From a virus, in IMG/VR virus record IMGVR_UViG_3300020220_000058, positions 1 to 57,208 of that record: a stretch of DNA of 57,208 bases, one strand, 5' to 3'. A program made the position numbers and the translations under genes. Of this stretch, positions 1 to 57,208 are shown one piece after another. The notes beneath the pieces are model-generated. The model saw only the letters and a program-made list of their open reading frames with translations, did no database searches and was not told the DNA's origin. How positions within the stretch are numbered: the first letter of the stretch is position 1; every line of letters starts with the position of its first letter.

Positions 1-396
1 TGCGGCCGACGCCGCAGCACCAGCTATGGCAGTCATGCCAAATGCGTACGCTTTATGAAGATACTTTCCAGCAACAAATAGAGCGTGGATTCCGACTAGC
101 GCAGCAGATAGTAGCGCCATCTGAATCAGGGTTCCCTTAATTGCCAGACCGAGAACCTTAGACAGGCCCATGCCCATCATCTTGATTCCTTTGTCCATTG
201 AGTCGAAGACTTTTCTTGTCCTCGTAGCAGCAATCAGGAAGGTTGACATCTGCGTGCCAGCCACCTGAGCGCCAGAGGAAAGGCGCGACATCCTCCGCTC
301 TAGGCCGGTTATGGCTTTATCGAGGGCTTTTACTTCGGCAGCGCCCTGTAACGCTCCCTTTACCTCGATATTAATTGTCGCTTCGGCCCTAGCCAT
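1..396 (-). CDS. Tail tape measure protein, N-terminal part (cut by window edge)
   Basis: Partial gene that runs off the left edge; 132 residues are visible from ATG at 396. Residues 1-50 are charged and helical; the rest is rich in Ala, Leu, Met and Gly with long hydrophobic helices, as in phage tape measures. It lies directly downstream of the frameshifted tail-assembly chaperone, which is where a tape measure gene sits in most tailed phages. Tape measures fill the tail tube and set its length. Residues 38-42 read Arg-Leu-Ser-Ser-Gly (LSSG at 271-282), the same motif that joins segments of the giant polyprotein. The identity rests on position and composition, since most of the gene is outside the window. 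Confidence 0.7.
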   Translation of the reverse strand, partial: MARAEATINIEVKGALQGAAEVKALDKAITGLERRMSRLSSGAQVAGTQMSTFLIAATRTRKVFDSMDKGIKMMGMGLSKVLGLAIKGTLIQMALLSAALVGIHALFVAGKYLHKAYAFGMTAIAGAAASAA

Positions 397-463
397 AGGC
401 GCTCCAACACTCTCAGACGATTTCTGTTTTAAAAAAATCGCGTGAGTGTAGGATGGCCAGGCT

Positions 464-1170
464 TTAGCCGGCGGCTTTCGCCCTACGCTCCTGCTCTTCG
501 CGGTCGTTACTTATAACTTTAGCACAGGCAAGACGTATCAACCACTCCTCCTCAGAGGAGGCAAGAATAAGCACGGGGTCCGTGCCAAACAGTTCCCCAA
601 GTCTGGCCGAAGATATGACCAGTGGGTCTTCAACTAATTCGTCGAAGACCCCTTCGTAGGGTCCTCGACATCAACCGAATCGGAGTACCCGGCGGCGTCA
701 AGAATCGAAAGAGCCGCAGCTTCGATGTGTGGGTCAACACCGAAGAACTCACGAACACAATCCGGAAGAGGCCTTGTCGTCTGAGTCATTTCGAGAATTG
801 CGGGGGAGGCGAACGTCAGCTCATTGCCATTGTCGTCAAATACCTCTTCATCATCAAAGAGGAGACCGATTGTTGTATGCCCAATAACTGAACATGCAAA
901 ACGTGTTGCATCCATGCCGTTTCTGGTGTCCTCACCAGCCTGCTTACGCCAGTTTTTCATCTGATTTTGAGTGATGTTGGGGCTTATCTTTATCTTGACG
1001 CCAGGACGTTCTGGAACTGGGATATAGACAATGGGACGCTCCACTTTTTTCCTGATGACAGCAGAAAGCTTCTGGAGGGGGGTTTCGTTTGCCGGTAATT
1101 CGGCAGCCCTGCCCTTTGCCTTTGCGGGAGTCGGACTATCTGTTGTGTAAAGTTCAGTGTTATCGCTCAT
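464..1170 (-). CDS. Tail assembly chaperone, long form made by -1 frameshift
   Basis: The zero-frame ORF (1170 to 634, 178 residues) ends at a TAA. The -1 frame is open across the end of that ORF and runs on to a TAA at 464-466, adding about 57 residues starting Glu-Gly-Val-Phe-Asp-Glu-Leu-Val. The last stop in the -1 frame lies only a few codons upstream, so the shift must occur in a short window. The best slip site is GAAGGGG, read on the minus strand at 655-649. Lambda G/GT-type chaperones made this way sit between the tail tube and tape measure genes, as here, and help assemble the tail around the tape measure. The fused product would be about 235 residues. The site is not a canonical heptamer, so the exact slip point is inferred. 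Confidence 0.75.
634..1170 (-). CDS. Tail assembly chaperone, short form (zero frame)
   Basis: A 178-residue protein from ATG at 1170, following the tube gene by about 50 bases. The N-terminal third is Pro/Lys/Thr-rich and probably flexible; the middle is charged and compact. Its C-terminus is acidic and overlaps the frameshift window. In other phages the short form is made in excess over the long form and both bind the tape measure. Function is assigned from position and the overlapping -1 frame rather than from sequence identity. Confidence 0.7.
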   Translation of the reverse strand: MSDNTELYTTDSPTPAKAKGRAAELPANETPLQKLSAVIRKKVERPIVYIPVPERPGVKIKISPNITQNQMKNWRKQAGEDTRNGMDATRFACSVIGHTTIGLLFDDEEVFDDNGNELTFASPAILEMTQTTRPLPDCVREFFGVDPHIEAAALSILDAAGYSDSVDVEDPTKGSSTN

Positions 1171-1222
1171 AGCGGAGAAACTAGCACACGAATCTGTGCG
1201 CTGCGTGAACTAGATAAAATTA

Positions 1223-1702
1223 TCAGCCAGCAGCACCCGCGCCAGACTCCACGTCTGAAATTGCAAATGTGAGGGAAAATGTGGCTGGGGCACCCGAGGA
1301 TGAGTCGCCGTCTGGCTCCGTTATTCCTACCAGCAGGGCCTTTGCGTACACGCGGTCTGTGCCGGGAACCTTGAGGTCGCAGTCGAAGGTCTCAACCGTG
1401 ATGTCATATTCCGCACGGCCGACCAGCGGACGAAGGGAGGCGATTTTCTCACCAATACCGGTGTTCGAGTCGGAGGCGATACGGTCATCGTCGTAGTGAG
1501 CAGTAAGCGTAATGTCGCCAACTTCAGATGGAGCACAGAGAACCGTTGGGCGCAGCTTGCCGCCCTCATAAATCTTCTCCACCGATGCGGTAATTTCGCC
1601 ACCGGACACTTGAGCAAAGTAAAAGCCCGTCCATTTGGGGTGCTTTTCCGGAGCGACCGGAACAATGCTCGCTAGTACTTGACGCTGAGATACTTTTGCC
1701 AT
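1223..1702 (-). CDS. Tail tube protein (probable)
   Basis: A 159-residue protein immediately downstream of the sheath gene, with 14 bases between them. Sheath followed by tube is the standard order of contractile-tail phages, and the length fits tube proteins. The sequence is predicted mostly beta, with alternating polar and hydrophobic residues and few helices, and has a small-residue C-terminus ending Gly-Ala-Gly-Ala-Ala-Gly. It would polymerise as stacked hexamers inside the sheath. It likely shares the sheath promoter. Sequence alone does not prove tube identity; position is the main argument. Confidence 0.7.
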   Translation of the reverse strand: MAKVSQRQVLASIVPVAPEKHPKWTGFYFAQVSGGEITASVEKIYEGGKLRPTVLCAPSEVGDITLTAHYDDDRIASDSNTGIGEKIASLRPLVGRAEYDITVETFDCDLKVPGTDRVYAKALLVGITEPDGDSSSGAPATFSLTFAISDVESGAGAAG

Positions 1703-1716
1703 ATTTCTATCCCTCT

Positions 1717-3237
1717 CTAGACGACGCTAGCTGTTAGGTTCGACTTAATGATGTCGACTTCGATTTTGTCGCCAACGCTGCTGGTGCGGACACCAACTTT
1801 TGCCTTCACCGTGCCGCCAGCGAGCTGGCTAACGGGGTTGAGGGCTGCGTCACACCGAACGGTGTAGCCATTGTCGATTTTCTTACCATTTGCATCAAAC
1901 GCCTGGAATAGCGCACCCTGCTCGCGCATCGGAGCAAGAATCGCTATGAGTCTAGAAGTAATCGCCGAGAAGATGGTGTCACGACCATCGATTACGCCGA
2001 ACACTAGGTCTTCCAGCGAGCGCTGTGACTCCACAACCACGTGGTTAACAATTTCCTGAGTGGTAATGAATCTGAAGTTCTCGTCATCGAACGAAAGCGC
2101 ACGGGCTCCATAGATTCTTACCGAGTTCTGAATAATTCTGATTGCATTGATGTTGTTTAAATCCAGATTGTCGCCTGTCACCTTGTTGATATCTGCAGCA
2201 ACCCCAGTGATAAATCTTCCCGCAGAAACTAGGCCAGCCGCCGGAACGTGAGCACCAGATTGATTGTGTGCGAGAGAGCGCTTAGCAGCTACATAGCCAT
2301 CGGGCGGGATTCTCCGGATAACACCAGCTGTCGCAGTTGGCGCATCGACCCATGGGTAGTACATCGCTGCATGCTCTGAGCCATCTTCGGTCGATAGTGT
2401 TAGGGACTTAGCAGCCGCCTCGGATACGCTGTCATCTATGCCAGCATGAATTATTGCAATTCTGTTGTATTCATTTGCGTGAGCAATCAGTGCGTTTGAA
2501 ATTTCAGGTGAAGCTTTTGTATCGCCGTCGTAGTCTGTATATGGGCTTGCTCCAGTAACTCTTCCGGCAGTTTCGCCGTCGGGGATTGAAACGGCACCAG
2601 TACCGAATGCGTCGTTGAACAAATCAAGACCGCCAATCAGGGCTGCGTCGTCAACGCTCGCTAGGTCGTCGAGTCCAGCAGTTAGCGCCGTAGAAGCCAG
2701 TGGTTCTGGAATCGTTGTAGCTCCAGATACTACTTCCGCCGAAACGTAACGAGAGGCAACTGAGCTGAGGTTAATTCTGCCAGCAGCCTGAGCAACCGTT
2801 GCAACAGTTCCTGTTGAGTAGACAATAACATCGTCGTACGAAACACTGATTACGAATGTTGAAGATGTTGGGTTTGTTACTGTCACTTTAATATTCGAGC
2901 TCCATGCACCAGGGCCGTTTGCTGAAATTGTTAGAACTGGGTCGTCATCTGCGTCCTGCAAGACCTTAGTACCCGTTGATGCACCGCTGCCCACTACGCG
3001 GGCTACGTAGCATTGTGTGCCGCCTTCCTCGAAAAACGTTTCGACAGTTGGATGTAGGTATGAATAGGCGACATATTCACCGTAGATGCTTTCAAAGTCA
3101 GCAATACTCTGCACAAGAGTTGCAGAATCAACTGGGCCGCGTGGCGCGAGACCAACAAAGAAGGCCTGCGAAGACTCGCGAACTGTTGCTGATGATGGGC
3201 CCGTTCTAACTGCTGTTGAGATAACTACGCCTGGCAT
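1717..3237 (-). CDS. Contractile tail sheath protein
   Basis: A 506-residue protein that marks the phage as a myovirus. The N-terminus (MPGVVIST, then a stretch on 'APRGPVDSATLVQS') matches the start of phage tail sheath proteins, including the 'G.A..GP...A..V.S..DF...YG' signature around residues 30-55 and a 'FF.EGG..CYV.RV' segment near residue 75. The centre, about residues 90-190, is a beta-rich inserted domain. The C-terminal region has the sheath features of an 'R...F' rich segment and an 'IVNHVVVESQRSLEDLVFG' type helix. Sheath subunits encase the tube and contract to drive DNA entry. A strong promoter-like sequence lies just upstream (3282-3310). Confidence 0.92.
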   Translation of the reverse strand: MPGVVISTAVRTGPSSATVRESSQAFFVGLAPRGPVDSATLVQSIADFESIYGEYVAYSYLHPTVETFFEEGGTQCYVARVVGSGASTGTKVLQDADDDPVLTISANGPGAWSSNIKVTVTNPTSSTFVISVSYDDVIVYSTGTVATVAQAAGRINLSSVASRYVSAEVVSGATTIPEPLASTALTAGLDDLASVDDAALIGGLDLFNDAFGTGAVSIPDGETAGRVTGASPYTDYDGDTKASPEISNALIAHANEYNRIAIIHAGIDDSVSEAAAKSLTLSTEDGSEHAAMYYPWVDAPTATAGVIRRIPPDGYVAAKRSLAHNQSGAHVPAAGLVSAGRFITGVAADINKVTGDNLDLNNINAIRIIQNSVRIYGARALSFDDENFRFITTQEIVNHVVVESQRSLEDLVFGVIDGRDTIFSAITSRLIAILAPMREQGALFQAFDANGKKIDNGYTVRCDAALNPVSQLAGGTVKAKVGVRTSSVGDKIEVDIIKSNLTASVV

Positions 3238-3270
3238 AAGACCTTCCTCTGTTTATATCGATGGGCAATG

Positions 3271-3310
3271 CCGTCTAACAAATTATATTGTACAGACGGT
3301 AATCCTCCAA
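3271..3310 (-). promoter_or_regulatory. Promoter for sheath/tube genes with an inverted repeat around the -10
   Basis: On the minus strand TTGGAG (3310-3305) is followed after exactly 17 bases by a perfect TATAAT (3287-3282), 45 bases before the sheath ATG. A 6-bp inverted repeat, CCGTCT / AGACGG (3271-3276 and 3294-3299 on the plus strand), flanks the -10 box. This is a sigma-70-type promoter by sequence; the flanking repeat could be an operator or an RNA stem. High sheath demand fits a dedicated promoter. Confidence 0.6.
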
Positions 3311-3358
3311 CTATTGCAACTGTTCTCAAAGAATAGTTCGATTTAAATAATAACACTT

Positions 3359-3985
3359 TTAGTCCGCCGTCAGCTCTGGTATCTGGTCGGTCAATTTACC
3401 GCCGACGACCGTGAACTGAATTTCGTTTGCAATTCCTATTGGCCTGCGAGAAACAACTTCGTCTATGTCCATGTTGTACCCGATATAGGCGCCAGCCATT
3501 ACTCTGTCGCCCTTAAGCAATGTCAAATCAGAAAATTCCTCCCTAAGCGTTCCCTCATCAATCATGGCTCGGAAGGAATTTCTAGAGTCATATGCCTTCA
3601 TGCACGGATAGTCGAGGATTGCCGCCCTCACTACGGTAGTAAGCCTGTCCCTCATAATTGTGGCCTCTTCGGGACCCTCTGTTTTGACCCAAACATATGT
3701 CCGCATGGCGTACCCGACGCGATAAAGGGGGTCAGGACCATCAAACCCAATACGCTCAAAGCCAGATGTAGATATAGCCAAATTCACGACTAGCGGCCAT
3801 GCATCTATGGCCAATGGTTCGTGAACTGTGTATTCTTCTGGCGAAGGAAGTGTTTGGTCGTCGACGCCCCACCCGTTTCTATAATCAATAATTCTTACCG
3901 GGATGTCTTCTTTAAGATAATTATTGACATACGCTTTCGCAAACTGCGGGCCATGCATTAGTGGGTAGCCAGGTGCCTCAGCCAT
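3359..3985 (-). CDS. Probable tail terminator / neck protein
   Basis: A 208-residue protein whose ATG overlaps the stop of the gp10-like gene (TAATG), so the two are translationally coupled. It lies between that gene and the sheath, where tail terminator proteins are found. It is mixed alpha/beta, with a central helix rich in Arg and Thr (around residues 105-130) and no recognised motif. A tail terminator caps the finished tail and joins it to the head. Function is assigned from gene order only. Confidence 0.5.
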   Translation of the reverse strand: MAEAPGYPLMHGPQFAKAYVNNYLKEDIPVRIIDYRNGWGVDDQTLPSPEEYTVHEPLAIDAWPLVVNLAISTSGFERIGFDGPDPLYRVGYAMRTYVWVKTEGPEEATIMRDRLTTVVRAAILDYPCMKAYDSRNSFRAMIDEGTLREEFSDLTLLKGDRVMAGAYIGYNMDIDEVVSRRPIGIANEIQFTVVGGKLTDQIPELTAD

Positions 3986-4458
3986 TATGCGGGCAGCCCT
4001 TCATTTCCTTCAGTAATATAATTCGCCATTTTTTCAGCGAGGTCATTAAGAAAAGTTTCATTAATAAATACTATTTCGCGTTTTGGCATTTTGCTTGTTC
4101 CTGTTTGATGAAACTGAGCATATGGAACGCCGGTGCCAAAGGTGGCGGAAAGCTTGTCTATTTTGTTTACGAGGGGGTCGGATAGTTCTGCAACACTTCT
4201 GAACAGTCTTCCGCTCCGAACAAGAGTTGGTGCTCCAGGGTAGCGAGCTAGTTTCCATGATGCGTACTCTGCGCTCAACGGTGCCCATCCACCAACCTCT
4301 AGCCCCTGTGAAGTGAAATTATCGGCGAAAGTTCTTTTAAGCTGCTGATGCGCCCATCTAAAAGCGGGCCTAACATCAGTTATTCTTGATTTCATTCCAT
4401 CTATAAGGTCATCTACTTCGTCAGCTCTGACCTCAACTTGTATTCGTACTCTTCCCAT
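3985..4458 (-). CDS. Tail completion / virion morphogenesis protein (HK97 gp10 or Mu gpG type)
   Basis: A 157-residue protein. It contains the short signature of tail-completion proteins: a 'W..LS..Y..WK' region near residue 60, then 'LVRSGRLFRSV' around residues 78-88, then a 'YA.FHQTG' segment near residue 115. The pattern of a 'L..SG.L..S' loop followed by 'H..G' is typical of this family. Such proteins sit at the head-tail interface. The ATG overlaps the TAA of the connector gene upstream, and its own TAA overlaps the next ATG, so three neck genes form one coupled unit. Confidence 0.72.
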   Translation of the reverse strand: MGRVRIQVEVRADEVDDLIDGMKSRITDVRPAFRWAHQQLKRTFADNFTSQGLEVGGWAPLSAEYASWKLARYPGAPTLVRSGRLFRSVAELSDPLVNKIDKLSATFGTGVPYAQFHQTGTSKMPKREIVFINETFLNDLAEKMANYITEGNEGLPA

Positions 4459-5105
4459 TATGAAACTCTACTGCGTCTGTACTTCCTTATAGAAAGTAAC
4501 TCTGAGTCCAAGAATCCGGTCACCAGTGGTCCGACGTTTCTAGTTTCTAAATCTTTCAACCCAACCACATCGTCATGCATGTTTTGCATTTCACGAGATG
4601 CAGCCCGAAGAATTAAAAGCTTAAATATGGGTATATTGCCCCCGTCTAGCCCTGCAGTGTACGAAATTGTTATCTTGTCACCATCTAGGGCGTAGTAATA
4701 GTCGATGCCAAATCTTCTTTTAACATAATCAACTTCCTCTATAAGTGTTCTTTCTGTGCTGCCTACTGGCTTTACTTTTACCTCATCGACAGAAACAACT
4801 GGAGAGTTTCTAAGGTAGATAGTGTGTGGTGGTTCGGCATATTCCGACATTTCAACAGGGTTTGTATTAACAAATGAATCTGTGTACTGAGACGTTGGAG
4901 TAGATAGGAACGAACCCATCGGCACGCCGCGAAAACCTGATTCAATTACGTACTCTTCTTCAAATTCTTCAACTTCTACAGGCCTACGAAGGTAGCCCTC
5001 CATTTCTGACTGAAGGCCTGCAAGGACTATGTCTGCAGCATCCTGCTGACGTAAAGATAATTTTATGTCCATGTATGTGATTAGGTCAGATTTATTAACC
5101 AACAT
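4458..5105 (-). CDS. Head-tail connector protein (gp6-like)
   Basis: A 215-residue protein. The N-terminal helices (residues 1-45) and the central 'IYLRNSPVVSVDEVKV' segment (about residues 95-110), followed by a short strand and 'ITISYTAGLDGGNIP' (about residues 145-160), match the layout of gp6/YqbG-type connectors: helical base, 'L...PV..V..V' strand, then 'YTAG' before the last helices. These proteins form a ring under the portal. It heads the neck operon; a basic protein gene lies 33 bases upstream. I am fairly sure of the family and less so of the exact ring position. Confidence 0.72.
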   Translation of the reverse strand: MLVNKSDLITYMDIKLSLRQQDAADIVLAGLQSEMEGYLRRPVEVEEFEEEYVIESGFRGVPMGSFLSTPTSQYTDSFVNTNPVEMSEYAEPPHTIYLRNSPVVSVDEVKVKPVGSTERTLIEEVDYVKRRFGIDYYYALDGDKITISYTAGLDGGNIPIFKLLILRAASREMQNMHDDVVGLKDLETRNVGPLVTGFLDSELLSIRKYRRSRVS

Positions 5106-5138
5106 GCCTAGACTCCAGCGGTAGTCGTCATTTTGCGA

Positions 5139-5723
5139 CTACTTTTTTCTCTTAGGGGCTGCCTTCTTGGGCTTAGCGGCTTTCTTTGCTGTTTTCCTAG
5201 CAGCAGCTTTTTTCTTTAACTTTGCACGTGCCTTGGATGCAGCGTCTGTCTGCTTCTTGCGCTGTTTTCTAATTTCAGCAAGTATGGAGCCCTGCGAACC
5301 TCGACCAGCCCGCCTCCCGCGTGCTGTTGCTCTGGCGTAGTCGGCCCTGTCGGCTTCATCCATTGCCGGACGCGCTTTGTACCCCCGCCTACGACCGATG
5401 TCTTGCCTGCCTTCTGGACTTTCTGCGAGACCAAGAATTCCGGGCCCTCTCCTCTTCCTGTATAGGCTGCCGCCTACTGCGCGAACTTCTTCCTCTGAGG
5501 CATAGCCTTGACGGCTGAGCGAAGACTTGGCAAGGCGATTTCTGGTTTGCTTGTCGCCAAATACCCGGCTTGTATATTCCTCTATCGCCTTTAGCTTATT
5601 ATTCAGCATGGTCCTTCTTGGGCCGGTCTTTAAGCCCCTTAGCTGTCTACGGATTTCTTTCTCAAAATCCATTGCAGCAGCGGCGTCGTCTGTTATATCT
5701 GGGCCATAACGCAGTCCTGGCAT
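5139..5723 (-). CDS. Basic protein with Lys/Ala-rich tail
   Basis: A 194-residue, very basic protein. Residues 1-85 are helical and charged; residues 150-194 are almost only Lys, Ala and Arg with Pro breaks, like the tails of histone H1 or phage nucleoid-type proteins. A role in binding DNA or RNA, or as a virion-associated packing protein, is plausible from composition alone. It is the first gene after the promoter at 5757-5771 and precedes the connector genes. The 133-residue gene at 51900 has a similar Ala/Lys tract. No enzyme motif is seen. Confidence 0.6.
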   Translation of the reverse strand: MPGLRYGPDITDDAAAAMDFEKEIRRQLRGLKTGPRRTMLNNKLKAIEEYTSRVFGDKQTRNRLAKSSLSRQGYASEEEVRAVGGSLYRKRRGPGILGLAESPEGRQDIGRRRGYKARPAMDEADRADYARATARGRRAGRGSQGSILAEIRKQRKKQTDAASKARAKLKKKAAARKTAKKAAKPKKAAPKRKK

Positions 5724-5756
5724 AAATCCCCGCTTCAGTTAAAAAGGACTTTATGA

Positions 5757-5790
5757 ACAGAGTATACCATTTTTGATATTTAGGGTACTA
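5757..5790 (-). promoter_or_regulatory. Extended -10 promoter for the tail gene cluster
   Basis: In the 82-base gap between the ParB-like gene and the basic-protein gene, the minus strand reads TGGTATACT, an extended -10 (TG, one base, TATACT), about 45 bases before the start codon at 5723. No clear -35 is present, which is usual for extended -10 promoters. It would drive the connector and tail genes to its left. Confidence 0.45.
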
Positions 5791-5805
5791 ATAAAAACCC
5801 GCTGA

Positions 5806-6363
5806 TTATCTGTCGCTATTTGGTGGAGACTCAATTGCTATTCCGGAATCATCAGTTGTTCCAGGGGGTGCTTCAACTGGAACCCAGGCACGAGCGTAAG
5901 CGTGCTCTTTAATATTTCTAGACTTCAGAAGAGAGTTGTTAATCATGAGCGCATATTCCTCCCTTTTCATGCACAAAACTCTCTCCAGACTTGCTGCATC
6001 TTCTGATTTTGACATCACCAATTTTCTAATAATCTTTGACATTGGCTTGGCAACCAATGCTCCCCGTGAGCGATTGAAGCGTAGATGCATCAGCATGGCA
6101 TCCAGCGAAGATACGTCGTGCTCTACCACTGGAATTTCGTCCCCAACCACATTTGAAATTCTGCTTACTTGTGTGGCCAGTAGGAATCTTTCTGAACCGT
6201 CAATTATTTCTCCGGTGGATTTACGAACCTGTATTGGTTGAGTAAATCCATAATCCATTAGAGACGCAGACAGGGCCAGAAGGTCGGGCCGAAGAATATA
6301 GGTCGCCCTCCATTCTGGGACCACTAAATGGGAAGAATTTTTATAGATTATTTCAAGCTTCAT
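5806..6363 (-). CDS. ParB-like protein, IbrB type
   Basis: A 185-residue protein of the ParB/sulfiredoxin fold. Residues 15-60 hold a 'LRPDLLALSASLMDYGFTQPI' type segment and then 'GEIIDGSERFLLA', which corresponds to the ParB box II (usually G.HR..A); the usual His-Arg is replaced by Ser-Glu-Arg. It overlaps the end of the PAPS-reductase-like gene by 11 bases. Such pairs are known as IbrA/IbrB in enterobacterial prophages, where they affect gene expression. The C-terminal half is helical. Biochemical activity in phages is not settled, so only the family is called. Confidence 0.7.
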   Translation of the reverse strand: MKLEIIYKNSSHLVVPEWRATYILRPDLLALSASLMDYGFTQPIQVRKSTGEIIDGSERFLLATQVSRISNVVGDEIPVVEHDVSSLDAMLMHLRFNRSRGALVAKPMSKIIRKLVMSKSEDAASLERVLCMKREEYALMINNSLLKSRNIKEHAYARAWVPVEAPPGTTDDSGIAIESPPNSDR

Positions 6364-7492
6364 GAGTCGTATCTATTCCTGCTTCTGTGATTCTTATTGA
6401 ATCGGCTTTTGTTTTGGGCCCCACTGGAGTTGGTGAGTTTACGTCAATATCATTGAGTGCTAAATTTCTAATAAGCCAACTAACGGGGTACCCATATGGG
6501 TCCTGCAAGTGTTTTTTTCTGAATCTTGAAACATATGCTTTTGCGTCTCTCTGGCGCCTTTCACCCATTAGATAGTCGTTGATGAACATGAGAGCCCCAT
6601 CCCATCCATATGAAGAATATCTTGCTATCAATTTCTCAATATCAAATTCCGGCCACCACCGGCGTTGAGCGTCTATCTGAGGGAAGCACTCAAACAACCG
6701 GTCATAGAATTCCGGCTCTGTCGCAACAACATCCCCTATTCGTCTAATTGCTACGGAGTGAAGGGGAATGCCAACCCTGGTGTTGCTGCCGGTAAGTGCT
6801 GCAAGGTCGTAATACTCACAAAACTCTGCTCCGTGTTCCTCTGTTATAAATTTGAATACATCATTCGTGTTCCAGTCATAAATTATCTTTGCAAACTTCA
6901 AAGGGATTCCCGCCTTGAGTTTGTATGGAGTAACTATGTAGTTCTCGTGAAGTTTCTGAACAATAGACCTATAGCGAACCATTGATTCACTAGCACGAAC
7001 TCCAGTAATAAAAGCGACATTGCCCCTCTTCCCTTGCATGGTGTAGTAATCGGTTTGTTCGGGCAATGAGACATCATGAGTCAGACCGAAGTGCTCCCCA
7101 GTGATTGCCCACGGTGGGATATCCCTCACCAAGCGACCAATCTTTTTTCTGGCGTTACTCCATAAAAGTGTTGTCACCCTAGAACCAAGAACCCATATTT
7201 CTGCCGGATACGGAAGGCAATACCATTCCATATCCACCCAGTCATATTGACGTACACGCTCTGTGTATTCAATAACGGTTGGACTTACCATCTCTTCATC
7301 TCTGAAAATAACTTTTACTGGCCCAAGACAACGCTCTTCATGAACTTCTTTGGCAAGGTAGAGAACCGCAGTGCTGTCCTTGCCTCCGGAAAATTGAATA
7401 CAGACGGTGTCGAAGGTGTCGTAAACGTGTCTAATTCTTTGTCTTGCAGCCTCGACGCATGACATGTCTAAAAACATTCTCTGCCTAGTCAT
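6353..7492 (-). CDS. PAPS-reductase-like PP-loop protein, IbrA type
   Basis: A 379-residue protein. The PP-loop motif SGGKDST is at about residues 34-40, and 'GVRASES' near residue 170 matches the second conserved block of the adenylyl-sulfate/PAPS reductase superfamily. The length, about twice that of a simple PAPS reductase, fits IbrA-type proteins, as does the ParB-like partner that follows. The superfamily activates a substrate with ATP or reduces PAPS; DndC, which takes part in DNA phosphorothioation, is a relative, so a nucleic-acid modification role is possible but unproven here. No cysteine-desulfurase partner is visible. The ATG overlaps the TGA of the small gene upstream. Confidence 0.75.
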   Translation of the reverse strand: MTRQRMFLDMSCVEAARQRIRHVYDTFDTVCIQFSGGKDSTAVLYLAKEVHEERCLGPVKVIFRDEEMVSPTVIEYTERVRQYDWVDMEWYCLPYPAEIWVLGSRVTTLLWSNARKKIGRLVRDIPPWAITGEHFGLTHDVSLPEQTDYYTMQGKRGNVAFITGVRASESMVRYRSIVQKLHENYIVTPYKLKAGIPLKFAKIIYDWNTNDVFKFITEEHGAEFCEYYDLAALTGSNTRVGIPLHSVAIRRIGDVVATEPEFYDRLFECFPQIDAQRRWWPEFDIEKLIARYSSYGWDGALMFINDYLMGERRQRDAKAYVSRFRKKHLQDPYGYPVSWLIRNLALNDIDVNSPTPVGPKTKADSIRITEAGIDTTHEA

Positions 7493-7662
7493 CAGTATTG
7501 CGCAATCTGTGAGAGTCTTTGAACCTCCGCCCTAAGCGAATCTATTTCAATAACAAGCCTGTCTCTTTCCCGTACGACCGCATCGTGATAATTGCTACAT
7601 ACGATAATTTTTTCCGGTTCGCAAAAGGCTAAACCACACAAACATTTATTCTGTTCGCTCAT
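7492..7662 (-). CDS. Small Cys-rich coiled-coil protein
   Basis: A 56-residue ORF that fills the gap between the ParB-like gene and the IbrA-like gene and is coupled to both: its ATG follows the upstream TAA directly and its TGA overlaps the downstream ATG (ATGA). Residues 7-22 contain four cysteines (pattern C-x-C-x4-C-x7-C), which could bind zinc, and residues 27-52 form a charged helix likely to be a short coiled coil. The tight coupling supports a real gene. Function unknown. Confidence 0.65.
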   Translation of the reverse strand: MSEQNKCLCGLAFCEPEKIIVCSNYHDAVVRERDRLVIEIDSLRAEVQRLSQIAQY

Positions 7663-8463
7663 TTAGATTTCCGTATGCTGAGAGATGAAATCCAATAGTC
7701 GCTCTGCGGTAGTAGTCCCAACCACGACTGAATCGTTTCTTAGCCATCTAATGAACTCGTACCACTTCGCCTGCTGGTCAGGACTATCAAAAACTATCGT
7801 GTACTGAACAACCGCCTGAGGCCTTTCCCCTTGAGCGGAAACAGTCGAACCCCTAACAGCAACATCTGATTGATTGGCAGAAGGTGGTGCAATAATTCTG
7901 TTTTCTCCACTGGAATCTCTAGAGACCGTAAAAGATGGTTCCTGAACGTCGTCGTCTCCATCGGGTTCGATTCCTGGTTGAGAAACTAAAAAGGGGGGCA
8001 CGTATTGGCCGGTTGCCGACAGCTCGCTACTGTTTCTTTCCATTTCCTGCTCATACTCAGCCATCTCAAACTCATCCCACCCAAGGCTCTCCATCAGCTC
8101 TGGGTAGTAGTCACTAACTTCTATGACTAATTCAAAAACTGCCTCACTGTCTGAATAACCCAATTCAACAGTTCTATTATCCGCGAGAGCGAAAGCTATT
8201 GCTCGGGAGTCGTCGCCCTCCAAGTAAACGACGGCAATTTTGTCCCATCCGAGCTCCTTTGCTGCTTCTATCTGGTGATTACCAGCGATAACAGTGGCTG
8301 TTCCGTCGTCGTTCTTTTTTGCAACGATTGGTTTTACTTGGCCAAACTCAGCATACGAAGCGACTATTGCCGGGATGTCCCCGATACGAGGGTTCTTCGG
8401 CAACGGTACAAGTGTGTCTATGTCCACCGCCATGGAACGTAGGGATGGGTGTATTCCGTCCAT
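7663..8463 (-). CDS. ParB/Srx-like nuclease-domain protein
   Basis: A 266-residue protein. The N-terminal 110 residues are a ParB-like domain: 'LVPLPKNPR' (residues 18-26), an 'IVASYAEFGQVKPIV' helix-strand, and box II as 'VIAGNHQIEAAKELGW' (about residues 58-73), followed by 'LADNRTVELG'. This pattern is common in phage ParB-like proteins next to DNA methylase or PAPS-reductase genes. The middle is acidic and low in complexity; the last 60 residues form a small separate domain. It may bind or nick DNA; no data here decide. The ATG overlaps the upstream TAA (TAATG). Confidence 0.75.
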   Translation of the reverse strand: MDGIHPSLRSMAVDIDTLVPLPKNPRIGDIPAIVASYAEFGQVKPIVAKKNDDGTATVIAGNHQIEAAKELGWDKIAVVYLEGDDSRAIAFALADNRTVELGYSDSEAVFELVIEVSDYYPELMESLGWDEFEMAEYEQEMERNSSELSATGQYVPPFLVSQPGIEPDGDDDVQEPSFTVSRDSSGENRIIAPPSANQSDVAVRGSTVSAQGERPQAVVQYTIVFDSPDQQAKWYEFIRWLRNDSVVVGTTTAERLLDFISQHTEI

Positions 8464-8762
8464 TATTTATTTTCCCGACCAATAACTTCTCTGCACAAAT
8501 CCTCAACCAGCTCATGAGTAAGGATTATGCTCCACGATGAGTATGGTTGTCTGCCGTTTTCGGCAATCCATAGCCTTCTTTGGTCGCTGACGACAAGAAA
8601 ATGCTCGATTGTTCTTGGTGAGGTTGACCATGGACATGGAGGGAGTTCCTCCTGATTAGTGTCAGGACTAAATACAGAATATTTTGTTGTGGTCGCAGTG
8701 GACGTTGAGGTTGAGTATTGAATCGGCGAATGCCTAATTTGTTTTCTTCTCCAGGGCCTCAT
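8463..8762 (-). CDS. Hypothetical protein
   Basis: A 99-residue ORF locked between neighbours by ATGA and TAATG overlaps, which argues that it is translated. Residues 15-35 are Ser/Thr-rich. Residues 45-99 look like a compact alpha/beta domain with conserved-looking Trp residues (around 64 and 76). I do not recognise the family. Confidence 0.6.
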   Translation of the reverse strand: MRPWRRKQIRHSPIQYSTSTSTATTTKYSVFSPDTNQEELPPCPWSTSPRTIEHFLVVSDQRRLWIAENGRQPYSSWSIILTHELVEDLCREVIGRENK

Positions 8763-9106
8763 GATGTCTGAACCCTAACATTCGCATTGAGAGTTCTCAG
8801 CGCATCGATTGATGTTCGTAGTGAAAGTAGCTTTTCCCTCTTGGACTTAACGAGGGCTTCGGCAATCTTGTGGTCGTAAGCAGCGTCATCCATTTTGTAG
8901 TCAGCCCAAGCTTCTCGCTCCTTTATGGAGCCTTTGGCCGATAGGTATTCTTTGGCCCAGTTTGCTTTATATAGGGCTTCCTTCTTTGCGGATTCTGTTG
9001 CCAGCACCTCAAAGGATTCTGTTTCTTCTTCGAGAATTTCCATGAGCCTCATAAGCTCGCCTTCAATCTCGACCTGAGAAATAGGAGATGTCCTCGTGTT
9101 CCTCAA
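8759..9106 (-). CDS. Helical coiled-coil protein
   Basis: A 115-residue, all-helical, charged protein with heptad-like spacing through residues 15-100. The start is TTG at 9106, overlapping the TGA of the RuvC-like gene (TTGA) with AGGA six bases before it. Small coiled-coil proteins of this size are common beside recombination genes in actinobacterial phages. No catalytic motif is visible; function unknown. Confidence 0.65.
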   Translation of the reverse strand: MRNTRTSPISQVEIEGELMRLMEILEEETESFEVLATESAKKEALYKANWAKEYLSAKGSIKEREAWADYKMDDAAYDHKIAEALVKSKREKLLSLRTSIDALRTLNANVRVQTS

Positions 9107-9636
9107 TGGTTTTCCTTTCTAATAAATTCATTCAGAGAAGACCAGTCAACCCTGTCAAGTGCAGACATGTTGTTTGAGGGCCAATCATATTTTGATTTTC
9201 CGACCTTCGCAAGACCCATCTCTTCGAGAACCCACGCATCACACATGTCATCAGCGCCAGAACCAGACCAAACGATTCCAGTTTTTGCGGATATTGACGA
9301 GATAACTTCCCCCTTCCCCGCATTGCCTCTTCCGGTCGCAAACTTGGCCCTGCAGGTGGGGGGAATTTCCACAAATCCTATGCCAGACTCCCAAAGCTTC
9401 ATTCTTACGCATCCGCCCAATTCGCCAATGCTATGAGCCTGGCTATTTCTGGAGGCAAAAGAATATCCTTCAATTAATACAAAACAGCTTTTTATGTTTA
9501 TGCAGTAATTTAAAATTTGAGTAGAAATATGAAAAAGTCTTTCAGTTCCCCTCGATTTAGTGCTAATTATCGACGGGGAGCCAAGGCTGCATATCCCGGT
9601 GGAGGTCAAAGAAAGGTCTACTCCGACAAAATTCAC
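9103..9636 (-). CDS. RuvC-like Holliday junction resolvase
   Basis: A 177-residue protein starting at GTG 9636. It has the RuvC fold signature: 'VGVDLSLTSTG' at residues 4-14 (first catalytic Asp), 'VLIEGYSF' near residue 55 (catalytic Glu), and 'GADDMCDAW' near residue 128 (two further Asp in a late helix). RuvC-family enzymes cut four-way DNA junctions, which phages need to resolve branched DNA before packaging. It leads an operon of overlapping genes down to the IbrA/IbrB pair. A 15-bp hairpin sits 20-60 bases before its start. Confidence 0.82.
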   Translation of the reverse strand: MNFVGVDLSLTSTGICSLGSPSIISTKSRGTERLFHISTQILNYCINIKSCFVLIEGYSFASRNSQAHSIGELGGCVRMKLWESGIGFVEIPPTCRAKFATGRGNAGKGEVISSISAKTGIVWSGSGADDMCDAWVLEEMGLAKVGKSKYDWPSNNMSALDRVDWSSLNEFIRKENH

Positions 9637-9654
9637 GAATGAACCCTACTACAT

Positions 9655-9695
9655 GAACGAGCCCGCACCGATTAATGACTGGTGCGGGCCCGTTC
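9655..9695. other. Long GC-rich hairpin upstream of the RuvC-like gene
   Basis: Arms at 9655-9669 and 9681-9695 pair over 15 bp, with one G-U type position, around an 11-base loop. No T-run follows on the minus strand, so it is not a clean terminator for that direction. It falls in the leader of the RuvC-like operon and could act as an RNA stability or attenuation element, or be the weak end of a transcription unit. Within 9637-9992 I see no ORF and no tRNA. Confidence 0.6.
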
Positions 9696-9762
9696 ACCTA
9701 TAGCGGCCCTAAGGTATAAAAAGCACGCAAATAATATTAAAGCATAAAAATAATCACTTGAT

Positions 9763-9804
9763 AAAAGCAAACGACCGCCAGTCCTGCAGAGACTGAACGG
9801 TCGT
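9763..9804 (-). terminator. Intrinsic terminator after the HNH/recombination operon
   Basis: Outer arms ACGACCG (9771-9777) and CGGTCGT (9798-9804) and inner arms CAGTC (9779-9783) and GACTG (9791-9795) form a two-part stem. On the minus strand it is followed by TTGCTTTT (9770-9763). It lies about 190 bases beyond the HNH stop codon and would end the minus-strand operon that begins at the terminase or further upstream. Confidence 0.65.
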
Positions 9805-9992
9805 AGGCAGCGAACGAGCTCGGGGTCTCAGGTGGCCGCCGCCTCCTTTGCCGTGGTAACTCCACTAGACACTTGGACCACTCTCCCTTCTTTGCCGATT
9901 TATGCGGAATTCAGGTACCTGTTAGTAGATAATACCGCGACTAGGATTGGCTCGCCTATTAATAATTGGGCGAATTTTCAAAACCTATTAAA
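9805..9992. other. Non-coding stretch, nothing recognised
   Basis: Together with the two hairpins to its left this makes a gene-free gap of about 355 bases, unusual in this dense genome. I looked for tRNA arms, small ORFs and repeats. There is only a 4-bp hairpin (GTGG/CCAC near 9855) and no credible ORF on either strand. A small RNA or the 3' leader of the HNH transcript are both possible. Confidence 0.4.
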
Positions 9993-10349
9993 TTAATTTT
10001 CCCAATTGTGCAAAGATAGGCCTAGTTCAAAGGCCAAACCCGGGTTCTCTCCGATTCTCCTGTGGCAGGGGCGACAGACACAAATGAGGTTTGACTCCTC
10101 CGTTATCGAACCGCCCTGAGAGCGACGCACAAGTTCGTGAACGTCTACCGATTGCCTTCTTGCGTAGGCGACCAGACCATCATGCTTCGCGAATATCGGG
10201 CACGCTTCACAATACGGTCTTTCGGACAGAAGTTTTTTTACAAGAGGTATTCTCTCGTTCTTGTACTTGCTCGCCATTTTAGATGAGCGTCTTTTCAAGG
10301 GAGACCGCTTCATCGGTTTTGTCGAACGCCTTAGAGGCTTTCTTTTCAT
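9993..10349 (-). CDS. HNH endonuclease
   Basis: A 118-residue protein from ATG 10349, which overlaps the stop of the upstream gene (TAATG); a longer in-frame start at 10385 is possible but lies inside that gene. Residues 1-30 are very basic. The zinc-binding pair is CEAC (about residue 48) and CVCRPC near residue 93. The HNH core runs from 'VDVHELVRRSQGG' (about residues 69-81) through 'NLICVCRPCHRRIG'. This is the usual small phage HNH that often works beside the terminase or nicks DNA during replication or packaging. Confidence 0.82.
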   Translation of the reverse strand: MKRKPLRRSTKPMKRSPLKRRSSKMASKYKNERIPLVKKLLSERPYCEACPIFAKHDGLVAYARRQSVDVHELVRRSQGGSITEESNLICVCRPCHRRIGENPGLAFELGLSLHNWEN

Positions 10350-10858
10350 TAAATGGTGGAAGCGTCTATCGAGTCGAAAAGCCACTTATTTTCAAGGGTG
10401 GCCCATAACGCCCTGTCGATTGCTGTGTCCTCGAGGTCGTACTCACGAAGCATCGCCCTATGCTTAATGATTGCTCGACGTAGTGTGTCTGCTTCGCTTG
10501 GTGCGGAAGGCGATTCCATTCGCGTTCCCGTATCAATCATTTTTACAACTTGGTCAAGCTTTTTATCCACATAGAACTTAAAGCGCGAAATCTTCTTTTT
10601 TCTTTCGGCATAAACCCTGGATGCTTCAGCCATAAGGACCTTGCCTTCCCTGCCGAGGTCTTCAAATCTTTGTTTGTCGGCCTCTTCATCCAAGTCGATG
10701 TCTTCAATTTGCTCTCCGAGGTTTTCTAGGAGAGACAGAAGTGCTTCCTTCCACCTCAACCAATTCTCCTTTTCCAGGAGAAACTCTCGCTGCTCTCGTG
10801 AAATTTGGTTTTTCACGTCGTCAGCGACCATTTTTGCAAATCTGTAATCGTCAATCAT
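10349..10858 (-). CDS. Coiled-coil protein
   Basis: A 169-residue helical protein. ATG at 10858 is preferred over the TTG at 10885, because GAGAG lies five bases before it and it starts just after the upstream nuclease gene. Long charged helices run through residues 1-110 with clear heptads and several Trp/Leu positions. A shorter helix bundle follows. It is coupled to the HNH gene by TAATG. No known domain is seen; position suggests a recombination or nuclease accessory. Confidence 0.6.
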   Translation of the reverse strand: MIDDYRFAKMVADDVKNQISREQREFLLEKENWLRWKEALLSLLENLGEQIEDIDLDEEADKQRFEDLGREGKVLMAEASRVYAERKKKISRFKFYVDKKLDQVVKMIDTGTRMESPSAPSEADTLRRAIIKHRAMLREYDLEDTAIDRALWATLENKWLFDSIDASTI

Positions 10859-10866
10859 CTTTTCTC

Positions 10867-11640
10867 TCAATTCCACGCTGGACAAATGCTTTTGTAACTA
10901 CACCAGTTGCACAAAATGGATGTAACTGGCTCAAAGTTTCCCGAAGAACATCTGCTATCAATATCTGATTTCGCTTCTTGCACAATCTCAATCGTATTAA
11001 TTTTATCGTCCTCTTCCACTTTTCTTGCTATTTTGACTCCATCTTTTAGGTAGAGAAGTTCAAGTTCTTCGACACCGCCTGCGCCCATTCCCTCAAGAAG
11101 GCTTGCATAAATATACAGTTGGAAAAACTTTTCGTCCAAGTACTGAGGTTTTGGTGTTTTGCCGGTCTTATAGTCGCTAACGATTATCTGACCAGTTTTC
11201 TCGGACGTAGAATATCTATCTATAAAGCCCTTTATCACTACACCACCAATCAAACCATAAACTTCAAACTCAAGACCGTCTGGTTCAATTTTTTGTGGGT
11301 TCTCTATCTTCCATAGATTCTCTATGCACCACCATGCCTGCCATCTGAACATTTTTAGTTGTTCGGCATTGTGAATATAGGGAGAGACTTGCTGTTTCCA
11401 CGACAAATCCCACATGTTTTTCGCAATGGTTTTTGCCACCCCTAGAGTTCTATCCTCCGGAGGAAGGCCGTAAAGATTTTCCAGAGCGTCGTGAACAAAG
11501 TTTCCCAACATCGCGGCCTCGCCGGGCTCTTCGGGAATTTGGTCAATCTTGCTGAACTTAAATTTAAGTGGGCATTGCCGAAATGTGCCTATAGAGGAAG
11601 CAGAAAGGTGTGGTGGTGGTGTTAGTGCAGAATCACTCAT
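10867..11640 (-). CDS. RecB/Cas4-like PD-(D/E)XK nuclease
   Basis: A 257-residue protein from ATG 11640, overlapping the Rad52-like gene by 8 bases. The N-terminus 'LSASSIGTFRQCPLKFKF' is the entry motif of RecB-family nucleases. 'GNFVHDALENLY' (about residue 50) gives the conserved His; 'VSDYKTGKTPKP' (about residue 165) carries the catalytic Asp and Lys; 'FQLYIYASLL' is the QxxxY helix. The C-terminus 'CNWCSYKSICPAW', with the early Cys, makes the four-Cys Fe-S cluster of the AddB/Cas4 group. It would degrade DNA ends to make single strands for the annealing protein next door. Confidence 0.85.
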   Translation of the reverse strand: MSDSALTPPPHLSASSIGTFRQCPLKFKFSKIDQIPEEPGEAAMLGNFVHDALENLYGLPPEDRTLGVAKTIAKNMWDLSWKQQVSPYIHNAEQLKMFRWQAWWCIENLWKIENPQKIEPDGLEFEVYGLIGGVVIKGFIDRYSTSEKTGQIIVSDYKTGKTPKPQYLDEKFFQLYIYASLLEGMGAGGVEELELLYLKDGVKIARKVEEDDKINTIEIVQEAKSDIDSRCSSGNFEPVTSILCNWCSYKSICPAWN

Positions 11641-12310
11641 CTGATGCGCTCGGGGAATCGAATTTGATTTTGATGATTTCAGCAATCAACTCATCGAGTT
11701 CCTCATGCGTGGCGCTGGTCTTTGTCGGCTTTGGTTTGCCACCACTGAAGCTTTCCCAGTGGGCATTCAGCTTGTTTTTCTGTTCGGAATCTAGGCTCTT
11801 TGCAAGTCCCATGAAGTTTTCCCACTTCTGGATTCTCTCGCCTTCTTCTTGCGATACAGGAGAAGTTGAGGCAGCGATTACCTCCTCGACCTCCATCGCA
11901 TCTTCGGAACGGGCTAGATAGAGGCCAACACCCATGGTCTGAGCGGCCTTCTTGAGGGCATCAGAAACAGCGCCCTTCATCTCGTCGCCAAGGTCAACGA
12001 TGTCGCCCTGCCTGGTTCGCTTTATCTTCTGACCGCCGTAGCCGTCGCGGTGAACTGCACTTACCGAACCTGACGTATTCGCATGCCAGGTCAATCTGAC
12101 ATGGGCAACGATGTAGTCGGGGTCAATGGAATCACGTTGACAAGAAACAATTTCGAAAGACCATTGGTCAACGCCGAGAACTTTATTAAGTCTCGCAATC
12201 ACTTCACTAACAGGAATATATGTAAGTGAAGCACCCCCCTTTTTCAATATGCGCTCCATTTCTGGGGGGAATGGCTCAGAGAGCATTTGCATGATGTTTG
12301 CGCTTGTCAT
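11633..12310 (-). CDS. Rad52-like single-strand annealing protein
   Basis: A 225-residue protein. Residues 25-130 match the Rad52/Rad22 fold: 'LTYIPVSEVIARLNKVLG' followed by 'WSFEIVSC', a strand-rich stretch with 'YIVAHVRLTW', then 'GDEMKGAVSDALKKAAQTMGVGLYL' (about residues 108-132), the characteristic 'D..KGA.SDALKRA...lG..LY' helix. The C-terminus is charged and helical. Such proteins pair complementary single strands during phage recombination. With the RecB-like nuclease this forms a Red-like exonuclease/annealing pair. ATG overlaps the upstream TGA. Confidence 0.85.
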   Translation of the reverse strand: MTSANIMQMLSEPFPPEMERILKKGGASLTYIPVSEVIARLNKVLGVDQWSFEIVSCQRDSIDPDYIVAHVRLTWHANTSGSVSAVHRDGYGGQKIKRTRQGDIVDLGDEMKGAVSDALKKAAQTMGVGLYLARSEDAMEVEEVIAASTSPVSQEEGERIQKWENFMGLAKSLDSEQKNKLNAHWESFSGGKPKPTKTSATHEELDELIAEIIKIKFDSPSASDE

Positions 12311-12798
12311 TGGTTATCTCCTTTTCTGACGATGATGCTTGTTTTAAGCTGCCCCGTCTCGCAGTACATATCGGGATTGATTCCAATATTGTTGAGTTCT
12401 TTGACCCGCCAGTAGGAGGGTGCACAGTATGTAAAAATTTGCATTGCAATGTCTTCGGGGGAATTTAGAATTTCCCCCGTATCCATGTCAACCGACATTT
12501 GGGAAAGCCTGTCAACAACGGCACGAGCAAGGTCTTTGTGTTGCCATGCCTTACGCTCGTACGAACTCTTCTTCTCAATGAGGGCGTTACCATCAAGTGT
12601 GACTACAGACTCCCCGGCCATCATCTCTCCAAACTTTGCCGAAAATGAGTCGTAGATAATGGAGAGGTCTCTCTTAATGAGGTTAAGAGCAAGCAGGGTA
12701 TTCCCCACTTCGACAACATCTCCGGACGACTCCAGCAGTTTGGTGAGGTCGGAATCTAGGGATAAAATAAGTTCCTTGATTTCGTCAATCTTTTCCAT
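12307..12798 (-). CDS. Hypothetical protein upstream of Rad52-like gene
   Basis: A 163-residue protein from ATG 12798 (a TTG six bases upstream is the alternative). Residues 1-60 are helical, acidic and probably a coiled coil. Residues 60-163 are mixed, with a conserved-looking 'WRVKELNNIGINPD' segment. It is coupled to the Rad52-like gene (ATGA), so it may assist recombination. I do not recognise a family. Confidence 0.6.
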   Translation of the reverse strand: MEKIDEIKELILSLDSDLTKLLESSGDVVEVGNTLLALNLIKRDLSIIYDSFSAKFGEMMAGESVVTLDGNALIEKKSSYERKAWQHKDLARAVVDRLSQMSVDMDTGEILNSPEDIAMQIFTYCAPSYWRVKELNNIGINPDMYCETGQLKTSIIVRKGDNQ

Positions 12799-12862
12799 AG
12801 ACAACGTTTAGTAGCGCTTTCTTGTAGGTAGGTGGGTAGGTATTGCCGGCGATAATTCCGAC

Positions 12863-14182
12863 CTAGAGGACTATAGCAATCCTTCTTTTAGATGGCAACC
12901 CCAATTCGGCAAGATGTGTAAAAGCCCCCACGGCGGAGTCAACCTGGTCATCATGGTCACAGGCCTCCGGGAAAGAGGAAAGCTCGTCCATCCAGGCGGT
13001 AAGCCACGGCCCCCTGATAATTCTCACGTTCCCATTGGCGACGGCTGCGGCAAATGGCCTAGCCCTGGTTACCTTGTCCCCAGTGGCCCTAGCCCCCATA
13101 AAGTCATAGCCAGGAAGCACATATCTGGCATATTGGTCCAGGAGGGCCTTCCCGGAGGAGCCCGGCTCCTGTTCCATTCTAATTGGGACACTTGGGCCGT
13201 CCTCATAGGCGGTCTGGGCTATCAATTGCTCGACTTTTTCGCCCCTCAGGCGCCCCCGCTTGATGTCCAAAATATAGACAATTCCGTCGGAAAACATCAT
13301 CAAAGTCCCAACCGTCCAGTCGGGGTCAGGGTTTGAGTGACTCGGCTCGGTGGCTGCAAGGTCCCAAAATCGCACAATTCTTGCATTTGGGTCATTTTTG
13401 GGCACATCCGCCATGTCTATAATTTCCACAGATTCCCGCTCAAAAAGGGTTCCAAGGGTGGTGCTCCACCAGTCTCCCTCCTCAAGTCTGCGCCTTTCGA
13501 TGGGGTCAAGGGCGGAAAGTGCCTGACGGTAGGAAACGGCGTCAATTCCTGGGTTATCAGCAAGCTTGCTGGGTACAAATATTCTGCCATCCTCCATTCC
13601 CTCGACAATAAAACGCTGCCTAACCCAGTTGGGGGCAGGGTTTGAGGCGCACCTCATCCTAAGGGGCACCTGAGAAAGTGGTCCACTAGCAGGGCGACGA
13701 AGGCGGGAAAACATGTATCTATAGTCTGCTTCACGGATTTCCGTTACTTCGTCCATGCCTATGAATTGGAATTCTGAACCCTTGTATCTCAGGTAGTCGT
13801 TTTGATTGTTTAGGTAACCAAAGGAAATTCTTGCCCCCGATGGAAACGTGCCAACAAAGCTGTTGTTATTCCAGTGGACACCGTCGTAAAGATTTATCCA
13901 GCTTTTAAATCTGTCCATTAGGGCGCCGGGGAGAGATAGGTCGGCAAATGTACGCCTAAATAATATTGCAGAATAATTCGGTATGTCTACATATTGAAGT
14001 GCCGACATCAATAGCGCCGACGACTTACCGCCCCCGGCCGCCCCACCGAATAGTGCTTCGATAGCATTGGTGCGGAGAAAAACCTTCTGCGTTGTTGAGG
14101 GGTCCTCGGGGCAGAAGGGGGGGACACGCGGCTGAAGATATTCGAGTATCTTGCTCCACTTTTCTTCCTCTGCACTGCTCAT
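12863..14182 (-). CDS. Terminase large subunit
   Basis: A 439-residue protein taken from ATG 14182, which has AAGG about ten bases before it; a GTG at 14191 is possible but overlaps that site. The ATPase has Walker A 'GGAAGGGKSSA' (about residues 47-57), an adjacent Arg-rich 'FRRTFADLSLPGAL', and Walker B 'FIGMDEVTE' (about residue 137). The nuclease half has 'VRFWDLAATEP' (about residue 265) and a late 'DHDDQVDSAVGAFTHL', which supply the acidic cluster of the RNase H-like fold. It pumps DNA into the prohead and cuts it. It is divergent from the portal gene. Confidence 0.93.
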   Translation of the reverse strand: MSSAEEEKWSKILEYLQPRVPPFCPEDPSTTQKVFLRTNAIEALFGGAAGGGKSSALLMSALQYVDIPNYSAILFRRTFADLSLPGALMDRFKSWINLYDGVHWNNNSFVGTFPSGARISFGYLNNQNDYLRYKGSEFQFIGMDEVTEIREADYRYMFSRLRRPASGPLSQVPLRMRCASNPAPNWVRQRFIVEGMEDGRIFVPSKLADNPGIDAVSYRQALSALDPIERRRLEEGDWWSTTLGTLFERESVEIIDMADVPKNDPNARIVRFWDLAATEPSHSNPDPDWTVGTLMMFSDGIVYILDIKRGRLRGEKVEQLIAQTAYEDGPSVPIRMEQEPGSSGKALLDQYARYVLPGYDFMGARATGDKVTRARPFAAAVANGNVRIIRGPWLTAWMDELSSFPEACDHDDQVDSAVGAFTHLAELGLPSKRRIAIVL

Positions 14183-14234
14183 ATCTACCACGCCTTAATA
14201 CTGCAGGCCATCACAATAGGCTAGTGTATAGCAC

Positions 14235-14414
14235 ATGCCAAAACTTATAGAAAAAGTCCGGGCAAAGACGACTCGGGCATTGTTCGCTTATATTTTCATG
14301 CTTTCATTTATACTATTAACCAGTATTGGCGCTGCGTTAATATACCCTCCTGCCGGCTTACTGGTGGGAGGGACAACGTGTGGTCTTTTTGGCTACCTCC
14401 TAGGTCGTGAGTAG
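14235..14414 (+). CDS. Small membrane protein
   Basis: A 59-residue ORF from ATG 14235 to TAG 14412-14414, five bases before the portal ATG. After ten or so basic residues there are two hydrophobic segments (about residues 15-36 and 38-56) separated by Pro-Pro. It ends Leu-Gly-Arg-Glu. Hydrophobicity, placement at the head of the plus-strand operon and tight spacing support a real gene. It may be a holin-like or membrane anchor protein; nothing identifies it further. Confidence 0.6.
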   Translation: MPKLIEKVRAKTTRALFAYIFMLSFILLTSIGAALIYPPAGLLVGGTTCGLFGYLLGRE

Positions 14415-14419
14415 GAAAT

Positions 14420-16522
14420 ATGGCTTGGAATTCTCCGGTAAATAAATCCCTTTCCAATGAGAGTAATAAAGAAATAGGCCCAGGAGCACCAGTAGCCAAC
14501 AATCCCGGACTTGCGGGGAGGGCATATAGGGATTCCTGGGACATTGAAAGGGCATACCGAGAAGGGATGCAGAAAGTCACGTGGGTGGCTAGATGTATCG
14601 ACGCAATTGCCGGGAACCAGGCAAGACTCCCAATAATCCTCAGAAAAGATAACTCTCCAGATGGCGAGATTCTTTCAAAAAGGGCTTCTCAAAACTCCGA
14701 GTTAATGGAGATTCTCAATACAAAATCGAACATCGGAGAAAACGCCTTCATCTTCAGATACAGACTTTCGGCACAGATACTTCTTGGAACTCGCGGTGCA
14801 TTTGTGGAGAAGGTGCGAGGAAGGGACGGCGGGATAGTTGGACTGAACCTTCTTCCCGCACAGTCAACGGCGCCAATACCAGATGCAAAAAAGTTTGTTT
14901 CTGGTTATGAGGTGACAATGCCGTATGGACAAAAAGTCATACTGAAAAAAGAGGACGTAACCTGGATTAGAAGGCCTCATCCACTCGACCCATACCTGTC
15001 CTTAACTCCCCTTGAATCAGCTGGCGTTGCTATAGAGATAGAAAATCTAGCGAAGCTCTACAACAGAAACTATCTCCTGAACGACGGCAGACCTGGCGGG
15101 CTGCTTGTTCTCCGTGGGGAAATAGATGATGACGACAAAGAAGAGCTGCGCAGCAGATTCAGGGGGAACCTATCGCGTGTTGGATATACATCCGTTATCT
15201 CTTCTGATGATGGCGTTGATTATGTAGACACATCCGCAAATCCAAGAGACGCTGCCTACATACAGATGAGGCAGTTAACTAAGGAGGAAATTCTTGCATC
15301 ATTCGGAGTTCCAGAGTCTGTTATTGGAAACGCTTCCGGTAGAACGTTTAGCAATGCTTCGGAAGAGATTCGTGTCTTTTGGATGGAGACGATGCTTCCC
15401 CATTTGGAGATTCTTTCACGGGGTCTAGACGAACTAGACGATAAGAACTACGTCGATTTCGACACAAGCGAAGTTCCAATCCTGATGCTCTACAAGCAGG
15501 AAAGACATCGCTATTTGATGGATGAATTCCAAAACGGCCTAATCAGCAACAACGAGTACAGAATTCTTTCCGGAAGAAAAGAAACAGAGTCAGACCTTGC
15601 TGATTCGCTATTGCTCAATCCAAACCTGATTCCGATTGCCAATACTAAGAAGAAAATGGAGGATAAAGCTTCCGCGACCGTCCCTGGTGCTCCAGGTATG
15701 CCGGGGATGCCTCCGGGTATGCCGGGGATGCCCCCAGGTATGCCGGGGATGCCTCCGGGTCCAGAGCAGATGGTGCCAGGTGCCGATGGCCAACCACTTG
15801 ACCCAAATACTATGGCTGGGGCAATGGCGGAAGTTACGGCGCAGGGTGGCGGGGAGTTGGCACAAGCGCCGATACCGGGTCTACCCACTCCCCCGCAGCC
15901 AGAAGCAATGCCAGCAGGAATGTCAACGGGAATGGCACCAGTTCCATCGGGAGCAGCCTCAATCGATAATGCGGATATTCAGACCAAATCAGAGCAAGAA
16001 GTTGAGGTGCAGAGATGGGAAGAGATTCTCTATCGGAGCATAGAGAGGGTTCTTGAAAGACAGCAGCGCGTTGTTCTCGAGAAGTCGAGCGGTGCAAAGG
16101 CCAAAAAAGCACTTGTGGCCGGAACTATCGATATTCCATCAATACTTCACTCCGAGACATGGGATAGACAATTTGAGGACGACATCAAGCCGGTCATAAC
16201 AGCAATAATCAAGGAATCTCAGGCAGCATCGGGTGTGAAGATTTCTAGGAAATCCTCCAAAAATCATTTAATTGAATCTGATGTTTCTGTTCAGGTTGAG
16301 TCTCAGATGGAGAGAATCAAGTCGATTAACTCCGAAATGACATCAGAAATAACAAATATCATGCTTGCCTCTCTTTCAGTTATCGGTGAAGAGCAGAGAG
16401 TGAGCACATTTAGGTCGAATATCGTCTCGCTGTACACCAATTTGCTTGGGAAAAGACTCCCAGAGATTGCCGAGGACGAAACTCGTAGGGCCTGGCTATT
16501 CGGCCAACACTTAACTAGATAA
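14420..16522 (+). CDS. Portal protein
   Basis: A 700-residue portal of the HK97-like group. Residues 45-420 have the family features: 'VARCIDAIAGNQARLPI' near residue 52, 'NAFIFRYRLSAQILLGTRGAFVEKV' (about residues 110-135), 'LYNRNYLLNDGRPGGLLV' near residue 212, and the clip/crown region 'LTKEEILASFGVPESVIG' (about residues 285-302). An insertion near residues 420-450 repeats Gly-Met-Pro-Gly-Met-Pro-Pro three times. The C-terminal 250 residues form a long helical extension, longer than typical portals, which contains Ser-Ser-Gly after Lys rather than a hydrophobic residue. It forms the dodecameric DNA entry ring. Confidence 0.9.
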   Translation: MAWNSPVNKSLSNESNKEIGPGAPVANNPGLAGRAYRDSWDIERAYREGMQKVTWVARCIDAIAGNQARLPIILRKDNSPDGEILSKRASQNSELMEILNTKSNIGENAFIFRYRLSAQILLGTRGAFVEKVRGRDGGIVGLNLLPAQSTAPIPDAKKFVSGYEVTMPYGQKVILKKEDVTWIRRPHPLDPYLSLTPLESAGVAIEIENLAKLYNRNYLLNDGRPGGLLVLRGEIDDDDKEELRSRFRGNLSRVGYTSVISSDDGVDYVDTSANPRDAAYIQMRQLTKEEILASFGVPESVIGNASGRTFSNASEEIRVFWMETMLPHLEILSRGLDELDDKNYVDFDTSEVPILMLYKQERHRYLMDEFQNGLISNNEYRILSGRKETESDLADSLLLNPNLIPIANTKKKMEDKASATVPGAPGMPGMPPGMPGMPPGMPGMPPGPEQMVPGADGQPLDPNTMAGAMAEVTAQGGGELAQAPIPGLPTPPQPEAMPAGMSTGMAPVPSGAASIDNADIQTKSEQEVEVQRWEEILYRSIERVLERQQRVVLEKSSGAKAKKALVAGTIDIPSILHSETWDRQFEDDIKPVITAIIKESQAASGVKISRKSSKNHLIESDVSVQVESQMERIKSINSEMTSEITNIMLASLSVIGEEQRVSTFRSNIVSLYTNLLGKRLPEIAEDETRRAWLFGQHLTR
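15695..15760 (+). repeat. 21-base tandem repeat in the portal gene
   Basis: Three copies of a 21-base unit encode (Gly-Met-Pro-Gly-Met-Pro-Pro) x3. The copies differ at a few third positions. It makes a flexible Pro-rich linker between the portal core and its C-terminal extension. Such units change copy number easily. Confidence 0.85.
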
Positions 16523-16547
16523 TTTTTAGTAAATAGTTTACTAAAAA
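16523..16547. promoter_or_regulatory. Perfect 11-bp inverted repeat between portal and polyprotein genes
   Basis: TTTTTAGTAAA (16523-16533) and TTTACTAAAAA (16537-16547) are exact reverse complements around a 3-base spacer TAG, starting on the base after the portal stop codon. It could be a dyad operator or a weak bidirectional terminator with A/T-rich arms. A 3-base loop and lack of GC make the operator reading as likely as the terminator reading. Confidence 0.55.
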
Positions 16548-16610
16548 CACTGCAAAAACACCGAAACTTTCAATGAGCACGAGCTTTCGTCGTTTATTAT
16601 CTTTCTTTGA

Positions 16611-16622
16611 CAAAGGAGTCTC
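16611..16622 (+). promoter_or_regulatory. Strong ribosome binding site for the giant polyprotein
   Basis: AAAGGAG at 16612-16618 lies four bases before the ATG at 16623. It is one of the best Shine-Dalgarno sequences in the window and fixes the start of the 4736-residue gene. The 100-base gap before it holds the inverted repeat but no ORF. Confidence 0.75.
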
Positions 16623-17159
16623 ATGTCAAAATCCTTCGTGAATCCTGAAATTCAGTACAAAGCTGCCACTCAGGGTGCAATAAACCTAGACGAAGCCAGG
16701 GGCATAGTCGAGTGTTTCGTGGCAGGAATTGGCAACAAGGACTCCGTTGGCGATGTTTGCGCCCCTGGGGCATTCGCCAAAAGCCTATTGCGCCGGAAAC
16801 CAAGAGTTGTGTGGGGCCATAACTGGAACGACCCAATCGGCAAGGTTCTAGAAATTTACGAAGTTCCAGCAAACGACCCAAGACTTCCGAGCAAGATGAG
16901 AGCAGCGGGTATTGGTGGGCTCTACGCAAAAGTTCAATTCAACCTAATGTCAGAAAAAGGCAAGGAAGCATTTGCGAGTGTTGCATTCTTTGGCGAAGAG
17001 CAGGAATGGTCAATTGGGTATAAGACAATCAACGCAAAATTTGACCAGCAGATGCAGGCGAATGTTCTATTTGAGGTAGAGCTTTACGAGGTGAGCCCTG
17101 TTCTTCACGGTGCAAATCAATTGACTGGAACAATATCTGTTAAGTCGGATGAAAATAAT
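16623..17159 (+). other. Polyprotein segment 1: HK97/S78 prohead protease domain
   Basis: Residues 1-179. 'VVWGHNWNDPIGKV' places the family His at residue 66, and 'EWSIGYK' places the nucleophile Ser at residue 130; 'LYEVSPVLHGAN' (about residues 155-164) is the closing strand-helix with a second His at 162. This is the family that trims scaffold and capsid during head maturation. In related phages it is a stand-alone protein of about 200 residues; here the frame continues for 4500 more residues without a stop. Confidence 0.9.
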
Positions 17160-20100
17160 GCCACCGCAGTGATGGAAAGGGCTGTTAGTTCCATCGCGAA
17201 TGCCGATAGTGAAAATTCTCCGGAACTAAAAGAGGTTCTATACGCACTCAGAAATATTGCTTCCATGATTTCCGATAACGAGAAGCATGAGTATGGAATG
17301 CCCTCAGTAATGCCTTCAGCAAATAGACAACCTATTCCATCAATGCCAAGCCCTGCTCCGTCCACGGCGCCGAGGTCAGTAGTCAAGCCAACAAGACCAT
17401 CTATCCCTGAAAACCCCATGGTAGTTGCTCTTCGCCGTGAGCTGGTCGCAAGAACTGGGTCGAACATAATTGTTCGCTCTGCTGGAGACAATGTTGTTGT
17501 ATTTGACCGAATTATGAGCGACGGTTCGTCTTGCACGTACAGACTTGCGTATCACTATGCAGATGGTGAATTCATGTTTGGTAAGCCAGAGAAGGTCAAC
17601 GCGCAGACCGTTTACACTCCCGAGACTCCTGGGGCACCAGGAGATGCATACTGGGGAGACGATTACTCAGAAACACCAAAGTCATTGCAATCTGGTGATT
17701 TTTGGAGTGCCGGTTTTTATAGCGAGCTGACCTCGCAGCCAGACACAAGCAATGCCCTCATGGAGGTGATAGAGAGTCTTCAACATCTAATCAATGAAAA
17801 ATCGGAATACGTAATACCAGTAGAGCCGGCAGAGGCTTTTGAGTTAAGGCAAATGATTGACCCAGTTCTCGAGTATTACAACGCTGACGCCAGAGTAACC
17901 GAGGAGGGGATTGTAGTTAAGTCAGCACACAATCCAGAGCTAATTGAAGCTCTTGATGTCGCGACTAAGTCCGTGCTGGGAAAAATCCGAAGGGGCATTG
18001 GCGCTGGAAGGCGTCTTGATGCTCCAAACATTGGTGGCGGTAAAGGTCGTAGCAGAGCAGCGCGAGCAATTGGCGCAGCAACTGGCGGTGTAGCTGGAAA
18101 TCTAGACCCTTCAAAAATATCTCTCAACGACCCGGACGGAGACGGGTGGGCCAGAGAGGGTTCAAGAAATCCTGTTTGGGTTGGGTTTAAAAAAGCAGTA
18201 GAAAAAATTGCGGGCAGCGTTGGCCGGAAGAAGAAGCCATCAAAAGACAAGCAAAGGGCCCGCTCTGCTGTTAATGCAGATAAACCCGGTCCGCCGAGAG
18301 TAAGGTCCGGAGCGCCGTGGGATGCTCCATTAACTCCTGCTCCGCCTCGTCCTAGCAGAGTGACGCTTACAGATGATGCTGGAGCAAGACTAAGAGAACT
18401 CGGCAAAGAAAGAGCCAGAGAGCTTGGCTTTGACAGAAACATTGACCCCGTCCTTCCAAGACCGCGCAAGAAACTTACAAACCAAGTATCCGCTGCCCCA
18501 CGCCCTGGAGAGGGCAGAAGTAGGGCATCGGGCGAATCAATTGCGAATGCAATACGTCGCTCAAAGAGCGCACCAAACCCTGTCCTTGGCCAGGAAATGG
18601 CAAATGATGTAGCTAAGTTCGGCTACCCGGAAGAGATGTCAACGGATGACCTAGTGAGAACGGTCGGCAAATTTAGAGGAGAAATAGCCAAGGCTAGAGA
18701 GAATCTAGAAAAGATTCAGGCAGATAGAGACTCTGGCAAAAAAGTATCTTCTTCAGAAATCGGAAAAGCTAGACAAAGTGTCGACTCCCTCCGTCAGAGA
18801 GCGTCTGTTTACTCATCCGAAATATCAAAGCGCGACAAAATAAAAGGTTCCGACAGATTCTCTTCAGGAAAAGCCATTACCCCAGAAGACAGACGCAAAA
18901 GAAGACATGCTCCGCTGGGTACAACTGGAGAATTTGACCTTCCAGACGAAGTTGCCACAAGAAATAAGCACGAAGAGTTTGTAGCAGAATTTAGAAAAAA
19001 CAACGGATTTTGGCTGGATATCCCAAGAGAGGGAACCGTCGCTTCAATGAATACGTCGGAGGAGTGGCAGAGGGCTAGAGAAATAGCAACAAACGTCGGG
19101 ATTCTTGAGTGGCAGGAAAATGAAAGAAATAGAAGGCCGAAGGGTTTTAGCGAAAAAGCGCGTTCGTCCATGGACTACCTAACATGGTTCGGTGGATATA
19201 CAAAGCGCCTTGGTGACTATCTCGATAGGGAAGAGTCCAGTGAAAATGTAACCGATGACGAACTTGCTGGTGCAAGGGCGGCAGTACTAGATGCATTGGC
19301 ATTCAGAATGGCAACGCCAACTGGTCCAGAAAGCCAAAATACGCTTGCGGCAATGCTCGCAGACGCCGGATTCGGTCCAAATGGAAAACACGAAAAAGCA
19401 TTCGGTGGGCGCAAGAAATCCAGCGTTGTTGGATTCTCTTCTGGTCGCGGAAACAGAGTAGACACTCGAGTGCTAGACCAACTTATGAACGATGGTAAAG
19501 AGGTCAGCGACGATGACGTGAAGGCAATACTTATGCCTAACGCCGGCATATTGATGCATCCAGAATATAACGACAGAACCGGCGAGGTATCTCTTGGCTG
19601 GAAGAACGTCCTAGAATCCTCATTAGAGGACAGGAGTTTCAATAGGGGTTCCCAGAGGGCGATGATTCGCCTTGACGATGAGGGTTATCAAAAATTTACA
19701 GAGGCACTAGAAGCAGCAAATGGAGAGCTGACCCCATCGGACGGCCTGCCATCTAGCTCAAGAAGCGTAAGGGACAGGGAATACCCATATTCATGGGGCA
19801 AGTCTCGAATGGGGGCTTTTTCATCTGGGCGCAAGTATCCACCAGAAATAGAAGACGAGCTTGTATTCGATTCCGAACTGGGCGGCAATAGAGCAGCAGA
19901 CAGAATCAATACCGAAAATGTCGACATGGAGATAGTTCCATCTTCCGATATTGGCCTTGATGGTCCAGATGATGGAGCATGGACTGTTGTCGGCATGTAC
20001 AGGGGAGAAGACTATGGCTCCGTCGACTACATCTATGAACTAGATACTTTTGATTCGGTAGAAGAAGCAAGACGCTTCATAGAGACATTTGACAGATTGA

Positions 20101-23100
20101 TAGATGAGGAAATTAGACCTGGCGACCCAGATTTCTTCCTCGATATAGATAACTACAACAAAGACAACAAAATATCCCTGGATGATGACCTTGACTCCGC
20201 TATATCTAAGGCTGTTCAGTCAAGAAAAGATAGAGAGAACGACCCATACGACTATGGCAGTCTCCTGTCATCAGTTCTTTCCGACAGGTCATTAAACCTT
20301 TTTGGTGATGGAGAATCAAGATTCTCTTCCGGAAGAAACAAAGCAGAAAGACGCCAATCTGTCAAGAGAGTCATGGCAGAAGATATGGCCGATAGAGAGG
20401 TCAATCTAGGAATACTTTCTCGCCGCATGAAGGGTGAAACCCTGGACGAAGTAGGTAGAGCATACGGAATAGACAGGGGAACAGTCCGCCAAATGGAGAT
20501 GCGCGAGATGAAGCGTCTCAGGGATGGAGCAACACCAAGCGAAATACTTGCCTACAGAATGACAGGCCTCACACTCGACGATATGGGCAGAATGCTCGGC
20601 ATGTCCCGTGAAGAGGTTAGAAGAATCGAGTCTAGAGAAATAGCACGGATGAGACTCGGCGGTCGCGACGGAAGCGACGCGATATTCGAGGGTCGTAAAG
20701 CTGGTCTAAGCCGCAATTCAATCAAAAAGCTAACTGGCATGTCTATGGATGACATAGCGACTAAGGAAAGAAAAGGATTTGAGAGGGCCGTAACACGAGA
20801 AGATGTCTCTCATCAGATATTTGACAAATACGTAACTAGATTCGGCGAAGACGAACTAACTGATGCGGAACTTGCGGAGGAGCTAGGGGTTAGCGAAAGA
20901 ATTGTTTCCGAAGTTCGCGCGGGGGCAAAGAAAGACATACTCGATGCCCGTCGTGGCATGGACGAACACTACAGCAGCCTTCCGGAGCCAACCGACGAAG
21001 AGCTTCAGGAGATGGCAGACTACTATGCAAATGATTTTGCTAGAGAGCAGGGTTTTGGCTCCTATGCGGAGTATAAGGATTATGTTTCCAGTGTCGGCAG
21101 GGAAGACGATGGAGAGAGGCTGTCTTCTGGAGCAGGTAAGCGCGACCTTACATTTAGTCAAAAAGTTGGTCAAAGAGTATTTGAGGAAGCAGAAAAGATA
21201 GCCAAAGAAGACAATAGGGACATTTTCGACACCCTGGATTCGCTCGTCTTTGATGAGCGCATGGATTCAACGAATCGTAGAAAAGATTTCGATGTAGCAG
21301 AGATGTATTCTCACATTAATTCCCTTCTTTTCCCAGAGGGTGCTAGAGAAAGCAGGAAGCGCAGACTCTGGAGAAGAGAAAGACTCTCCTCTGGCAGAAC
21401 CGGTAGAGGTCGGAAGAATCGGCGACAGGGCAAATCAAATCAGGGAGCATGGTCAGAAGAGGACCTTCAGAGATTCCGCGATAGAAATGTTCTACGCGCC
21501 AAAACTCGTCCCGGAAAGCGCAAGGATGGCCCATCAGCGGAAGAATTCTCTTCTGGACGCAAGAGAATAGATACGGCCGGTAGTTCAGCGCTGACTGGAG
21601 CATTCTACGATGCCGACAACAAAAGGCTTGTTGTCGGATTCAACAAGGGTGGGGTATATGCCTATGACGGCGTAACCCCAGAAGACATAGAAGAGATGCA
21701 CAATGCCGAAAGCAAAGGTGCAGCTATGGCTTCTATCAAGAAGAAGTACAAAGGCGTAAGACTTTCAGAAGCGGACGACAGCTTTAAGGCCACCAAACAG
21801 GGTGACGAATGGGTTGTAAATCCAGATAACGAAACGACTTACTCAATATCCGAAGACGGTGGAGAGTTCTTTGTTCTGAGAACTTCTGGAAGCTACGCAC
21901 GCGATGGCGGCCAGTCTGGAGATGAGTACTACCATCCAGAGTCGTTTAAGAATATGGACTCCGCGATGAAGTGGGTCGAGCAGGACTTCCTGCCATCAAT
22001 AACTCCAGAACCGTGGGACGAAGATGACTACGATGTAGACAGGCTTTCATCTGGTGGGCCAGCTCGCGCCGCAGCCCAGATGCAATTTGATACTCGTAGA
22101 AGTAGAAAAGCGACAGAAATGACATACGACCCGCAAGACGGTCGTGTTGGAATAACTTATAACGATGGAAAGCAGAGATTCTTCTCCGAGGTGCCTTACG
22201 AGGTTGCTAGGGCGGCAGGCAATCCATCAAAAGATATAGACAACTTCATTGATGACCTAGAGCGCGGGAAAGTGGGCAAGGAGGGCGGAAGATTTAGTTC
22301 CGGTGCAAGCTCGGTGCCTCGCACTGACTTTGATTACTCCTATCAGAAGTTCCCACCGACAGAAGAGCAGGCAGTCATTGCGGATGCGGTGGCGACTGGC
22401 GAGAACGTAATTGTAAGAGCATTCGCCGGCACTGGCAAAACTTCTACTCTTGTAATGATTGCTGAGAGACTGAAGCGTCAGGACCCAAAGAAGAAAATCG
22501 TCTACATGGCGTTCAACAAGGACATCCAGCTTGAGGCTGAGGGAAAGTTCCCTGGCAATACAGAGTCACGAACAGGCGACTCCATATCGTGGAACTGGGT
22601 CAAGCAGACAATGGGCGAAGCCTTCACGGACAGAATGAAGGGCAACCCACCAGAAAGAGTGAAGTCAAAGGGAACAAGAAACAAGGATATATCTATTCAT
22701 TTCAAGATTAAACAAATGGAGCATCCGGACGGGCTAAAAGATGAGAAAACCGGAAACCCCATAGTCCTTGATGCTGTTGATGTTACAAAGCTTGTAAGAG
22801 AAGCGGTTAAAGAATTCCTTATTTCGGAAGACGATGAGATAGGCACACAGCACTTTAAGAAAATACAGAATGTTCCACCAGCTCTTTTGGGACATGCCAA
22901 AGCTATATGGGATGACATGAACGACCCTGATGGCGTGATGAAATTGGATAACTCCGTATTCACCAAGATGTGGGCACTATCTAGGCCTCAGCTCAGTGAC
23001 GGTGTCGGTCTATTCAAAGGAAAGCCATCAGTAATATTCTTTGACGAAGCTCAGGACATAAACCCAGTAATGGCAAAAGTCATGCGGGAACAGAACATCC

Positions 23101-26100
23101 AAGTTATATTTGTTGGAGATAGTTACCAGGCTATTTACGGATTCCGTGGAGCATCGGACAGTCTCGAGAAAGCGGAAGCCACATATGACTTGCCTCTCAC
23201 TGGGTCATGGAGATTCGACAGCAAGATAGCTGGATACGCAAACAGATTCCTAGCGTACATGGGTTCAAAAGATAGAATTCGTGGCGTAGGAAAGCCGGGT
23301 GATGGTGTTGTTGAACCAGAGTCGATGGTTGACCCAGATGCAATTCTGACAAGAAGTAACGGTGGGGCGCTACGTGCAGTTGTTGAGCAAATAAAAAACG
23401 GAAGAATCGTAGGGACTTCGGAAAACTTCAAGAAAGACCTAACGAAATTCGCATGGCACGCAATAAGTCTCAAGGCCGATAAGCCAGTAAAAAATCCACA
23501 TCCAGAACTAGAGGAATTCTCTTCATGGCAGGAGGTTACAGATGCAGCCAACGCCGAGGATGCAAGCCCTCGACTAAGAATGCTTGTACAGCTATTCAAT
23601 GACACACCAAACATTATCGAGATACTGGACCAAGTCGTTGTCGGTGGCAAGCTCAGGGGGGAATCTGGTGGAGGCTCCGGCAAGAGGATTCTTCCTAGCG
23701 AAGTAACAGATGGCTTTGAGATGTCCATAGACCCAAGCAGTCTGGGTAAATGGGCAGGAGACAAAAAGACATCCGTTTTGTACAAAAATGGAAAACTGTT
23801 CTTTCAGTTGCCATACACAGCAAAAGGCTCATCTGGTGATGACAGCAAAAAGAGCTGGATTAAAGAAAACTTAGGAAAAATCAATCGCTTTGAGTATGGC
23901 AAGCCAGAAGAGACTGGCGGCAAGTTTGCAGTATTCGTAGACGCAACACCAGAACAGGCTGCAAAACTTCTCTCCGGAATAACATCGGGTGATGCTCAGG
24001 AAGTAGACGTCATGGTAATGACGGCACACAGGTCAAAGGGTCTTGAGTTCGGAAAAGTTCAGCTTTACGGAGACTTCCCAAGACCAAGAAAGAACAAGAA
24101 TACCGGTGAGATGGAGTACCCAGCTCCGGAAGAGCAAAGACTTCAGTACGTTGCATCAACTAGGGCCATACGCGAACTAGACCCAGGCCCAACTTCATGG
24201 ATATATAACGAAACATCTGAAGATGACGAAAGCCCAGGCGTACCTAGTGGTTTCTCGTCTGGCGCAAAAGGTAACCCAATGCCGAGCGCCATTGGTAAGG
24301 ACATGGTTCTAGAAGACGGCGGCACATACGAAGACAACATGTTTAGGGGCACGTACGTTGCCGACTTTAATGGCGGGAAGATGGTAATCCAGCCGGCAGG
24401 CAGGGATTCGTGGGCTGTTTACAGGGCAGACTTTATGGGCGGCGAAGATGGGCCTTCTTACAACTTCAGCTATGGTCCACCAACGGACGAGTCTGAGTTC
24501 AGTTCACTCGCAGACGCATACGAGCATGTTCTCAATTATGTAAAAGACAACGACATAACGCTTGACCAGATGGATGGAAGTCGCCGCTCAAAGGGGAGTG
24601 AGTCCTTCTCGGTGGCAAAAATCGGAAACTCCGGTTCTGGAATATCTGAAAGATTTAGCTCAGGTCGCAAGAATGCCGATAAAAGATTAAAGGCAGCTAG
24701 AAAATTTTCAAGGGGGGGAGATGCCGATGATGATGGTCGTCTGTCTTCTGGAAAGAGAGATTCTGACGAAGGGTTCGCATCGGGCCGAATACTGTCTCGA
24801 CTTCGCGGCCGAGAAGAAACCACTCAGAAAGAAGCAGATGAACTCTATAAATGGGCGGCGGAAGCAAGCAAGAAGCGTCCCGACGACGAATACTTGAGTC
24901 GCGTTGTTGGTAAGGGCTCAGAATACGGAGAAGGTCTAGACGAAAAAGACTTCGAATACATACGCCAACAACAGCTCATTGATTTTATAGTCGATAACGA
25001 CCTGCACCTACGCGACCCGGAAGGAGCTGGTCGAATATTAGATATATGGACCGGTGAAAGCCGGGGAAGAATTAAAGATAAAGACTGGGAGGCCCTGTCG
25101 GAACTCCGATACCGGCGCCAACAGAGAGAGGACGACGCATTTAATCGTGAAGCATTAAAGGACGTTGCCGAATCGCAAGGCATGCCACGTGACGACCAGC
25201 AAAAACTTGCCATTTTTGCGTGGGCGGCTTCTCGATTTGGGAAATATCCACTGGTAGAAGACGTCGTGAGAGGTGGGAGAACAAACATCCCAAACAGCCT
25301 CGACGACAGAGAATGGAAATTTCTTAAAACCGAATGGCTCAACAGCGACGCTCCAGACCCACAACCACTCAACACTAGAATGACCAATGGTGACATGGGC
25401 CCAGATAGGTATCTAGAACAAGACTATCTAGCGTACATGCGCGAGAGCGGTATGACCGGCTTGCTGGAAAAGTACCAGACGCGAGGTGGACTGACCGGCA
25501 AAGATTGGGCTTATGTAAAGAAGTTACACGACGACCTTGGCCCAAGGGGATGGCGAAATCCAAAGAGTGCCTCATACAGGGGAATAACTAGAAAAGAAAG
25601 AAGGGAAATTGACAAAAAAACTGGACGCCTGAGTGATTGGGATGTTCTGACCGAGGCACAAAGAGCTTCACTAGAGAAGCGCAAGGAAAAATTCAACCTT
25701 ACAGAATCAATGGCCAACGCGCTTTCTTCAGGCCGTACCACCCCGAATAAGCCCAAACAGGATGATGGTCGTTTGTCTTCTGGCGGTGACCCTACTCCTG
25801 AACAGATTGAAGCGGAAGACAGAGAAAATAGGGCTGACTTCTACAAGAACAGCTCTGGTCTTTATGAAAATGAACTTGCCGAATGGCTGGATGCAAATCC
25901 AAGCAAGACAGAAAAAGACTATGAGTCAAGCCCTGAATTTGCAGAGAGACTTGACGATATGGACAGCATCATGGGCGATTTCGCCGATGCTGAGGCAGAA
26001 CGTCGTCTAGATGATTATGCAAATCGCATGTCGTCCGGGGGAAAGCCACCCCGTTATCCACGACCCCCCACGCTCGGAGCGTTTCTCGGTTCTACGGATG

Positions 26101-29100
26101 ACTTATTCAAAAATGTAGATTCATGGGAAGATTTCAGGAATATATACAACGACCAAGAAATCATATTTTTTGATTACGAAACTACCGGTTTAGTATTTGA
26201 TGAATTCGGCAGAGCGACTAGCAACGGAGCACCAGTTCAGTTTGGTGCAGTAAAAATTAAAAACGGCAAAGAAATAGGCCGAATAAACCTATTCATGAAC
26301 CCCGGCGAGTCGCTCGGAGAATGGTCGCGAAACAATCTCAAAGACATAGACGGAAATCCACTAACAGATGACTGGCTTGGTGGACAGATTTCCGTTGAAG
26401 ATGCTCACAAACAGCTAATCGAGTTCGCTGGGGCTGATGCAATATTCGGAGTTCAAAATGCAACGTTTGATAAAGCTGTTTTGGACGATGTGTTATCAAA
26501 AATGAAATCGGACTGGAGGCCGTCAGGCTACATAGATACACGAGAGCTCGCAAGCCTTGTGCTCCCCAGATGGACACCAGAAACAGAAGATGGGCCATTT
26601 CAGACAAACAAAGATGGTGAAAAGGTCCCTTCCTCAAGTCTTGCCGCAATTACTGAATATCTTGACGTTGAGCTTGGAGATGGCCACCACAACGCAGATG
26701 TTGATGCTTTCGCAGCAAGCGAAGTAATGAGAAAAATGATTGATGGGGCAATCGAAAATGATTGGTCGCGAGATGCCCTATCAAAAGAAAAACGTGATTC
26801 TCGTCATGCGGAAACGATTGCAAAATTTGAAGAGAGCGTTCGGCAATTTGAGTCAGAATTAAGCCAGTATGGTCTATCTTCTGGGCGCCGCCAGCGGCCA
26901 TCTGATGAGGAGATTTATAACCTCAGAATGTCTGGCCCAACCCTAGAGGAAGTCGGGGAGAAGTATGGAATGACGCGCCAAGAAGTGCGCGCTGCAGAAA
27001 TGCGCCATATCAGGAAAATGCGTGATGCCGACTTTGAGGCAACTGGGGCACAGACATCTAGAAGAGAGCGTCGTCTATCTTCTGGAGGGAGACCCACACG
27101 CGCCGGTTCAGCAAAACAAAGAGGGAAAGTAGTCCTCACAAGCCAAGAACCAGGCGGTAAGTGGACTGACGTACCAGAAAACCAACTAAGTCGAAAAGAC
27201 GATTTCTTTGACAATGAAACAGCTTCAAGAATATTGGATAACCCACTAGAGAATTACAACGACCAAACCGGCTGGCCAGTAGCTGCTAGGGATTTCTTCC
27301 AAAGCCTAGTTTTGCAGCAAGAAGGAAGAGACATTCCTGTAATGGATGAAGATGGAAGGTTCACGCCTGAAGGACGCAACCAAGTCAAGAAGATGCTTTT
27401 CGGCTCTAATGAAGCAAGGGAAAAATTCCTAGACCAAATAGAGTCAGGCGATGTATCTCATATGCAGGCCGTTGCGGCTATCACAATTCTCGAAAAGCTT
27501 GGCGACGATAATACAAAACTGGGCCCAAGGGGTGCTTCAGACCACATGTTGGAAACATTTGGGTTTAAGTCTGCACCAGTCTGGGTTTCTGGCCTGGATT
27601 CAAGAGACCCCGACTACGACCTTATAAGAGGAGAGGTCAACTGGACTCCGTTGTCCGAAGAGCAGTGGCTTGATGAGGTCAAGCAGGCGTATGTTGATAA
27701 CAAAAACATAACCAACTATGTTGGAAATAGAAGAGATTGGGTTACAAAGAATAAGGGCAAGTCTGAAAAAGACTACGAATCAAGTCCTGAATTCATCGCA
27801 GACGCTAAGCGCGCATACTTGGAGAACAAGAACACCATTGGTCCTGCAGAAGTCTACTCTCACCCATTCACACATTTCTATGGGATGCGTGAAGAGCAAA
27901 AAGATACAGTCAAGAAGAATTGGCTTTCCCAGAACCCTGGCAAAACAGACGCTGATTACGACAAAGCAATGTCGTGGGACGGAGAGGGTGACCCTGACAA
28001 GTCAACGGAAGCTGGAAGTTGGGGATTTGGAGACCCACGCAGTCTTGGTGGGAAACCATCTACACAGGCAGATGGTGCTTCTAGTAAGAGGCCGACTTCA
28101 GCACGGGGTACGACTAAGAGGCCGACTTCAGCACGGGGTACGACTACTTCTTCATTGCCGCCGGAAACGACACAGAAGCTATTCCAAGCCATAAAGCTCG
28201 ATACGATTCTGTCGGCGCTTGGTATAAAAGACGATGTTACCAGAGAAGAACAAAGAAAGAAGCTTTCTGAACTTATTGGATTTACGATAACGGAGGACTC
28301 ATTCAAGGGCTACAAGCGCACGGGTCCGAGGCCAAGAATTATTCTGGAACTTCTACGCAGGGGTCACATTAAGGACCTAGATTCGCTACGCGAAGCCGAC
28401 AGGACAGATGCAAACCTGGGGAACCTTGTCAATCAAGCAAGAGACTCAGTTTTCATTGCTACCGCATACGGAAGACTGCGTGAAGCAGCAAGAGGTGCTG
28501 GTTTGTCTGAGGATTCATTTGGAGCAAGGCTTTGGGGGAGACTCGGGAAAGAATACGAAGACCATGTTATTAATGGTAAGGGGCAGCCAAGAAGCAGGAT
28601 GGCTGACGGTGCAATTCCAAAAACGTTTAACCTAAGCAAACTAGACCTTATTGGGGAAACGGAACTGTCAGAACTTGTTGACGGCCTAAATGCAATGGCT
28701 GAATCAGAGGGCTCTTCTGCTCGGTTTACGATTGACGATATATTCCCCAAGAACGATAGAGGTTACATCGATGCATTCGGTGAATCAAAGATAAGAATGA
28801 GCAGCGGAAAACCATCTACGCAAAAGGGACAGAGATTCGTTGCCAAGCCTAAGGGGAATAGGCTAACCAGTGCTGCAAATGACACTGCTGAAATGAGATT
28901 CTCCTCGGCGGCTAGACCAACGTACAGAACACCTGGCGGAGGAATCGACAAAGATGCAATGTCTGCAGATATTGAAGATGCGATTCGCGGTCCTCGACTT
29001 GGCGCTGTTGCAATAACTTCTGCAAATGCAGAAACGGTCGGCAGAGAGCAAGTAGATAATCTCACTAGAGCCATAACTCTTCGTCAGCACATAGCAGACA

Positions 29101-30833
29101 TGTTCCCAAGCGTTGTTAACGATAGAACACAGGTCTCCTACGATATAGAGCCTCTCCTGACGGAGCAAGGCATAAGTCCAAAAGATGCAGAAAAACTGAC
29201 AGACCTAGTTAACGACCTAGATGAATACATCGACGGGATAGTTAAGCAGTTCGAGGACGAGGGTGACAAGCTAGAAAGCGGTCTGCGCGAAATGACAGAC
29301 ATGCTCGACGAGGTATCTGAGCTACGTAAGTATCGCAAAGAGACAATCGACAAGTATGGCGAAGATGACGCAAGAAACTTGATAGACAGACTTGACGAAA
29401 AGATAAATAAACTTACGACATCAATTGATGACAAGTATCAGGCTACCATAGGTAGCAACAGAACAAACATGGCAAAACTTCGCGATGAAGCGCTTGCCTT
29501 GGTTGACGAAAATCCAGGGTTTGACAGGCCAAAGAAGGGCGGCGACAAGCCGCGCCTATCAAGCGGCGCCAACTCCCTGTCGTCGAAGCTGATAGGCATT
29601 GAAATGGCCATGGGCCGAGCCGAAGAAGGCGGTCTACCTAAATACAAGCCGGTCAGCAAGATGGACATGAACCTTCCAAACGGAACGCGCCTGTCTTCTG
29701 GCAAGGCTGACGAATGGTACGAGAACCTGACAGCGAAGCTTGTAGAGCAGATTGAAAAGATTCAGGCATCGGGCGGGGACAAGTGGGAATTCCCATGGCA
29801 TCGAACTGGGGCCATGCCGAAGAACGCAATCAGCGGCCACGTTTTCTCTGGTATGAACCCATTTGTCCTGTTGCTTGCTGCTGATGAAAAGGGTTACTCA
29901 ACACACCGCTGGGCTACATACAAGCAGTGGCAGAGCGTGGGTGGAAATGTAATGAAGAACGAAAAGGGCCAGACACTCCTGAAGCCAGTTTTCAAGAAGG
30001 TTAAGGACCCAGACACAGGTAAAGAAGAGACAAAGCTTGTCAACTGGAGCGCATATACCGTGTTCAACGTTGCCCAGGTGGAGGGAATAAATCCAGAAGA
30101 TTACGACGACAAGCCCAAAGACCTTCTTGATGAGGCAGCCAGAGTGGAGAGGGCCGAAAAAGCATTCGCCATAGTCGGTGCAGACATAGAAACCGGAGAT
30201 GGCTCACGTGCTTACTACAGCCCGTCAAACGATAAGATAGTTATGCCGCCGTTTGCTTACTTCAAGACCCCAGAGGGCTACTACGCGACCCTTGGCCATG
30301 AGCTTGTTCACTGGACTGGACACTCCTCCAGACTTGATAGGCCAAACATGAACCGCTTCGGCACCCCTGCATACGCTCGGGAGGAATTGGTTGCAGAGCT
30401 TGGCTCGGCTTTCTTGATGGCCAATTTCGGCATGGCTGCAGAGCCACGAGAAGACCACGCTCACTACCTGGCCAACTGGCTAAAGGTTTTGCGCGAGGAG
30501 CCAAAGGCCCTACAAGAAGCAGCAAGAGAGGCCCAAAAGGCGTCGAAGCTTCTCATCGAAAAGATGAGGGAAGTGCTTGAGGGTGCCGAAGTAGCCGAAG
30601 AAACGCTTGATGATGTTGACGGGACGAAGAGCGCATGGGTCGGAATGTCTGACGACATTGGGAGAGAATCACTGCTCCAGGTTGCAGGCATTCTTCCCGC
30701 ATACCTACGCATGGAGGTGGAAGCGGCCATTAAAAGCACCGCCCCAGGGGGACCCCTATCAACTAAGGTTATTAACAGAATTTCAAAAACAATTGAACTT
30801 CTAGAGACATTCTCAAAGCAAAAAGGTATTTGA
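16623..30833 (+). CDS. Giant self-processing head polyprotein (prohead protease plus cargo proteins joined by SSG motifs)
   Basis: One unbroken 4736-codon frame. Residues 1-170 are an S78 prohead protease. Residues 180-745 are a low-complexity, basic then coiled-coil region. From residue 746 on, segments of 11-653 residues are separated by a motif of mostly Arg, then Phe/Leu/Met, Ser, Ser, Gly. Recognised segments are a sigma-region-4-like HTH array (1238-1503), KTSC-type domains (1646-1894), UvrD-like helicase (1895-2547), DEDDh exonuclease (3140-3421), a single HTH (3422-3488) and an ArdC-like protein (4361-4736). The protease sits between portal and capsid genes as in other HK97-type phages. 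I infer that it cuts the motifs in the prohead so that cargo is packaged and injected. This extends the known idea of 'polyvalent' injected phage proteins. Individual families are well supported; processing is a hypothesis. Confidence 0.88.
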   Translation: MSKSFVNPEIQYKAATQGAINLDEARGIVECFVAGIGNKDSVGDVCAPGAFAKSLLRRKPRVVWGHNWNDPIGKVLEIYEVPANDPRLPSKMRAAGIGGLYAKVQFNLMSEKGKEAFASVAFFGEEQEWSIGYKTINAKFDQQMQANVLFEVELYEVSPVLHGANQLTGTISVKSDENNATAVMERAVSSIANADSENSPELKEVLYALRNIASMISDNEKHEYGMPSVMPSANRQPIPSMPSPAPSTAPRSVVKPTRPSIPENPMVVALRRELVARTGSNIIVRSAGDNVVVFDRIMSDGSSCTYRLAYHYADGEFMFGKPEKVNAQTVYTPETPGAPGDAYWGDDYSETPKSLQSGDFWSAGFYSELTSQPDTSNALMEVIESLQHLINEKSEYVIPVEPAEAFELRQMIDPVLEYYNADARVTEEGIVVKSAHNPELIEALDVATKSVLGKIRRGIGAGRRLDAPNIGGGKGRSRAARAIGAATGGVAGNLDPSKISLNDPDGDGWAREGSRNPVWVGFKKAVEKIAGSVGRKKKPSKDKQRARSAVNADKPGPPRVRSGAPWDAPLTPAPPRPSRVTLTDDAGARLRELGKERARELGFDRNIDPVLPRPRKKLTNQVSAAPRPGEGRSRASGESIANAIRRSKSAPNPVLGQEMANDVAKFGYPEEMSTDDLVRTVGKFRGEIAKARENLEKIQADRDSGKKVSSSEIGKARQSVDSLRQRASVYSSEISKRDKIKGSDRFSSGKAITPEDRRKRRHAPLGTTGEFDLPDEVATRNKHEEFVAEFRKNNGFWLDIPREGTVASMNTSEEWQRAREIATNVGILEWQENERNRRPKGFSEKARSSMDYLTWFGGYTKRLGDYLDREESSENVTDDELAGARAAVLDALAFRMATPTGPESQNTLAAMLADAGFGPNGKHEKAFGGRKKSSVVGFSSGRGNRVDTRVLDQLMNDGKEVSDDDVKAILMPNAGILMHPEYNDRTGEVSLGWKNVLESSLEDRSFNRGSQRAMIRLDDEGYQKFTEALEAANGELTPSDGLPSSSRSVRDREYPYSWGKSRMGAFSSGRKYPPEIEDELVFDSELGGNRAADRINTENVDMEIVPSSDIGLDGPDDGAWTVVGMYRGEDYGSVDYIYELDTFDSVEEARRFIETFDRLIDEEIRPGDPDFFLDIDNYNKDNKISLDDDLDSAISKAVQSRKDRENDPYDYGSLLSSVLSDRSLNLFGDGESRFSSGRNKAERRQSVKRVMAEDMADREVNLGILSRRMKGETLDEVGRAYGIDRGTVRQMEMREMKRLRDGATPSEILAYRMTGLTLDDMGRMLGMSREEVRRIESREIARMRLGGRDGSDAIFEGRKAGLSRNSIKKLTGMSMDDIATKERKGFERAVTREDVSHQIFDKYVTRFGEDELTDAELAEELGVSERIVSEVRAGAKKDILDARRGMDEHYSSLPEPTDEELQEMADYYANDFAREQGFGSYAEYKDYVSSVGREDDGERLSSGAGKRDLTFSQKVGQRVFEEAEKIAKEDNRDIFDTLDSLVFDERMDSTNRRKDFDVAEMYSHINSLLFPEGARESRKRRLWRRERLSSGRTGRGRKNRRQGKSNQGAWSEEDLQRFRDRNVLRAKTRPGKRKDGPSAEEFSSGRKRIDTAGSSALTGAFYDADNKRLVVGFNKGGVYAYDGVTPEDIEEMHNAESKGAAMASIKKKYKGVRLSEADDSFKATKQGDEWVVNPDNETTYSISEDGGEFFVLRTSGSYARDGGQSGDEYYHPESFKNMDSAMKWVEQDFLPSITPEPWDEDDYDVDRLSSGGPARAAAQMQFDTRRSRKATEMTYDPQDGRVGITYNDGKQRFFSEVPYEVARAAGNPSKDIDNFIDDLERGKVGKEGGRFSSGASSVPRTDFDYSYQKFPPTEEQAVIADAVATGENVIVRAFAGTGKTSTLVMIAERLKRQDPKKKIVYMAFNKDIQLEAEGKFPGNTESRTGDSISWNWVKQTMGEAFTDRMKGNPPERVKSKGTRNKDISIHFKIKQMEHPDGLKDEKTGNPIVLDAVDVTKLVREAVKEFLISEDDEIGTQHFKKIQNVPPALLGHAKAIWDDMNDPDGVMKLDNSVFTKMWALSRPQLSDGVGLFKGKPSVIFFDEAQDINPVMAKVMREQNIQVIFVGDSYQAIYGFRGASDSLEKAEATYDLPLTGSWRFDSKIAGYANRFLAYMGSKDRIRGVGKPGDGVVEPESMVDPDAILTRSNGGALRAVVEQIKNGRIVGTSENFKKDLTKFAWHAISLKADKPVKNPHPELEEFSSWQEVTDAANAEDASPRLRMLVQLFNDTPNIIEILDQVVVGGKLRGESGGGSGKRILPSEVTDGFEMSIDPSSLGKWAGDKKTSVLYKNGKLFFQLPYTAKGSSGDDSKKSWIKENLGKINRFEYGKPEETGGKFAVFVDATPEQAAKLLSGITSGDAQEVDVMVMTAHRSKGLEFGKVQLYGDFPRPRKNKNTGEMEYPAPEEQRLQYVASTRAIRELDPGPTSWIYNETSEDDESPGVPSGFSSGAKGNPMPSAIGKDMVLEDGGTYEDNMFRGTYVADFNGGKMVIQPAGRDSWAVYRADFMGGEDGPSYNFSYGPPTDESEFSSLADAYEHVLNYVKDNDITLDQMDGSRRSKGSESFSVAKIGNSGSGISERFSSGRKNADKRLKAARKFSRGGDADDDGRLSSGKRDSDEGFASGRILSRLRGREETTQKEADELYKWAAEASKKRPDDEYLSRVVGKGSEYGEGLDEKDFEYIRQQQLIDFIVDNDLHLRDPEGAGRILDIWTGESRGRIKDKDWEALSELRYRRQQREDDAFNREALKDVAESQGMPRDDQQKLAIFAWAASRFGKYPLVEDVVRGGRTNIPNSLDDREWKFLKTEWLNSDAPDPQPLNTRMTNGDMGPDRYLEQDYLAYMRESGMTGLLEKYQTRGGLTGKDWAYVKKLHDDLGPRGWRNPKSASYRGITRKERREIDKKTGRLSDWDVLTEAQRASLEKRKEKFNLTESMANALSSGRTTPNKPKQDDGRLSSGGDPTPEQIEAEDRENRADFYKNSSGLYENELAEWLDANPSKTEKDYESSPEFAERLDDMDSIMGDFADAEAERRLDDYANRMSSGGKPPRYPRPPTLGAFLGSTDDLFKNVDSWEDFRNIYNDQEIIFFDYETTGLVFDEFGRATSNGAPVQFGAVKIKNGKEIGRINLFMNPGESLGEWSRNNLKDIDGNPLTDDWLGGQISVEDAHKQLIEFAGADAIFGVQNATFDKAVLDDVLSKMKSDWRPSGYIDTRELASLVLPRWTPETEDGPFQTNKDGEKVPSSSLAAITEYLDVELGDGHHNADVDAFAASEVMRKMIDGAIENDWSRDALSKEKRDSRHAETIAKFEESVRQFESELSQYGLSSGRRQRPSDEEIYNLRMSGPTLEEVGEKYGMTRQEVRAAEMRHIRKMRDADFEATGAQTSRRERRLSSGGRPTRAGSAKQRGKVVLTSQEPGGKWTDVPENQLSRKDDFFDNETASRILDNPLENYNDQTGWPVAARDFFQSLVLQQEGRDIPVMDEDGRFTPEGRNQVKKMLFGSNEAREKFLDQIESGDVSHMQAVAAITILEKLGDDNTKLGPRGASDHMLETFGFKSAPVWVSGLDSRDPDYDLIRGEVNWTPLSEEQWLDEVKQAYVDNKNITNYVGNRRDWVTKNKGKSEKDYESSPEFIADAKRAYLENKNTIGPAEVYSHPFTHFYGMREEQKDTVKKNWLSQNPGKTDADYDKAMSWDGEGDPDKSTEAGSWGFGDPRSLGGKPSTQADGASSKRPTSARGTTKRPTSARGTTTSSLPPETTQKLFQAIKLDTILSALGIKDDVTREEQRKKLSELIGFTITEDSFKGYKRTGPRPRIILELLRRGHIKDLDSLREADRTDANLGNLVNQARDSVFIATAYGRLREAARGAGLSEDSFGARLWGRLGKEYEDHVINGKGQPRSRMADGAIPKTFNLSKLDLIGETELSELVDGLNAMAESEGSSARFTIDDIFPKNDRGYIDAFGESKIRMSSGKPSTQKGQRFVAKPKGNRLTSAANDTAEMRFSSAARPTYRTPGGGIDKDAMSADIEDAIRGPRLGAVAITSANAETVGREQVDNLTRAITLRQHIADMFPSVVNDRTQVSYDIEPLLTEQGISPKDAEKLTDLVNDLDEYIDGIVKQFEDEGDKLESGLREMTDMLDEVSELRKYRKETIDKYGEDDARNLIDRLDEKINKLTTSIDDKYQATIGSNRTNMAKLRDEALALVDENPGFDRPKKGGDKPRLSSGANSLSSKLIGIEMAMGRAEEGGLPKYKPVSKMDMNLPNGTRLSSGKADEWYENLTAKLVEQIEKIQASGGDKWEFPWHRTGAMPKNAISGHVFSGMNPFVLLLAADEKGYSTHRWATYKQWQSVGGNVMKNEKGQTLLKPVFKKVKDPDTGKEETKLVNWSAYTVFNVAQVEGINPEDYDDKPKDLLDEAARVERAEKAFAIVGADIETGDGSRAYYSPSNDKIVMPPFAYFKTPEGYYATLGHELVHWTGHSSRLDRPNMNRFGTPAYAREELVAELGSAFLMANFGMAAEPREDHAHYLANWLKVLREEPKALQEAAREAQKASKLLIEKMREVLEGAEVAEETLDDVDGTKSAWVGMSDDIGRESLLQVAGILPAYLRMEVEAAIKSTAPGGPLSTKVINRISKTIELLETFSKQKGI
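17160..18869 (+). other. Polyprotein linker: low-complexity, basic and coiled-coil region
   Basis: Residues 180-749. It contains Pro/Ser/Met-rich linkers (about 220-260), a small alpha/beta segment (about 265-420), a Gly/Arg/Ala-rich stretch, a 'LNDPDGDGWAREGS' acidic loop near residue 508, a basic Pro-rich stretch (about 530-660) and a coiled coil (about 660-745). The first SSG motif (Phe at 18858) closes it. No motif is visible before residue 745, so protease and linker would leave as one piece unless cut elsewhere. Confidence 0.6.
20334..21131 (+). other. Polyprotein segment: tandem sigma-70-region-4-like HTH array
   Basis: Residues 1238-1503, between the motifs at 20322 and 21120. Three or four related units: 'TLDEVGRAYGIDRGTVRQME' (residues 1273-1292), 'TLDDMGRMLGMSREEVRRIE' (1317-1336), a more divergent one near 1363, and 'LTDAELAEELGVSERIVSEV' (about 1412-1431). 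The first two match the 'TL.EIG...G.(S/T)...(I/V)RQIE...L..LR' pattern of sigma-factor region 4. A freed 266-residue piece could touch promoter -35 DNA or the host RNA polymerase beta flap. Transcription factor activity is inferred. Confidence 0.75.
21558..22304 (+). other. Polyprotein segments: two KTSC-like domains
   Basis: Residues 1646-1811 and 1812-1894, split by the motif at 22044. The first has 'SSALTGAFYDADNKRLVVGF' followed by 'GGVYAYDGVTPEDIEEM', the KTSC pattern (short strands around 'Y.Y.gVp...w..l..A.S.G.f'). The second has 'SRKATEMTYDPQDGRVGITY' followed by 'FSEVPYEVARAAG', a degenerate version of the same fold. KTSC domains occur in phage and bacterial proteins tied to RNA or DNA metabolism, but their biochemistry is poorly known. 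Confidence 0.65.
22305..24263 (+). other. Polyprotein segment: complete UvrD/Rep-like SF1 helicase
   Basis: Residues 1895-2547, 653 residues between two SSG motifs, about the size of a free SF1A helicase. Motifs in order: Q-motif like 'PPTEEQAVIADAVATGEN', Walker A 'FAGTGKTST' (Lys at 1939), Walker B 'FFDEAQD' (Asp-Glu at 2141-2142), motif III 'VFVGDSYQAIYGFRGA', motif V 'VMTAHRSKGLEF', motif VI 'EEQRLQYVASTRA'. It looks intact and enzymatically competent. A 3'-5' translocase delivered with the genome could remove host proteins or start DNA processing at once. Confidence 0.88.
24786..25733 (+). other. Polyprotein segment: helical protein with short internal repeats
   Basis: Residues 2722-3037, between Phe-Ala-Ser-Gly at 24774 and the motif at 25722. 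All-helical, with a recurring 'L(T/D).(K/R)D(W/F)....(K/R)' element, for example near 'GLDEKDFEYIRQQ', 'RIKDKDWEALSEL', 'SLDDREWKFLKTE' and 'GLTGKDWAYVKKL'. The pattern suggests a repeat protein of four or more helical pairs. No enzyme motif. Function unknown. Confidence 0.55.
26040..26885 (+). other. Polyprotein segment: DnaQ-like DEDDh 3'-5' exonuclease
   Basis: Residues 3140-3421. Exo I is 'IFFDYETTG' (Asp 3184, Glu 3186), Exo II is 'GVQNATFDKAVLD' (Asp 3283), Exo III is 'HHNADVDAF' (His 3356, Asp 3361). All four acidic ligands and the DEDDh histidine are present, and the spacing is normal. It is flanked by SSG motifs at 26028 and 26874. As a free protein it would remove 3' ends of DNA or RNA. 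Confidence 0.88.
26886..27086 (+). other. Polyprotein segment: single sigma-4-like HTH, 67 residues
   Basis: Residues 3422-3488, motif to motif. 'TLEEVGEKYGMTRQEVRAAE' (from residue 3440) is closely similar to the units of the HTH array about 2200 residues upstream, including the Met-Arg ending. It looks like a duplicated unit moved into its own cleavage cassette. If released it would be a peptide of about 7-8 kDa with one DNA-binding HTH. Confidence 0.7.
27087..28808 (+). other. Polyprotein segment: unknown protein with DYESSPEF-type repeats
   Basis: Residues 3489-4062. It holds two copies of a 'NPGKTEKDYESSPEF'-like element ('NKGKSEKDYESSPEF' and 'NPGKTDADYDKAMSW'), plus a third in the preceding 85-residue segment ('NPSKTEKDYESSPEF', near 25910). 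A 30-base direct repeat (28084-28143) encodes Lys-Arg-Pro-Thr-Ser-Ala-Arg-Gly-Thr-Thr twice. The last 200 residues are helical. No family recognised. Confidence 0.5.
28084..28145 (+). repeat. 30-base direct tandem repeat in the polyprotein gene
   Basis: Two back-to-back copies starting AAGAGGCCGACTTCAGCACG are identical over 30 bases. Identity at nucleotide level points to recent duplication, unlike the SSG motifs, which are conserved only as protein. It encodes a basic, Ser/Thr-rich linker. Confidence 0.85.
29703..30833 (+). other. Polyprotein segment: C-terminal ArdC-like antirestriction protein
   Basis: Residues 4361-4736, released by the last motif at 29691. The first half, 'EWYENLTAKLVEQIEKI' through 'FPWHRTG', 'SGMNPFVLLLAADEKGYSTHRWATYKQW' and 'YTVFNVAQVEGI', matches the ArdC N-terminal single-strand-DNA-binding domain. 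The second half is a metallopeptidase-like domain with HELVH (His 4559, Glu 4560, His 4563) and 'AREELVAELGSAFLM' for the third ligand. ArdC proteins protect incoming DNA from restriction, which fits delivery with the genome. Confidence 0.85.
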
Positions 30834-30857
30834 CATTAGCGGATATATGCCGCAATA

Positions 30858-30886
30858 CATACTCGAATGATAGTTTAGAGTATAAT
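30858..30886 (+). promoter_or_regulatory. Possible promoter for the acidic scaffold-like gene
   Basis: A perfect TATAAT stands at 30881-30886, 35 bases before the ATG at 30921. No good -35 hexamer lies 17 bases upstream (CATACT at best), so strength is uncertain. AGGAG about 13 bases before the ATG is the ribosome site. Confidence 0.4.
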
Positions 30887-30920
30887 TTTACGGCAGTGAC
30901 AATATAGGAGACCGTCTTTT

Positions 30921-32498
30921 ATGGACAAAGAAATGCAGAACACTCTCAGTGTTGACGTCGACGGGAATGTACTTAAGTGCGCGAAGGGTGCCGACGTCTC
31001 TGCCTGCGGCTTCGAGGCCGACTCGAAAATATGCGGTAAATGCGGCGCTATTCCTGTTCAGGCCAAAATTGTACCAGTAGATGAAGAGATGCCAGAGGAC
31101 GAGGAAGCACAAGACGAGAAAGCATCTGAAGAGGAGTTGCCCGAGAACGAGGAAGACGAAGAAATGGACTCCGAAGAGGAAAAAATGATGGGTTCGTATA
31201 ACCCTCCGTCCAAACTTCGTCGGAAACCCGCCAAGGGGATGCGTACCGACGGAGATATGTCGGAAGACGTAATGGAAGAGGAAGACGACTCTGAAGACGA
31301 GGAGTCGATGAACGAGGAAAAGTACTCCTACTACAAGAAGTACGGCTTTGATAGGTATGTAAAGAAATATGGCAAGAAGCCTTGGGCTCCCGACATGGAG
31401 GACGAGGAAGAGGACATGGAAGAGGAAATGTCCAAGAAAGAAATGAACGAAGAGGACATGTCGGAGGATGACATGGACGAAGATGCCATGGACGACGAAG
31501 AGGACATGCAGTACGACGAAGATGAAGAGGAAGACGAAGACGAAGACGAAGACGAAGAGGATATGAAAGGCGCTATGGACCGTGCGTATAAGCGCCGCCT
31601 ACAGACAATGGGCATCAAATCAGCCGATATTGGCTCCTCCGGATATCTTTGCGCTCTTGACAGAAAGGCATATGCGGGACATATTCCCGTGTGTGACAAC
31701 TGTGAGGGCGGTTGCGCTTCAGAAAAAGGTATGCCTGGTCTTATTCACGCCGAGGGAATGGCCGAAGAGATTATTGACGGCGTAACCGTGGCTTCTGGCT
31801 ATTCAGTTCTTAACGATTTATTTGTCGTTGATGTTCAAAAGAAGTCGGGCAAGACATACGAGGTTTTCTACGAGGCTTCGACCGGGGAGCTACTGGGCTT
31901 CCATAAACTTGAGGACACCCTTAGTATCAAGTCAGCACTTGATGACCTGAGAGTAATTACTATGTTTGAGGCTGCTGATATTGCCGTAAAGGCGATTGAC
32001 GGTCACGTAATTGCGGTTGAGGGAGATTCATTCGAGGGAATAGATGCGTTTGCAGTAGAGGTTGACGGCTTTGATGGCAAATCATATGACGTTTTCGTTT
32101 CACTGGACGGCGAATTGCTTGGATATGACAAGTACGAGATGGATGAGGCTGAGGAAATTGAAGCAGAGGCTGCCGAAATTGCTTTGAAGCGCGCATTTAG
32201 CGATGATAAGAGACAGGCGATGGCCAAAGAGGGCACGGCAATGCCGGATGGTTCCTACCCAATAGCGGGTGAGGAAGACCTCAAGAATGCAATCCAGGCG
32301 TTTGGTCGAGCCAAAGATAAAGAAGCAACCAAGCGCCACATCATGAAGAGAGCTAAGGAAATGGGCAAAGAAAGCCTGATTCCTACAAACTGGGTGATGG
32401 GCGGAGACTCTGAGAAGAAGTCCTCTGAAGTTGACGCAGAGCTAATGGCATCGCTAATTGAGTTCGAGCTTCTTCAGGCCGAAACAGAAATCAACTAA
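30921..32498 (+). CDS. Acidic scaffold-like head protein
   Basis: A 525-residue protein. Residues 20-45 have four Cys in two CxxC-like pairs. Residues 50-215 are strongly acidic, with long Asp/Glu runs. Residues 235-420 have a Cys-rich loop and two PepSY-like repeats ('GKTYEVFYEASTGELLGF' and 'GKSYDVFVSLDGELLGYD'). The C-terminus 'AMPDGSYPIAGEEDLKNAI' followed by 'KRHIMKRAKEMG' matches a small module often fused to phage head proteins. Its position between protease and capsid, and its charge, suggest a scaffold or head-internal protein. It could also be a decoration protein. Confidence 0.6.
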   Translation: MDKEMQNTLSVDVDGNVLKCAKGADVSACGFEADSKICGKCGAIPVQAKIVPVDEEMPEDEEAQDEKASEEELPENEEDEEMDSEEEKMMGSYNPPSKLRRKPAKGMRTDGDMSEDVMEEEDDSEDEESMNEEKYSYYKKYGFDRYVKKYGKKPWAPDMEDEEEDMEEEMSKKEMNEEDMSEDDMDEDAMDDEEDMQYDEDEEEDEDEDEDEEDMKGAMDRAYKRRLQTMGIKSADIGSSGYLCALDRKAYAGHIPVCDNCEGGCASEKGMPGLIHAEGMAEEIIDGVTVASGYSVLNDLFVVDVQKKSGKTYEVFYEASTGELLGFHKLEDTLSIKSALDDLRVITMFEAADIAVKAIDGHVIAVEGDSFEGIDAFAVEVDGFDGKSYDVFVSLDGELLGYDKYEMDEAEEIEAEAAEIALKRAFSDDKRQAMAKEGTAMPDGSYPIAGEEDLKNAIQAFGRAKDKEATKRHIMKRAKEMGKESLIPTNWVMGGDSEKKSSEVDAELMASLIEFELLQAETEIN

Positions 32499-32514
32499 AG
32501 AAAGCGGACCCCAA

Positions 32515-35500
32515 ATGGCGGGTACGTTTACGCACAAGACGAGAACACTTGTTTCTCCACGTTTTGTATCTCCACTTGCAGGAAGAAAAAACTTTATAGA
32601 GTCTGCTCAATCGTTCAGACTCTCGATTGGTGCCTCTTCAAAAACACTCACTCTTGACCCGGACTATGCAGTCAAGGCTGCTATGGCTGGTGGTATGGCC
32701 CTGCCCGGCCAAACTGACGATAAGAAGCGGGAGAATAAGGGGGGGCCGCCGGGAATGAAGCATGAGGTCGACGGTTACAGGTTGATGCCTAACGAAACTG
32801 CTGGCCCGGGAAAAGTTCTTCGTTTATTTCCATCATTTGAATCAAGGAATTCAGCGAAGATGGAGCCCAACTTCGGCTTTCTGCCAAAATCTAAACCAGT
32901 TTCCGTGGAGGAAATGAAGCGAAAGCTTGCAGAATCTCCGCTTATTCGCATGGAGAAGTATCAAATAAATCCAAGAAACGGAGAAAAAATAGAGGGTTCA
33001 GAGAAACTGATGGACCCACTGTACTTCAATAGGGAACTAGATAGAGACAGAAATCCAGACCTCGATGGCATCGAAGGTAAAAGTCTTGGTGACTCGATAG
33101 GCAAAATCGCTCGCGGGAATAGCCTCATTGGCAGAGTTGCGCAGGGTATAGGTGTGGTCTTTGACGAATTAGGTAAAATGAGATGTCCTCCGGGCACTCC
33201 AGCCGCTAACCAATTTACTGACGCAAACGGTTCTAACTGCTTCGGCGTGAGCCTCCCGAAGCTTGTTGGCAAACTTGTTGAACTAGCTAGGGAAGCCGCG
33301 CCAGAGGGTGAAGAAAGAAGAAGCGCAAAAAGTCTCCAAAAGAGAATTGCCAATTTTATATTTGACTTCGATAACAGCAGATTCGGCAGAGTTTCGTGGT
33401 ATGACGAAAACGGCAAGCGAATGGGTTTCGGCGAGTACAGAAAGTACCGCGACAAGGGCGGGGTTGCAGAGGGCGAGCGCTGGTTCGTCAATGCAATGGT
33501 TCGAGCCGAGGAGGAGTTTAGACGTCAAGGCGAAAGAGTAAGGGAGCTCCAGGAAAGGCTAGGAATAGATTCCTCTGATGCCAAAAGAGCAACAAACGCA
33601 GACCTCGTAGAGACAATCGACAAACTCCGAGAAAATGGGGTCATTAATACAAGACTAAAAAACAGAGATACTCCCGACATTGTCGAGGCAAGAATCAGGG
33701 CTCGACTGGAAGCTGACCCAACATACAAGTCCTTGTCAAGAGAGGATAAAGAGATTCTTGTTAAGGGTGACATAGCTAGGTATTACGAGACAGAAAGAGC
33801 CTCACTCGAGGCGTTCATAGACGAGGTAATCAAAAACCCGGAGCACATAAAGGACGTAATTGACTCCATCAGTTATGTCAATGGTAGAGATGAGGACGAC
33901 GGAGCTTTCTCTATAGGAGGAATAGTTGGCGGAGAAAAGCTTTTAGGGAACATAGACCTAGATATAACCCACATGATGGGCAGACAAGAAAGCGAAATGC
34001 CCAATCTTAAAACGAATGAGCGCTTAAGAATATATGCAGAAGGTGGAAAAACTGAAGCAGAGAGAGTTGCACATCTGCACGACTTTTTAGTTAACTCAAA
34101 TGCTTTTGCCACCAATATGGCATGCATGGTTGAGGGGCCTTCTGGCATAGGTCGCCATACGATGAAGCACGAAATAGCGCACTCAATACAAGCCAAAGCA
34201 CTTCACGAATACGTTAAGAACATGCTTGCTACTGGTGGAAGCATCAAGATTGGAAGAAGGGAAATAACCGACCCGTCAAAGCTCACGGCCGGAGATATAC
34301 TCAAAATAATGCGGGGGGAGACAAGCGTTCCTCTCGACGCAATTAAGGGCCTCCAGACCAGGGGTGAAGCAGTCTCCTTCCTGGCTGGAAGATATATATG
34401 GGAAGCAAACCCAGAAGGCACGTCAAGCCGCTCGATGGAGATAGGCGCGGAGCTATGGGCTCTCAGAAGCCTTGGTCTTATTTTTGGAGATGACGTAGAC
34501 GCCGCACTTGAGTACATGGACGACTTCGCCTATGGAAAAACTTTCTCAGATAGGGCCGCATCTGACGCTGATGCCATTAGAGCGGTGGCTGATTCCTATT
34601 ATGACGCCGGTAGCAGAATAGCTAGAGATAGGGCTGAAAGAGTAAAAGAGCGCTATATAGAGGCCAAGAATGACGAGATAAAGCGTCTAAAAGAGCGTGC
34701 AAAAACGATGTCAGAAGACGACATTATCGACATGCTTCTCACTCTGAACGAAGACCTCAATGTGATGGATGAGGCGCTTGAAGGGTCTGACGAGACTGCA
34801 GACTCACTGTGGCGCGAGGTAGCGGATAGAGACGCCGCAATAAGAATGATTCACGAACTGACAAAGGCTTGGGCCAAGAGGTTTACCGTCTTGCCATCAC
34901 GTGAGGCAATGGAAAGGCTCGAAGAGCTTCTTGCCGACAAGATGGCAGATAGGGGAACTCTTCCTCCTGACAAGGTTAAAGAGCGCGCAGAGGCAGTTTT
35001 CATGGAGACCATCAGGACCGATGCCTCGTCTATGTCCATGGACGACCTGGTCAATGCATTCGTAGACGCTGAGCTTTCTAGGAAAGCGGAAGGCTTGTCT
35101 ACCGAAGAGCGCGATGTCCTAAAGAAAATGGCAGGAATATATAGGGACGAGTACATAAAGAGAAGAACATCCGGAGTTGACTCAGTTGACAGAGAGGATG
35201 CTGTAAAAGAGCTAAAGGGAAAACTCAAGGAAAAATCAAAGCCAGAAACTATCGGTGGAGATGAAAGTGGTGGTTTTTCCGGAACAGGGCCAAAGAAGAA
35301 AAAGCCAGCAAAGAAATTTGACTCCCATAATGGGAAAAATGGTGCGCGCACTCATGCAATAAGCGAAAGAGAAAAACTTCTCGAGCAGGCAACTGCCGCC
35401 GAAAGGGATGCTCTCGTTGAGATGGGCGACGCTGAAAACGACACCGGGAAACTCCTAGACCCAGAAACTGTCATGGGGGCAATTGCTGCCATAGCCAGAA

Positions 35501-38500
35501 GACGCAGAAGAGCGCAAAAGCTCGGAATTAAAGATGACCCAAAGAATAGATACATAGCAGACCTTGAGCAGCAGCTAGAAAATATATTGATTCCGTTCCT
35601 GGAGTTGATGGATAAATCATCACTTTCCGAGACCATAGAAATAGAGGCAACAGAAGGAATACCTGATGAGATAATTCAGGAAATACTCAGGGGAGAATTA
35701 ACTGAGCTAGAGCACAGCCTGTTGACTGGCCGAGTTCCTACGTCGTCTAATCCAGTTGGCCCTGGAAAGGTAGTAATTCGCGTACCGGAGGGAAGCAAGG
35801 GCATTTATCCTGACTGGTCATTTGATAAGGAAAAGGACGACGGGATACAAAGGATAGTCCTTCCAAGTGGAGATGTCCGTGTTGCAGAAATAAGAGAAGA
35901 CGGCACCATTGTTCTAGAGGTAGTTTCTCAGAAAGATACAGAAGCAGCCCTGGACGACCTAGTTAAGAGCGTAGCCCCTGGAGATGGAAGTCCTGATACT
36001 AAGGATTGGGCGCAACGCAAGGGCGCAGAAAAGAAGATAAAGAGAGTCGTTGATAAGCACATCAACAAGCGGCGTGAAGAAGGGCGGTACTCAGAACCAA
36101 GAGTTGCCGAGCCAGAAAAGACACGCATAGAAGACGACAACGATTCCGTATTGGATATATTCGATTTTCCTGATGAGCCTTCAGATTCAGACCCATCTCC
36201 AGATAAACCAAAGCCGAAGCCCAGCAACCCATCTGGCGGCGGGGGTTCTGCTGGTGAAGAAAAGCCGTTTTCGTGGGAAGATTTTGGTAAACCAAAACCA
36301 AAACCGGAAACTCCAAAGCCAAAGAACAGGCCTTCATATGGCAGGGAAAGAAGAAATTCAACGGCAGCGATTAATAGAGTTGTCGAAGCCGGTAAGAGAG
36401 ATAGATTTCCGGGCCCTGGCTCTGTTGCTAGAGATGAACTGCAAAGAATACAGGAACAACTAGACGGCACAAGATACACAAATTACAGTTCTTCCGCAAG
36501 AAAAGTCACCTCGTTGATGAGGGAAAAGTTTGGTACGGACCAATTATCGGACCTTACTGATGAACAGTTAAGCGAACTGATAGATGATGTCAAAAAAATT
36601 GCTGATGGTATCACTGGGGACAAGAGGTCGAGAAGCGGAGAAATATCACTAAACCAAAAGCAGTCAATGAGTAGACTTGCATCTTCGCTGCATGACTTTT
36701 TGGACATACGCAGCATGATAAAGAACAATAACTATTCGGACCCATACGAAGGTCCTTCTCGCGGTTATCTGATTGACTGGGACAACATCCCAGAGATTAA
36801 GCCATATATGGGTGGCGGGGACAGAATGTCATCCGGGAAAAAATGGGGCTCTGCTCCTTCCGGCGAAGTGTTAAACAGGGCGAAAAAGTCATCAAGAACT
36901 GACGAGCTAGATGAAATTTTTGGCATGCCTCAAAGCCGGACCGAAAGAATAGGAATGATGCATGAACAAAGAAACAGCGTCCTGGCTTCTTTGAGAGACA
37001 TGCTAGACAGGGTTCCGGGAGCAGAAGAAGAGCTCGGCCTTAACTCCGGCGGAATAGACCCAGTAGTTCTCGATTTGATTAAAAATTCTTCCGATGAAGA
37101 AATTTCTGAAATTCTAAATACGGCTGCCAAGAGGTTCCATTCCCAGATTGACTCAAGACCGAGAGTCAGGATGCGTACAGAAGAGCTTGACGCATTTGTT
37201 GATAATGGTAGATATGGAAGAGAATCAAGATTTAGTTCTGGAGGAAAATCACGCCCAGATATAGCCGGAGTTGTGCTAAAGGGCGGACTAAAGAAGAGAG
37301 CAAAAGACGCAGCCATCAGCAAGGTCATAGAGAGATTCGACCTTAGCGAGGAAGAGCGCGATGTTGCTGAGATAATTCTTGATACAACCCTAAACCTGAG
37401 ATATGGGCCACAAGCAGCTCTTACTGGTTTGGCCATAGAACTAGCAAGACGAGGTGGCAGAGAAGTAGCGGAAAGAACGCTAGACAAGCTTGTAGAGAAC
37501 GGAAAAATCACTAGAGCTCAAGCTGATTCTGTTCTTTCAAAGATAGGCAGAATTGCTCCAGATGGACTGCCGGATAGGGCTGTTGATGCTGCGGTCGACA
37601 GCCTAAAGAGGGCAACAGAGAAAGCCAAAGAGCTAGCCGAAAGTGACTCCGTTAGGGCTGCTGGAGAGAAAGCCAAAGAAGTTGCTGGTGCAGCTGGAGA
37701 TAAAGCGCGGGATGCCGCCAGTGCGGCGCGCGACAAAACCAGAAGTGTTGTTGGCAGATTGAGCAGGAGGGCCAAGGGCGACCGCTCGGTGGCAGACATA
37801 GAGGCTCTTGATTCACCAGAAACCGCCTTCACAGTTGGCGACGTAATAGATGACCCGTTTGGTTTACCCCCATCAGATAGTTCAAGATTCTCATCTGGGG
37901 CAACTAGGCGCAAGGTTAAAAATGGTTCTGTAAACAAAGAAACAGAAACTCTAACGACACCAGTTCTTAGCGATACAACTGATGATGTTTATGGCATTAG
38001 AACTCAGAAAAGATTTTCCTACCCGGTACACACAATAGACGGTCAAAAAGTTTCATTTGGTGGCCCCAAGGAGGGTATTGCTGATGATGTGGAAAGATTA
38101 CCGATAAACCCATATGCCATAAGTGGTTTAGACAGAACGACAAAAGAAGGTCGCGATATGGCTAGAAAATGGATTACTGCAAGGGCATATCACAGAGAGT
38201 ATGGGGATAAAAATACCGAACCAACATACGTAGACGCCCTCCTATATGCGGCATCGCGAGGAGACAGCGACGCAGCAAAAGAATTGGATGAACTATCAGA
38301 AGCTGGTGAAAAAATAATAGCGAGAATGAAAGGGGAACAAAAAGAATTCCAACTTTCTCGCTTCTCAGACCAGGCGTCAAGCGCTAGAGCTTTTGGAGCA
38401 AAGAAAGAAGACCTATTTTTCGTACATGCCGTACCAGCAAAGTTTGAACCAGAAGAAGACGAAGCCGGAAATGTAATAATTCGTCCGCTCGGCGACCATG

Positions 38501-39099
38501 AGCTAAAGAAGGTGGACGGCACCCCTGGCGAGCACCACAGAGGAACTATTCACTTTGCGGTAAATCATTATGTAGGTGGACACGAAGAAAGAACGGGTGG
38601 AGCTTCTACGGTAATCATCGTTCCAATGACGGAAATGATTGATTCAAATCCAGACTCTCTTGAAAACCTATATCCAATAGATTCGTGGATGGTCCCACCG
38701 CCTGGTTCCGGTCTTAAGGTTCCAAAAGGAAAATTTAAAATAGTTAAAACAAATGGAGACAATGGCGACCAGAAAATAGTTGACGATGCTCTCGTTGAGA
38801 TGGGGATGAAGCACCCCATAGAGCCGGGAAGGCTAGAAACAAATACTCGTGGAGCCGCTAAAGCGCTTAATGACATCGCAGCTGAGCTTGGGGCAACCTC
38901 CGGGATACACAATGGTGCGAGTGTCTCTTCAATGTACGAGGGGGTTACGTTCGATAATGGCTACCCTCTTTATATTTCCCTAGAGGAAATTTCCCGGATA
39001 AGCCCGAACGGCTCCATAAGAATTGCTGATGGTGATAGATGGACGTCAGCAAAGCCGGCAGATATAACAGAGAACACAAGAGGGGGGATTGATTTCTGA
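32515..39099 (+). CDS. Second giant head protein with zincin-like motif and three SSG junctions
   Basis: A 2194-residue protein from ATG 32515; an upstream in-frame start at 32458 lies inside the previous gene and is less likely. Residues 223-241 hold a 'RCPPGTP..NQFTD.....C' motif shared with the 677-residue gene at 41359. Residues 552-556 read HEIAH after 'RHTMK', with a Glu-containing helix downstream ('GAELWAL'), a zincin-like metallopeptidase pattern. Long charged helices follow. SSG junctions have their hydrophobic codon at 36826, 37231 and 37888, giving pieces of about 1440, 135, 220 and 400 residues. Residues 1620-1770 are LEA-like amphipathic helices. The tail piece has a His-rich region of unknown role. 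It probably serves as trans substrate of the same protease. Confidence 0.75.
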   Translation: MAGTFTHKTRTLVSPRFVSPLAGRKNFIESAQSFRLSIGASSKTLTLDPDYAVKAAMAGGMALPGQTDDKKRENKGGPPGMKHEVDGYRLMPNETAGPGKVLRLFPSFESRNSAKMEPNFGFLPKSKPVSVEEMKRKLAESPLIRMEKYQINPRNGEKIEGSEKLMDPLYFNRELDRDRNPDLDGIEGKSLGDSIGKIARGNSLIGRVAQGIGVVFDELGKMRCPPGTPAANQFTDANGSNCFGVSLPKLVGKLVELAREAAPEGEERRSAKSLQKRIANFIFDFDNSRFGRVSWYDENGKRMGFGEYRKYRDKGGVAEGERWFVNAMVRAEEEFRRQGERVRELQERLGIDSSDAKRATNADLVETIDKLRENGVINTRLKNRDTPDIVEARIRARLEADPTYKSLSREDKEILVKGDIARYYETERASLEAFIDEVIKNPEHIKDVIDSISYVNGRDEDDGAFSIGGIVGGEKLLGNIDLDITHMMGRQESEMPNLKTNERLRIYAEGGKTEAERVAHLHDFLVNSNAFATNMACMVEGPSGIGRHTMKHEIAHSIQAKALHEYVKNMLATGGSIKIGRREITDPSKLTAGDILKIMRGETSVPLDAIKGLQTRGEAVSFLAGRYIWEANPEGTSSRSMEIGAELWALRSLGLIFGDDVDAALEYMDDFAYGKTFSDRAASDADAIRAVADSYYDAGSRIARDRAERVKERYIEAKNDEIKRLKERAKTMSEDDIIDMLLTLNEDLNVMDEALEGSDETADSLWREVADRDAAIRMIHELTKAWAKRFTVLPSREAMERLEELLADKMADRGTLPPDKVKERAEAVFMETIRTDASSMSMDDLVNAFVDAELSRKAEGLSTEERDVLKKMAGIYRDEYIKRRTSGVDSVDREDAVKELKGKLKEKSKPETIGGDESGGFSGTGPKKKKPAKKFDSHNGKNGARTHAISEREKLLEQATAAERDALVEMGDAENDTGKLLDPETVMGAIAAIARRRRRAQKLGIKDDPKNRYIADLEQQLENILIPFLELMDKSSLSETIEIEATEGIPDEIIQEILRGELTELEHSLLTGRVPTSSNPVGPGKVVIRVPEGSKGIYPDWSFDKEKDDGIQRIVLPSGDVRVAEIREDGTIVLEVVSQKDTEAALDDLVKSVAPGDGSPDTKDWAQRKGAEKKIKRVVDKHINKRREEGRYSEPRVAEPEKTRIEDDNDSVLDIFDFPDEPSDSDPSPDKPKPKPSNPSGGGGSAGEEKPFSWEDFGKPKPKPETPKPKNRPSYGRERRNSTAAINRVVEAGKRDRFPGPGSVARDELQRIQEQLDGTRYTNYSSSARKVTSLMREKFGTDQLSDLTDEQLSELIDDVKKIADGITGDKRSRSGEISLNQKQSMSRLASSLHDFLDIRSMIKNNNYSDPYEGPSRGYLIDWDNIPEIKPYMGGGDRMSSGKKWGSAPSGEVLNRAKKSSRTDELDEIFGMPQSRTERIGMMHEQRNSVLASLRDMLDRVPGAEEELGLNSGGIDPVVLDLIKNSSDEEISEILNTAAKRFHSQIDSRPRVRMRTEELDAFVDNGRYGRESRFSSGGKSRPDIAGVVLKGGLKKRAKDAAISKVIERFDLSEEERDVAEIILDTTLNLRYGPQAALTGLAIELARRGGREVAERTLDKLVENGKITRAQADSVLSKIGRIAPDGLPDRAVDAAVDSLKRATEKAKELAESDSVRAAGEKAKEVAGAAGDKARDAASAARDKTRSVVGRLSRRAKGDRSVADIEALDSPETAFTVGDVIDDPFGLPPSDSSRFSSGATRRKVKNGSVNKETETLTTPVLSDTTDDVYGIRTQKRFSYPVHTIDGQKVSFGGPKEGIADDVERLPINPYAISGLDRTTKEGRDMARKWITARAYHREYGDKNTEPTYVDALLYAASRGDSDAAKELDELSEAGEKIIARMKGEQKEFQLSRFSDQASSARAFGAKKEDLFFVHAVPAKFEPEEDEAGNVIIRPLGDHELKKVDGTPGEHHRGTIHFAVNHYVGGHEERTGGASTVIIVPMTEMIDSNPDSLENLYPIDSWMVPPPGSGLKVPKGKFKIVKTNGDNGDQKIVDDALVEMGMKHPIEPGRLETNTRGAAKALNDIAAELGATSGIHNGASVSSMYEGVTFDNGYPLYISLEEISRISPNGSIRIADGDRWTSAKPADITENTRGGIDF
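36826..37899 (+). repeat. Three SSG junction motifs in the second giant protein
   Basis: Arg-Met-Ser-Ser-Gly-Lys (Met codon 36826), Arg-Phe-Ser-Ser-Gly-Gly (Phe codon 37231) and Arg-Phe-Ser-Ser-Gly-Ala (Phe codon 37888). They match the polyprotein motif including the leading Arg. Serine codons include AGT and TCN. All three lie in the C-terminal half between low-complexity or helical blocks. Confidence 0.85.
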
Positions 39100-39299
39100 T
39101 GGATAACAAAATACCATCAACCCCAGAAGACGTTCCATTTGGCGACTGGAATCCATTCACAGTGTCTTCAGAGCCGTCGGGGGCTTCTTCACGGAGACTT
39201 GACAGAAGAACAGCATTCAAGAATCCCAAAAAAGAAATTCGCAAAAGGAAAGGAATGGTGGCCAAAAGGACATCGTTCACTGGTAACAAAGATGACTGA
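39099..39299 (+). CDS. Small basic protein
   Basis: A 66-residue ORF whose ATG overlaps the TGA of the giant gene (TGATG). The first half is Pro/Ser-rich with Trp; the second half is basic ('KNPKKEIRKRKGMVAKR'). Its stop overlaps the start of the next gene. Overlap at both ends supports it. Function unknown. Confidence 0.55.
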   Translation: MDNKIPSTPEDVPFGDWNPFTVSSEPSGASSRRLDRRTAFKNPKKEIRKRKGMVAKRTSFTGNKDD

Positions 39300-40287
39300 G
39301 TACATAAGGAAGAGATACGAGTCAAGACTCGGCATACCGGATGGGGCCCCAGACGAACTAAGACCAGTTATCGGCTATGTGCGCAATAAGTCAAACGACA
39401 AAAAAGTTGAGTCGAACGCAAAAAGAGACACCAATCCGTGGAGTACTGCCCCAATAGAAGAGGGGGATATTTCACCAAATGGTGAAGTCACGCTTCAGGG
39501 CGAAATAGAAGTAATACTGAAGCCAGAAATTTCTGGAAGAACAGCCTACATGCGCGGCGACAGCATGGAAACTGGCGGAAGACCAGTGGCGATGCGTTCG
39601 GAAGATTCTGAAGAAATACTCGACGCCCTAATACATGACGATGGCGCAGACTCTAAGAAGAATATGGCTAGAACAATTATCGGACTGCTAAAGGCGTCTA
39701 TCGACGATGACTTCTCTGGTCTAAATGCCCTCCCCGACAAAGAGGGAAGAATGCCACCGGTAGGCAAAGATGACCCATCTAAAGACAGAGCGCATGAAAC
39801 CTACGAAGCACAAATACTTGGCGGCTTCCTTAAAGAAGACGTTCAGGGAATACACTTCCCCTATACGAAAGTTTCTCAAATAGCGGAATCATTGGACATA
39901 TCAGATTTCGCTAATGACAAGTTGTTCATGGACAGGGCAAAGCGTCTAGCCCCATCAATAGAGCCATCACTCATAGTTTCGGCCATAACCGAAAAGGGTC
40001 CAATAAACACCCCTTCTATGCAGAAGTTGCGTGAATATAGAACAGCCAGAAACGTACGGAAAAAGTATGAAAAGTCTGGAATTGGCTATATCAAGTTTTC
40101 GCACCCGGAGGGTAGAAATATAGAGGACCCTAGAAACTACGACAAAATGGCTAGACCGTCAGACGACGTAGAGACAATCATCAAGTCCTTGATAGTCAAG
40201 GAGATTGACGACATGATTAAAAGCTCCATATCCAAGGGGTTTGGCTTTGAAGGCAAAGTAAAAAAACCAGAAGGGGCTAAGAAATGA
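39292..40287 (+). CDS. Head-associated hypothetical protein
   Basis: A 331-residue protein from ATG 39292, which overlaps the stop of the preceding small gene; the frame is open further upstream (to 39139) but that part overlies the small gene. It is charged, alpha/beta, and has a basic C-terminal helix. It overlaps the next gene by ATGA. Position in the block between polyproteins and capsid suggests a virion or assembly role. No family recognised. Confidence 0.55.
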   Translation: MTEYIRKRYESRLGIPDGAPDELRPVIGYVRNKSNDKKVESNAKRDTNPWSTAPIEEGDISPNGEVTLQGEIEVILKPEISGRTAYMRGDSMETGGRPVAMRSEDSEEILDALIHDDGADSKKNMARTIIGLLKASIDDDFSGLNALPDKEGRMPPVGKDDPSKDRAHETYEAQILGGFLKEDVQGIHFPYTKVSQIAESLDISDFANDKLFMDRAKRLAPSIEPSLIVSAITEKGPINTPSMQKLREYRTARNVRKKYEKSGIGYIKFSHPEGRNIEDPRNYDKMARPSDDVETIIKSLIVKEIDDMIKSSISKGFGFEGKVKKPEGAKK

Positions 40288-40730
40288 ACAAAGTTTTAGT
40301 CGCTTATGTCGGTGATTCAAAGCTCTACTACATAGTCGGCACTAGTCCAGGAGAAAAGGATGGCTCCCTCGTCGGCAGGGACGGCAAGAGTAAGGATGTA
40401 AACGTATTTTCTTACCTATCGAAGACATCGGGGATAACCAAAATCTCTTCCTCCCCTTTTCATAAGTTCTTCTGGGATGGTGATTCTGACCCAAGGAAAC
40501 GCGCGATGTGGAAAGAGGTGTTTGTCCTCAAAATAGAAGACATACCAAAAGAGATGCTTGAAGGGGTAGTCGTATCAGACGGCAAGTCGCAAAAAAGAAA
40601 AGCCGTCATAGACAAAAAGGCCGCAGACTTTGCCAACGGGAATATCCGTGTTCTCGTTAATGACAGACTAATATCGTCTAAAATGATTAAATCAGAAGTT
40701 TTACGCTCGGAAAATATGAGGCGGGACTAA
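40284..40730 (+). CDS. Hypothetical protein
   Basis: A 148-residue protein coupled to its neighbours (ATGA at the start; stop directly before the next ATG). It begins with a short hydrophobic strand 'VLVAYVGDSKLYYIVG' and is mixed alpha/beta, basic at the end. No motif recognised. Confidence 0.55.
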   Translation: MNKVLVAYVGDSKLYYIVGTSPGEKDGSLVGRDGKSKDVNVFSYLSKTSGITKISSSPFHKFFWDGDSDPRKRAMWKEVFVLKIEDIPKEMLEGVVVSDGKSQKRKAVIDKKAADFANGNIRVLVNDRLISSKMIKSEVLRSENMRRD

Positions 40731-41369
40731 ATGTCAATAGAATTTGAGAAAAAGGCACCCGGCGAAGGGGTGCTCCCAGATTTCATCCCGCAGGAGCTCA
40801 TAACCGGCGACATTCTGAGGGGCTACGGTCCTCGCCGTGGGAATCTAGAGAGACTTCTCCGCTATTGGAGACCAATCATGAGAAAACCTGGCGGGTTCCG
40901 CAGGTGCAGGGTCATTCTCGCGAACCATCCTGAACTATATCCACTAGAAAGAATTTGCGCCTGGCTCCACCACGAAACAACTGGACTTTGGCCAAATGAG
41001 GGCTGTCACCACCCGGGGATGAAGAATTGTAAAGGCAAACTAAGGAAGAGGAACTGGGGTAATGCCCAGTTTAATGCCCGTCTAAGGAAGCTCAGGGGCG
41101 GCAAAAAGAAGGACGCATTCGGGGAGGAGATGTTCTTTTCCGACTTCTACGAATACAAGAGCGACGAAATGCAAAATTACGTTGTAACAGAGGCGGATTT
41201 TAAGCATGCCATTTCTGTTCTTCTTGACTTTGTGGAACTTGAACCGGTATTTGTGAAAGAACTACGCGATGTTTCTAACTGGGAAATTGAGGCAGAATTA
41301 GACAACGGCGAATTTAAAATTCTGCCATTCGATTACGAAATGATTGAAGACTGCTGCGATGAAAAATGA
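40731..41369 (+). CDS. Conserved head-region hypothetical with His/Cys motif
   Basis: A 212-residue protein. Residues 45-110 hold an Arg-rich helix followed by 'ICAWLHHETTGLWPNEGCHH' and a following Cys, giving a Cys/His cluster that could bind zinc. The C-terminal 80 residues are acidic and end in Cys-Cys-Asp-Glu-Lys. I have a loose memory of proteins with this layout next to capsid genes of actinobacterial phages, but cannot name a function. Confidence 0.55.
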   Translation: MSIEFEKKAPGEGVLPDFIPQELITGDILRGYGPRRGNLERLLRYWRPIMRKPGGFRRCRVILANHPELYPLERICAWLHHETTGLWPNEGCHHPGMKNCKGKLRKRNWGNAQFNARLRKLRGGKKKDAFGEEMFFSDFYEYKSDEMQNYVVTEADFKHAISVLLDFVELEPVFVKELRDVSNWEIEAELDNGEFKILPFDYEMIEDCCDEK

Positions 41370-43392
41370 GGACTTCTCGGAATGTTGCGGAGAAAAGCCT
41401 GCAACTATAACAAGATTTATAGTCGCTGACCTTTCGAAAAAGGCACTTAACGTTTTTAAGGACGTTGCCTCGTCGAATAAGTCAGTAGTCGAATATAAGG
41501 CTTCCGTTAACCGGTCTAGCTCAATGCGTTCGTACTCCAGAAAAACTATTACCGCAGAGTCTGGGATAGAGACGAAAATTACAGCGCGGCAGGTTGGCCG
41601 CTCTATTGTCTCCACAATAATTCCGGGCGACGTTAGCCCAATTCGTTCACCAATCCGCTCCGCAGTGTGGAGAACAATCACCCCAGGACTACCTGGTGGT
41701 GGTGGAGGGGGAACTGTTCCTGGCCGCAATAGGGGGTACAGATGTCCCGAGGGATATCAGTACGGTGGAAGGTTTACCGACTCAAGACTTTCAACATGCG
41801 GCGCAAAGCTATTTGACATACCTTCACCATTGGGGTTGGCGTTATCTGCGGTCAGGAGAGCAATTCGTGGCCCTGCAGCAATGCCGGGAGTCACTGGTGA
41901 AATATTGGGGGGCGCTCCATCTCCAGGGAACATAATAGTTTCACGCGACCCTAATACGGTTATTCCTAAAGTTTCTGCCTATAACCAAAAAGCGGCGCTC
42001 GCCCGTATAAAAGAGATGGTAGAAGGTCTATCTAACCATAGGTCTCGAGCCGCAAGAATGGTTAGAAGAGATGGTTTTGTTCTTGAGCCAGTAGTGCCAG
42101 CAAGAGTTCTTCGCTCCGTCCCGGACAACAGGGATATGGAGGGGGCTACCTATCTCCTATCTGCCTTTTCCGCCAAGGATTTTGGCAACGACGAAATGGG
42201 GCTCCTATCCAACACTGGGATTAGTTCAGTGATGTATGTAATGCCCGGGGGTTCTGTAATTTCCCTATCTAAAGCCCGTGAATTGACTGTTGGGGAAAGA
42301 AGAAAACTGGGCAAAACAATCAAGGTTGCCGAACGCATGATTAATAGCAAAGACCCAGCAGCACGCCTCAAGTATGTTGCTGATGAAATGGGCGACGGTA
42401 TTTCCTATTCTGAAAAGTTCGTCGGAATAAAAAATCCAAACGAAATAATAAACGGCAAGCCAAATTGGACAAAATACGCATTTGATATGTCCAGGATGAA
42501 GTCTCCCAAAAAGGCTCCCAACTTTGAGTCAACGAAAGATACAGATAGTGCGAGGGCTGCCGGTTCAAAAATAAAATCTGTTGATGAAGCGCTTGAGCAT
42601 GTAGCAAATGGCGGCTCCCTATCGGATATTGATTCTTCAATACTGGGAACTGTTCTCGCTAAATCAGACACCATAGCTAAACAGCGAATAGATGCGAAGC
42701 AAACAGTTGTAGTGGTAGGCAATAGAAAGTACGTTTTCTATACAAGACCTGACTATAAATTCCAGCACCTTGCTGAGCGTTTTGCTTCAGACGTACAGCA
42801 GCATCTTGGACTCGAGTCTCCAGATGTTCTTTTTGTTGGTAAGGCTGGTGACAGGAGGCAGTACCTAAGAGAAGATATAGAAACATCTATACCTGGGGCA
42901 ACATTCAACCCAAATGCAAAAATGTCAGATTTTAAACCGCAAGACGTAGCAAGAATGATGATTTCTGACATTCTTACAGACCAGCGCGGCAGGCCGATGA
43001 CTTCAGTTTATGGAGTAACAACAATGGACGGCGAAGTACCGGTCCTTGCGCAGAACTTCACTTCCGGTCTCGTTGACTTAAGCAAAATAGAAATTACAAA
43101 ACGCATGAAGCTAGGAATAGCTGGTCTTTATGGCGTAGAGGGCACAGTTGACTACTCTAAATACTATAAAGAACTAAAAATAGAGCAACAAATAGTCTTC
43201 AGAAAATTCCTTGATTCGCTCATCAGGAGAGCAAGAGAGTTTGAAGTAAGAGAACTAAGGAGAAAACTAAATATCGGGGGCCTATCGGACGGGGAGAAAC
43301 AGCATCTTGAGATAATCGGAAAAATATACGCTATAAGACTCGATTTATTGACCTCGAGCAAGCGCTCAATTATTGATTATTTGCGAGGATAA
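41359..43392 (+). CDS. Large head-associated protein with CPxG/FTD motif
   Basis: A 677-residue protein from ATG 41359 (overlapping the previous gene by 11 bases; a TTG at 41344 is possible). Residues 1-110 are helical and basic. A Gly run is followed by 'YRCPEGYQYGGRFTD' (Cys 129) and a later Cys, the same motif as in the 2194-residue protein. Residues 430-640 form a compact alpha/beta domain; its 'ISDILTDQRGRP' and 'VPVLAQNFTSG' parts vaguely recall degenerate kinase-like folds, but the catalytic residues are not clear. A minor head protein is the best guess. Confidence 0.55.
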   Translation: MKNEDFSECCGEKPATITRFIVADLSKKALNVFKDVASSNKSVVEYKASVNRSSSMRSYSRKTITAESGIETKITARQVGRSIVSTIIPGDVSPIRSPIRSAVWRTITPGLPGGGGGGTVPGRNRGYRCPEGYQYGGRFTDSRLSTCGAKLFDIPSPLGLALSAVRRAIRGPAAMPGVTGEILGGAPSPGNIIVSRDPNTVIPKVSAYNQKAALARIKEMVEGLSNHRSRAARMVRRDGFVLEPVVPARVLRSVPDNRDMEGATYLLSAFSAKDFGNDEMGLLSNTGISSVMYVMPGGSVISLSKARELTVGERRKLGKTIKVAERMINSKDPAARLKYVADEMGDGISYSEKFVGIKNPNEIINGKPNWTKYAFDMSRMKSPKKAPNFESTKDTDSARAAGSKIKSVDEALEHVANGGSLSDIDSSILGTVLAKSDTIAKQRIDAKQTVVVVGNRKYVFYTRPDYKFQHLAERFASDVQQHLGLESPDVLFVGKAGDRRQYLREDIETSIPGATFNPNAKMSDFKPQDVARMMISDILTDQRGRPMTSVYGVTTMDGEVPVLAQNFTSGLVDLSKIEITKRMKLGIAGLYGVEGTVDYSKYYKELKIEQQIVFRKFLDSLIRRAREFEVRELRRKLNIGGLSDGEKQHLEIIGKIYAIRLDLLTSSKRSIIDYLRG

Positions 43393-43395
43393 ATT

Positions 43396-44127
43396 ATGAA
43401 ACTTTTCTCACTTATTTATGACCCGATAACATCGTCGCCATTCGCAGTAATGATTAAGTCGTCACCAAACGATGAATCAATACTTGCGATAACAGATAGA
43501 GCTAAAGAGACATATTTTTCCTATGGTTACTCTTTTGTTCCAGAGGGAATGGTAAAGACTCCATATGGACCGCTAACGGCGAAAGCTCAAGAAAAAGTCT
43601 CATCCATGATTGCCGGCGATGATTTTTTTCCCCTTTCGGAAATTAGAGAAATGCTAAGTCCCACATATGTGTATGTTGGTAGAAAAATGACGAACATTAC
43701 AGCGAACGAGAAATCGGTGAACTTCAAAAGGAATAGTCATGGATTCTCGCAGGGCAGCCTCGATTATAGAACTACGCTATTTATCACTCATAGCAAGCAA
43801 ATTTCAGCATTGTCACACATGAAAGCGTCGCATGTGTTCTTCGACCCCATAACAAATAGGCCTTCTGTTTTACCAAACGATGCTGGCTATGGATATGAAG
43901 GAGAGAGAATAGAGACATCGGTTGGTCGGTCTTCTGCAAGAAGAATGGGGCTCGCATCAAAGAATTACCTGCCAGTCCCATACTCAACAAATAGCCGCAT
44001 AAATCGAAGGGTAAAAAGTCTCATAGGTGTCGATTACGTCGTCGGACAGGGAAAATCGATACAGGCGAGAATCTTTGAATCAAAAATCGAATACTCCAGA
44101 CGTAGGGGCAGAAATGGCCAGGGATAA
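43396..44127 (+). CDS. Hypothetical head-region protein
   Basis: A 243-residue protein starting four bases after the previous stop and overlapping the next gene by 14 bases. It has a mixed alpha/beta N-terminal half ('LFSLIYDPITSSPFAVMI') and a basic, Arg-rich C-terminus. No known family. Coupled translation places it in the same virion block. Confidence 0.5.
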   Translation: MKLFSLIYDPITSSPFAVMIKSSPNDESILAITDRAKETYFSYGYSFVPEGMVKTPYGPLTAKAQEKVSSMIAGDDFFPLSEIREMLSPTYVYVGRKMTNITANEKSVNFKRNSHGFSQGSLDYRTTLFITHSKQISALSHMKASHVFFDPITNRPSVLPNDAGYGYEGERIETSVGRSSARRMGLASKNYLPVPYSTNSRINRRVKSLIGVDYVVGQGKSIQARIFESKIEYSRRRGRNGQG

Positions 44128-44764
44128 GAACAAGAAGAAAAGAGTCCTTTCTGGCGATTTAGCTAAAAAGGAAGCAATCAGAATGGCCGAAATACTCGGA
44201 TGTTCTGGAATTCATCAGGACAAAAATGGAAACTGGGTGCCGTGCTCTTCTCATGAGGAATTACAGAAAATTTCTAACGCTGCTGAGTCTGACGAGACTT
44301 TCAAGGAAAACAAGGACTCGGGATACGGCGGAAAATCCGAAAAACCAAAAAGATTCAGAAGAGGCAAAAAAGCAAGAAGAAGAGGTGACGACTGGGAGAA
44401 CCTTGAGGAAAGGGGTCCAATATCAATTGACACGCTTCCCGGCGGGGGCCTTGTTTCCGGGGGCCTTGTCAGCAAGGCGGAATCTCGCAAGGGGCCGGAA
44501 TATGTTAGAGACAACGACCCAGACGTATTTGTGGACCCGGAGTCGGCTAAATTCCGCTCGAGACAGCTTGGGTGTATAGGGATAAGCAGAAGAATATCCA
44601 AAACAGGCAGAGCAGTATGGATGCCATGCAGCAACATGAGCGACTATGCCCGTGTCGCAGGCTCAACTTCGTTGGGCAGGAGGGGAAGAGTGGCGGAATT
44701 TGAGCGTTCCGTGAGAACAATAGTCTCGCGAGAACTAGATAAGCGTAAGAAAAAAAATCGCTAA
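44114..44764 (+). CDS. Basic protein with a duplicated LGC-G-H-PC motif
   Basis: A 216-residue protein from ATG 44114. Two similar elements: 'EILGCSGIHQDKNGNWVPCS' (about residues 26-45) and 'RQLGCIGISRRISKTGRAVWMPCS' (split here by length: LGC near residue 152, MPC near 170). The middle is very basic with Arg/Lys runs and a Gly repeat ('GGGLVSGGLV'). Paired Cys elements of this kind recur in head proteins of actinobacterial phages and may be capsid-binding tags; this is inference. It is the last gene before the capsid promoter region. Confidence 0.55.
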   Translation: MARDKNKKKRVLSGDLAKKEAIRMAEILGCSGIHQDKNGNWVPCSSHEELQKISNAAESDETFKENKDSGYGGKSEKPKRFRRGKKARRRGDDWENLEERGPISIDTLPGGGLVSGGLVSKAESRKGPEYVRDNDPDVFVDPESAKFRSRQLGCIGISRRISKTGRAVWMPCSNMSDYARVAGSTSLGRRGRVAEFERSVRTIVSRELDKRKKKNR

Positions 44765-44840
44765 AAGATTTACACACAAAAGTTGTAAATTTAAGTAGTT
44801 ACACTAATAGGTGTAAATCTCTGTTATGTTTATCTAACAG
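44765..44840 (+). promoter_or_regulatory. Cluster of inverted repeats upstream of the major capsid gene
   Basis: ATTTACA...TGTAAAT, TTACAC...GTGTAA and CTGTTA...TAACAG follow each other within 76 bases, and AGATTTACAC at the left end also pairs with GTGTAAATCT further right. A TTGTAA hexamer with TAATAG 16 bases later could be a weak promoter. The whole may be an operator array, a folded leader or a terminator-promoter junction. The capsid ATG is 65 bases further on, after CAAGAGGTAAACACA. Confidence 0.5.
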
Positions 44841-44904
44841 CGCTGGGTGCTTACCTAAGCCGAAGCAAAAATCCACCCATCTCACTTCACAAGAGGTAAA
44901 CACA

Positions 44905-46236
44905 ATGTCGCAAGACAAATCAAGAATCGATGAGCTCCAAGCAGCTCTCCGTCAGAAAATGTCAGACAACAAGGCAATCGCCGACTCCTTCAGAATCGAA
45001 GACGGCGCTGTTGTTGTTTCTGCTGAGCAGAAGTCAGCGTTCGACAAGAACATGGCCGACATCAAGGAAATCAAGAGCCTAATCTCTGGACTTGAGGACA
45101 TGTCGCAGGTTACTGCGTGGTCAGCAGAGCCACAAGAGACAGTTTCCGGTGCATTTGCTGCCGCGCAAAGCGAAATGCAGCAACTCACATCACGCGAAAT
45201 CAAGACCATCGGTGAGATGTTCCTTGATTCACCAGAGTTCAAGTCACTGAACAATGGTCGTAATGGCGCAAACATGTCCGCTCCGTGGCAGGCTGGCGTT
45301 TCGCTGACCGGCTATAACGTCAAGGATGTCTTCTCGGCACTGCCGACTGGCACCCCTGGTTCATTCGGCACAATCCAGCGTGACCCGATGGTTACTCCTC
45401 CAATGCGCACAAAGCGTGTTCGCGACCTGTTCCCAGTTCGCACCACGACCGCAGCGGTTATCGAGTACTTCCGTCAGCTCGGCTTCACTACCATTTCGGG
45501 GGGCGGCACAAACAATGCTGCCGCAGTCGCTGAAAGAACCGGCGCCGCTTTTGCACTTAAGCCGCAGTCGTCGTTCCAGTTCGTTGGTGAGCAGGCTCCA
45601 GTTCGCACCCTTGCGCACTGGGAGGCAGCACACCGCAACGTTCTGGCTGATGAACCGCAGCTGCGTTCAATCATCGACAACGAGCTGATGTACGGTCTAC
45701 GTCTCCTTGAGGACTCGCAAATTCTCAACGGCAGCGGCACCGGCGAGAACCTGACTGGTGTTCTTCAGACCTCAGGCATCCAGGAGTACGACTGGTCAGA
45801 CGGTGCGTCAACTCCGGTTGCAGACACGAAAGCTGACGCTCTGCGTCGCGCGGCGACACTGTCGTTCCTCGCGTACTACGAGCCAACCGGCATCGTTCTT
45901 CACCCGAACGACTGGGAAGACATCGAGCTAGCCAAGGATGCCAACGGCCAGTACCTCATCGCGGTTTCGGTCGCGTTGGGTGGCGAGCCGAAGGTTTGGC
46001 GTATGCCAATCGTCGACACTCCGGCCATGACCGAGGGCACGGCTCTCGTCGGCGCCTTCGGCACCGGCGCTCAGCTGTACGACCGCGAGCAGGCAAGCAT
46101 CCGAATCTCAGAGCAGCACTCGGACTTCTTCGTCCGTAACGCCATCGTCATCCTCGCGGAGCAAAGACTGGCACTCGCCGTCAAGCGCCCAGAGGCTTTC
46201 GTTAAGGTGACGTTCGACGAGGCACCTGGGGCCTGA
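44905..46236 (+). CDS. Major capsid protein (HK97 fold)
   Basis: A 443-residue protein. Residues 1-75 are helical and charged like an HK97 delta domain; residues 130 onward read as the HK97 core: 'TPPMRTKRVRDLFPVRTTT' (N-arm/E-loop region), a central 'FALKPQSSFQFVGEQAPVRTLAHWEAAHRNVLADEPQLRSIID' spine-helix region, 'ILNGSGTGENLTGVLQTSG' and a P-domain ending 'LAEQRLALAVKRPEAFVKV'. Codon choice shifts to CGT/CGC and C-ending codons, unlike the AGA-rich polyprotein, as expected for a highly made protein. No hydrophobic-SSG motif is present, so any maturation cut must use another sequence or not occur. Confidence 0.9.
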   Translation: MSQDKSRIDELQAALRQKMSDNKAIADSFRIEDGAVVVSAEQKSAFDKNMADIKEIKSLISGLEDMSQVTAWSAEPQETVSGAFAAAQSEMQQLTSREIKTIGEMFLDSPEFKSLNNGRNGANMSAPWQAGVSLTGYNVKDVFSALPTGTPGSFGTIQRDPMVTPPMRTKRVRDLFPVRTTTAAVIEYFRQLGFTTISGGGTNNAAAVAERTGAAFALKPQSSFQFVGEQAPVRTLAHWEAAHRNVLADEPQLRSIIDNELMYGLRLLEDSQILNGSGTGENLTGVLQTSGIQEYDWSDGASTPVADTKADALRRAATLSFLAYYEPTGIVLHPNDWEDIELAKDANGQYLIAVSVALGGEPKVWRMPIVDTPAMTEGTALVGAFGTGAQLYDREQASIRISEQHSDFFVRNAIVILAEQRLALAVKRPEAFVKVTFDEAPGA

Positions 46237-46258
46237 GCCTAAATAATTAATAGCGAGA

Positions 46259-46297
46259 GCCCCACCGAAGCTGAAAAGCGGAGGTGGGGCCTTTCGC
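46259..46297 (+). terminator. Intrinsic terminator after the capsid gene
   Basis: GCCCCACC (46259-46266) pairs with GGTGGGGC (46283-46290), with a second small stem GCT/AGC around GAAA inside, followed by CTTTCGCATTT. It lies 22 bases after the capsid stop and would end the capsid transcript. Confidence 0.75.
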
Positions 46298-46382
46298 ATT
46301 TATGGGACATTTATACTGATGTTTATGGGATAATGTTTTACCCGTGCACACCACTTAACGGTCATAGGCAGGAAGCGCTTCG

Positions 46383-47636
46383 ATGGATGATATAGATAGC
46401 GAAATAAAAGAGCTGGAATCCTTGAAGTTGATTACAGTTCGCGTTAAAACGGAAGAGGAAGAACTCTTTGCAGATTTCCCCATGCCGCAGATATGGGAAG
46501 ACTATTCTGATGAAGCTCTCTTTGGGGATGAGGATGGACTTGATGCCTATGATTCAAAATCCCTGAAACAGTGGTTTAAAGAGAAATGGGTAGACATTTC
46601 CAGGCCAAAGCCTGGCGGTGGGTTTGAGCCGTGTGGGAGAGATAAGGCCGGCAAGGGTAAATACCCCAAATGCGTTCCAGCATCACGAGCAGCAAAAATG
46701 AAGCCATCCGAGATTGCCTCAGCAGTAAGGCGCAAAAGAAAAGCGGAGTCCACCCAGCAAAGGGACGGGAAAAAGCCCATATATGTCTCGACAATGAAAA
46801 AAGACGCCAGAGGTGAGGATTTCGGTGAGAAGGCCGCTATTCCAACAAATAGGGCGCTTTACGAGAGAGTTAAGGCGGAAGCAAAAGCCAAGTTCGATGT
46901 TTACCCATCGGCCTATGCAAACGCCTGGCTTGTAAGAGAATATAAAAAGCGTGGTGGTGGGTACAGAGAAGGCGCAAAAGAAATGGACGCCGACTACGTG
47001 GATGAGGTGGAGGAATTAAGCGAAAAACAACTCTCTGACTTCATAGATTGGGTTGACGAAAAGGCAGCGAAGAGAAATCCTCGCTTAAAAGACCCCAAAG
47101 GTGGCCTCACGGCGGCCGGTAGGGCGTACTTTAAGAGGACTCAAGGGGCAAACCTGAAACCGGGGGTTCGTGGACCGGCAGATACTCCGGAAAAAATGCG
47201 CCGTAAGGGTTCTTTTTTGACAAGATTTTTTACCAATCCTTCTGGCCCCATGGTCGACGATAAGGGCAGAGCCACTCGGCTTGCGCTATCTGCTGCGGCG
47301 TGGGGCGAACCTGTTCCCAAGAACGCGGAGGATGCGGCTCGTCTAGCAGCAAAAGGCAGAAGGCTTCTAGACAGGTATGAGAATACAAAAAAACGTAAAA
47401 AAGACGACGCTCCCAATGTGGAACCTCAGTCAATTTCAATGTCCAACGAAGATATGGCTCAAAAATTCATAGACGGCCTATCCGACGATGATTTTGAGAA
47501 GATATTCCCAGAAGGTAGCGAGTGGGTAATACCGACAGAAGAAAAGTGGCTGTTTGACGTCGCAGGTGCATTTTTGCGTCGCAGCATAACCAACAGAAGG
47601 AAAAGGAAACGCAAAAAGCGGAGAATGTTCCTATGA
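46383..47636 (+). CDS. Basic protein with two small phage domains (DUF5872/DUF6321-like)
   Basis: A 417-residue protein. Residues 60-140, 'KWVDISRPKPGGGFEPCGR' through 'KYPKCVPASRAAKM' and 'AVRRKRKAE', match the small basic DUF5872-type module. Residues 235-340, 'RLKDPKGGLTAAGRAYFKR' through 'RRKGSFLTRFFTNPSGPM' and 'TRLALSAAAWGEPVPK', match the DUF6321-type module; both names are from memory and should be confirmed. Residues 185-230 are acidic. The C-terminus ends in an Arg/Lys run. These modules occur in large phages and giant viruses; function unknown. AGGAAG precedes the ATG; a GATAAT-type -10 lies near 46329. Confidence 0.65.
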   Translation: MDDIDSEIKELESLKLITVRVKTEEEELFADFPMPQIWEDYSDEALFGDEDGLDAYDSKSLKQWFKEKWVDISRPKPGGGFEPCGRDKAGKGKYPKCVPASRAAKMKPSEIASAVRRKRKAESTQQRDGKKPIYVSTMKKDARGEDFGEKAAIPTNRALYERVKAEAKAKFDVYPSAYANAWLVREYKKRGGGYREGAKEMDADYVDEVEELSEKQLSDFIDWVDEKAAKRNPRLKDPKGGLTAAGRAYFKRTQGANLKPGVRGPADTPEKMRRKGSFLTRFFTNPSGPMVDDKGRATRLALSAAAWGEPVPKNAEDAARLAAKGRRLLDRYENTKKRKKDDAPNVEPQSISMSNEDMAQKFIDGLSDDDFEKIFPEGSEWVIPTEEKWLFDVAGAFLRRSITNRRKRKRKKRRMFL

Positions 47637-48043
47637 GTAGCAGATTTTGGTATGGAGCGACCACGCTTGGGATTGTTGACGGTGACACAATAGACCTGAT
47701 GATTGACCTTGGCTTCAATATCCACCACAAAATCAGAGTCCGGCTCTATGGCGTGAATGCCCCAGAATCAAGGACAAAAGACCTTGCCGAGAAAGAACTA
47801 GGTTTGAAAGCGAAAAAGTTCACCGAGGAATGGCTTACTCAGAACAAGTGGATTTATGTCAACACAATCCCAGACAAAAATGACAAATACGGAAGAATTC
47901 TGGCCAAAATATATACAGACGAAAACATCTACAGACCAGAGGTGAAGTGCCTCAACGAGGACATCATTAAGTCGGGATTTGCCCGCGAGTACTACGGTGT
48001 TGGCGATAAAACGTGGGCAGAATTCAAGAAGAAAGGGTCGTAG
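47633..48043 (+). CDS. Staphylococcal-nuclease-like (SNase) protein
   Basis: A 136-residue protein coupled by ATGA to the upstream gene. It has the SNase signature: 'VDGDTIDLMIDLGF' (residues 15-28, catalytic Asp), 'VRLYGVNAPES' (residues 38-48, catalytic Arg and Glu) and 'NDKYGRILAKIY' (residues 82-93, second Arg). No signal peptide, so it would act inside the cell, perhaps on host DNA or RNA. All key residues seem present. Confidence 0.85.
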   Translation: MSSRFWYGATTLGIVDGDTIDLMIDLGFNIHHKIRVRLYGVNAPESRTKDLAEKELGLKAKKFTEEWLTQNKWIYVNTIPDKNDKYGRILAKIYTDENIYRPEVKCLNEDIIKSGFAREYYGVGDKTWAEFKKKGS

Positions 48044-48801
48044 TGGAAGAGAAAAACATACTCGCAATGCTCATGTCTGGCATGCCTATTCGCATTGTTT
48101 CAGACAGCAAACCGGAACATCATTCGCTTGCCCCTGAAGAGAGAGAGCTTGCAGATTCGCTAGTGCGAATAGCCGAAAAATTCGGGAAATTCAACGAAGA
48201 CGGCAAGGGAATCTGGGCTGGATACAAGCCCGCATCGAGCAACACCAAAGCCTCAATCGGGGTCAAATGCTCAAACTGTGTTCTTTATTTGGGCGGCGGC
48301 CAGTGCAGGATAATACAAAATACCGTTGAGCCGGAAGGAAAGTGCCGTTTTGCTGTAATTCCAGACGGAGTTGTTGAGGGTTATAAATCAGCGGAGGACG
48401 GCATCGAGTATAAAGTGGGCGACAAGTGCCCCACCGCCACACGCGACATAGCCGTAAACCTCAAGAATAGAGGTAAGGCAATCAAGACAGCAATGTATGG
48501 GCCCCTGAATCCATCAGAAGAAAATAACGAATACTGGGCGAAGATTGGCTCAGAATGGGATGTCACTGCTGATGAGGCAAGAAAGCAGAGATGCGGAAAT
48601 TGCGCCGTCTTTATAGTCACACCAGAAATGAAGGACTGTATCAAAACAGGCCTAACCGAAGAGAACAAAATGGACGATTGGGATTCAATTGACGCGGCGG
48701 GTGAACTTGGGTACTGCGAGGCTTTTGATTTTAAATGCGCATCCAAGAGGACATGTAGGGCCTGGGTCACGGGCGGACCAGTAACTCGGACTAAGAAGTA
48801 A
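48043..48801 (+). CDS. Cysteine-rich head-type protein
   Basis: A 252-residue protein starting at GTG 48043, which overlaps the TAG of the SNase gene (TAGTG). It has two Cys clusters: 'VKCSNCVLYLGGGQCRII' plus Cys (about residues 75-100) and 'RCGNCAVFIVTPEMKDCI' plus Cys near residue 225. The layout, C-x2-C ... C ... C twice, suggests two small metal sites. Related Cys pairs occur in virion proteins of large phages. Role unknown. Confidence 0.6.
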   Translation: MEEKNILAMLMSGMPIRIVSDSKPEHHSLAPEERELADSLVRIAEKFGKFNEDGKGIWAGYKPASSNTKASIGVKCSNCVLYLGGGQCRIIQNTVEPEGKCRFAVIPDGVVEGYKSAEDGIEYKVGDKCPTATRDIAVNLKNRGKAIKTAMYGPLNPSEENNEYWAKIGSEWDVTADEARKQRCGNCAVFIVTPEMKDCIKTGLTEENKMDDWDSIDAAGELGYCEAFDFKCASKRTCRAWVTGGPVTRTKK

Positions 48802-48803
48802 AC

Positions 48804-50729
48804 CTACTTAATTGGGCATGCCCCTGTAGCACAGTTCTCTGCATCGATATCTTCGCCGACTTTAGAAACGTAAAGCGGTACGGAGAAGTCGACTTTAGCA
48901 AGCATCTTTTCGTATGAATCTTTTGTTATTTCCTCATATGGAGCAAGAGCAAAATTGTGCTCTGAATGGAGAAGGAAAGAAACAGATTTAACGGAAGAGT
49001 CGTAGTTCTTCTCAAGCCATTCTTTTATGTCCGTTAGCTCCTCTTTTCGGTAGTAAACAGTCACAGAAACGGCGTTATCTGCCCACACGGTCTGCATCAT
49101 CTTAACCCACTCAAGTTGTTCAATTGCTGTCATTTCTGCTGCGAGCACCGCGTTCGCTGGAGACTCACACGGGAATTCGACGACGTACCTTGTGTGGTCT
49201 TCGCGGCCGTCAATACCAATATCCCACTGAACCCTGTATCCACGCTTGCGGCAAGCCTCAACCAGGGGGTCAGCCGAACCAAATCGAACTCTTCTTATGT
49301 AATACCTAGCGTAGGCTGGGTGCACCCCTGGAGTTATGCCCGGCAAGAGCGAAAGAGTTCCGGACGGCTGAACAGTAGTAAGCCTTACAGACTTGGGGAA
49401 ATTATTTTCTTTTGAGTAATTCTCATCAAATTCGCGAAGGTTTCTATAAACGGAATCTAGCCATGAAGTCTGTTCTTCTGATGCCTGAAGAATGCCAGTT
49501 ACTGACTGCCCCAGTCGTGCGTTCTGCTTAACAATATTGGTTGTCTTCTCATACGGGTAGTTCATTCGTGTTATCTGCTTCTGGACCTTATACAGCAGAA
49601 TGCTTATTTCCTGAAACTGCTCAATCGAATCTATATTCGGCAAGAAAATTGTTGCAAGGTTGCAAGATTCACCATCGGCAAGACCTATTTCTGCGCAAGG
49701 GTTGAACCCGTCTACTGTGTTGTCTTGCCTCTTTTCACCTAGACGTCCATATGTACGCGCAAGGCGACGATTTAGCAGACCGTATGGTTCCCCCGAGCCA
49801 TCATACCCCTTCCATAGTTCAGGCATTATTTCATCAAAATGGTCTGCATAAATACTGTTATTGGAATTAGCCCTCCATGCGGGGACGTTCCCTGATGACC
49901 AATTCTTTGCACGAAGGAAAAGAACGTCATCGGGGTCACCCATCGCTATTTGCGCTGACCGCCTTGACGAGCCGGAAACAACAATGCGACCAATAATGTT
50001 GCAAATATCCAAAACATCAACAGACCTCAATTTCTTGCCAATACGATTATCTAGAACTTTACAGATGTCAGTAATTCCTTCAATCAACGCACCAGGACCG
50101 GAAGCTGTGCCCCCGAATGTTTTTAGCGGAGCACCAAACTCTCTAATTAATAGCGTGGAATACGTGAAAGACCGTCCAGTATCAAAGTAAGACTTTAAAA
50201 CACTATGTAGGAGTCGGCGCCACCCGGTTCGACTATCTGGAACAATAATATCTGCATCATTCGTGCGCTCATGCGCAATCACAACGCCAGCCTTGACTTT
50301 AGGGAGCTCGTGAATTTTCGAGCGCTCTACCGAAAACCCAACCCCGCCACCGAGCATGAGATAATCGAAAAGCATTTCGAAGTCCTCAATTTTTTCTATG
50401 TTTGTGAAGTAGCAGTTATTCAGCGATGTTGCATTGAATTTGTTAACGAGAGGCGTACCAAGCTGCCATAGCGAACGGCCGGAAAATGAGCACCGGAGAT
50501 TAAAGCAATGGTCAAACAGCTTCTCTGCTTCTTTCTCTGATAATGGGACTCCAATTTCAAGAGCGCCATTTATCACACGCTCAAGCGTTTCAGTCCATGT
50601 TTCATTATTTCCATTATCGTTCCGTCTGCTATATGTGCGAAGAAAAACTATTTCCCCCAAGCCGTTAAAGCCCCACGGGGGTGTTTTTAGGGAATATGAA
50701 TCTACAAAATCTCTTCCTAGCTGCATCAT
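48804..50729 (-). CDS. nrdJ: Class II (adenosylcobalamin-dependent) ribonucleotide reductase
   Basis: A 641-residue, monomeric-type enzyme. 'SLNNCYF' (about residue 96) supplies the first redox Cys; 'GGGVGFSVER' follows; 'GFNPCAEIGLADGESCNLATI' (about residues 345-365) holds the thiyl-radical Cys and the second redox Cys; 'VQPSGTLSLLPGITPGVHPAY' is the conserved substrate loop; and the C-terminal tail 'CATGACPIK' carries the redox-relay pair. Lack of an NrdB partner and the length fit the single-chain B12-dependent RTPR class. It makes dNTPs for phage replication and would depend on host cobalamin. AAAGGAAG precedes the ATG. Confidence 0.88.
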   Translation of the reverse strand: MMQLGRDFVDSYSLKTPPWGFNGLGEIVFLRTYSRRNDNGNNETWTETLERVINGALEIGVPLSEKEAEKLFDHCFNLRCSFSGRSLWQLGTPLVNKFNATSLNNCYFTNIEKIEDFEMLFDYLMLGGGVGFSVERSKIHELPKVKAGVVIAHERTNDADIIVPDSRTGWRRLLHSVLKSYFDTGRSFTYSTLLIREFGAPLKTFGGTASGPGALIEGITDICKVLDNRIGKKLRSVDVLDICNIIGRIVVSGSSRRSAQIAMGDPDDVLFLRAKNWSSGNVPAWRANSNNSIYADHFDEIMPELWKGYDGSGEPYGLLNRRLARTYGRLGEKRQDNTVDGFNPCAEIGLADGESCNLATIFLPNIDSIEQFQEISILLYKVQKQITRMNYPYEKTTNIVKQNARLGQSVTGILQASEEQTSWLDSVYRNLREFDENYSKENNFPKSVRLTTVQPSGTLSLLPGITPGVHPAYARYYIRRVRFGSADPLVEACRKRGYRVQWDIGIDGREDHTRYVVEFPCESPANAVLAAEMTAIEQLEWVKMMQTVWADNAVSVTVYYRKEELTDIKEWLEKNYDSSVKSVSFLLHSEHNFALAPYEEITKDSYEKMLAKVDFSVPLYVSKVGEDIDAENCATGACPIK

Positions 50730-50830
50730 TTCTTCCTTTGGAGACCGTGGGTGGCTTTAGAGATACGATTGTATCTCATTGGAAAATACTGAAACCGTCC
50801 AGTGTCCCCGGAAGTTTGACCGTTCAGTTT

Positions 50831-51169
50831 TTATAGAGATTTTGGATTCTTGACTATTCCAAGACGAAGTGCTTCAGAAAAGGGAACATACTTTCCCTTG
50901 CTGTGGATAAGAACATCTGCCTTAACGTATGGATTTATATGTCGCTCTTCATAAATGTCCTCTTCTACGAGAATCATCTGCGACTCCATTAATGTTTCGC
51001 TTATTCCTAGACCAAATATAATTTTCGGTGCAGACTCTTCTGAGCCGGGACAGTCCCCTGTTGGGTGTCCGCAAATCGGACATGGCCCTCTATCTCCGCT
51101 CAGGATTGTTGTGTCGGGGAATACCCTCCTGTTCCCCCCATCATTCGGCGTGTTATAAAAGGAATTCAT
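50831..51169 (-). CDS. Small zinc-finger hypothetical protein
   Basis: A 112-residue protein with 'CPICGHPTGDC' at residues 30-40, a likely zinc knuckle, and an alpha/beta C-terminal half ending in an 'SEALRLGIVKN' helix. Short proteins with this Cys-Pro-Ile-Cys-Gly-His start seem common in actinobacterial phages. Function unknown. It lies about 100 bases before the ribonucleotide reductase gene on the same strand. Confidence 0.6.
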   Translation of the reverse strand: MNSFYNTPNDGGNRRVFPDTTILSGDRGPCPICGHPTGDCPGSEESAPKIIFGLGISETLMESQMILVEEDIYEERHINPYVKADVLIHSKGKYVPFSEALRLGIVKNPKSL

Positions 51170-51186
51170 TGGATAATTATACAGTA

Positions 51187-51822
51187 TTACATTTCCTGTA
51201 CGAAAAATCCGTTCCTGACCATCGCCATCATCAACTCGTCGAAGGCCTCGGGTGGTAACTCTTCAGAATTTATATCCTGAGAAATGGCCATGCCAAGCAT
51301 CTTGGGATATGTGTATTCTCTCATAACTTTTTCCCCGCCGCCAGGGTGAATAAGCATGTCGAGCCATGTAATTTTCCTTCCCTCGCCATAGACGTACGGA
51401 ACTGCAACAACATCGACACGAGGCTCGCCATCTATGAGAGATGCGTGAGATATTGTCACACACTCATGAACTCCAGAAATACTGTCATCTGCAAATATTT
51501 TAGCTAGGTCTAATTCATGAGTTTTTTCTTTATCGAATGAGCAAAACCCCTCCGCGACCATTGTTATGTCCGTTGCGCCCCAGAATTTACGGAGCGCCAC
51601 GCACAGGGAGCCGCATTGAGCCAGTCTGTCAGCCGGGGGCATTCTCATGTATTCCCTCTGAAGTTGAGCCACGATAGACAGACGACCGTCCGCCCAGCCA
51701 AAAAAATTGAAATTTAGGTCTTCGCCGAGCCCGTATTCCGTTACGGACAGGGCTTTTGCTAGTTGGGCAGACGTTACGGACAGCGCTATTTTACTAAAAA
51801 TGTTGTCATAATTTCCGTCCAT
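51187..51822 (-). CDS. Hypothetical protein
   Basis: A 211-residue acidic protein, mixed alpha/beta, with two Cys near residue 72 and a Trp-rich segment. No known family. It starts from a short intergenic region shared with the plus-strand Ala/Lys-rich gene and is followed 17 bases later by the zinc-finger gene, so the three minus-strand genes probably form one operon with the reductase. Confidence 0.6.
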   Translation of the reverse strand: MDGNYDNIFSKIALSVTSAQLAKALSVTEYGLGEDLNFNFFGWADGRLSIVAQLQREYMRMPPADRLAQCGSLCVALRKFWGATDITMVAEGFCSFDKEKTHELDLAKIFADDSISGVHECVTISHASLIDGEPRVDVVAVPYVYGEGRKITWLDMLIHPGGGEKVMREYTYPKMLGMAISQDINSEELPPEAFDELMMAMVRNGFFVQEM

Positions 51823-51899
51823 TTAAAAAATTCTAGTATATTTTTCCTACATTTCAGGACATCCCCTGGGGCCGCGCTTCTACTACTAATATTGGCGAT
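51823..51899. promoter_or_regulatory. Divergent promoter region
   Basis: This 77-base A/T-rich gap separates genes pointing away from each other. On the minus strand a TATACT lies about 20 bases before the 51822 start; on the plus strand TATATT is near 51837. Neither has a clear -35. The gap must hold promoters for both sides, but positions are weakly defined. Confidence 0.35.
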
Positions 51900-52301
51900 A
51901 TGAGCAACACTAAGAAAAAAACAGTCAAAAAGACAACGGCCAAAAAAGCACCCGCGAAAAAGCAGGTAGCCAAAAAAGCCGCAGCACCCAAAGCCCCCGT
52001 GAAAAAGCAGGCGGCCAAGAAGGCTGCACCAGCTAAGAAGGCTGCACCGGCTAAGAAAAATAAAAACCTTATTGATTCAATCGAAAACAAAATTGAGGCA
52101 GCTACGGGCATTGAAATTCCTCAGTCCGTAATTAAAGAAGTTAAAGAAATGCACAACGCTTTGAGCGAGATGGATATGCCAAAGTTTTCGACAACAAAAA
52201 CCAGCAACGGCGATGTAAATGTAAGTGTGTCATTTTCTACTCCCCCATCGCTAAAAAAGCTCTCCTGGTTTAAAAGAATATTTGGTCCTAAAAAAAAGTA
52301 A
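51900..52301 (+). CDS. Ala/Lys-rich histone H1-like protein
   Basis: A 133-residue protein. Residues 1-55 are repeats of Lys-Lys-Ala-Ala/Pro with Thr, as in bacterial histone-like tails; an 18-base unit is repeated near 52016-52056. Residues 56-115 form a small helical then beta domain, and the end is basic ('WFKRIFGPKKK'). It probably binds DNA by charge, as a nucleoid-like or head DNA-packing protein. It heads the replication gene block. Confidence 0.65.
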   Translation: MSNTKKKTVKKTTAKKAPAKKQVAKKAAAPKAPVKKQAAKKAAPAKKAAPAKKNKNLIDSIENKIEAATGIEIPQSVIKEVKEMHNALSEMDMPKFSTTKTSNGDVNVSVSFSTPPSLKKLSWFKRIFGPKKK

Positions 52302-52310
52302 ACTTCGCCC

Positions 52311-52715
52311 GTGACGACGGAGCACAGGAAAGCCCCAAGGCGGAAAATAGTATCCGTTAAAAGAACGGGCCGATGGGGTCAATATCAGCACGAGCACAGG
52401 CTTAGCTGCGGTCACGTTGAATTACGCCCAAGAAAAGCGTCTACCCCCACCCTCGCGTGCGCATGGTGCTATAGGGCGGCAAGGATGCAAATTGAACTTT
52501 CGTCGCTGGGAAAAAATGAACAGCAGCAACTTGACGAGGGCGATGACCCGACTGTAGAGTCGCGCATCAGTCAGATACGGGCATCAATAGCTGCGAGATT
52601 TTCTGTTCCGCTGGAAGCAGTGGACATAGTTTCGAGCATTGCGACTGGGGAAGTTGTTGTGAGTTATGCAACTGTTTTTCTTTCGCAAAACGACATACGC
52701 CGCATATCTGAGTAA
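52311..52715 (+). CDS. Small zinc-binding protein
   Basis: A 134-residue protein starting at GTG 52311. Residues 33-54, with 'SCGHVEL' and then 'ACAWCY', make a C-x-H...C-x2-C zinc site of the type seen in many small actinobacterial phage proteins. The rest is charged and helical. It overlaps the WhiB-like gene if that gene begins at 52666. Confidence 0.6.
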   Translation: MTTEHRKAPRRKIVSVKRTGRWGQYQHEHRLSCGHVELRPRKASTPTLACAWCYRAARMQIELSSLGKNEQQQLDEGDDPTVESRISQIRASIAARFSVPLEAVDIVSSIATGEVVVSYATVFLSQNDIRRISE

Positions 52716-53106
52716 AGCATCTACGGCATGGGTGGGAAATTTGGGAGACAAATTCGATGAAGCACCAGAAAATGGGAGATGCAGCGGGGAAGACCCAAAC
52801 ATATGGTTCCCTGTATTCAGCAGGTCGCCAAGCAAGCGGGAACGCACGGCGGTAAACAAAAGAATAGCGATAGCAAAATCGTTCTGTTCAACCTGCGAGC
52901 ACTCAGTCCAGTGTCTCGAATACTCCTTGCGTCACGAACCCCTAGGCATATGGGGGGGAATGACGGAGCTGGAGAGGGCCAAGTTGAGGTCAGCGCGCGG
53001 AATCAATCTCTCCCGTGAGGGTAGGATATTTTTTCCTGGTGTCGGCATGAGGAATGCCAACGGCACAAGTGCTAGCTACAGGGCAAAGATAGATATCGAT
53101 GGCTAG
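52666..53106 (+). CDS. WhiB-like iron-sulfur transcription regulator
   Basis: A protein of up to 146 residues; ATG 52666 overlaps the previous gene by 50 bases and a GTG near 52732, after that gene ends, is a credible shorter start. Four Cys match the WhiB pattern: one in 'GRCSGEDPNIWFP' and three in 'SFCSTCEHSVQCLEYSL' (C-x2-C-x5-C), followed by the 'GIWGGMTELER' turn that defines the family. WhiB proteins bind a [4Fe-4S] cluster and the host primary sigma factor. They are found only in actinobacteria and their phages, so this fixes the host phylum. Confidence 0.88.
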   Translation: MQLFFFRKTTYAAYLSKASTAWVGNLGDKFDEAPENGRCSGEDPNIWFPVFSRSPSKRERTAVNKRIAIAKSFCSTCEHSVQCLEYSLRHEPLGIWGGMTELERAKLRSARGINLSREGRIFFPGVGMRNANGTSASYRAKIDIDG

Positions 53107-54841
53107 CGCTCAATATAAACACACGCAAACGCTCCTCAGCAGACTCGTCGGTGTCAGGTCGACCCCTGCGGGGTGGGAGGCCTCATGCCCCTGCAGGGAC
53201 GATGACAGGAATCCTTCCCTATCCGTGGCGGAGGGTGACGATGGGAAGGTATTGCTCCACTGTCACAGGGGGAACGGGTGCGATGTGGACAAAATATGCT
53301 CATCGATTGGCCTGACCACATCTGACCTATGGCCACCGAAAGAACCAGAGCCGATTAAAGAAAAAGACAAGCTTACTTTTGTCAAGTCTTACGACTATCT
53401 AGGCGAAGACGGAAACTTACTGTTTCAAAAAGTTAGATATGTAAATCAATATGGGGTAAAAACATTTAGGCAACGAAAGCCGTCAGGAAGAGGAGAGTGG
53501 ACCTATTCCTTGGGCGACACTCCAAAGGTTCTATATAACCTTCCGACGGTATTAAAAGCCGTTAAGGGCGGCGACCCAATCTGGATTGTCGAGGGCGAAA
53601 AGGATGCAGACACCCTCACCGAGATGGGTGCGACAGCAACAACTGCCCCAGGTGGCGCCGGCAAGTGGCTAGACATACATACAGCAGCTCTTGCTGGTGC
53701 AACGATTGACATAATTGCAGACAACGACACACCAGGGAAAGAGCATGCCGCACTCGTCTGCTCGGAGTTAGAAAAAGTCGGGTGCGACGTTCAGGTATGG
53801 ATATGCCCAGACGTAAAAGACATTACAGAGCATCTTAATTCTGGTAAGGGCATAGATGACTTGGTTTTTTTTGATGTATCTACGGTGGAAAAAACAAATA
53901 CATCAACTGGGCTGGACCAGGGCGAAGGAGCCAGCGATGGTGAGGTCGTATTATCGAAAATATCTACTCTTCTAAACAGGGACGACCTAACTATCGAACA
54001 GAAGATAGTCAAGGTGTCGAATGCTATTCATTCCTATTCCTCCACAGAATTAACGCTGGACGCTGGCCGCCTTGTTAATTGGGAGGAATTCCTAAAAGAG
54101 TCATCCAGTGATAATTATGACTGGGTAATACCGTGGCTTCTTGAAAAGTCGGAGCGAGTTATCGTTGTCGCAGCAGAGGGCGTTGGCAAAACAATGCTTG
54201 CGAGACAGGTCGCCATACTCACCGCGACTGGAATGCACCCTTTTACGTATCAAAGAATTAGTCCTGTCCGGACTCTTACCGTGGACCTGGAAAACCCAGA
54301 AAAAATTATCAGACGAACCTCTCGGTCTATTCAGGCCCAAGCCCTCAGCTATGGATTCGAGAGAAAATCTCTGGCCGAGCTCTTTATTAAGCCATCTGGC
54401 ATTGACCTGTTGAGAGTAAGCGACAGAATGCTTCTTGAGGAGCAGATAGAGAAAACTCAGCCGCAGATACTCGTAATGGGACCTCTTTATAAGTCATTTG
54501 TCGACCCTGGTGGAAGAACGTCGGAGGCGATAGCAGTTGAGGTGGCCAAGTATCTTGACTACATCAGAACCGTCTATGGGTGCGCATTGTGGCTGGAGCA
54601 CCATGCCCCCCTCGGCCAGACTACGTCTACAAGAGACCTTAGGCCATTCGGCTCGGCAGTATGGTCTCGGTGGCCGGAATTTGGAATATCACTCCAGCCA
54701 GATTTCGGTGCTTCAACGCCATACACATATGATGTTCGACATTTCCGTGGTGCCAGAGATGAGCGCCCATGGCCTACTAAAATAAAGAGGGGTAAACGAT
54801 TCCCGTTTGAGGTCATCGAATTCTCCGGAAGCTCCACATAG
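53099..54841 (+). CDS. DNA primase-helicase fusion
   Basis: A 580-residue protein. Residues 28-65 have a primase-type zinc site ('CPCRDDDRNPSLSV' then 'LHCHRGNGC'). A Toprim domain follows, with 'WIVEGEKDADTL' (about residues 162-173) and 'IIADNDTPG' (about 203-211). The C-terminal RecA-like ATPase has Walker A 'AAEGVGKTMLA' (about residues 358-368), 'LTVDLENPE' and 'ILVMGPLYKSF' as Walker B, then 'LEHHAP', like RepA-type helicases. It would prime and unwind phage DNA. ATG overlaps the end of the WhiB-like gene. Confidence 0.88.
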   Translation: MASAQYKHTQTLLSRLVGVRSTPAGWEASCPCRDDDRNPSLSVAEGDDGKVLLHCHRGNGCDVDKICSSIGLTTSDLWPPKEPEPIKEKDKLTFVKSYDYLGEDGNLLFQKVRYVNQYGVKTFRQRKPSGRGEWTYSLGDTPKVLYNLPTVLKAVKGGDPIWIVEGEKDADTLTEMGATATTAPGGAGKWLDIHTAALAGATIDIIADNDTPGKEHAALVCSELEKVGCDVQVWICPDVKDITEHLNSGKGIDDLVFFDVSTVEKTNTSTGLDQGEGASDGEVVLSKISTLLNRDDLTIEQKIVKVSNAIHSYSSTELTLDAGRLVNWEEFLKESSSDNYDWVIPWLLEKSERVIVVAAEGVGKTMLARQVAILTATGMHPFTYQRISPVRTLTVDLENPEKIIRRTSRSIQAQALSYGFERKSLAELFIKPSGIDLLRVSDRMLLEEQIEKTQPQILVMGPLYKSFVDPGGRTSEAIAVEVAKYLDYIRTVYGCALWLEHHAPLGQTTSTRDLRPFGSAVWSRWPEFGISLQPDFGASTPYTYDVRHFRGARDERPWPTKIKRGKRFPFEVIEFSGSST

Positions 54842-54849
54842 TAGGAATA

Positions 54850-55494
54850 ATGACAAACGACAAAAACAAGCCCATATCTCGAGAATTCCTCAGTGAAAGA
54901 GATGCTCGCATATTCAAGATGCGGCAGGCCGGAACATCGACTTCAGAAATAGCGAGACGGTTCGGGGTGACAACTAGGGCAGTCTCTAAGGCCATTCAGC
55001 GCCAGCTAGAGAAGATGAATCAAGAAACGATGATGGCATACCCAGAGGTCCTCAGAATGGAGCTAGAGCGCTTAGACAGCCTCCAGCAGGCAATATGGCC
55101 GATGACTCAGCATCGTAAGGTCAAAATGGACGACGGCTCAGAGGTGCCCGTTGAGCCGGATATGAAAGCGATTCAACAAGTTCTTTCTATTATGGATAGA
55201 AGAACGAAATTGCTCGGTATGGACCACGTAAATCTAAACGTGCAGATGGATATGAACCAAATAAATTCCGACCCAATTAAGGTCACTCTTGCCGGTGCCC
55301 TGGGAAATCAGGAAAGCGAAAAATTTGACCCCGAATCGGAGGCCAAAAAACTGCTCGAACTTATGGGCGCTTCAGGGATACTCCCACCGGCTATGGTTAA
55401 GAAACTGCTTGATGGCGATAGCGATGTAATAGACGCAGACATCGTCGAAGACGAAATGGTCGCTGAGGGAGAATTAATAACTGAGGATGAGTGA
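54850..55494 (+). CDS. HTH protein, terminase-small-subunit-like
   Basis: A 214-residue protein. Residues 18-55 have a helix-turn-helix, 'MRQAGTSTSEIARRFGVTTR'. Residues 60-130 are helical, including 'IMDRRTKLLGMD', the segment common in phage small terminases after their HTH. The C-terminus is acidic. A small terminase would recognise packaging DNA and guide the large subunit, though here it lies 40 kb from that gene and on the other strand. A replication initiator or regulator is the alternative. TAGGA precedes the ATG. Confidence 0.6.
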   Translation: MTNDKNKPISREFLSERDARIFKMRQAGTSTSEIARRFGVTTRAVSKAIQRQLEKMNQETMMAYPEVLRMELERLDSLQQAIWPMTQHRKVKMDDGSEVPVEPDMKAIQQVLSIMDRRTKLLGMDHVNLNVQMDMNQINSDPIKVTLAGALGNQESEKFDPESEAKKLLELMGASGILPPAMVKKLLDGDSDVIDADIVEDEMVAEGELITEDE

Positions 55495-55825
55495 GAAAAA
55501 CTCTATGAGAAAAGCTATGGACAAAGTAGTTGGCGAAATGCCCAATCTATCCGTTGCACCAATGACCAAAGACGACGATGGGCCAGTAGACAAGCAGGTT
55601 CTAATCCGCGTAAACGAAAAAGACCGAGCGAAATGGAAAAAAGCAGCCGAAGTAAGCGGAGTGAATTTATCAACCTGGATTAGGCACGTTCTGAACGCAG
55701 CGGCCACCGATTTGCTTGAGTGCGGACACCCCATTAATCGACGGAAATACTATCCATGGGCGGAGTTCTGCCTAGATTGTGGTATGCGTCTTTCCGAAAA
55801 GCGACCTTCCGCTAGCAAACTATAA
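55487..55825 (+). CDS. Ribbon-helix-helix protein with C-terminal zinc ribbon
   Basis: A 112-residue protein overlapping the previous gene by 8 bases (ATGAGTGA). Residues 35-75 look like an Arc-type ribbon-helix-helix: a short basic strand 'KQVLIRVNEKDRAKW' and two helices with 'GVNLSTWIRHVL'. Residues 78-102 have two Cys pairs ('ECGH', 'CLDCG') that could bind zinc. It is a likely DNA-binding regulator. Confidence 0.7.
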   Translation: MSEKNSMRKAMDKVVGEMPNLSVAPMTKDDDGPVDKQVLIRVNEKDRAKWKKAAEVSGVNLSTWIRHVLNAAATDLLECGHPINRRKYYPWAEFCLDCGMRLSEKRPSASKL

Positions 55826-55847
55826 TTAAAAGTACAATGCATTCGTT

Positions 55848-56921
55848 ATGGAAAAAAACAATTCCGGCCAACCACGTCGCCGCAGCATAGTCTCCGTTGA
55901 CCCGGAAGCCCCTCGAAGAAAAATAACCGGCAAAAGAATGCCGAATATCAATATTGAGAGAAAATCAATAGAACCATCTCTTATAAAAGCCTTAGATTCG
56001 GCCGAGAGGACAGTCGCGCCGATAACTAGGCCGCCCCTCGCCGATGGACGGTCAATGTATTTTGGAATGACACCATCAGAGATATCAAAGATGTGTGTTC
56101 CTATGTCAAGAGACGAGCAATTTACCTCTCTGGTAAAGATGAATTCGCTCGATAAATCAAATAAAGAAATAATTGAACCGTTTAGAAAAAGATTCGATAA
56201 ATGGGCAGAAAATAAGTCTAACGCCGTTGATTTTTCCACTGGCCCCCTATCGCAGCTGCGCACCGCAGTCGAAAGGGCACTACTGGAATCAAGCGAGTTT
56301 CTAAATGCCGTGCACAAATATGGCATGCCATCACTCGTTATTCGTTCTGAATCTGCAGAGAAAAGTTTGATGGAAACAGGATTTATCAAAGAACATCTTG
56401 ATGCAGCAGAAAAATCAGACCAGAGCATTGATTTCGTTCATTCAGTATTTGACCCGTTTGGCAATGAAATAAGTTTTTCCCCCAAATCTCTAATACCGAG
56501 GGAGGCACTCGACGGCTCCCCAGAAAGCGGAGACATACAAATAGATTCGTCATTCTCTGGACACCTGCGTCATGAGTGGGGCCACTATTTGCACATAGCG
56601 GTCCTCAATGACTCTGAAAGGTCTGTTGGCATAGGGTCGCTCAAGAACAGGGAAAGTTCTCGACTGCTTGAAATAGCGGAAAAATATTGCTCCAATCAAC
56701 CGCTATCCAAATACAGGGCAATACCGTTCGGGGATACGCCGGATACGCCGAGAGCCATATCGCAGCTTTCTCACGAAAGTCTTCTGGAAATGTTTGCGGA
56801 GGGCATATCCGCCTACTTGCATCCAGACGCAGAAGTAGGGCGGAAATCAATCAACTCTGTTTTGCGTAAAGACATAGAAACTATTCTGGGAGTCGTCCCG
56901 GATGAGCCTGAAATTCAATAA
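55848..56921 (+). CDS. Zincin metallopeptidase-like protein
   Basis: A 357-residue protein. HEWGH at residues 242-246 is an HExxH zinc site, and an 'ESLLEMFAEGISAYL' helix near residue 315 offers the third ligand Glu. The N-terminal 200 residues are charged and helical with no motif. No signal peptide is seen. It resembles the zincin-like domains often carried by phage head polyproteins; here it is a stand-alone gene. The next gene starts on its stop codon (TAATG). Confidence 0.65.
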   Translation: MEKNNSGQPRRRSIVSVDPEAPRRKITGKRMPNINIERKSIEPSLIKALDSAERTVAPITRPPLADGRSMYFGMTPSEISKMCVPMSRDEQFTSLVKMNSLDKSNKEIIEPFRKRFDKWAENKSNAVDFSTGPLSQLRTAVERALLESSEFLNAVHKYGMPSLVIRSESAEKSLMETGFIKEHLDAAEKSDQSIDFVHSVFDPFGNEISFSPKSLIPREALDGSPESGDIQIDSSFSGHLRHEWGHYLHIAVLNDSERSVGIGSLKNRESSRLLEIAEKYCSNQPLSKYRAIPFGDTPDTPRAISQLSHESLLEMFAEGISAYLHPDAEVGRKSINSVLRKDIETILGVVPDEPEIQ

Positions 56922-57100
56922 TGACCATGCCACGCTTTGAGGATAGTGACGACCTCTACGATGAATACCAGCGCTATGCACAGGGGGCTCATGGTGAGCC
57001 GGAAGATTACGACACGTGGCTTGAATCGGAATACGGCAGAACCAAGCGTAAACGCCCTAAAAAGCAAAAGCCCATAAGGTTCGATAGGGACGGTGACTAA
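56921..57100 (+). CDS. Small acidic/basic protein
   Basis: A 59-residue ORF coupled to the metallopeptidase-like gene by TAATG. The first half is acidic with several Tyr; the second half is basic ('RTKRKRPKKQKP'). Tight coupling supports it. Function unknown. Confidence 0.55.
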   Translation: MTMPRFEDSDDLYDEYQRYAQGAHGEPEDYDTWLESEYGRTKRKRPKKQKPIRFDRDGD

Positions 57101-57103
57101 ACT

Positions 57104-57208
57104 ATGTCAACAATTTTCGGCTCAACCAAGGAGCCAAACTCAACCGCCCTGATTCGAATACTGAACTCTCAAATGCTCAGACAAAACGACTCGCTGATGG
57201 ACGCGATA
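57104..57208 (+). CDS. Partial hypothetical protein at the right edge
   Basis: Thirty-five codons from ATG 57104, three bases after the previous stop, and open to the window edge. Sequence begins Met-Ser-Thr-Ile-Phe-Gly-Ser. Too short to identify. Confidence 0.45.
   Translation, partial: MSTIFGSTKEPNSTALIRILNSQMLRQNDSLMDAI

Follow-up and report, generated by a model that had tools for sequence, protein, structure and literature searches.

A giant reading frame of a tailed phage as a candidate self-processing polyprotein, headed by a prohead protease and punctuated by a short repeated motif

What does a tailed phage do with a single reading frame of 4736 codons? The window considered here, i.e. 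the whole stretch of 57,208 nucleotides that was analysed (positions 1 to 57,208 of the IMG/VR virus record IMGVR_UViG_3300020220_000058), contains such a frame next to its portal gene. An initial annotation of this DNA had seen there a single frame beginning with an S78 prohead protease and continuing with whole proteins, and the Pfam domains and the length of 4736 residues agree with this description. The landmarks of the frame, named here polyprotein 1 (pp1), are the following:

14420-16522, plus strand: portal protein, directly 5' of pp1 (Pfam, PHROG)
16623-30833, plus strand: pp1, 4736 residues, prohead protease then motif-separated cargo, one unbroken ATG frame
16704-17138, plus strand: Peptidase_S78 domain, residues 28-172 (Pfam)
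20421-20522, plus strand: Sigma70_r4-like helix-turn-helix (HTH), residues 1267-1300, the better of two stretches, unit 5 (Pfam)
21582-21731, plus strand: KTSC domain, residues 1654-1703, unit 8 (Pfam)
22362-24179, plus strand: UvrD-like helicase cargo, unit 10, residues 1914-2519 (Pfam stretches, PHROG)
26163-26726, plus strand: DnaQ/RNase_T exonuclease cargo, residues 3181-3368, unit 17 (Pfam)
29715-30527, plus strand: ArdC-N and MPTase-PolyVal cargo, last unit (Pfam)

The limits of the helicase were obtained by merging three Pfam stretches (AAA_19, residues 1921-2175; UvrD N, 2136-2178; UvrD C, 2461-2519), a choice made for counting motifs inside domains. In the final unit ArdcN occupies residues 4365-4481 and MPTase-PolyVal residues 4509-4635, the latter with a Pfam match of 2.4e-44. 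As viral polyproteins do, pp1 joins in a single ORF a protease and several protein-sized units; as polyvalent proteins do, it carries in a single chain several unrelated domains, ArdC-N and MPTase among them.

A short motif, [FLM]SSG, recurs along this chain. The motif scan places its strict copies as listed here, with the preceding residue written before the hyphen and the coordinates spanning the motif itself:

18858-18869, plus strand: R-FSSG, first site, past the protease region
19434-19445, plus strand: G-FSSG
19818-19829, plus strand: A-FSSG
20322-20333, plus strand: R-FSSG
21120-21131, plus strand: R-LSSG
21384-21395, plus strand: R-LSSG
21546-21557, plus strand: E-FSSG, end of a 54-residue basic unit (also from homolog comparison)
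22044-22055, plus strand: R-LSSG
22293-22304, plus strand: R-FSSG
24252-24263, plus strand: G-FSSG
24654-24665, plus strand: R-FSSG
24741-24752, plus strand: R-LSSG
25722-25733, plus strand: A-LSSG
25773-25784, plus strand: R-LSSG
26028-26039, plus strand: R-MSSG
26874-26885, plus strand: G-LSSG
27075-27086, plus strand: R-LSSG
28797-28808, plus strand: R-MSSG
29556-29567, plus strand: R-LSSG
29691-29702, plus strand: R-LSSG, adjoining the ArdC unit on its 5' side

The array is real, and the 22 copies first reported come down to 20 strict ones, the higher figure being reached when FASG (F at residue 2718) and FSSA (F at 4093) are counted. It was rightly noticed from the outset that Arg usually comes just before the motif (14 of the 20 strict copies) and that the motif avoids recognised domains: none of the 20 lies within a Pfam domain, and the same is true of all 62 copies found over four polyproteins, where domains cover 22-29% of the chains. 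Shuffling the residues of pp1 2,000 times produced a mean of 0.33 copies of [FLM]SSG and a maximum of 3, to be compared with the 20 observed. These are written in 19 distinct 12-base codings, using both families of Ser codons, so that they are not recent duplications of DNA. The sites are located in hydrophilic flanks.

Is such an array restricted to one phage? Scanning viral contigs with the protease returned at least 599 relatives; the 80 best of these were retained, and two further scans brought the collection to at least 216 loci in all, some of them sharing contigs. Taken together with the window, the protease-bearing ORFs of these loci collapse to 80 distinct sequences. The count of arrays is based on the 46 for which 2,000 residues or more are available; it leaves out the 34 that are shorter, many ended by the edge of a contig (L256 is a five-residue remnant). 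Prohead protease domains followed by a repeated motif, a combination that the initial annotation had proposed to look for in phage proteins, are common in this set. An array, meaning at least four copies of one motif class, is present in 40 of the 46 long S78 ORFs, with spellings that vary, and the remaining six have two or three copies only. By class, 32 arrays are of the SSG type, seven of the GFAS type and one of the LGSR type. Among the SSG arrays the majority residue in front of the motif is Arg in 13, Lys in four, Ser in four and Gly in three, and eight are mixed; over all 40 arrays, eight are without a majority residue at this place. Counts of k-mers that presupposed no motif recovered RLSSG/RFSSG, KLSSG, GLSSG, SLSSG, GFASR and LGSR. 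One relative, G012, has its protease and its cargo in separate ORFs, and there GLxS.T (also given as GLxSST) occurs in the ORF of the protease as well as in four further large ones. Two relatives with a short protease ORF are less telling: G005 has a weak GFxSxR that does not make a clear code, and G022 has three loose matches for 0.29 expected. The [FLM]SSG of the initial annotation does occur, and the sequences at hand show that it belongs to a wider code, x-[F/L]-[S/A/G]-S-[G/R], of which x is the most variable position.

The search brought to light several variants of the S78 locus. A 2698-residue S78 ORF (L335), whose contig is catalogued under a Phycisphaerae metagenome-assembled genome (MAG), has four G[F/L][A/S]SR sites, a further spelling. 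Five S78 ORFs of 441-464 residues (L288, L290, L291, L336 and L337) have one motif-like site each (FLSSG, FLASG, AFASG), possibly a state that preceded the array. A scan of genomes gave eight loci, the three close ones on contigs attributed to MAGs from unrelated bacteria, and a collection of phages had S78 relatives in 248 records. The [FLM]SSG array is absent from the protease proteins of the four isolated phages that were examined, DalanDe, Cantare, GMA6 and Gilgamesh. In Gordonia phage DalanDe, gp27 (L001:8632-13533) has 1633 residues, about 1,120 of them N-terminal of the S78 match, which tells us that extensions of the protease exist at that end too. In Streptomyces phage Gilgamesh, a 13.9-kb gene, open over its last 10.6 kb (gp48, L004:1-10638), lies slightly upstream of the gene that contains S78.

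The borders of the units offer a way to follow the motif through evolution. Homologs of the 54-residue basic unit mostly end with GPSxxE[FY] followed by the local motif, giving endings such as FSSG, FRLSSG, FRGLSSG, FDDLALASG, YGFGSQG, YGALGSRS and FDVGGLGSG. At homologous junctions, spelling varies and shape stays constant. The large ORFs collected contain 44 ArdC units, and a motif starts within 40 residues upstream of every one of them, when 18% of random windows have one; these 44 are related and hence not independent observations. When position 4 is left free in these upstream windows, Ser is found there in 53 of 55 instances, and when position 3 is left free, S, A or G is found in 53 of 55 as well; over whole SSG-class polyproteins, Ser occupies position 4 in 378 of 723 cases, 7.3 times background. 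Eight units of the window, followed among 131 homologs, have a motif within 40 residues upstream in 103 and a motif within 40 residues downstream, or the end of the chain, in 78, for 12-20% in random windows. Units differ in this respect: ArdC (upstream 43/43, downstream 27/43) and DnaQ (6/7 and 7/7) are well bounded, unit 18 is less so (14/25 and 9/25), and the helicase has an upstream motif in 8 of 15 homologs and a downstream one in 4 of 15. Across relatives, the junction can on the whole be recognised where units meet, with exceptions at some borders. Conserved domains that lack the motif had been named at the start as what would speak against a code; the outcome is mixed, with ArdC always preceded by a motif and the helicase often not.

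Homology itself breaks at the motif. Among 1,951 alignment ends between 24 polyproteins, 21.3% have a motif no more than 15 residues away in each of the two proteins, when shifting the sites gives a mean of 1.3% and a maximum of 2.3% over 100 shifts; the other 79% or so lack such a motif in at least one of the two. The same cargo is met in different genes. The DnaQ unit belongs to pp1 here, to the second giant ORF (pp2, see below) in G002 and G003, and to a separate ORF of 1204 residues in G006, while in G012 it is inside a 3039-residue ORF with GLASST and GLASRT on either side. Caulobacter phages have the ArdC unit as a gene of its own, which in the two that were examined begins 18 and 29 residues ahead of the aligned region. 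Cargo moves between genes.

The motif extends beyond pp1. Four copies, overlooked in the initial annotation, are found elsewhere in the window, three in pp2 and one in the tape-measure ORF:

1-396, minus strand: start of the tape-measure ORF, cut by the left end of the window (PHROG match of the G001 protein, blastp)
271-282, minus strand: R-LSSG of the tape-measure protein, residue 39 (motif scan)
30921-32498, plus strand: acidic ORF, possible scaffold (comparison by eye)
32458-39099, plus strand: pp2, second giant ORF, 2213 residues, three R-[FM]SSG sites
34168-34182, plus strand: HEIAH zincin motif of pp2 (alignment)
36826-36837, plus strand: R-MSSG in pp2 (motif scan)
37231-37242, plus strand: R-FSSG in pp2 (motif scan)
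37888-37899, plus strand: R-FSSG in pp2 (motif scan)
44905-46236, plus strand: major capsid protein (genome annotation by profile searches)

The tape-measure protein was identified through the 119-kb contig G001, which carries the same polyprotein: its ORF is complete there (1655 residues) and matches PHROG tape-measure families, and blastp from that protein reached the others. Part of the ortholog of G003 has no tape-measure PHROG match. Spelling is common to the large proteins of a genome. Eleven genomes with an SSG spelling were compared, ten of which also have sites outside pp1, in ORFs that reach 1,000 residues; among the 61 sites of these ORFs, 45 have the preceding residue that is commonest in the pp1 of the same genome, an agreement equalled in none of 5,000 shuffles. 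Per 1,000 residues, pp1 has 3.8 motifs; the remaining ORFs have 1.4 when they reach 1,000 residues and 0.07 when they are shorter. G023 has a further ORF of 2706 residues with nine sites, seven of them after Ser, and G017 has one of 2693 residues with four LGSR. The tape-measure orthologs have the spelling of their own genome in eight of the nine tested, with 11 matches to their own spelling and two to a foreign one; those of G017 and of G009 (a truncated tenth) have no motif of their own spelling. In the capsid protein the local spelling is absent in ten genomes out of ten, one of which, G005, has a weak spelling to begin with.

Several neighbouring ORFs deserve a word for their own sake. By eye, the acidic ORF has a C-terminal segment (AMPDGSYPI...KRAKEMG) similar to the one that closes the protease proteins in Gordonia phages GMA6 and DalanDe, as though a scaffold part had here been separated from the protease. 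A cysteine-bearing pattern, CP-G-...-FTD-...-C, is common by eye to pp2 (about residues 243-261) and to a 682-residue ORF at 41344-43392. Further along, 47633-48043 encodes a 136-residue protein of the staphylococcal-nuclease type by eye, and 48804-50729, on the minus strand, a ribonucleotide reductase with an insertion domain of the B12-dependent type.

Which enzyme might act at these sites? The S78 domain scores 35.2 bits with PF04586 (cutoff 21) and matches PHROG 3244, head maturation protease, at 4.7e-14. Its gene comes after that of the portal and before that of the capsid, with several ORFs between. H66 and S130, which we take to be its catalytic residues (as the initial annotation did for Ser 130), do not vary in any of the 27 sequences aligned, those of the four isolated phages included. 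A structural model of the domain (weak, with a mean pLDDT of 64) has T4 gp21 as its best VIA match, with a Z of 8.1 over 122 residues, followed by herpesvirus proteases at Z 5.3 and below; the same model has no Foldseek match at E<=0.001. The family also informs us about the bond. In HK97 Ser comes right after the cut (K103/S104; PMC10275583), the mature capsid protein of P1 begins with Ser, its protease being named the likely enzyme (PMC9024508), and in SPN3US Ser after the cut is a preference (PMC10052503). The residue before the cut varies, Lys in HK97 and Glu in SPN3US (PMC10275583; PMC10052503), and Ser after the cut is all that the known cases have in common. By analogy, the sites of pp1 would be cut between positions 3 and 4 of the code, which makes [S/A/G]|S, before the second Ser, the more likely bond. 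The product sizes of the initial annotation imply instead a cut after F, L or M; their list is reproduced to within the residue chosen for the cut, provided that FASG and FSSA are counted as sites.

Put together, re-spelled homologous junctions, a spelling that runs through each genome and homology that breaks at the motif make it very probable that the motifs are processing sites. This much of the initial proposal of a processing code stands; its restriction to pp1 does not, as pp2 and the tape-measure protein are likely substrates too. That pp1 processes itself, its sites being cut by the fused S78 protease, we regard as probable from sequence comparison. As the prohead assembles, the protease would bring in the cargo fused in frame to its C-terminus and cut at x-[F/L]-[S/A/G]|S-[G/R], freeing itself and some 20 pieces: a helicase, a DnaQ exonuclease, sigma-like HTH proteins, ArdC/MPTase and several without assigned function. 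The freed cargo would then be packaged and ejected with the DNA, location in the prohead and injection being argued from what is known of the family and, for delivery into the host, from the domains and the place of the gene. Acting in trans, this enzyme would also cut pp2 and the tape-measure protein. Lineages would diverge in the residue that opens the code, and because one enzyme serves all the sites of a phage, these would drift together; phages would acquire and exchange cargo in cassettes with the code at either end. Two facts count against S78 as the enzyme. The capsid protein, the classic substrate of prohead proteases, has no local motif, and the sites of the tape measure imply activity outside the head, a tail substrate being a poor fit for a purely head-internal protease. 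To this it must be added that spelling follows the protease tree (11 changes, for 24 in shuffles), as would be expected for any gene of the genome, which brings no special support to S78.

For this very reason co-evolution cannot separate S78 from a second candidate enzyme, the zincin of pp2. Thermolysin-like enzymes prefer a hydrophobic residue at the cut. A cut of this kind before F/L, x|[F/L][S/A/G]S, would also fit the sites, leaving S78 with ordinary head maturation only. This rival is a real one, since the H, E and H of its HExxH motif and downstream acidic residues are invariant in 11 of 11 aligned relatives, HExxH being found also in large ORFs of G012 and G005. It would account for the sites in the tape measure, and the available text of Iyer et al. 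(PMC5512222) proposes zincins of the MPTase type, linked to ArdC, as processors of polyvalent proteins. We nevertheless consider it unlikely. The enzyme would be separate from most of its substrate, and the Ser at position 4 together with a small residue at position 3 suits [S/A/G]|S better than a cut governed by the hydrophobic residue. Moreover, neither a Pfam match nor a solved fold speaks for an active peptidase, the tests being admittedly weak: at E 0.001 pp2 is matched by neither Pfam nor PHROG, its zincin region has no match in the phage collection at E 0.01, and searches by fold and against PDB sequences returned nothing useful for that region, which may still have a known fold.

The motif might also not be cut at all. 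It would then be a mark in linkers (a modification site, or a tag for encapsidation or scaffold binding), and the giant would be one polyvalent protein. Large multidomain chains without a code do exist, as two Arthrobacter phages illustrate:

L332:35379-43508: giant of phage Racecar (gp78), 2709 residues, annotated DNA helicase, HExxH near its C-terminus
L334:12692-22033: giant of phage Atuin (gp71), 3113 residues, annotated DNA helicase

Like pp1, both come right after the portal and contain a homologous helicase, 33-37% identical to unit 10; unlike pp1, they have a separate protease gene and linkers rich in P and E, and a gapped k-mer search of both found no repeated cut-like motif. An uncut giant may be the case in these two phages, and the virion RNA polymerase of N4 is packaged unprocessed according to the available part of PMC5512222. 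For pp1 we find this improbable, more so than cutting by the zincin of pp2: a tag would not need to recur at most borders, nor to be spelled alike in unrelated proteins of one genome, and one would not expect homology to break at the motifs or a protease to be fused at the head of the chain.

Much farther down comes the MPTase-PolyVal domain of the last cargo unit, linked to ArdC. Its match to Pfam speaks for it and, in the available text of PMC5512222, it is precisely this type of domain that is proposed to process polyvalent proteins. We hold its candidacy for very slight: G004 and G015 (both fragments) have GLSSG arrays and no ArdC homolog among their ORFs, and their HExxH matches are located in pp2. 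Finally, chance or a repeat artefact, to which Ser/Gly-rich linkers in hydrophilic flanks might lend some colour, is refuted by the shuffling and by the 19 codings among 20 copies, which also dispose of a copied DNA repeat, as does the existence of several spellings, each common to the ORFs of one genome; we give it practically no weight.

Self-processing by the fused S78 protease has several partial parallels. The nearest published idea is that of polyvalent proteins (Iyer et al., 2017; PMC5512222), where, in the text available, an embedded peptidase is proposed to release domains and the authors themselves draw the likeness to the polyproteins of RNA viruses. These proteins resemble pp1 by their unrelated enzymatic and DNA-binding domains, ArdC-N and MPTase included, and by presumed delivery with the DNA. 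They differ in that a zincin is the proposed processor and, in the same text, no repeated code appears, whereas pp1 has S78 first and a spelled code, placed where units meet and present again in other proteins. With HK97 the likeness is in the protease family, and with the prohead proteases of HK97, P1 and SPN3US in the position next to the portal and in the Ser after the cut. The SPN3US enzyme cleaves internal head proteins, and, from the part of the paper available (PMC10052503), it is a separate gene product, 13 of its 14 sites serving to remove N-terminal propeptides of head proteins; by contrast, the protease of pp1 is fused to its string of cargo and a tail protein bears the code. Herpesvirus pUL26 (PMC4498786) has, as far as the available text tells, a protease fused in cis to a capsid companion, with a site for self-release after the protease domain, at least two sites and a scaffold, when pp1 has 20-odd sites and enzymatic cargo. 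The folds of the two proteases may be similar, to judge from our weak model. As in RNA viruses and in African swine fever virus (pp220/pp62; available part of PMC10308890), components of the virion would be cut from large chains; pp1 stands apart by a cargo of enzymatic and modular appearance and by a code that shifts from lineage to lineage. A helicase-polymerase fusion of Aquificae viruses has been termed a polyprotein and, in the text available, is without such a code (PMC7689252).

RNA viruses and African swine fever virus process their polyproteins with proteases of other families. The view that the motif had not been known as a processing code is borne out by a search of the full-text literature, which found no prior description of it and no tailed-phage polyprotein cut by a prohead protease (subscription journals and preprints being outside its scope).

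On the broadest scale we lean, if only slightly, toward seeing in these loci a plug-in cargo platform of a widespread group of tailed phages: a prohead protease fused to a string of cassettes, a five-residue code specific to each lineage, and exchange of cassettes at the code. The substrates would be at least two giant polyproteins and the tape measure of the tail, and a few chains would suffice to make, encapsidate and release dozens of early-acting proteins. Were self-processing of pp1 true, tailed phages would use genuine polyproteins with a readable cleavage code, and thousands of unannotated residues per phage would become discrete, predictable virion proteins. The borders of the cargo could be called from sequence, yielding a direct list of what such phages may inject, and the lineages would form a natural series of variants in protease specificity, changed along with their substrates. 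There is a puzzle in this, namely why the tape measure of the tail should have the same code as a protease of the head. The arrangement suggests, besides, a route to load chosen proteins into a capsid.
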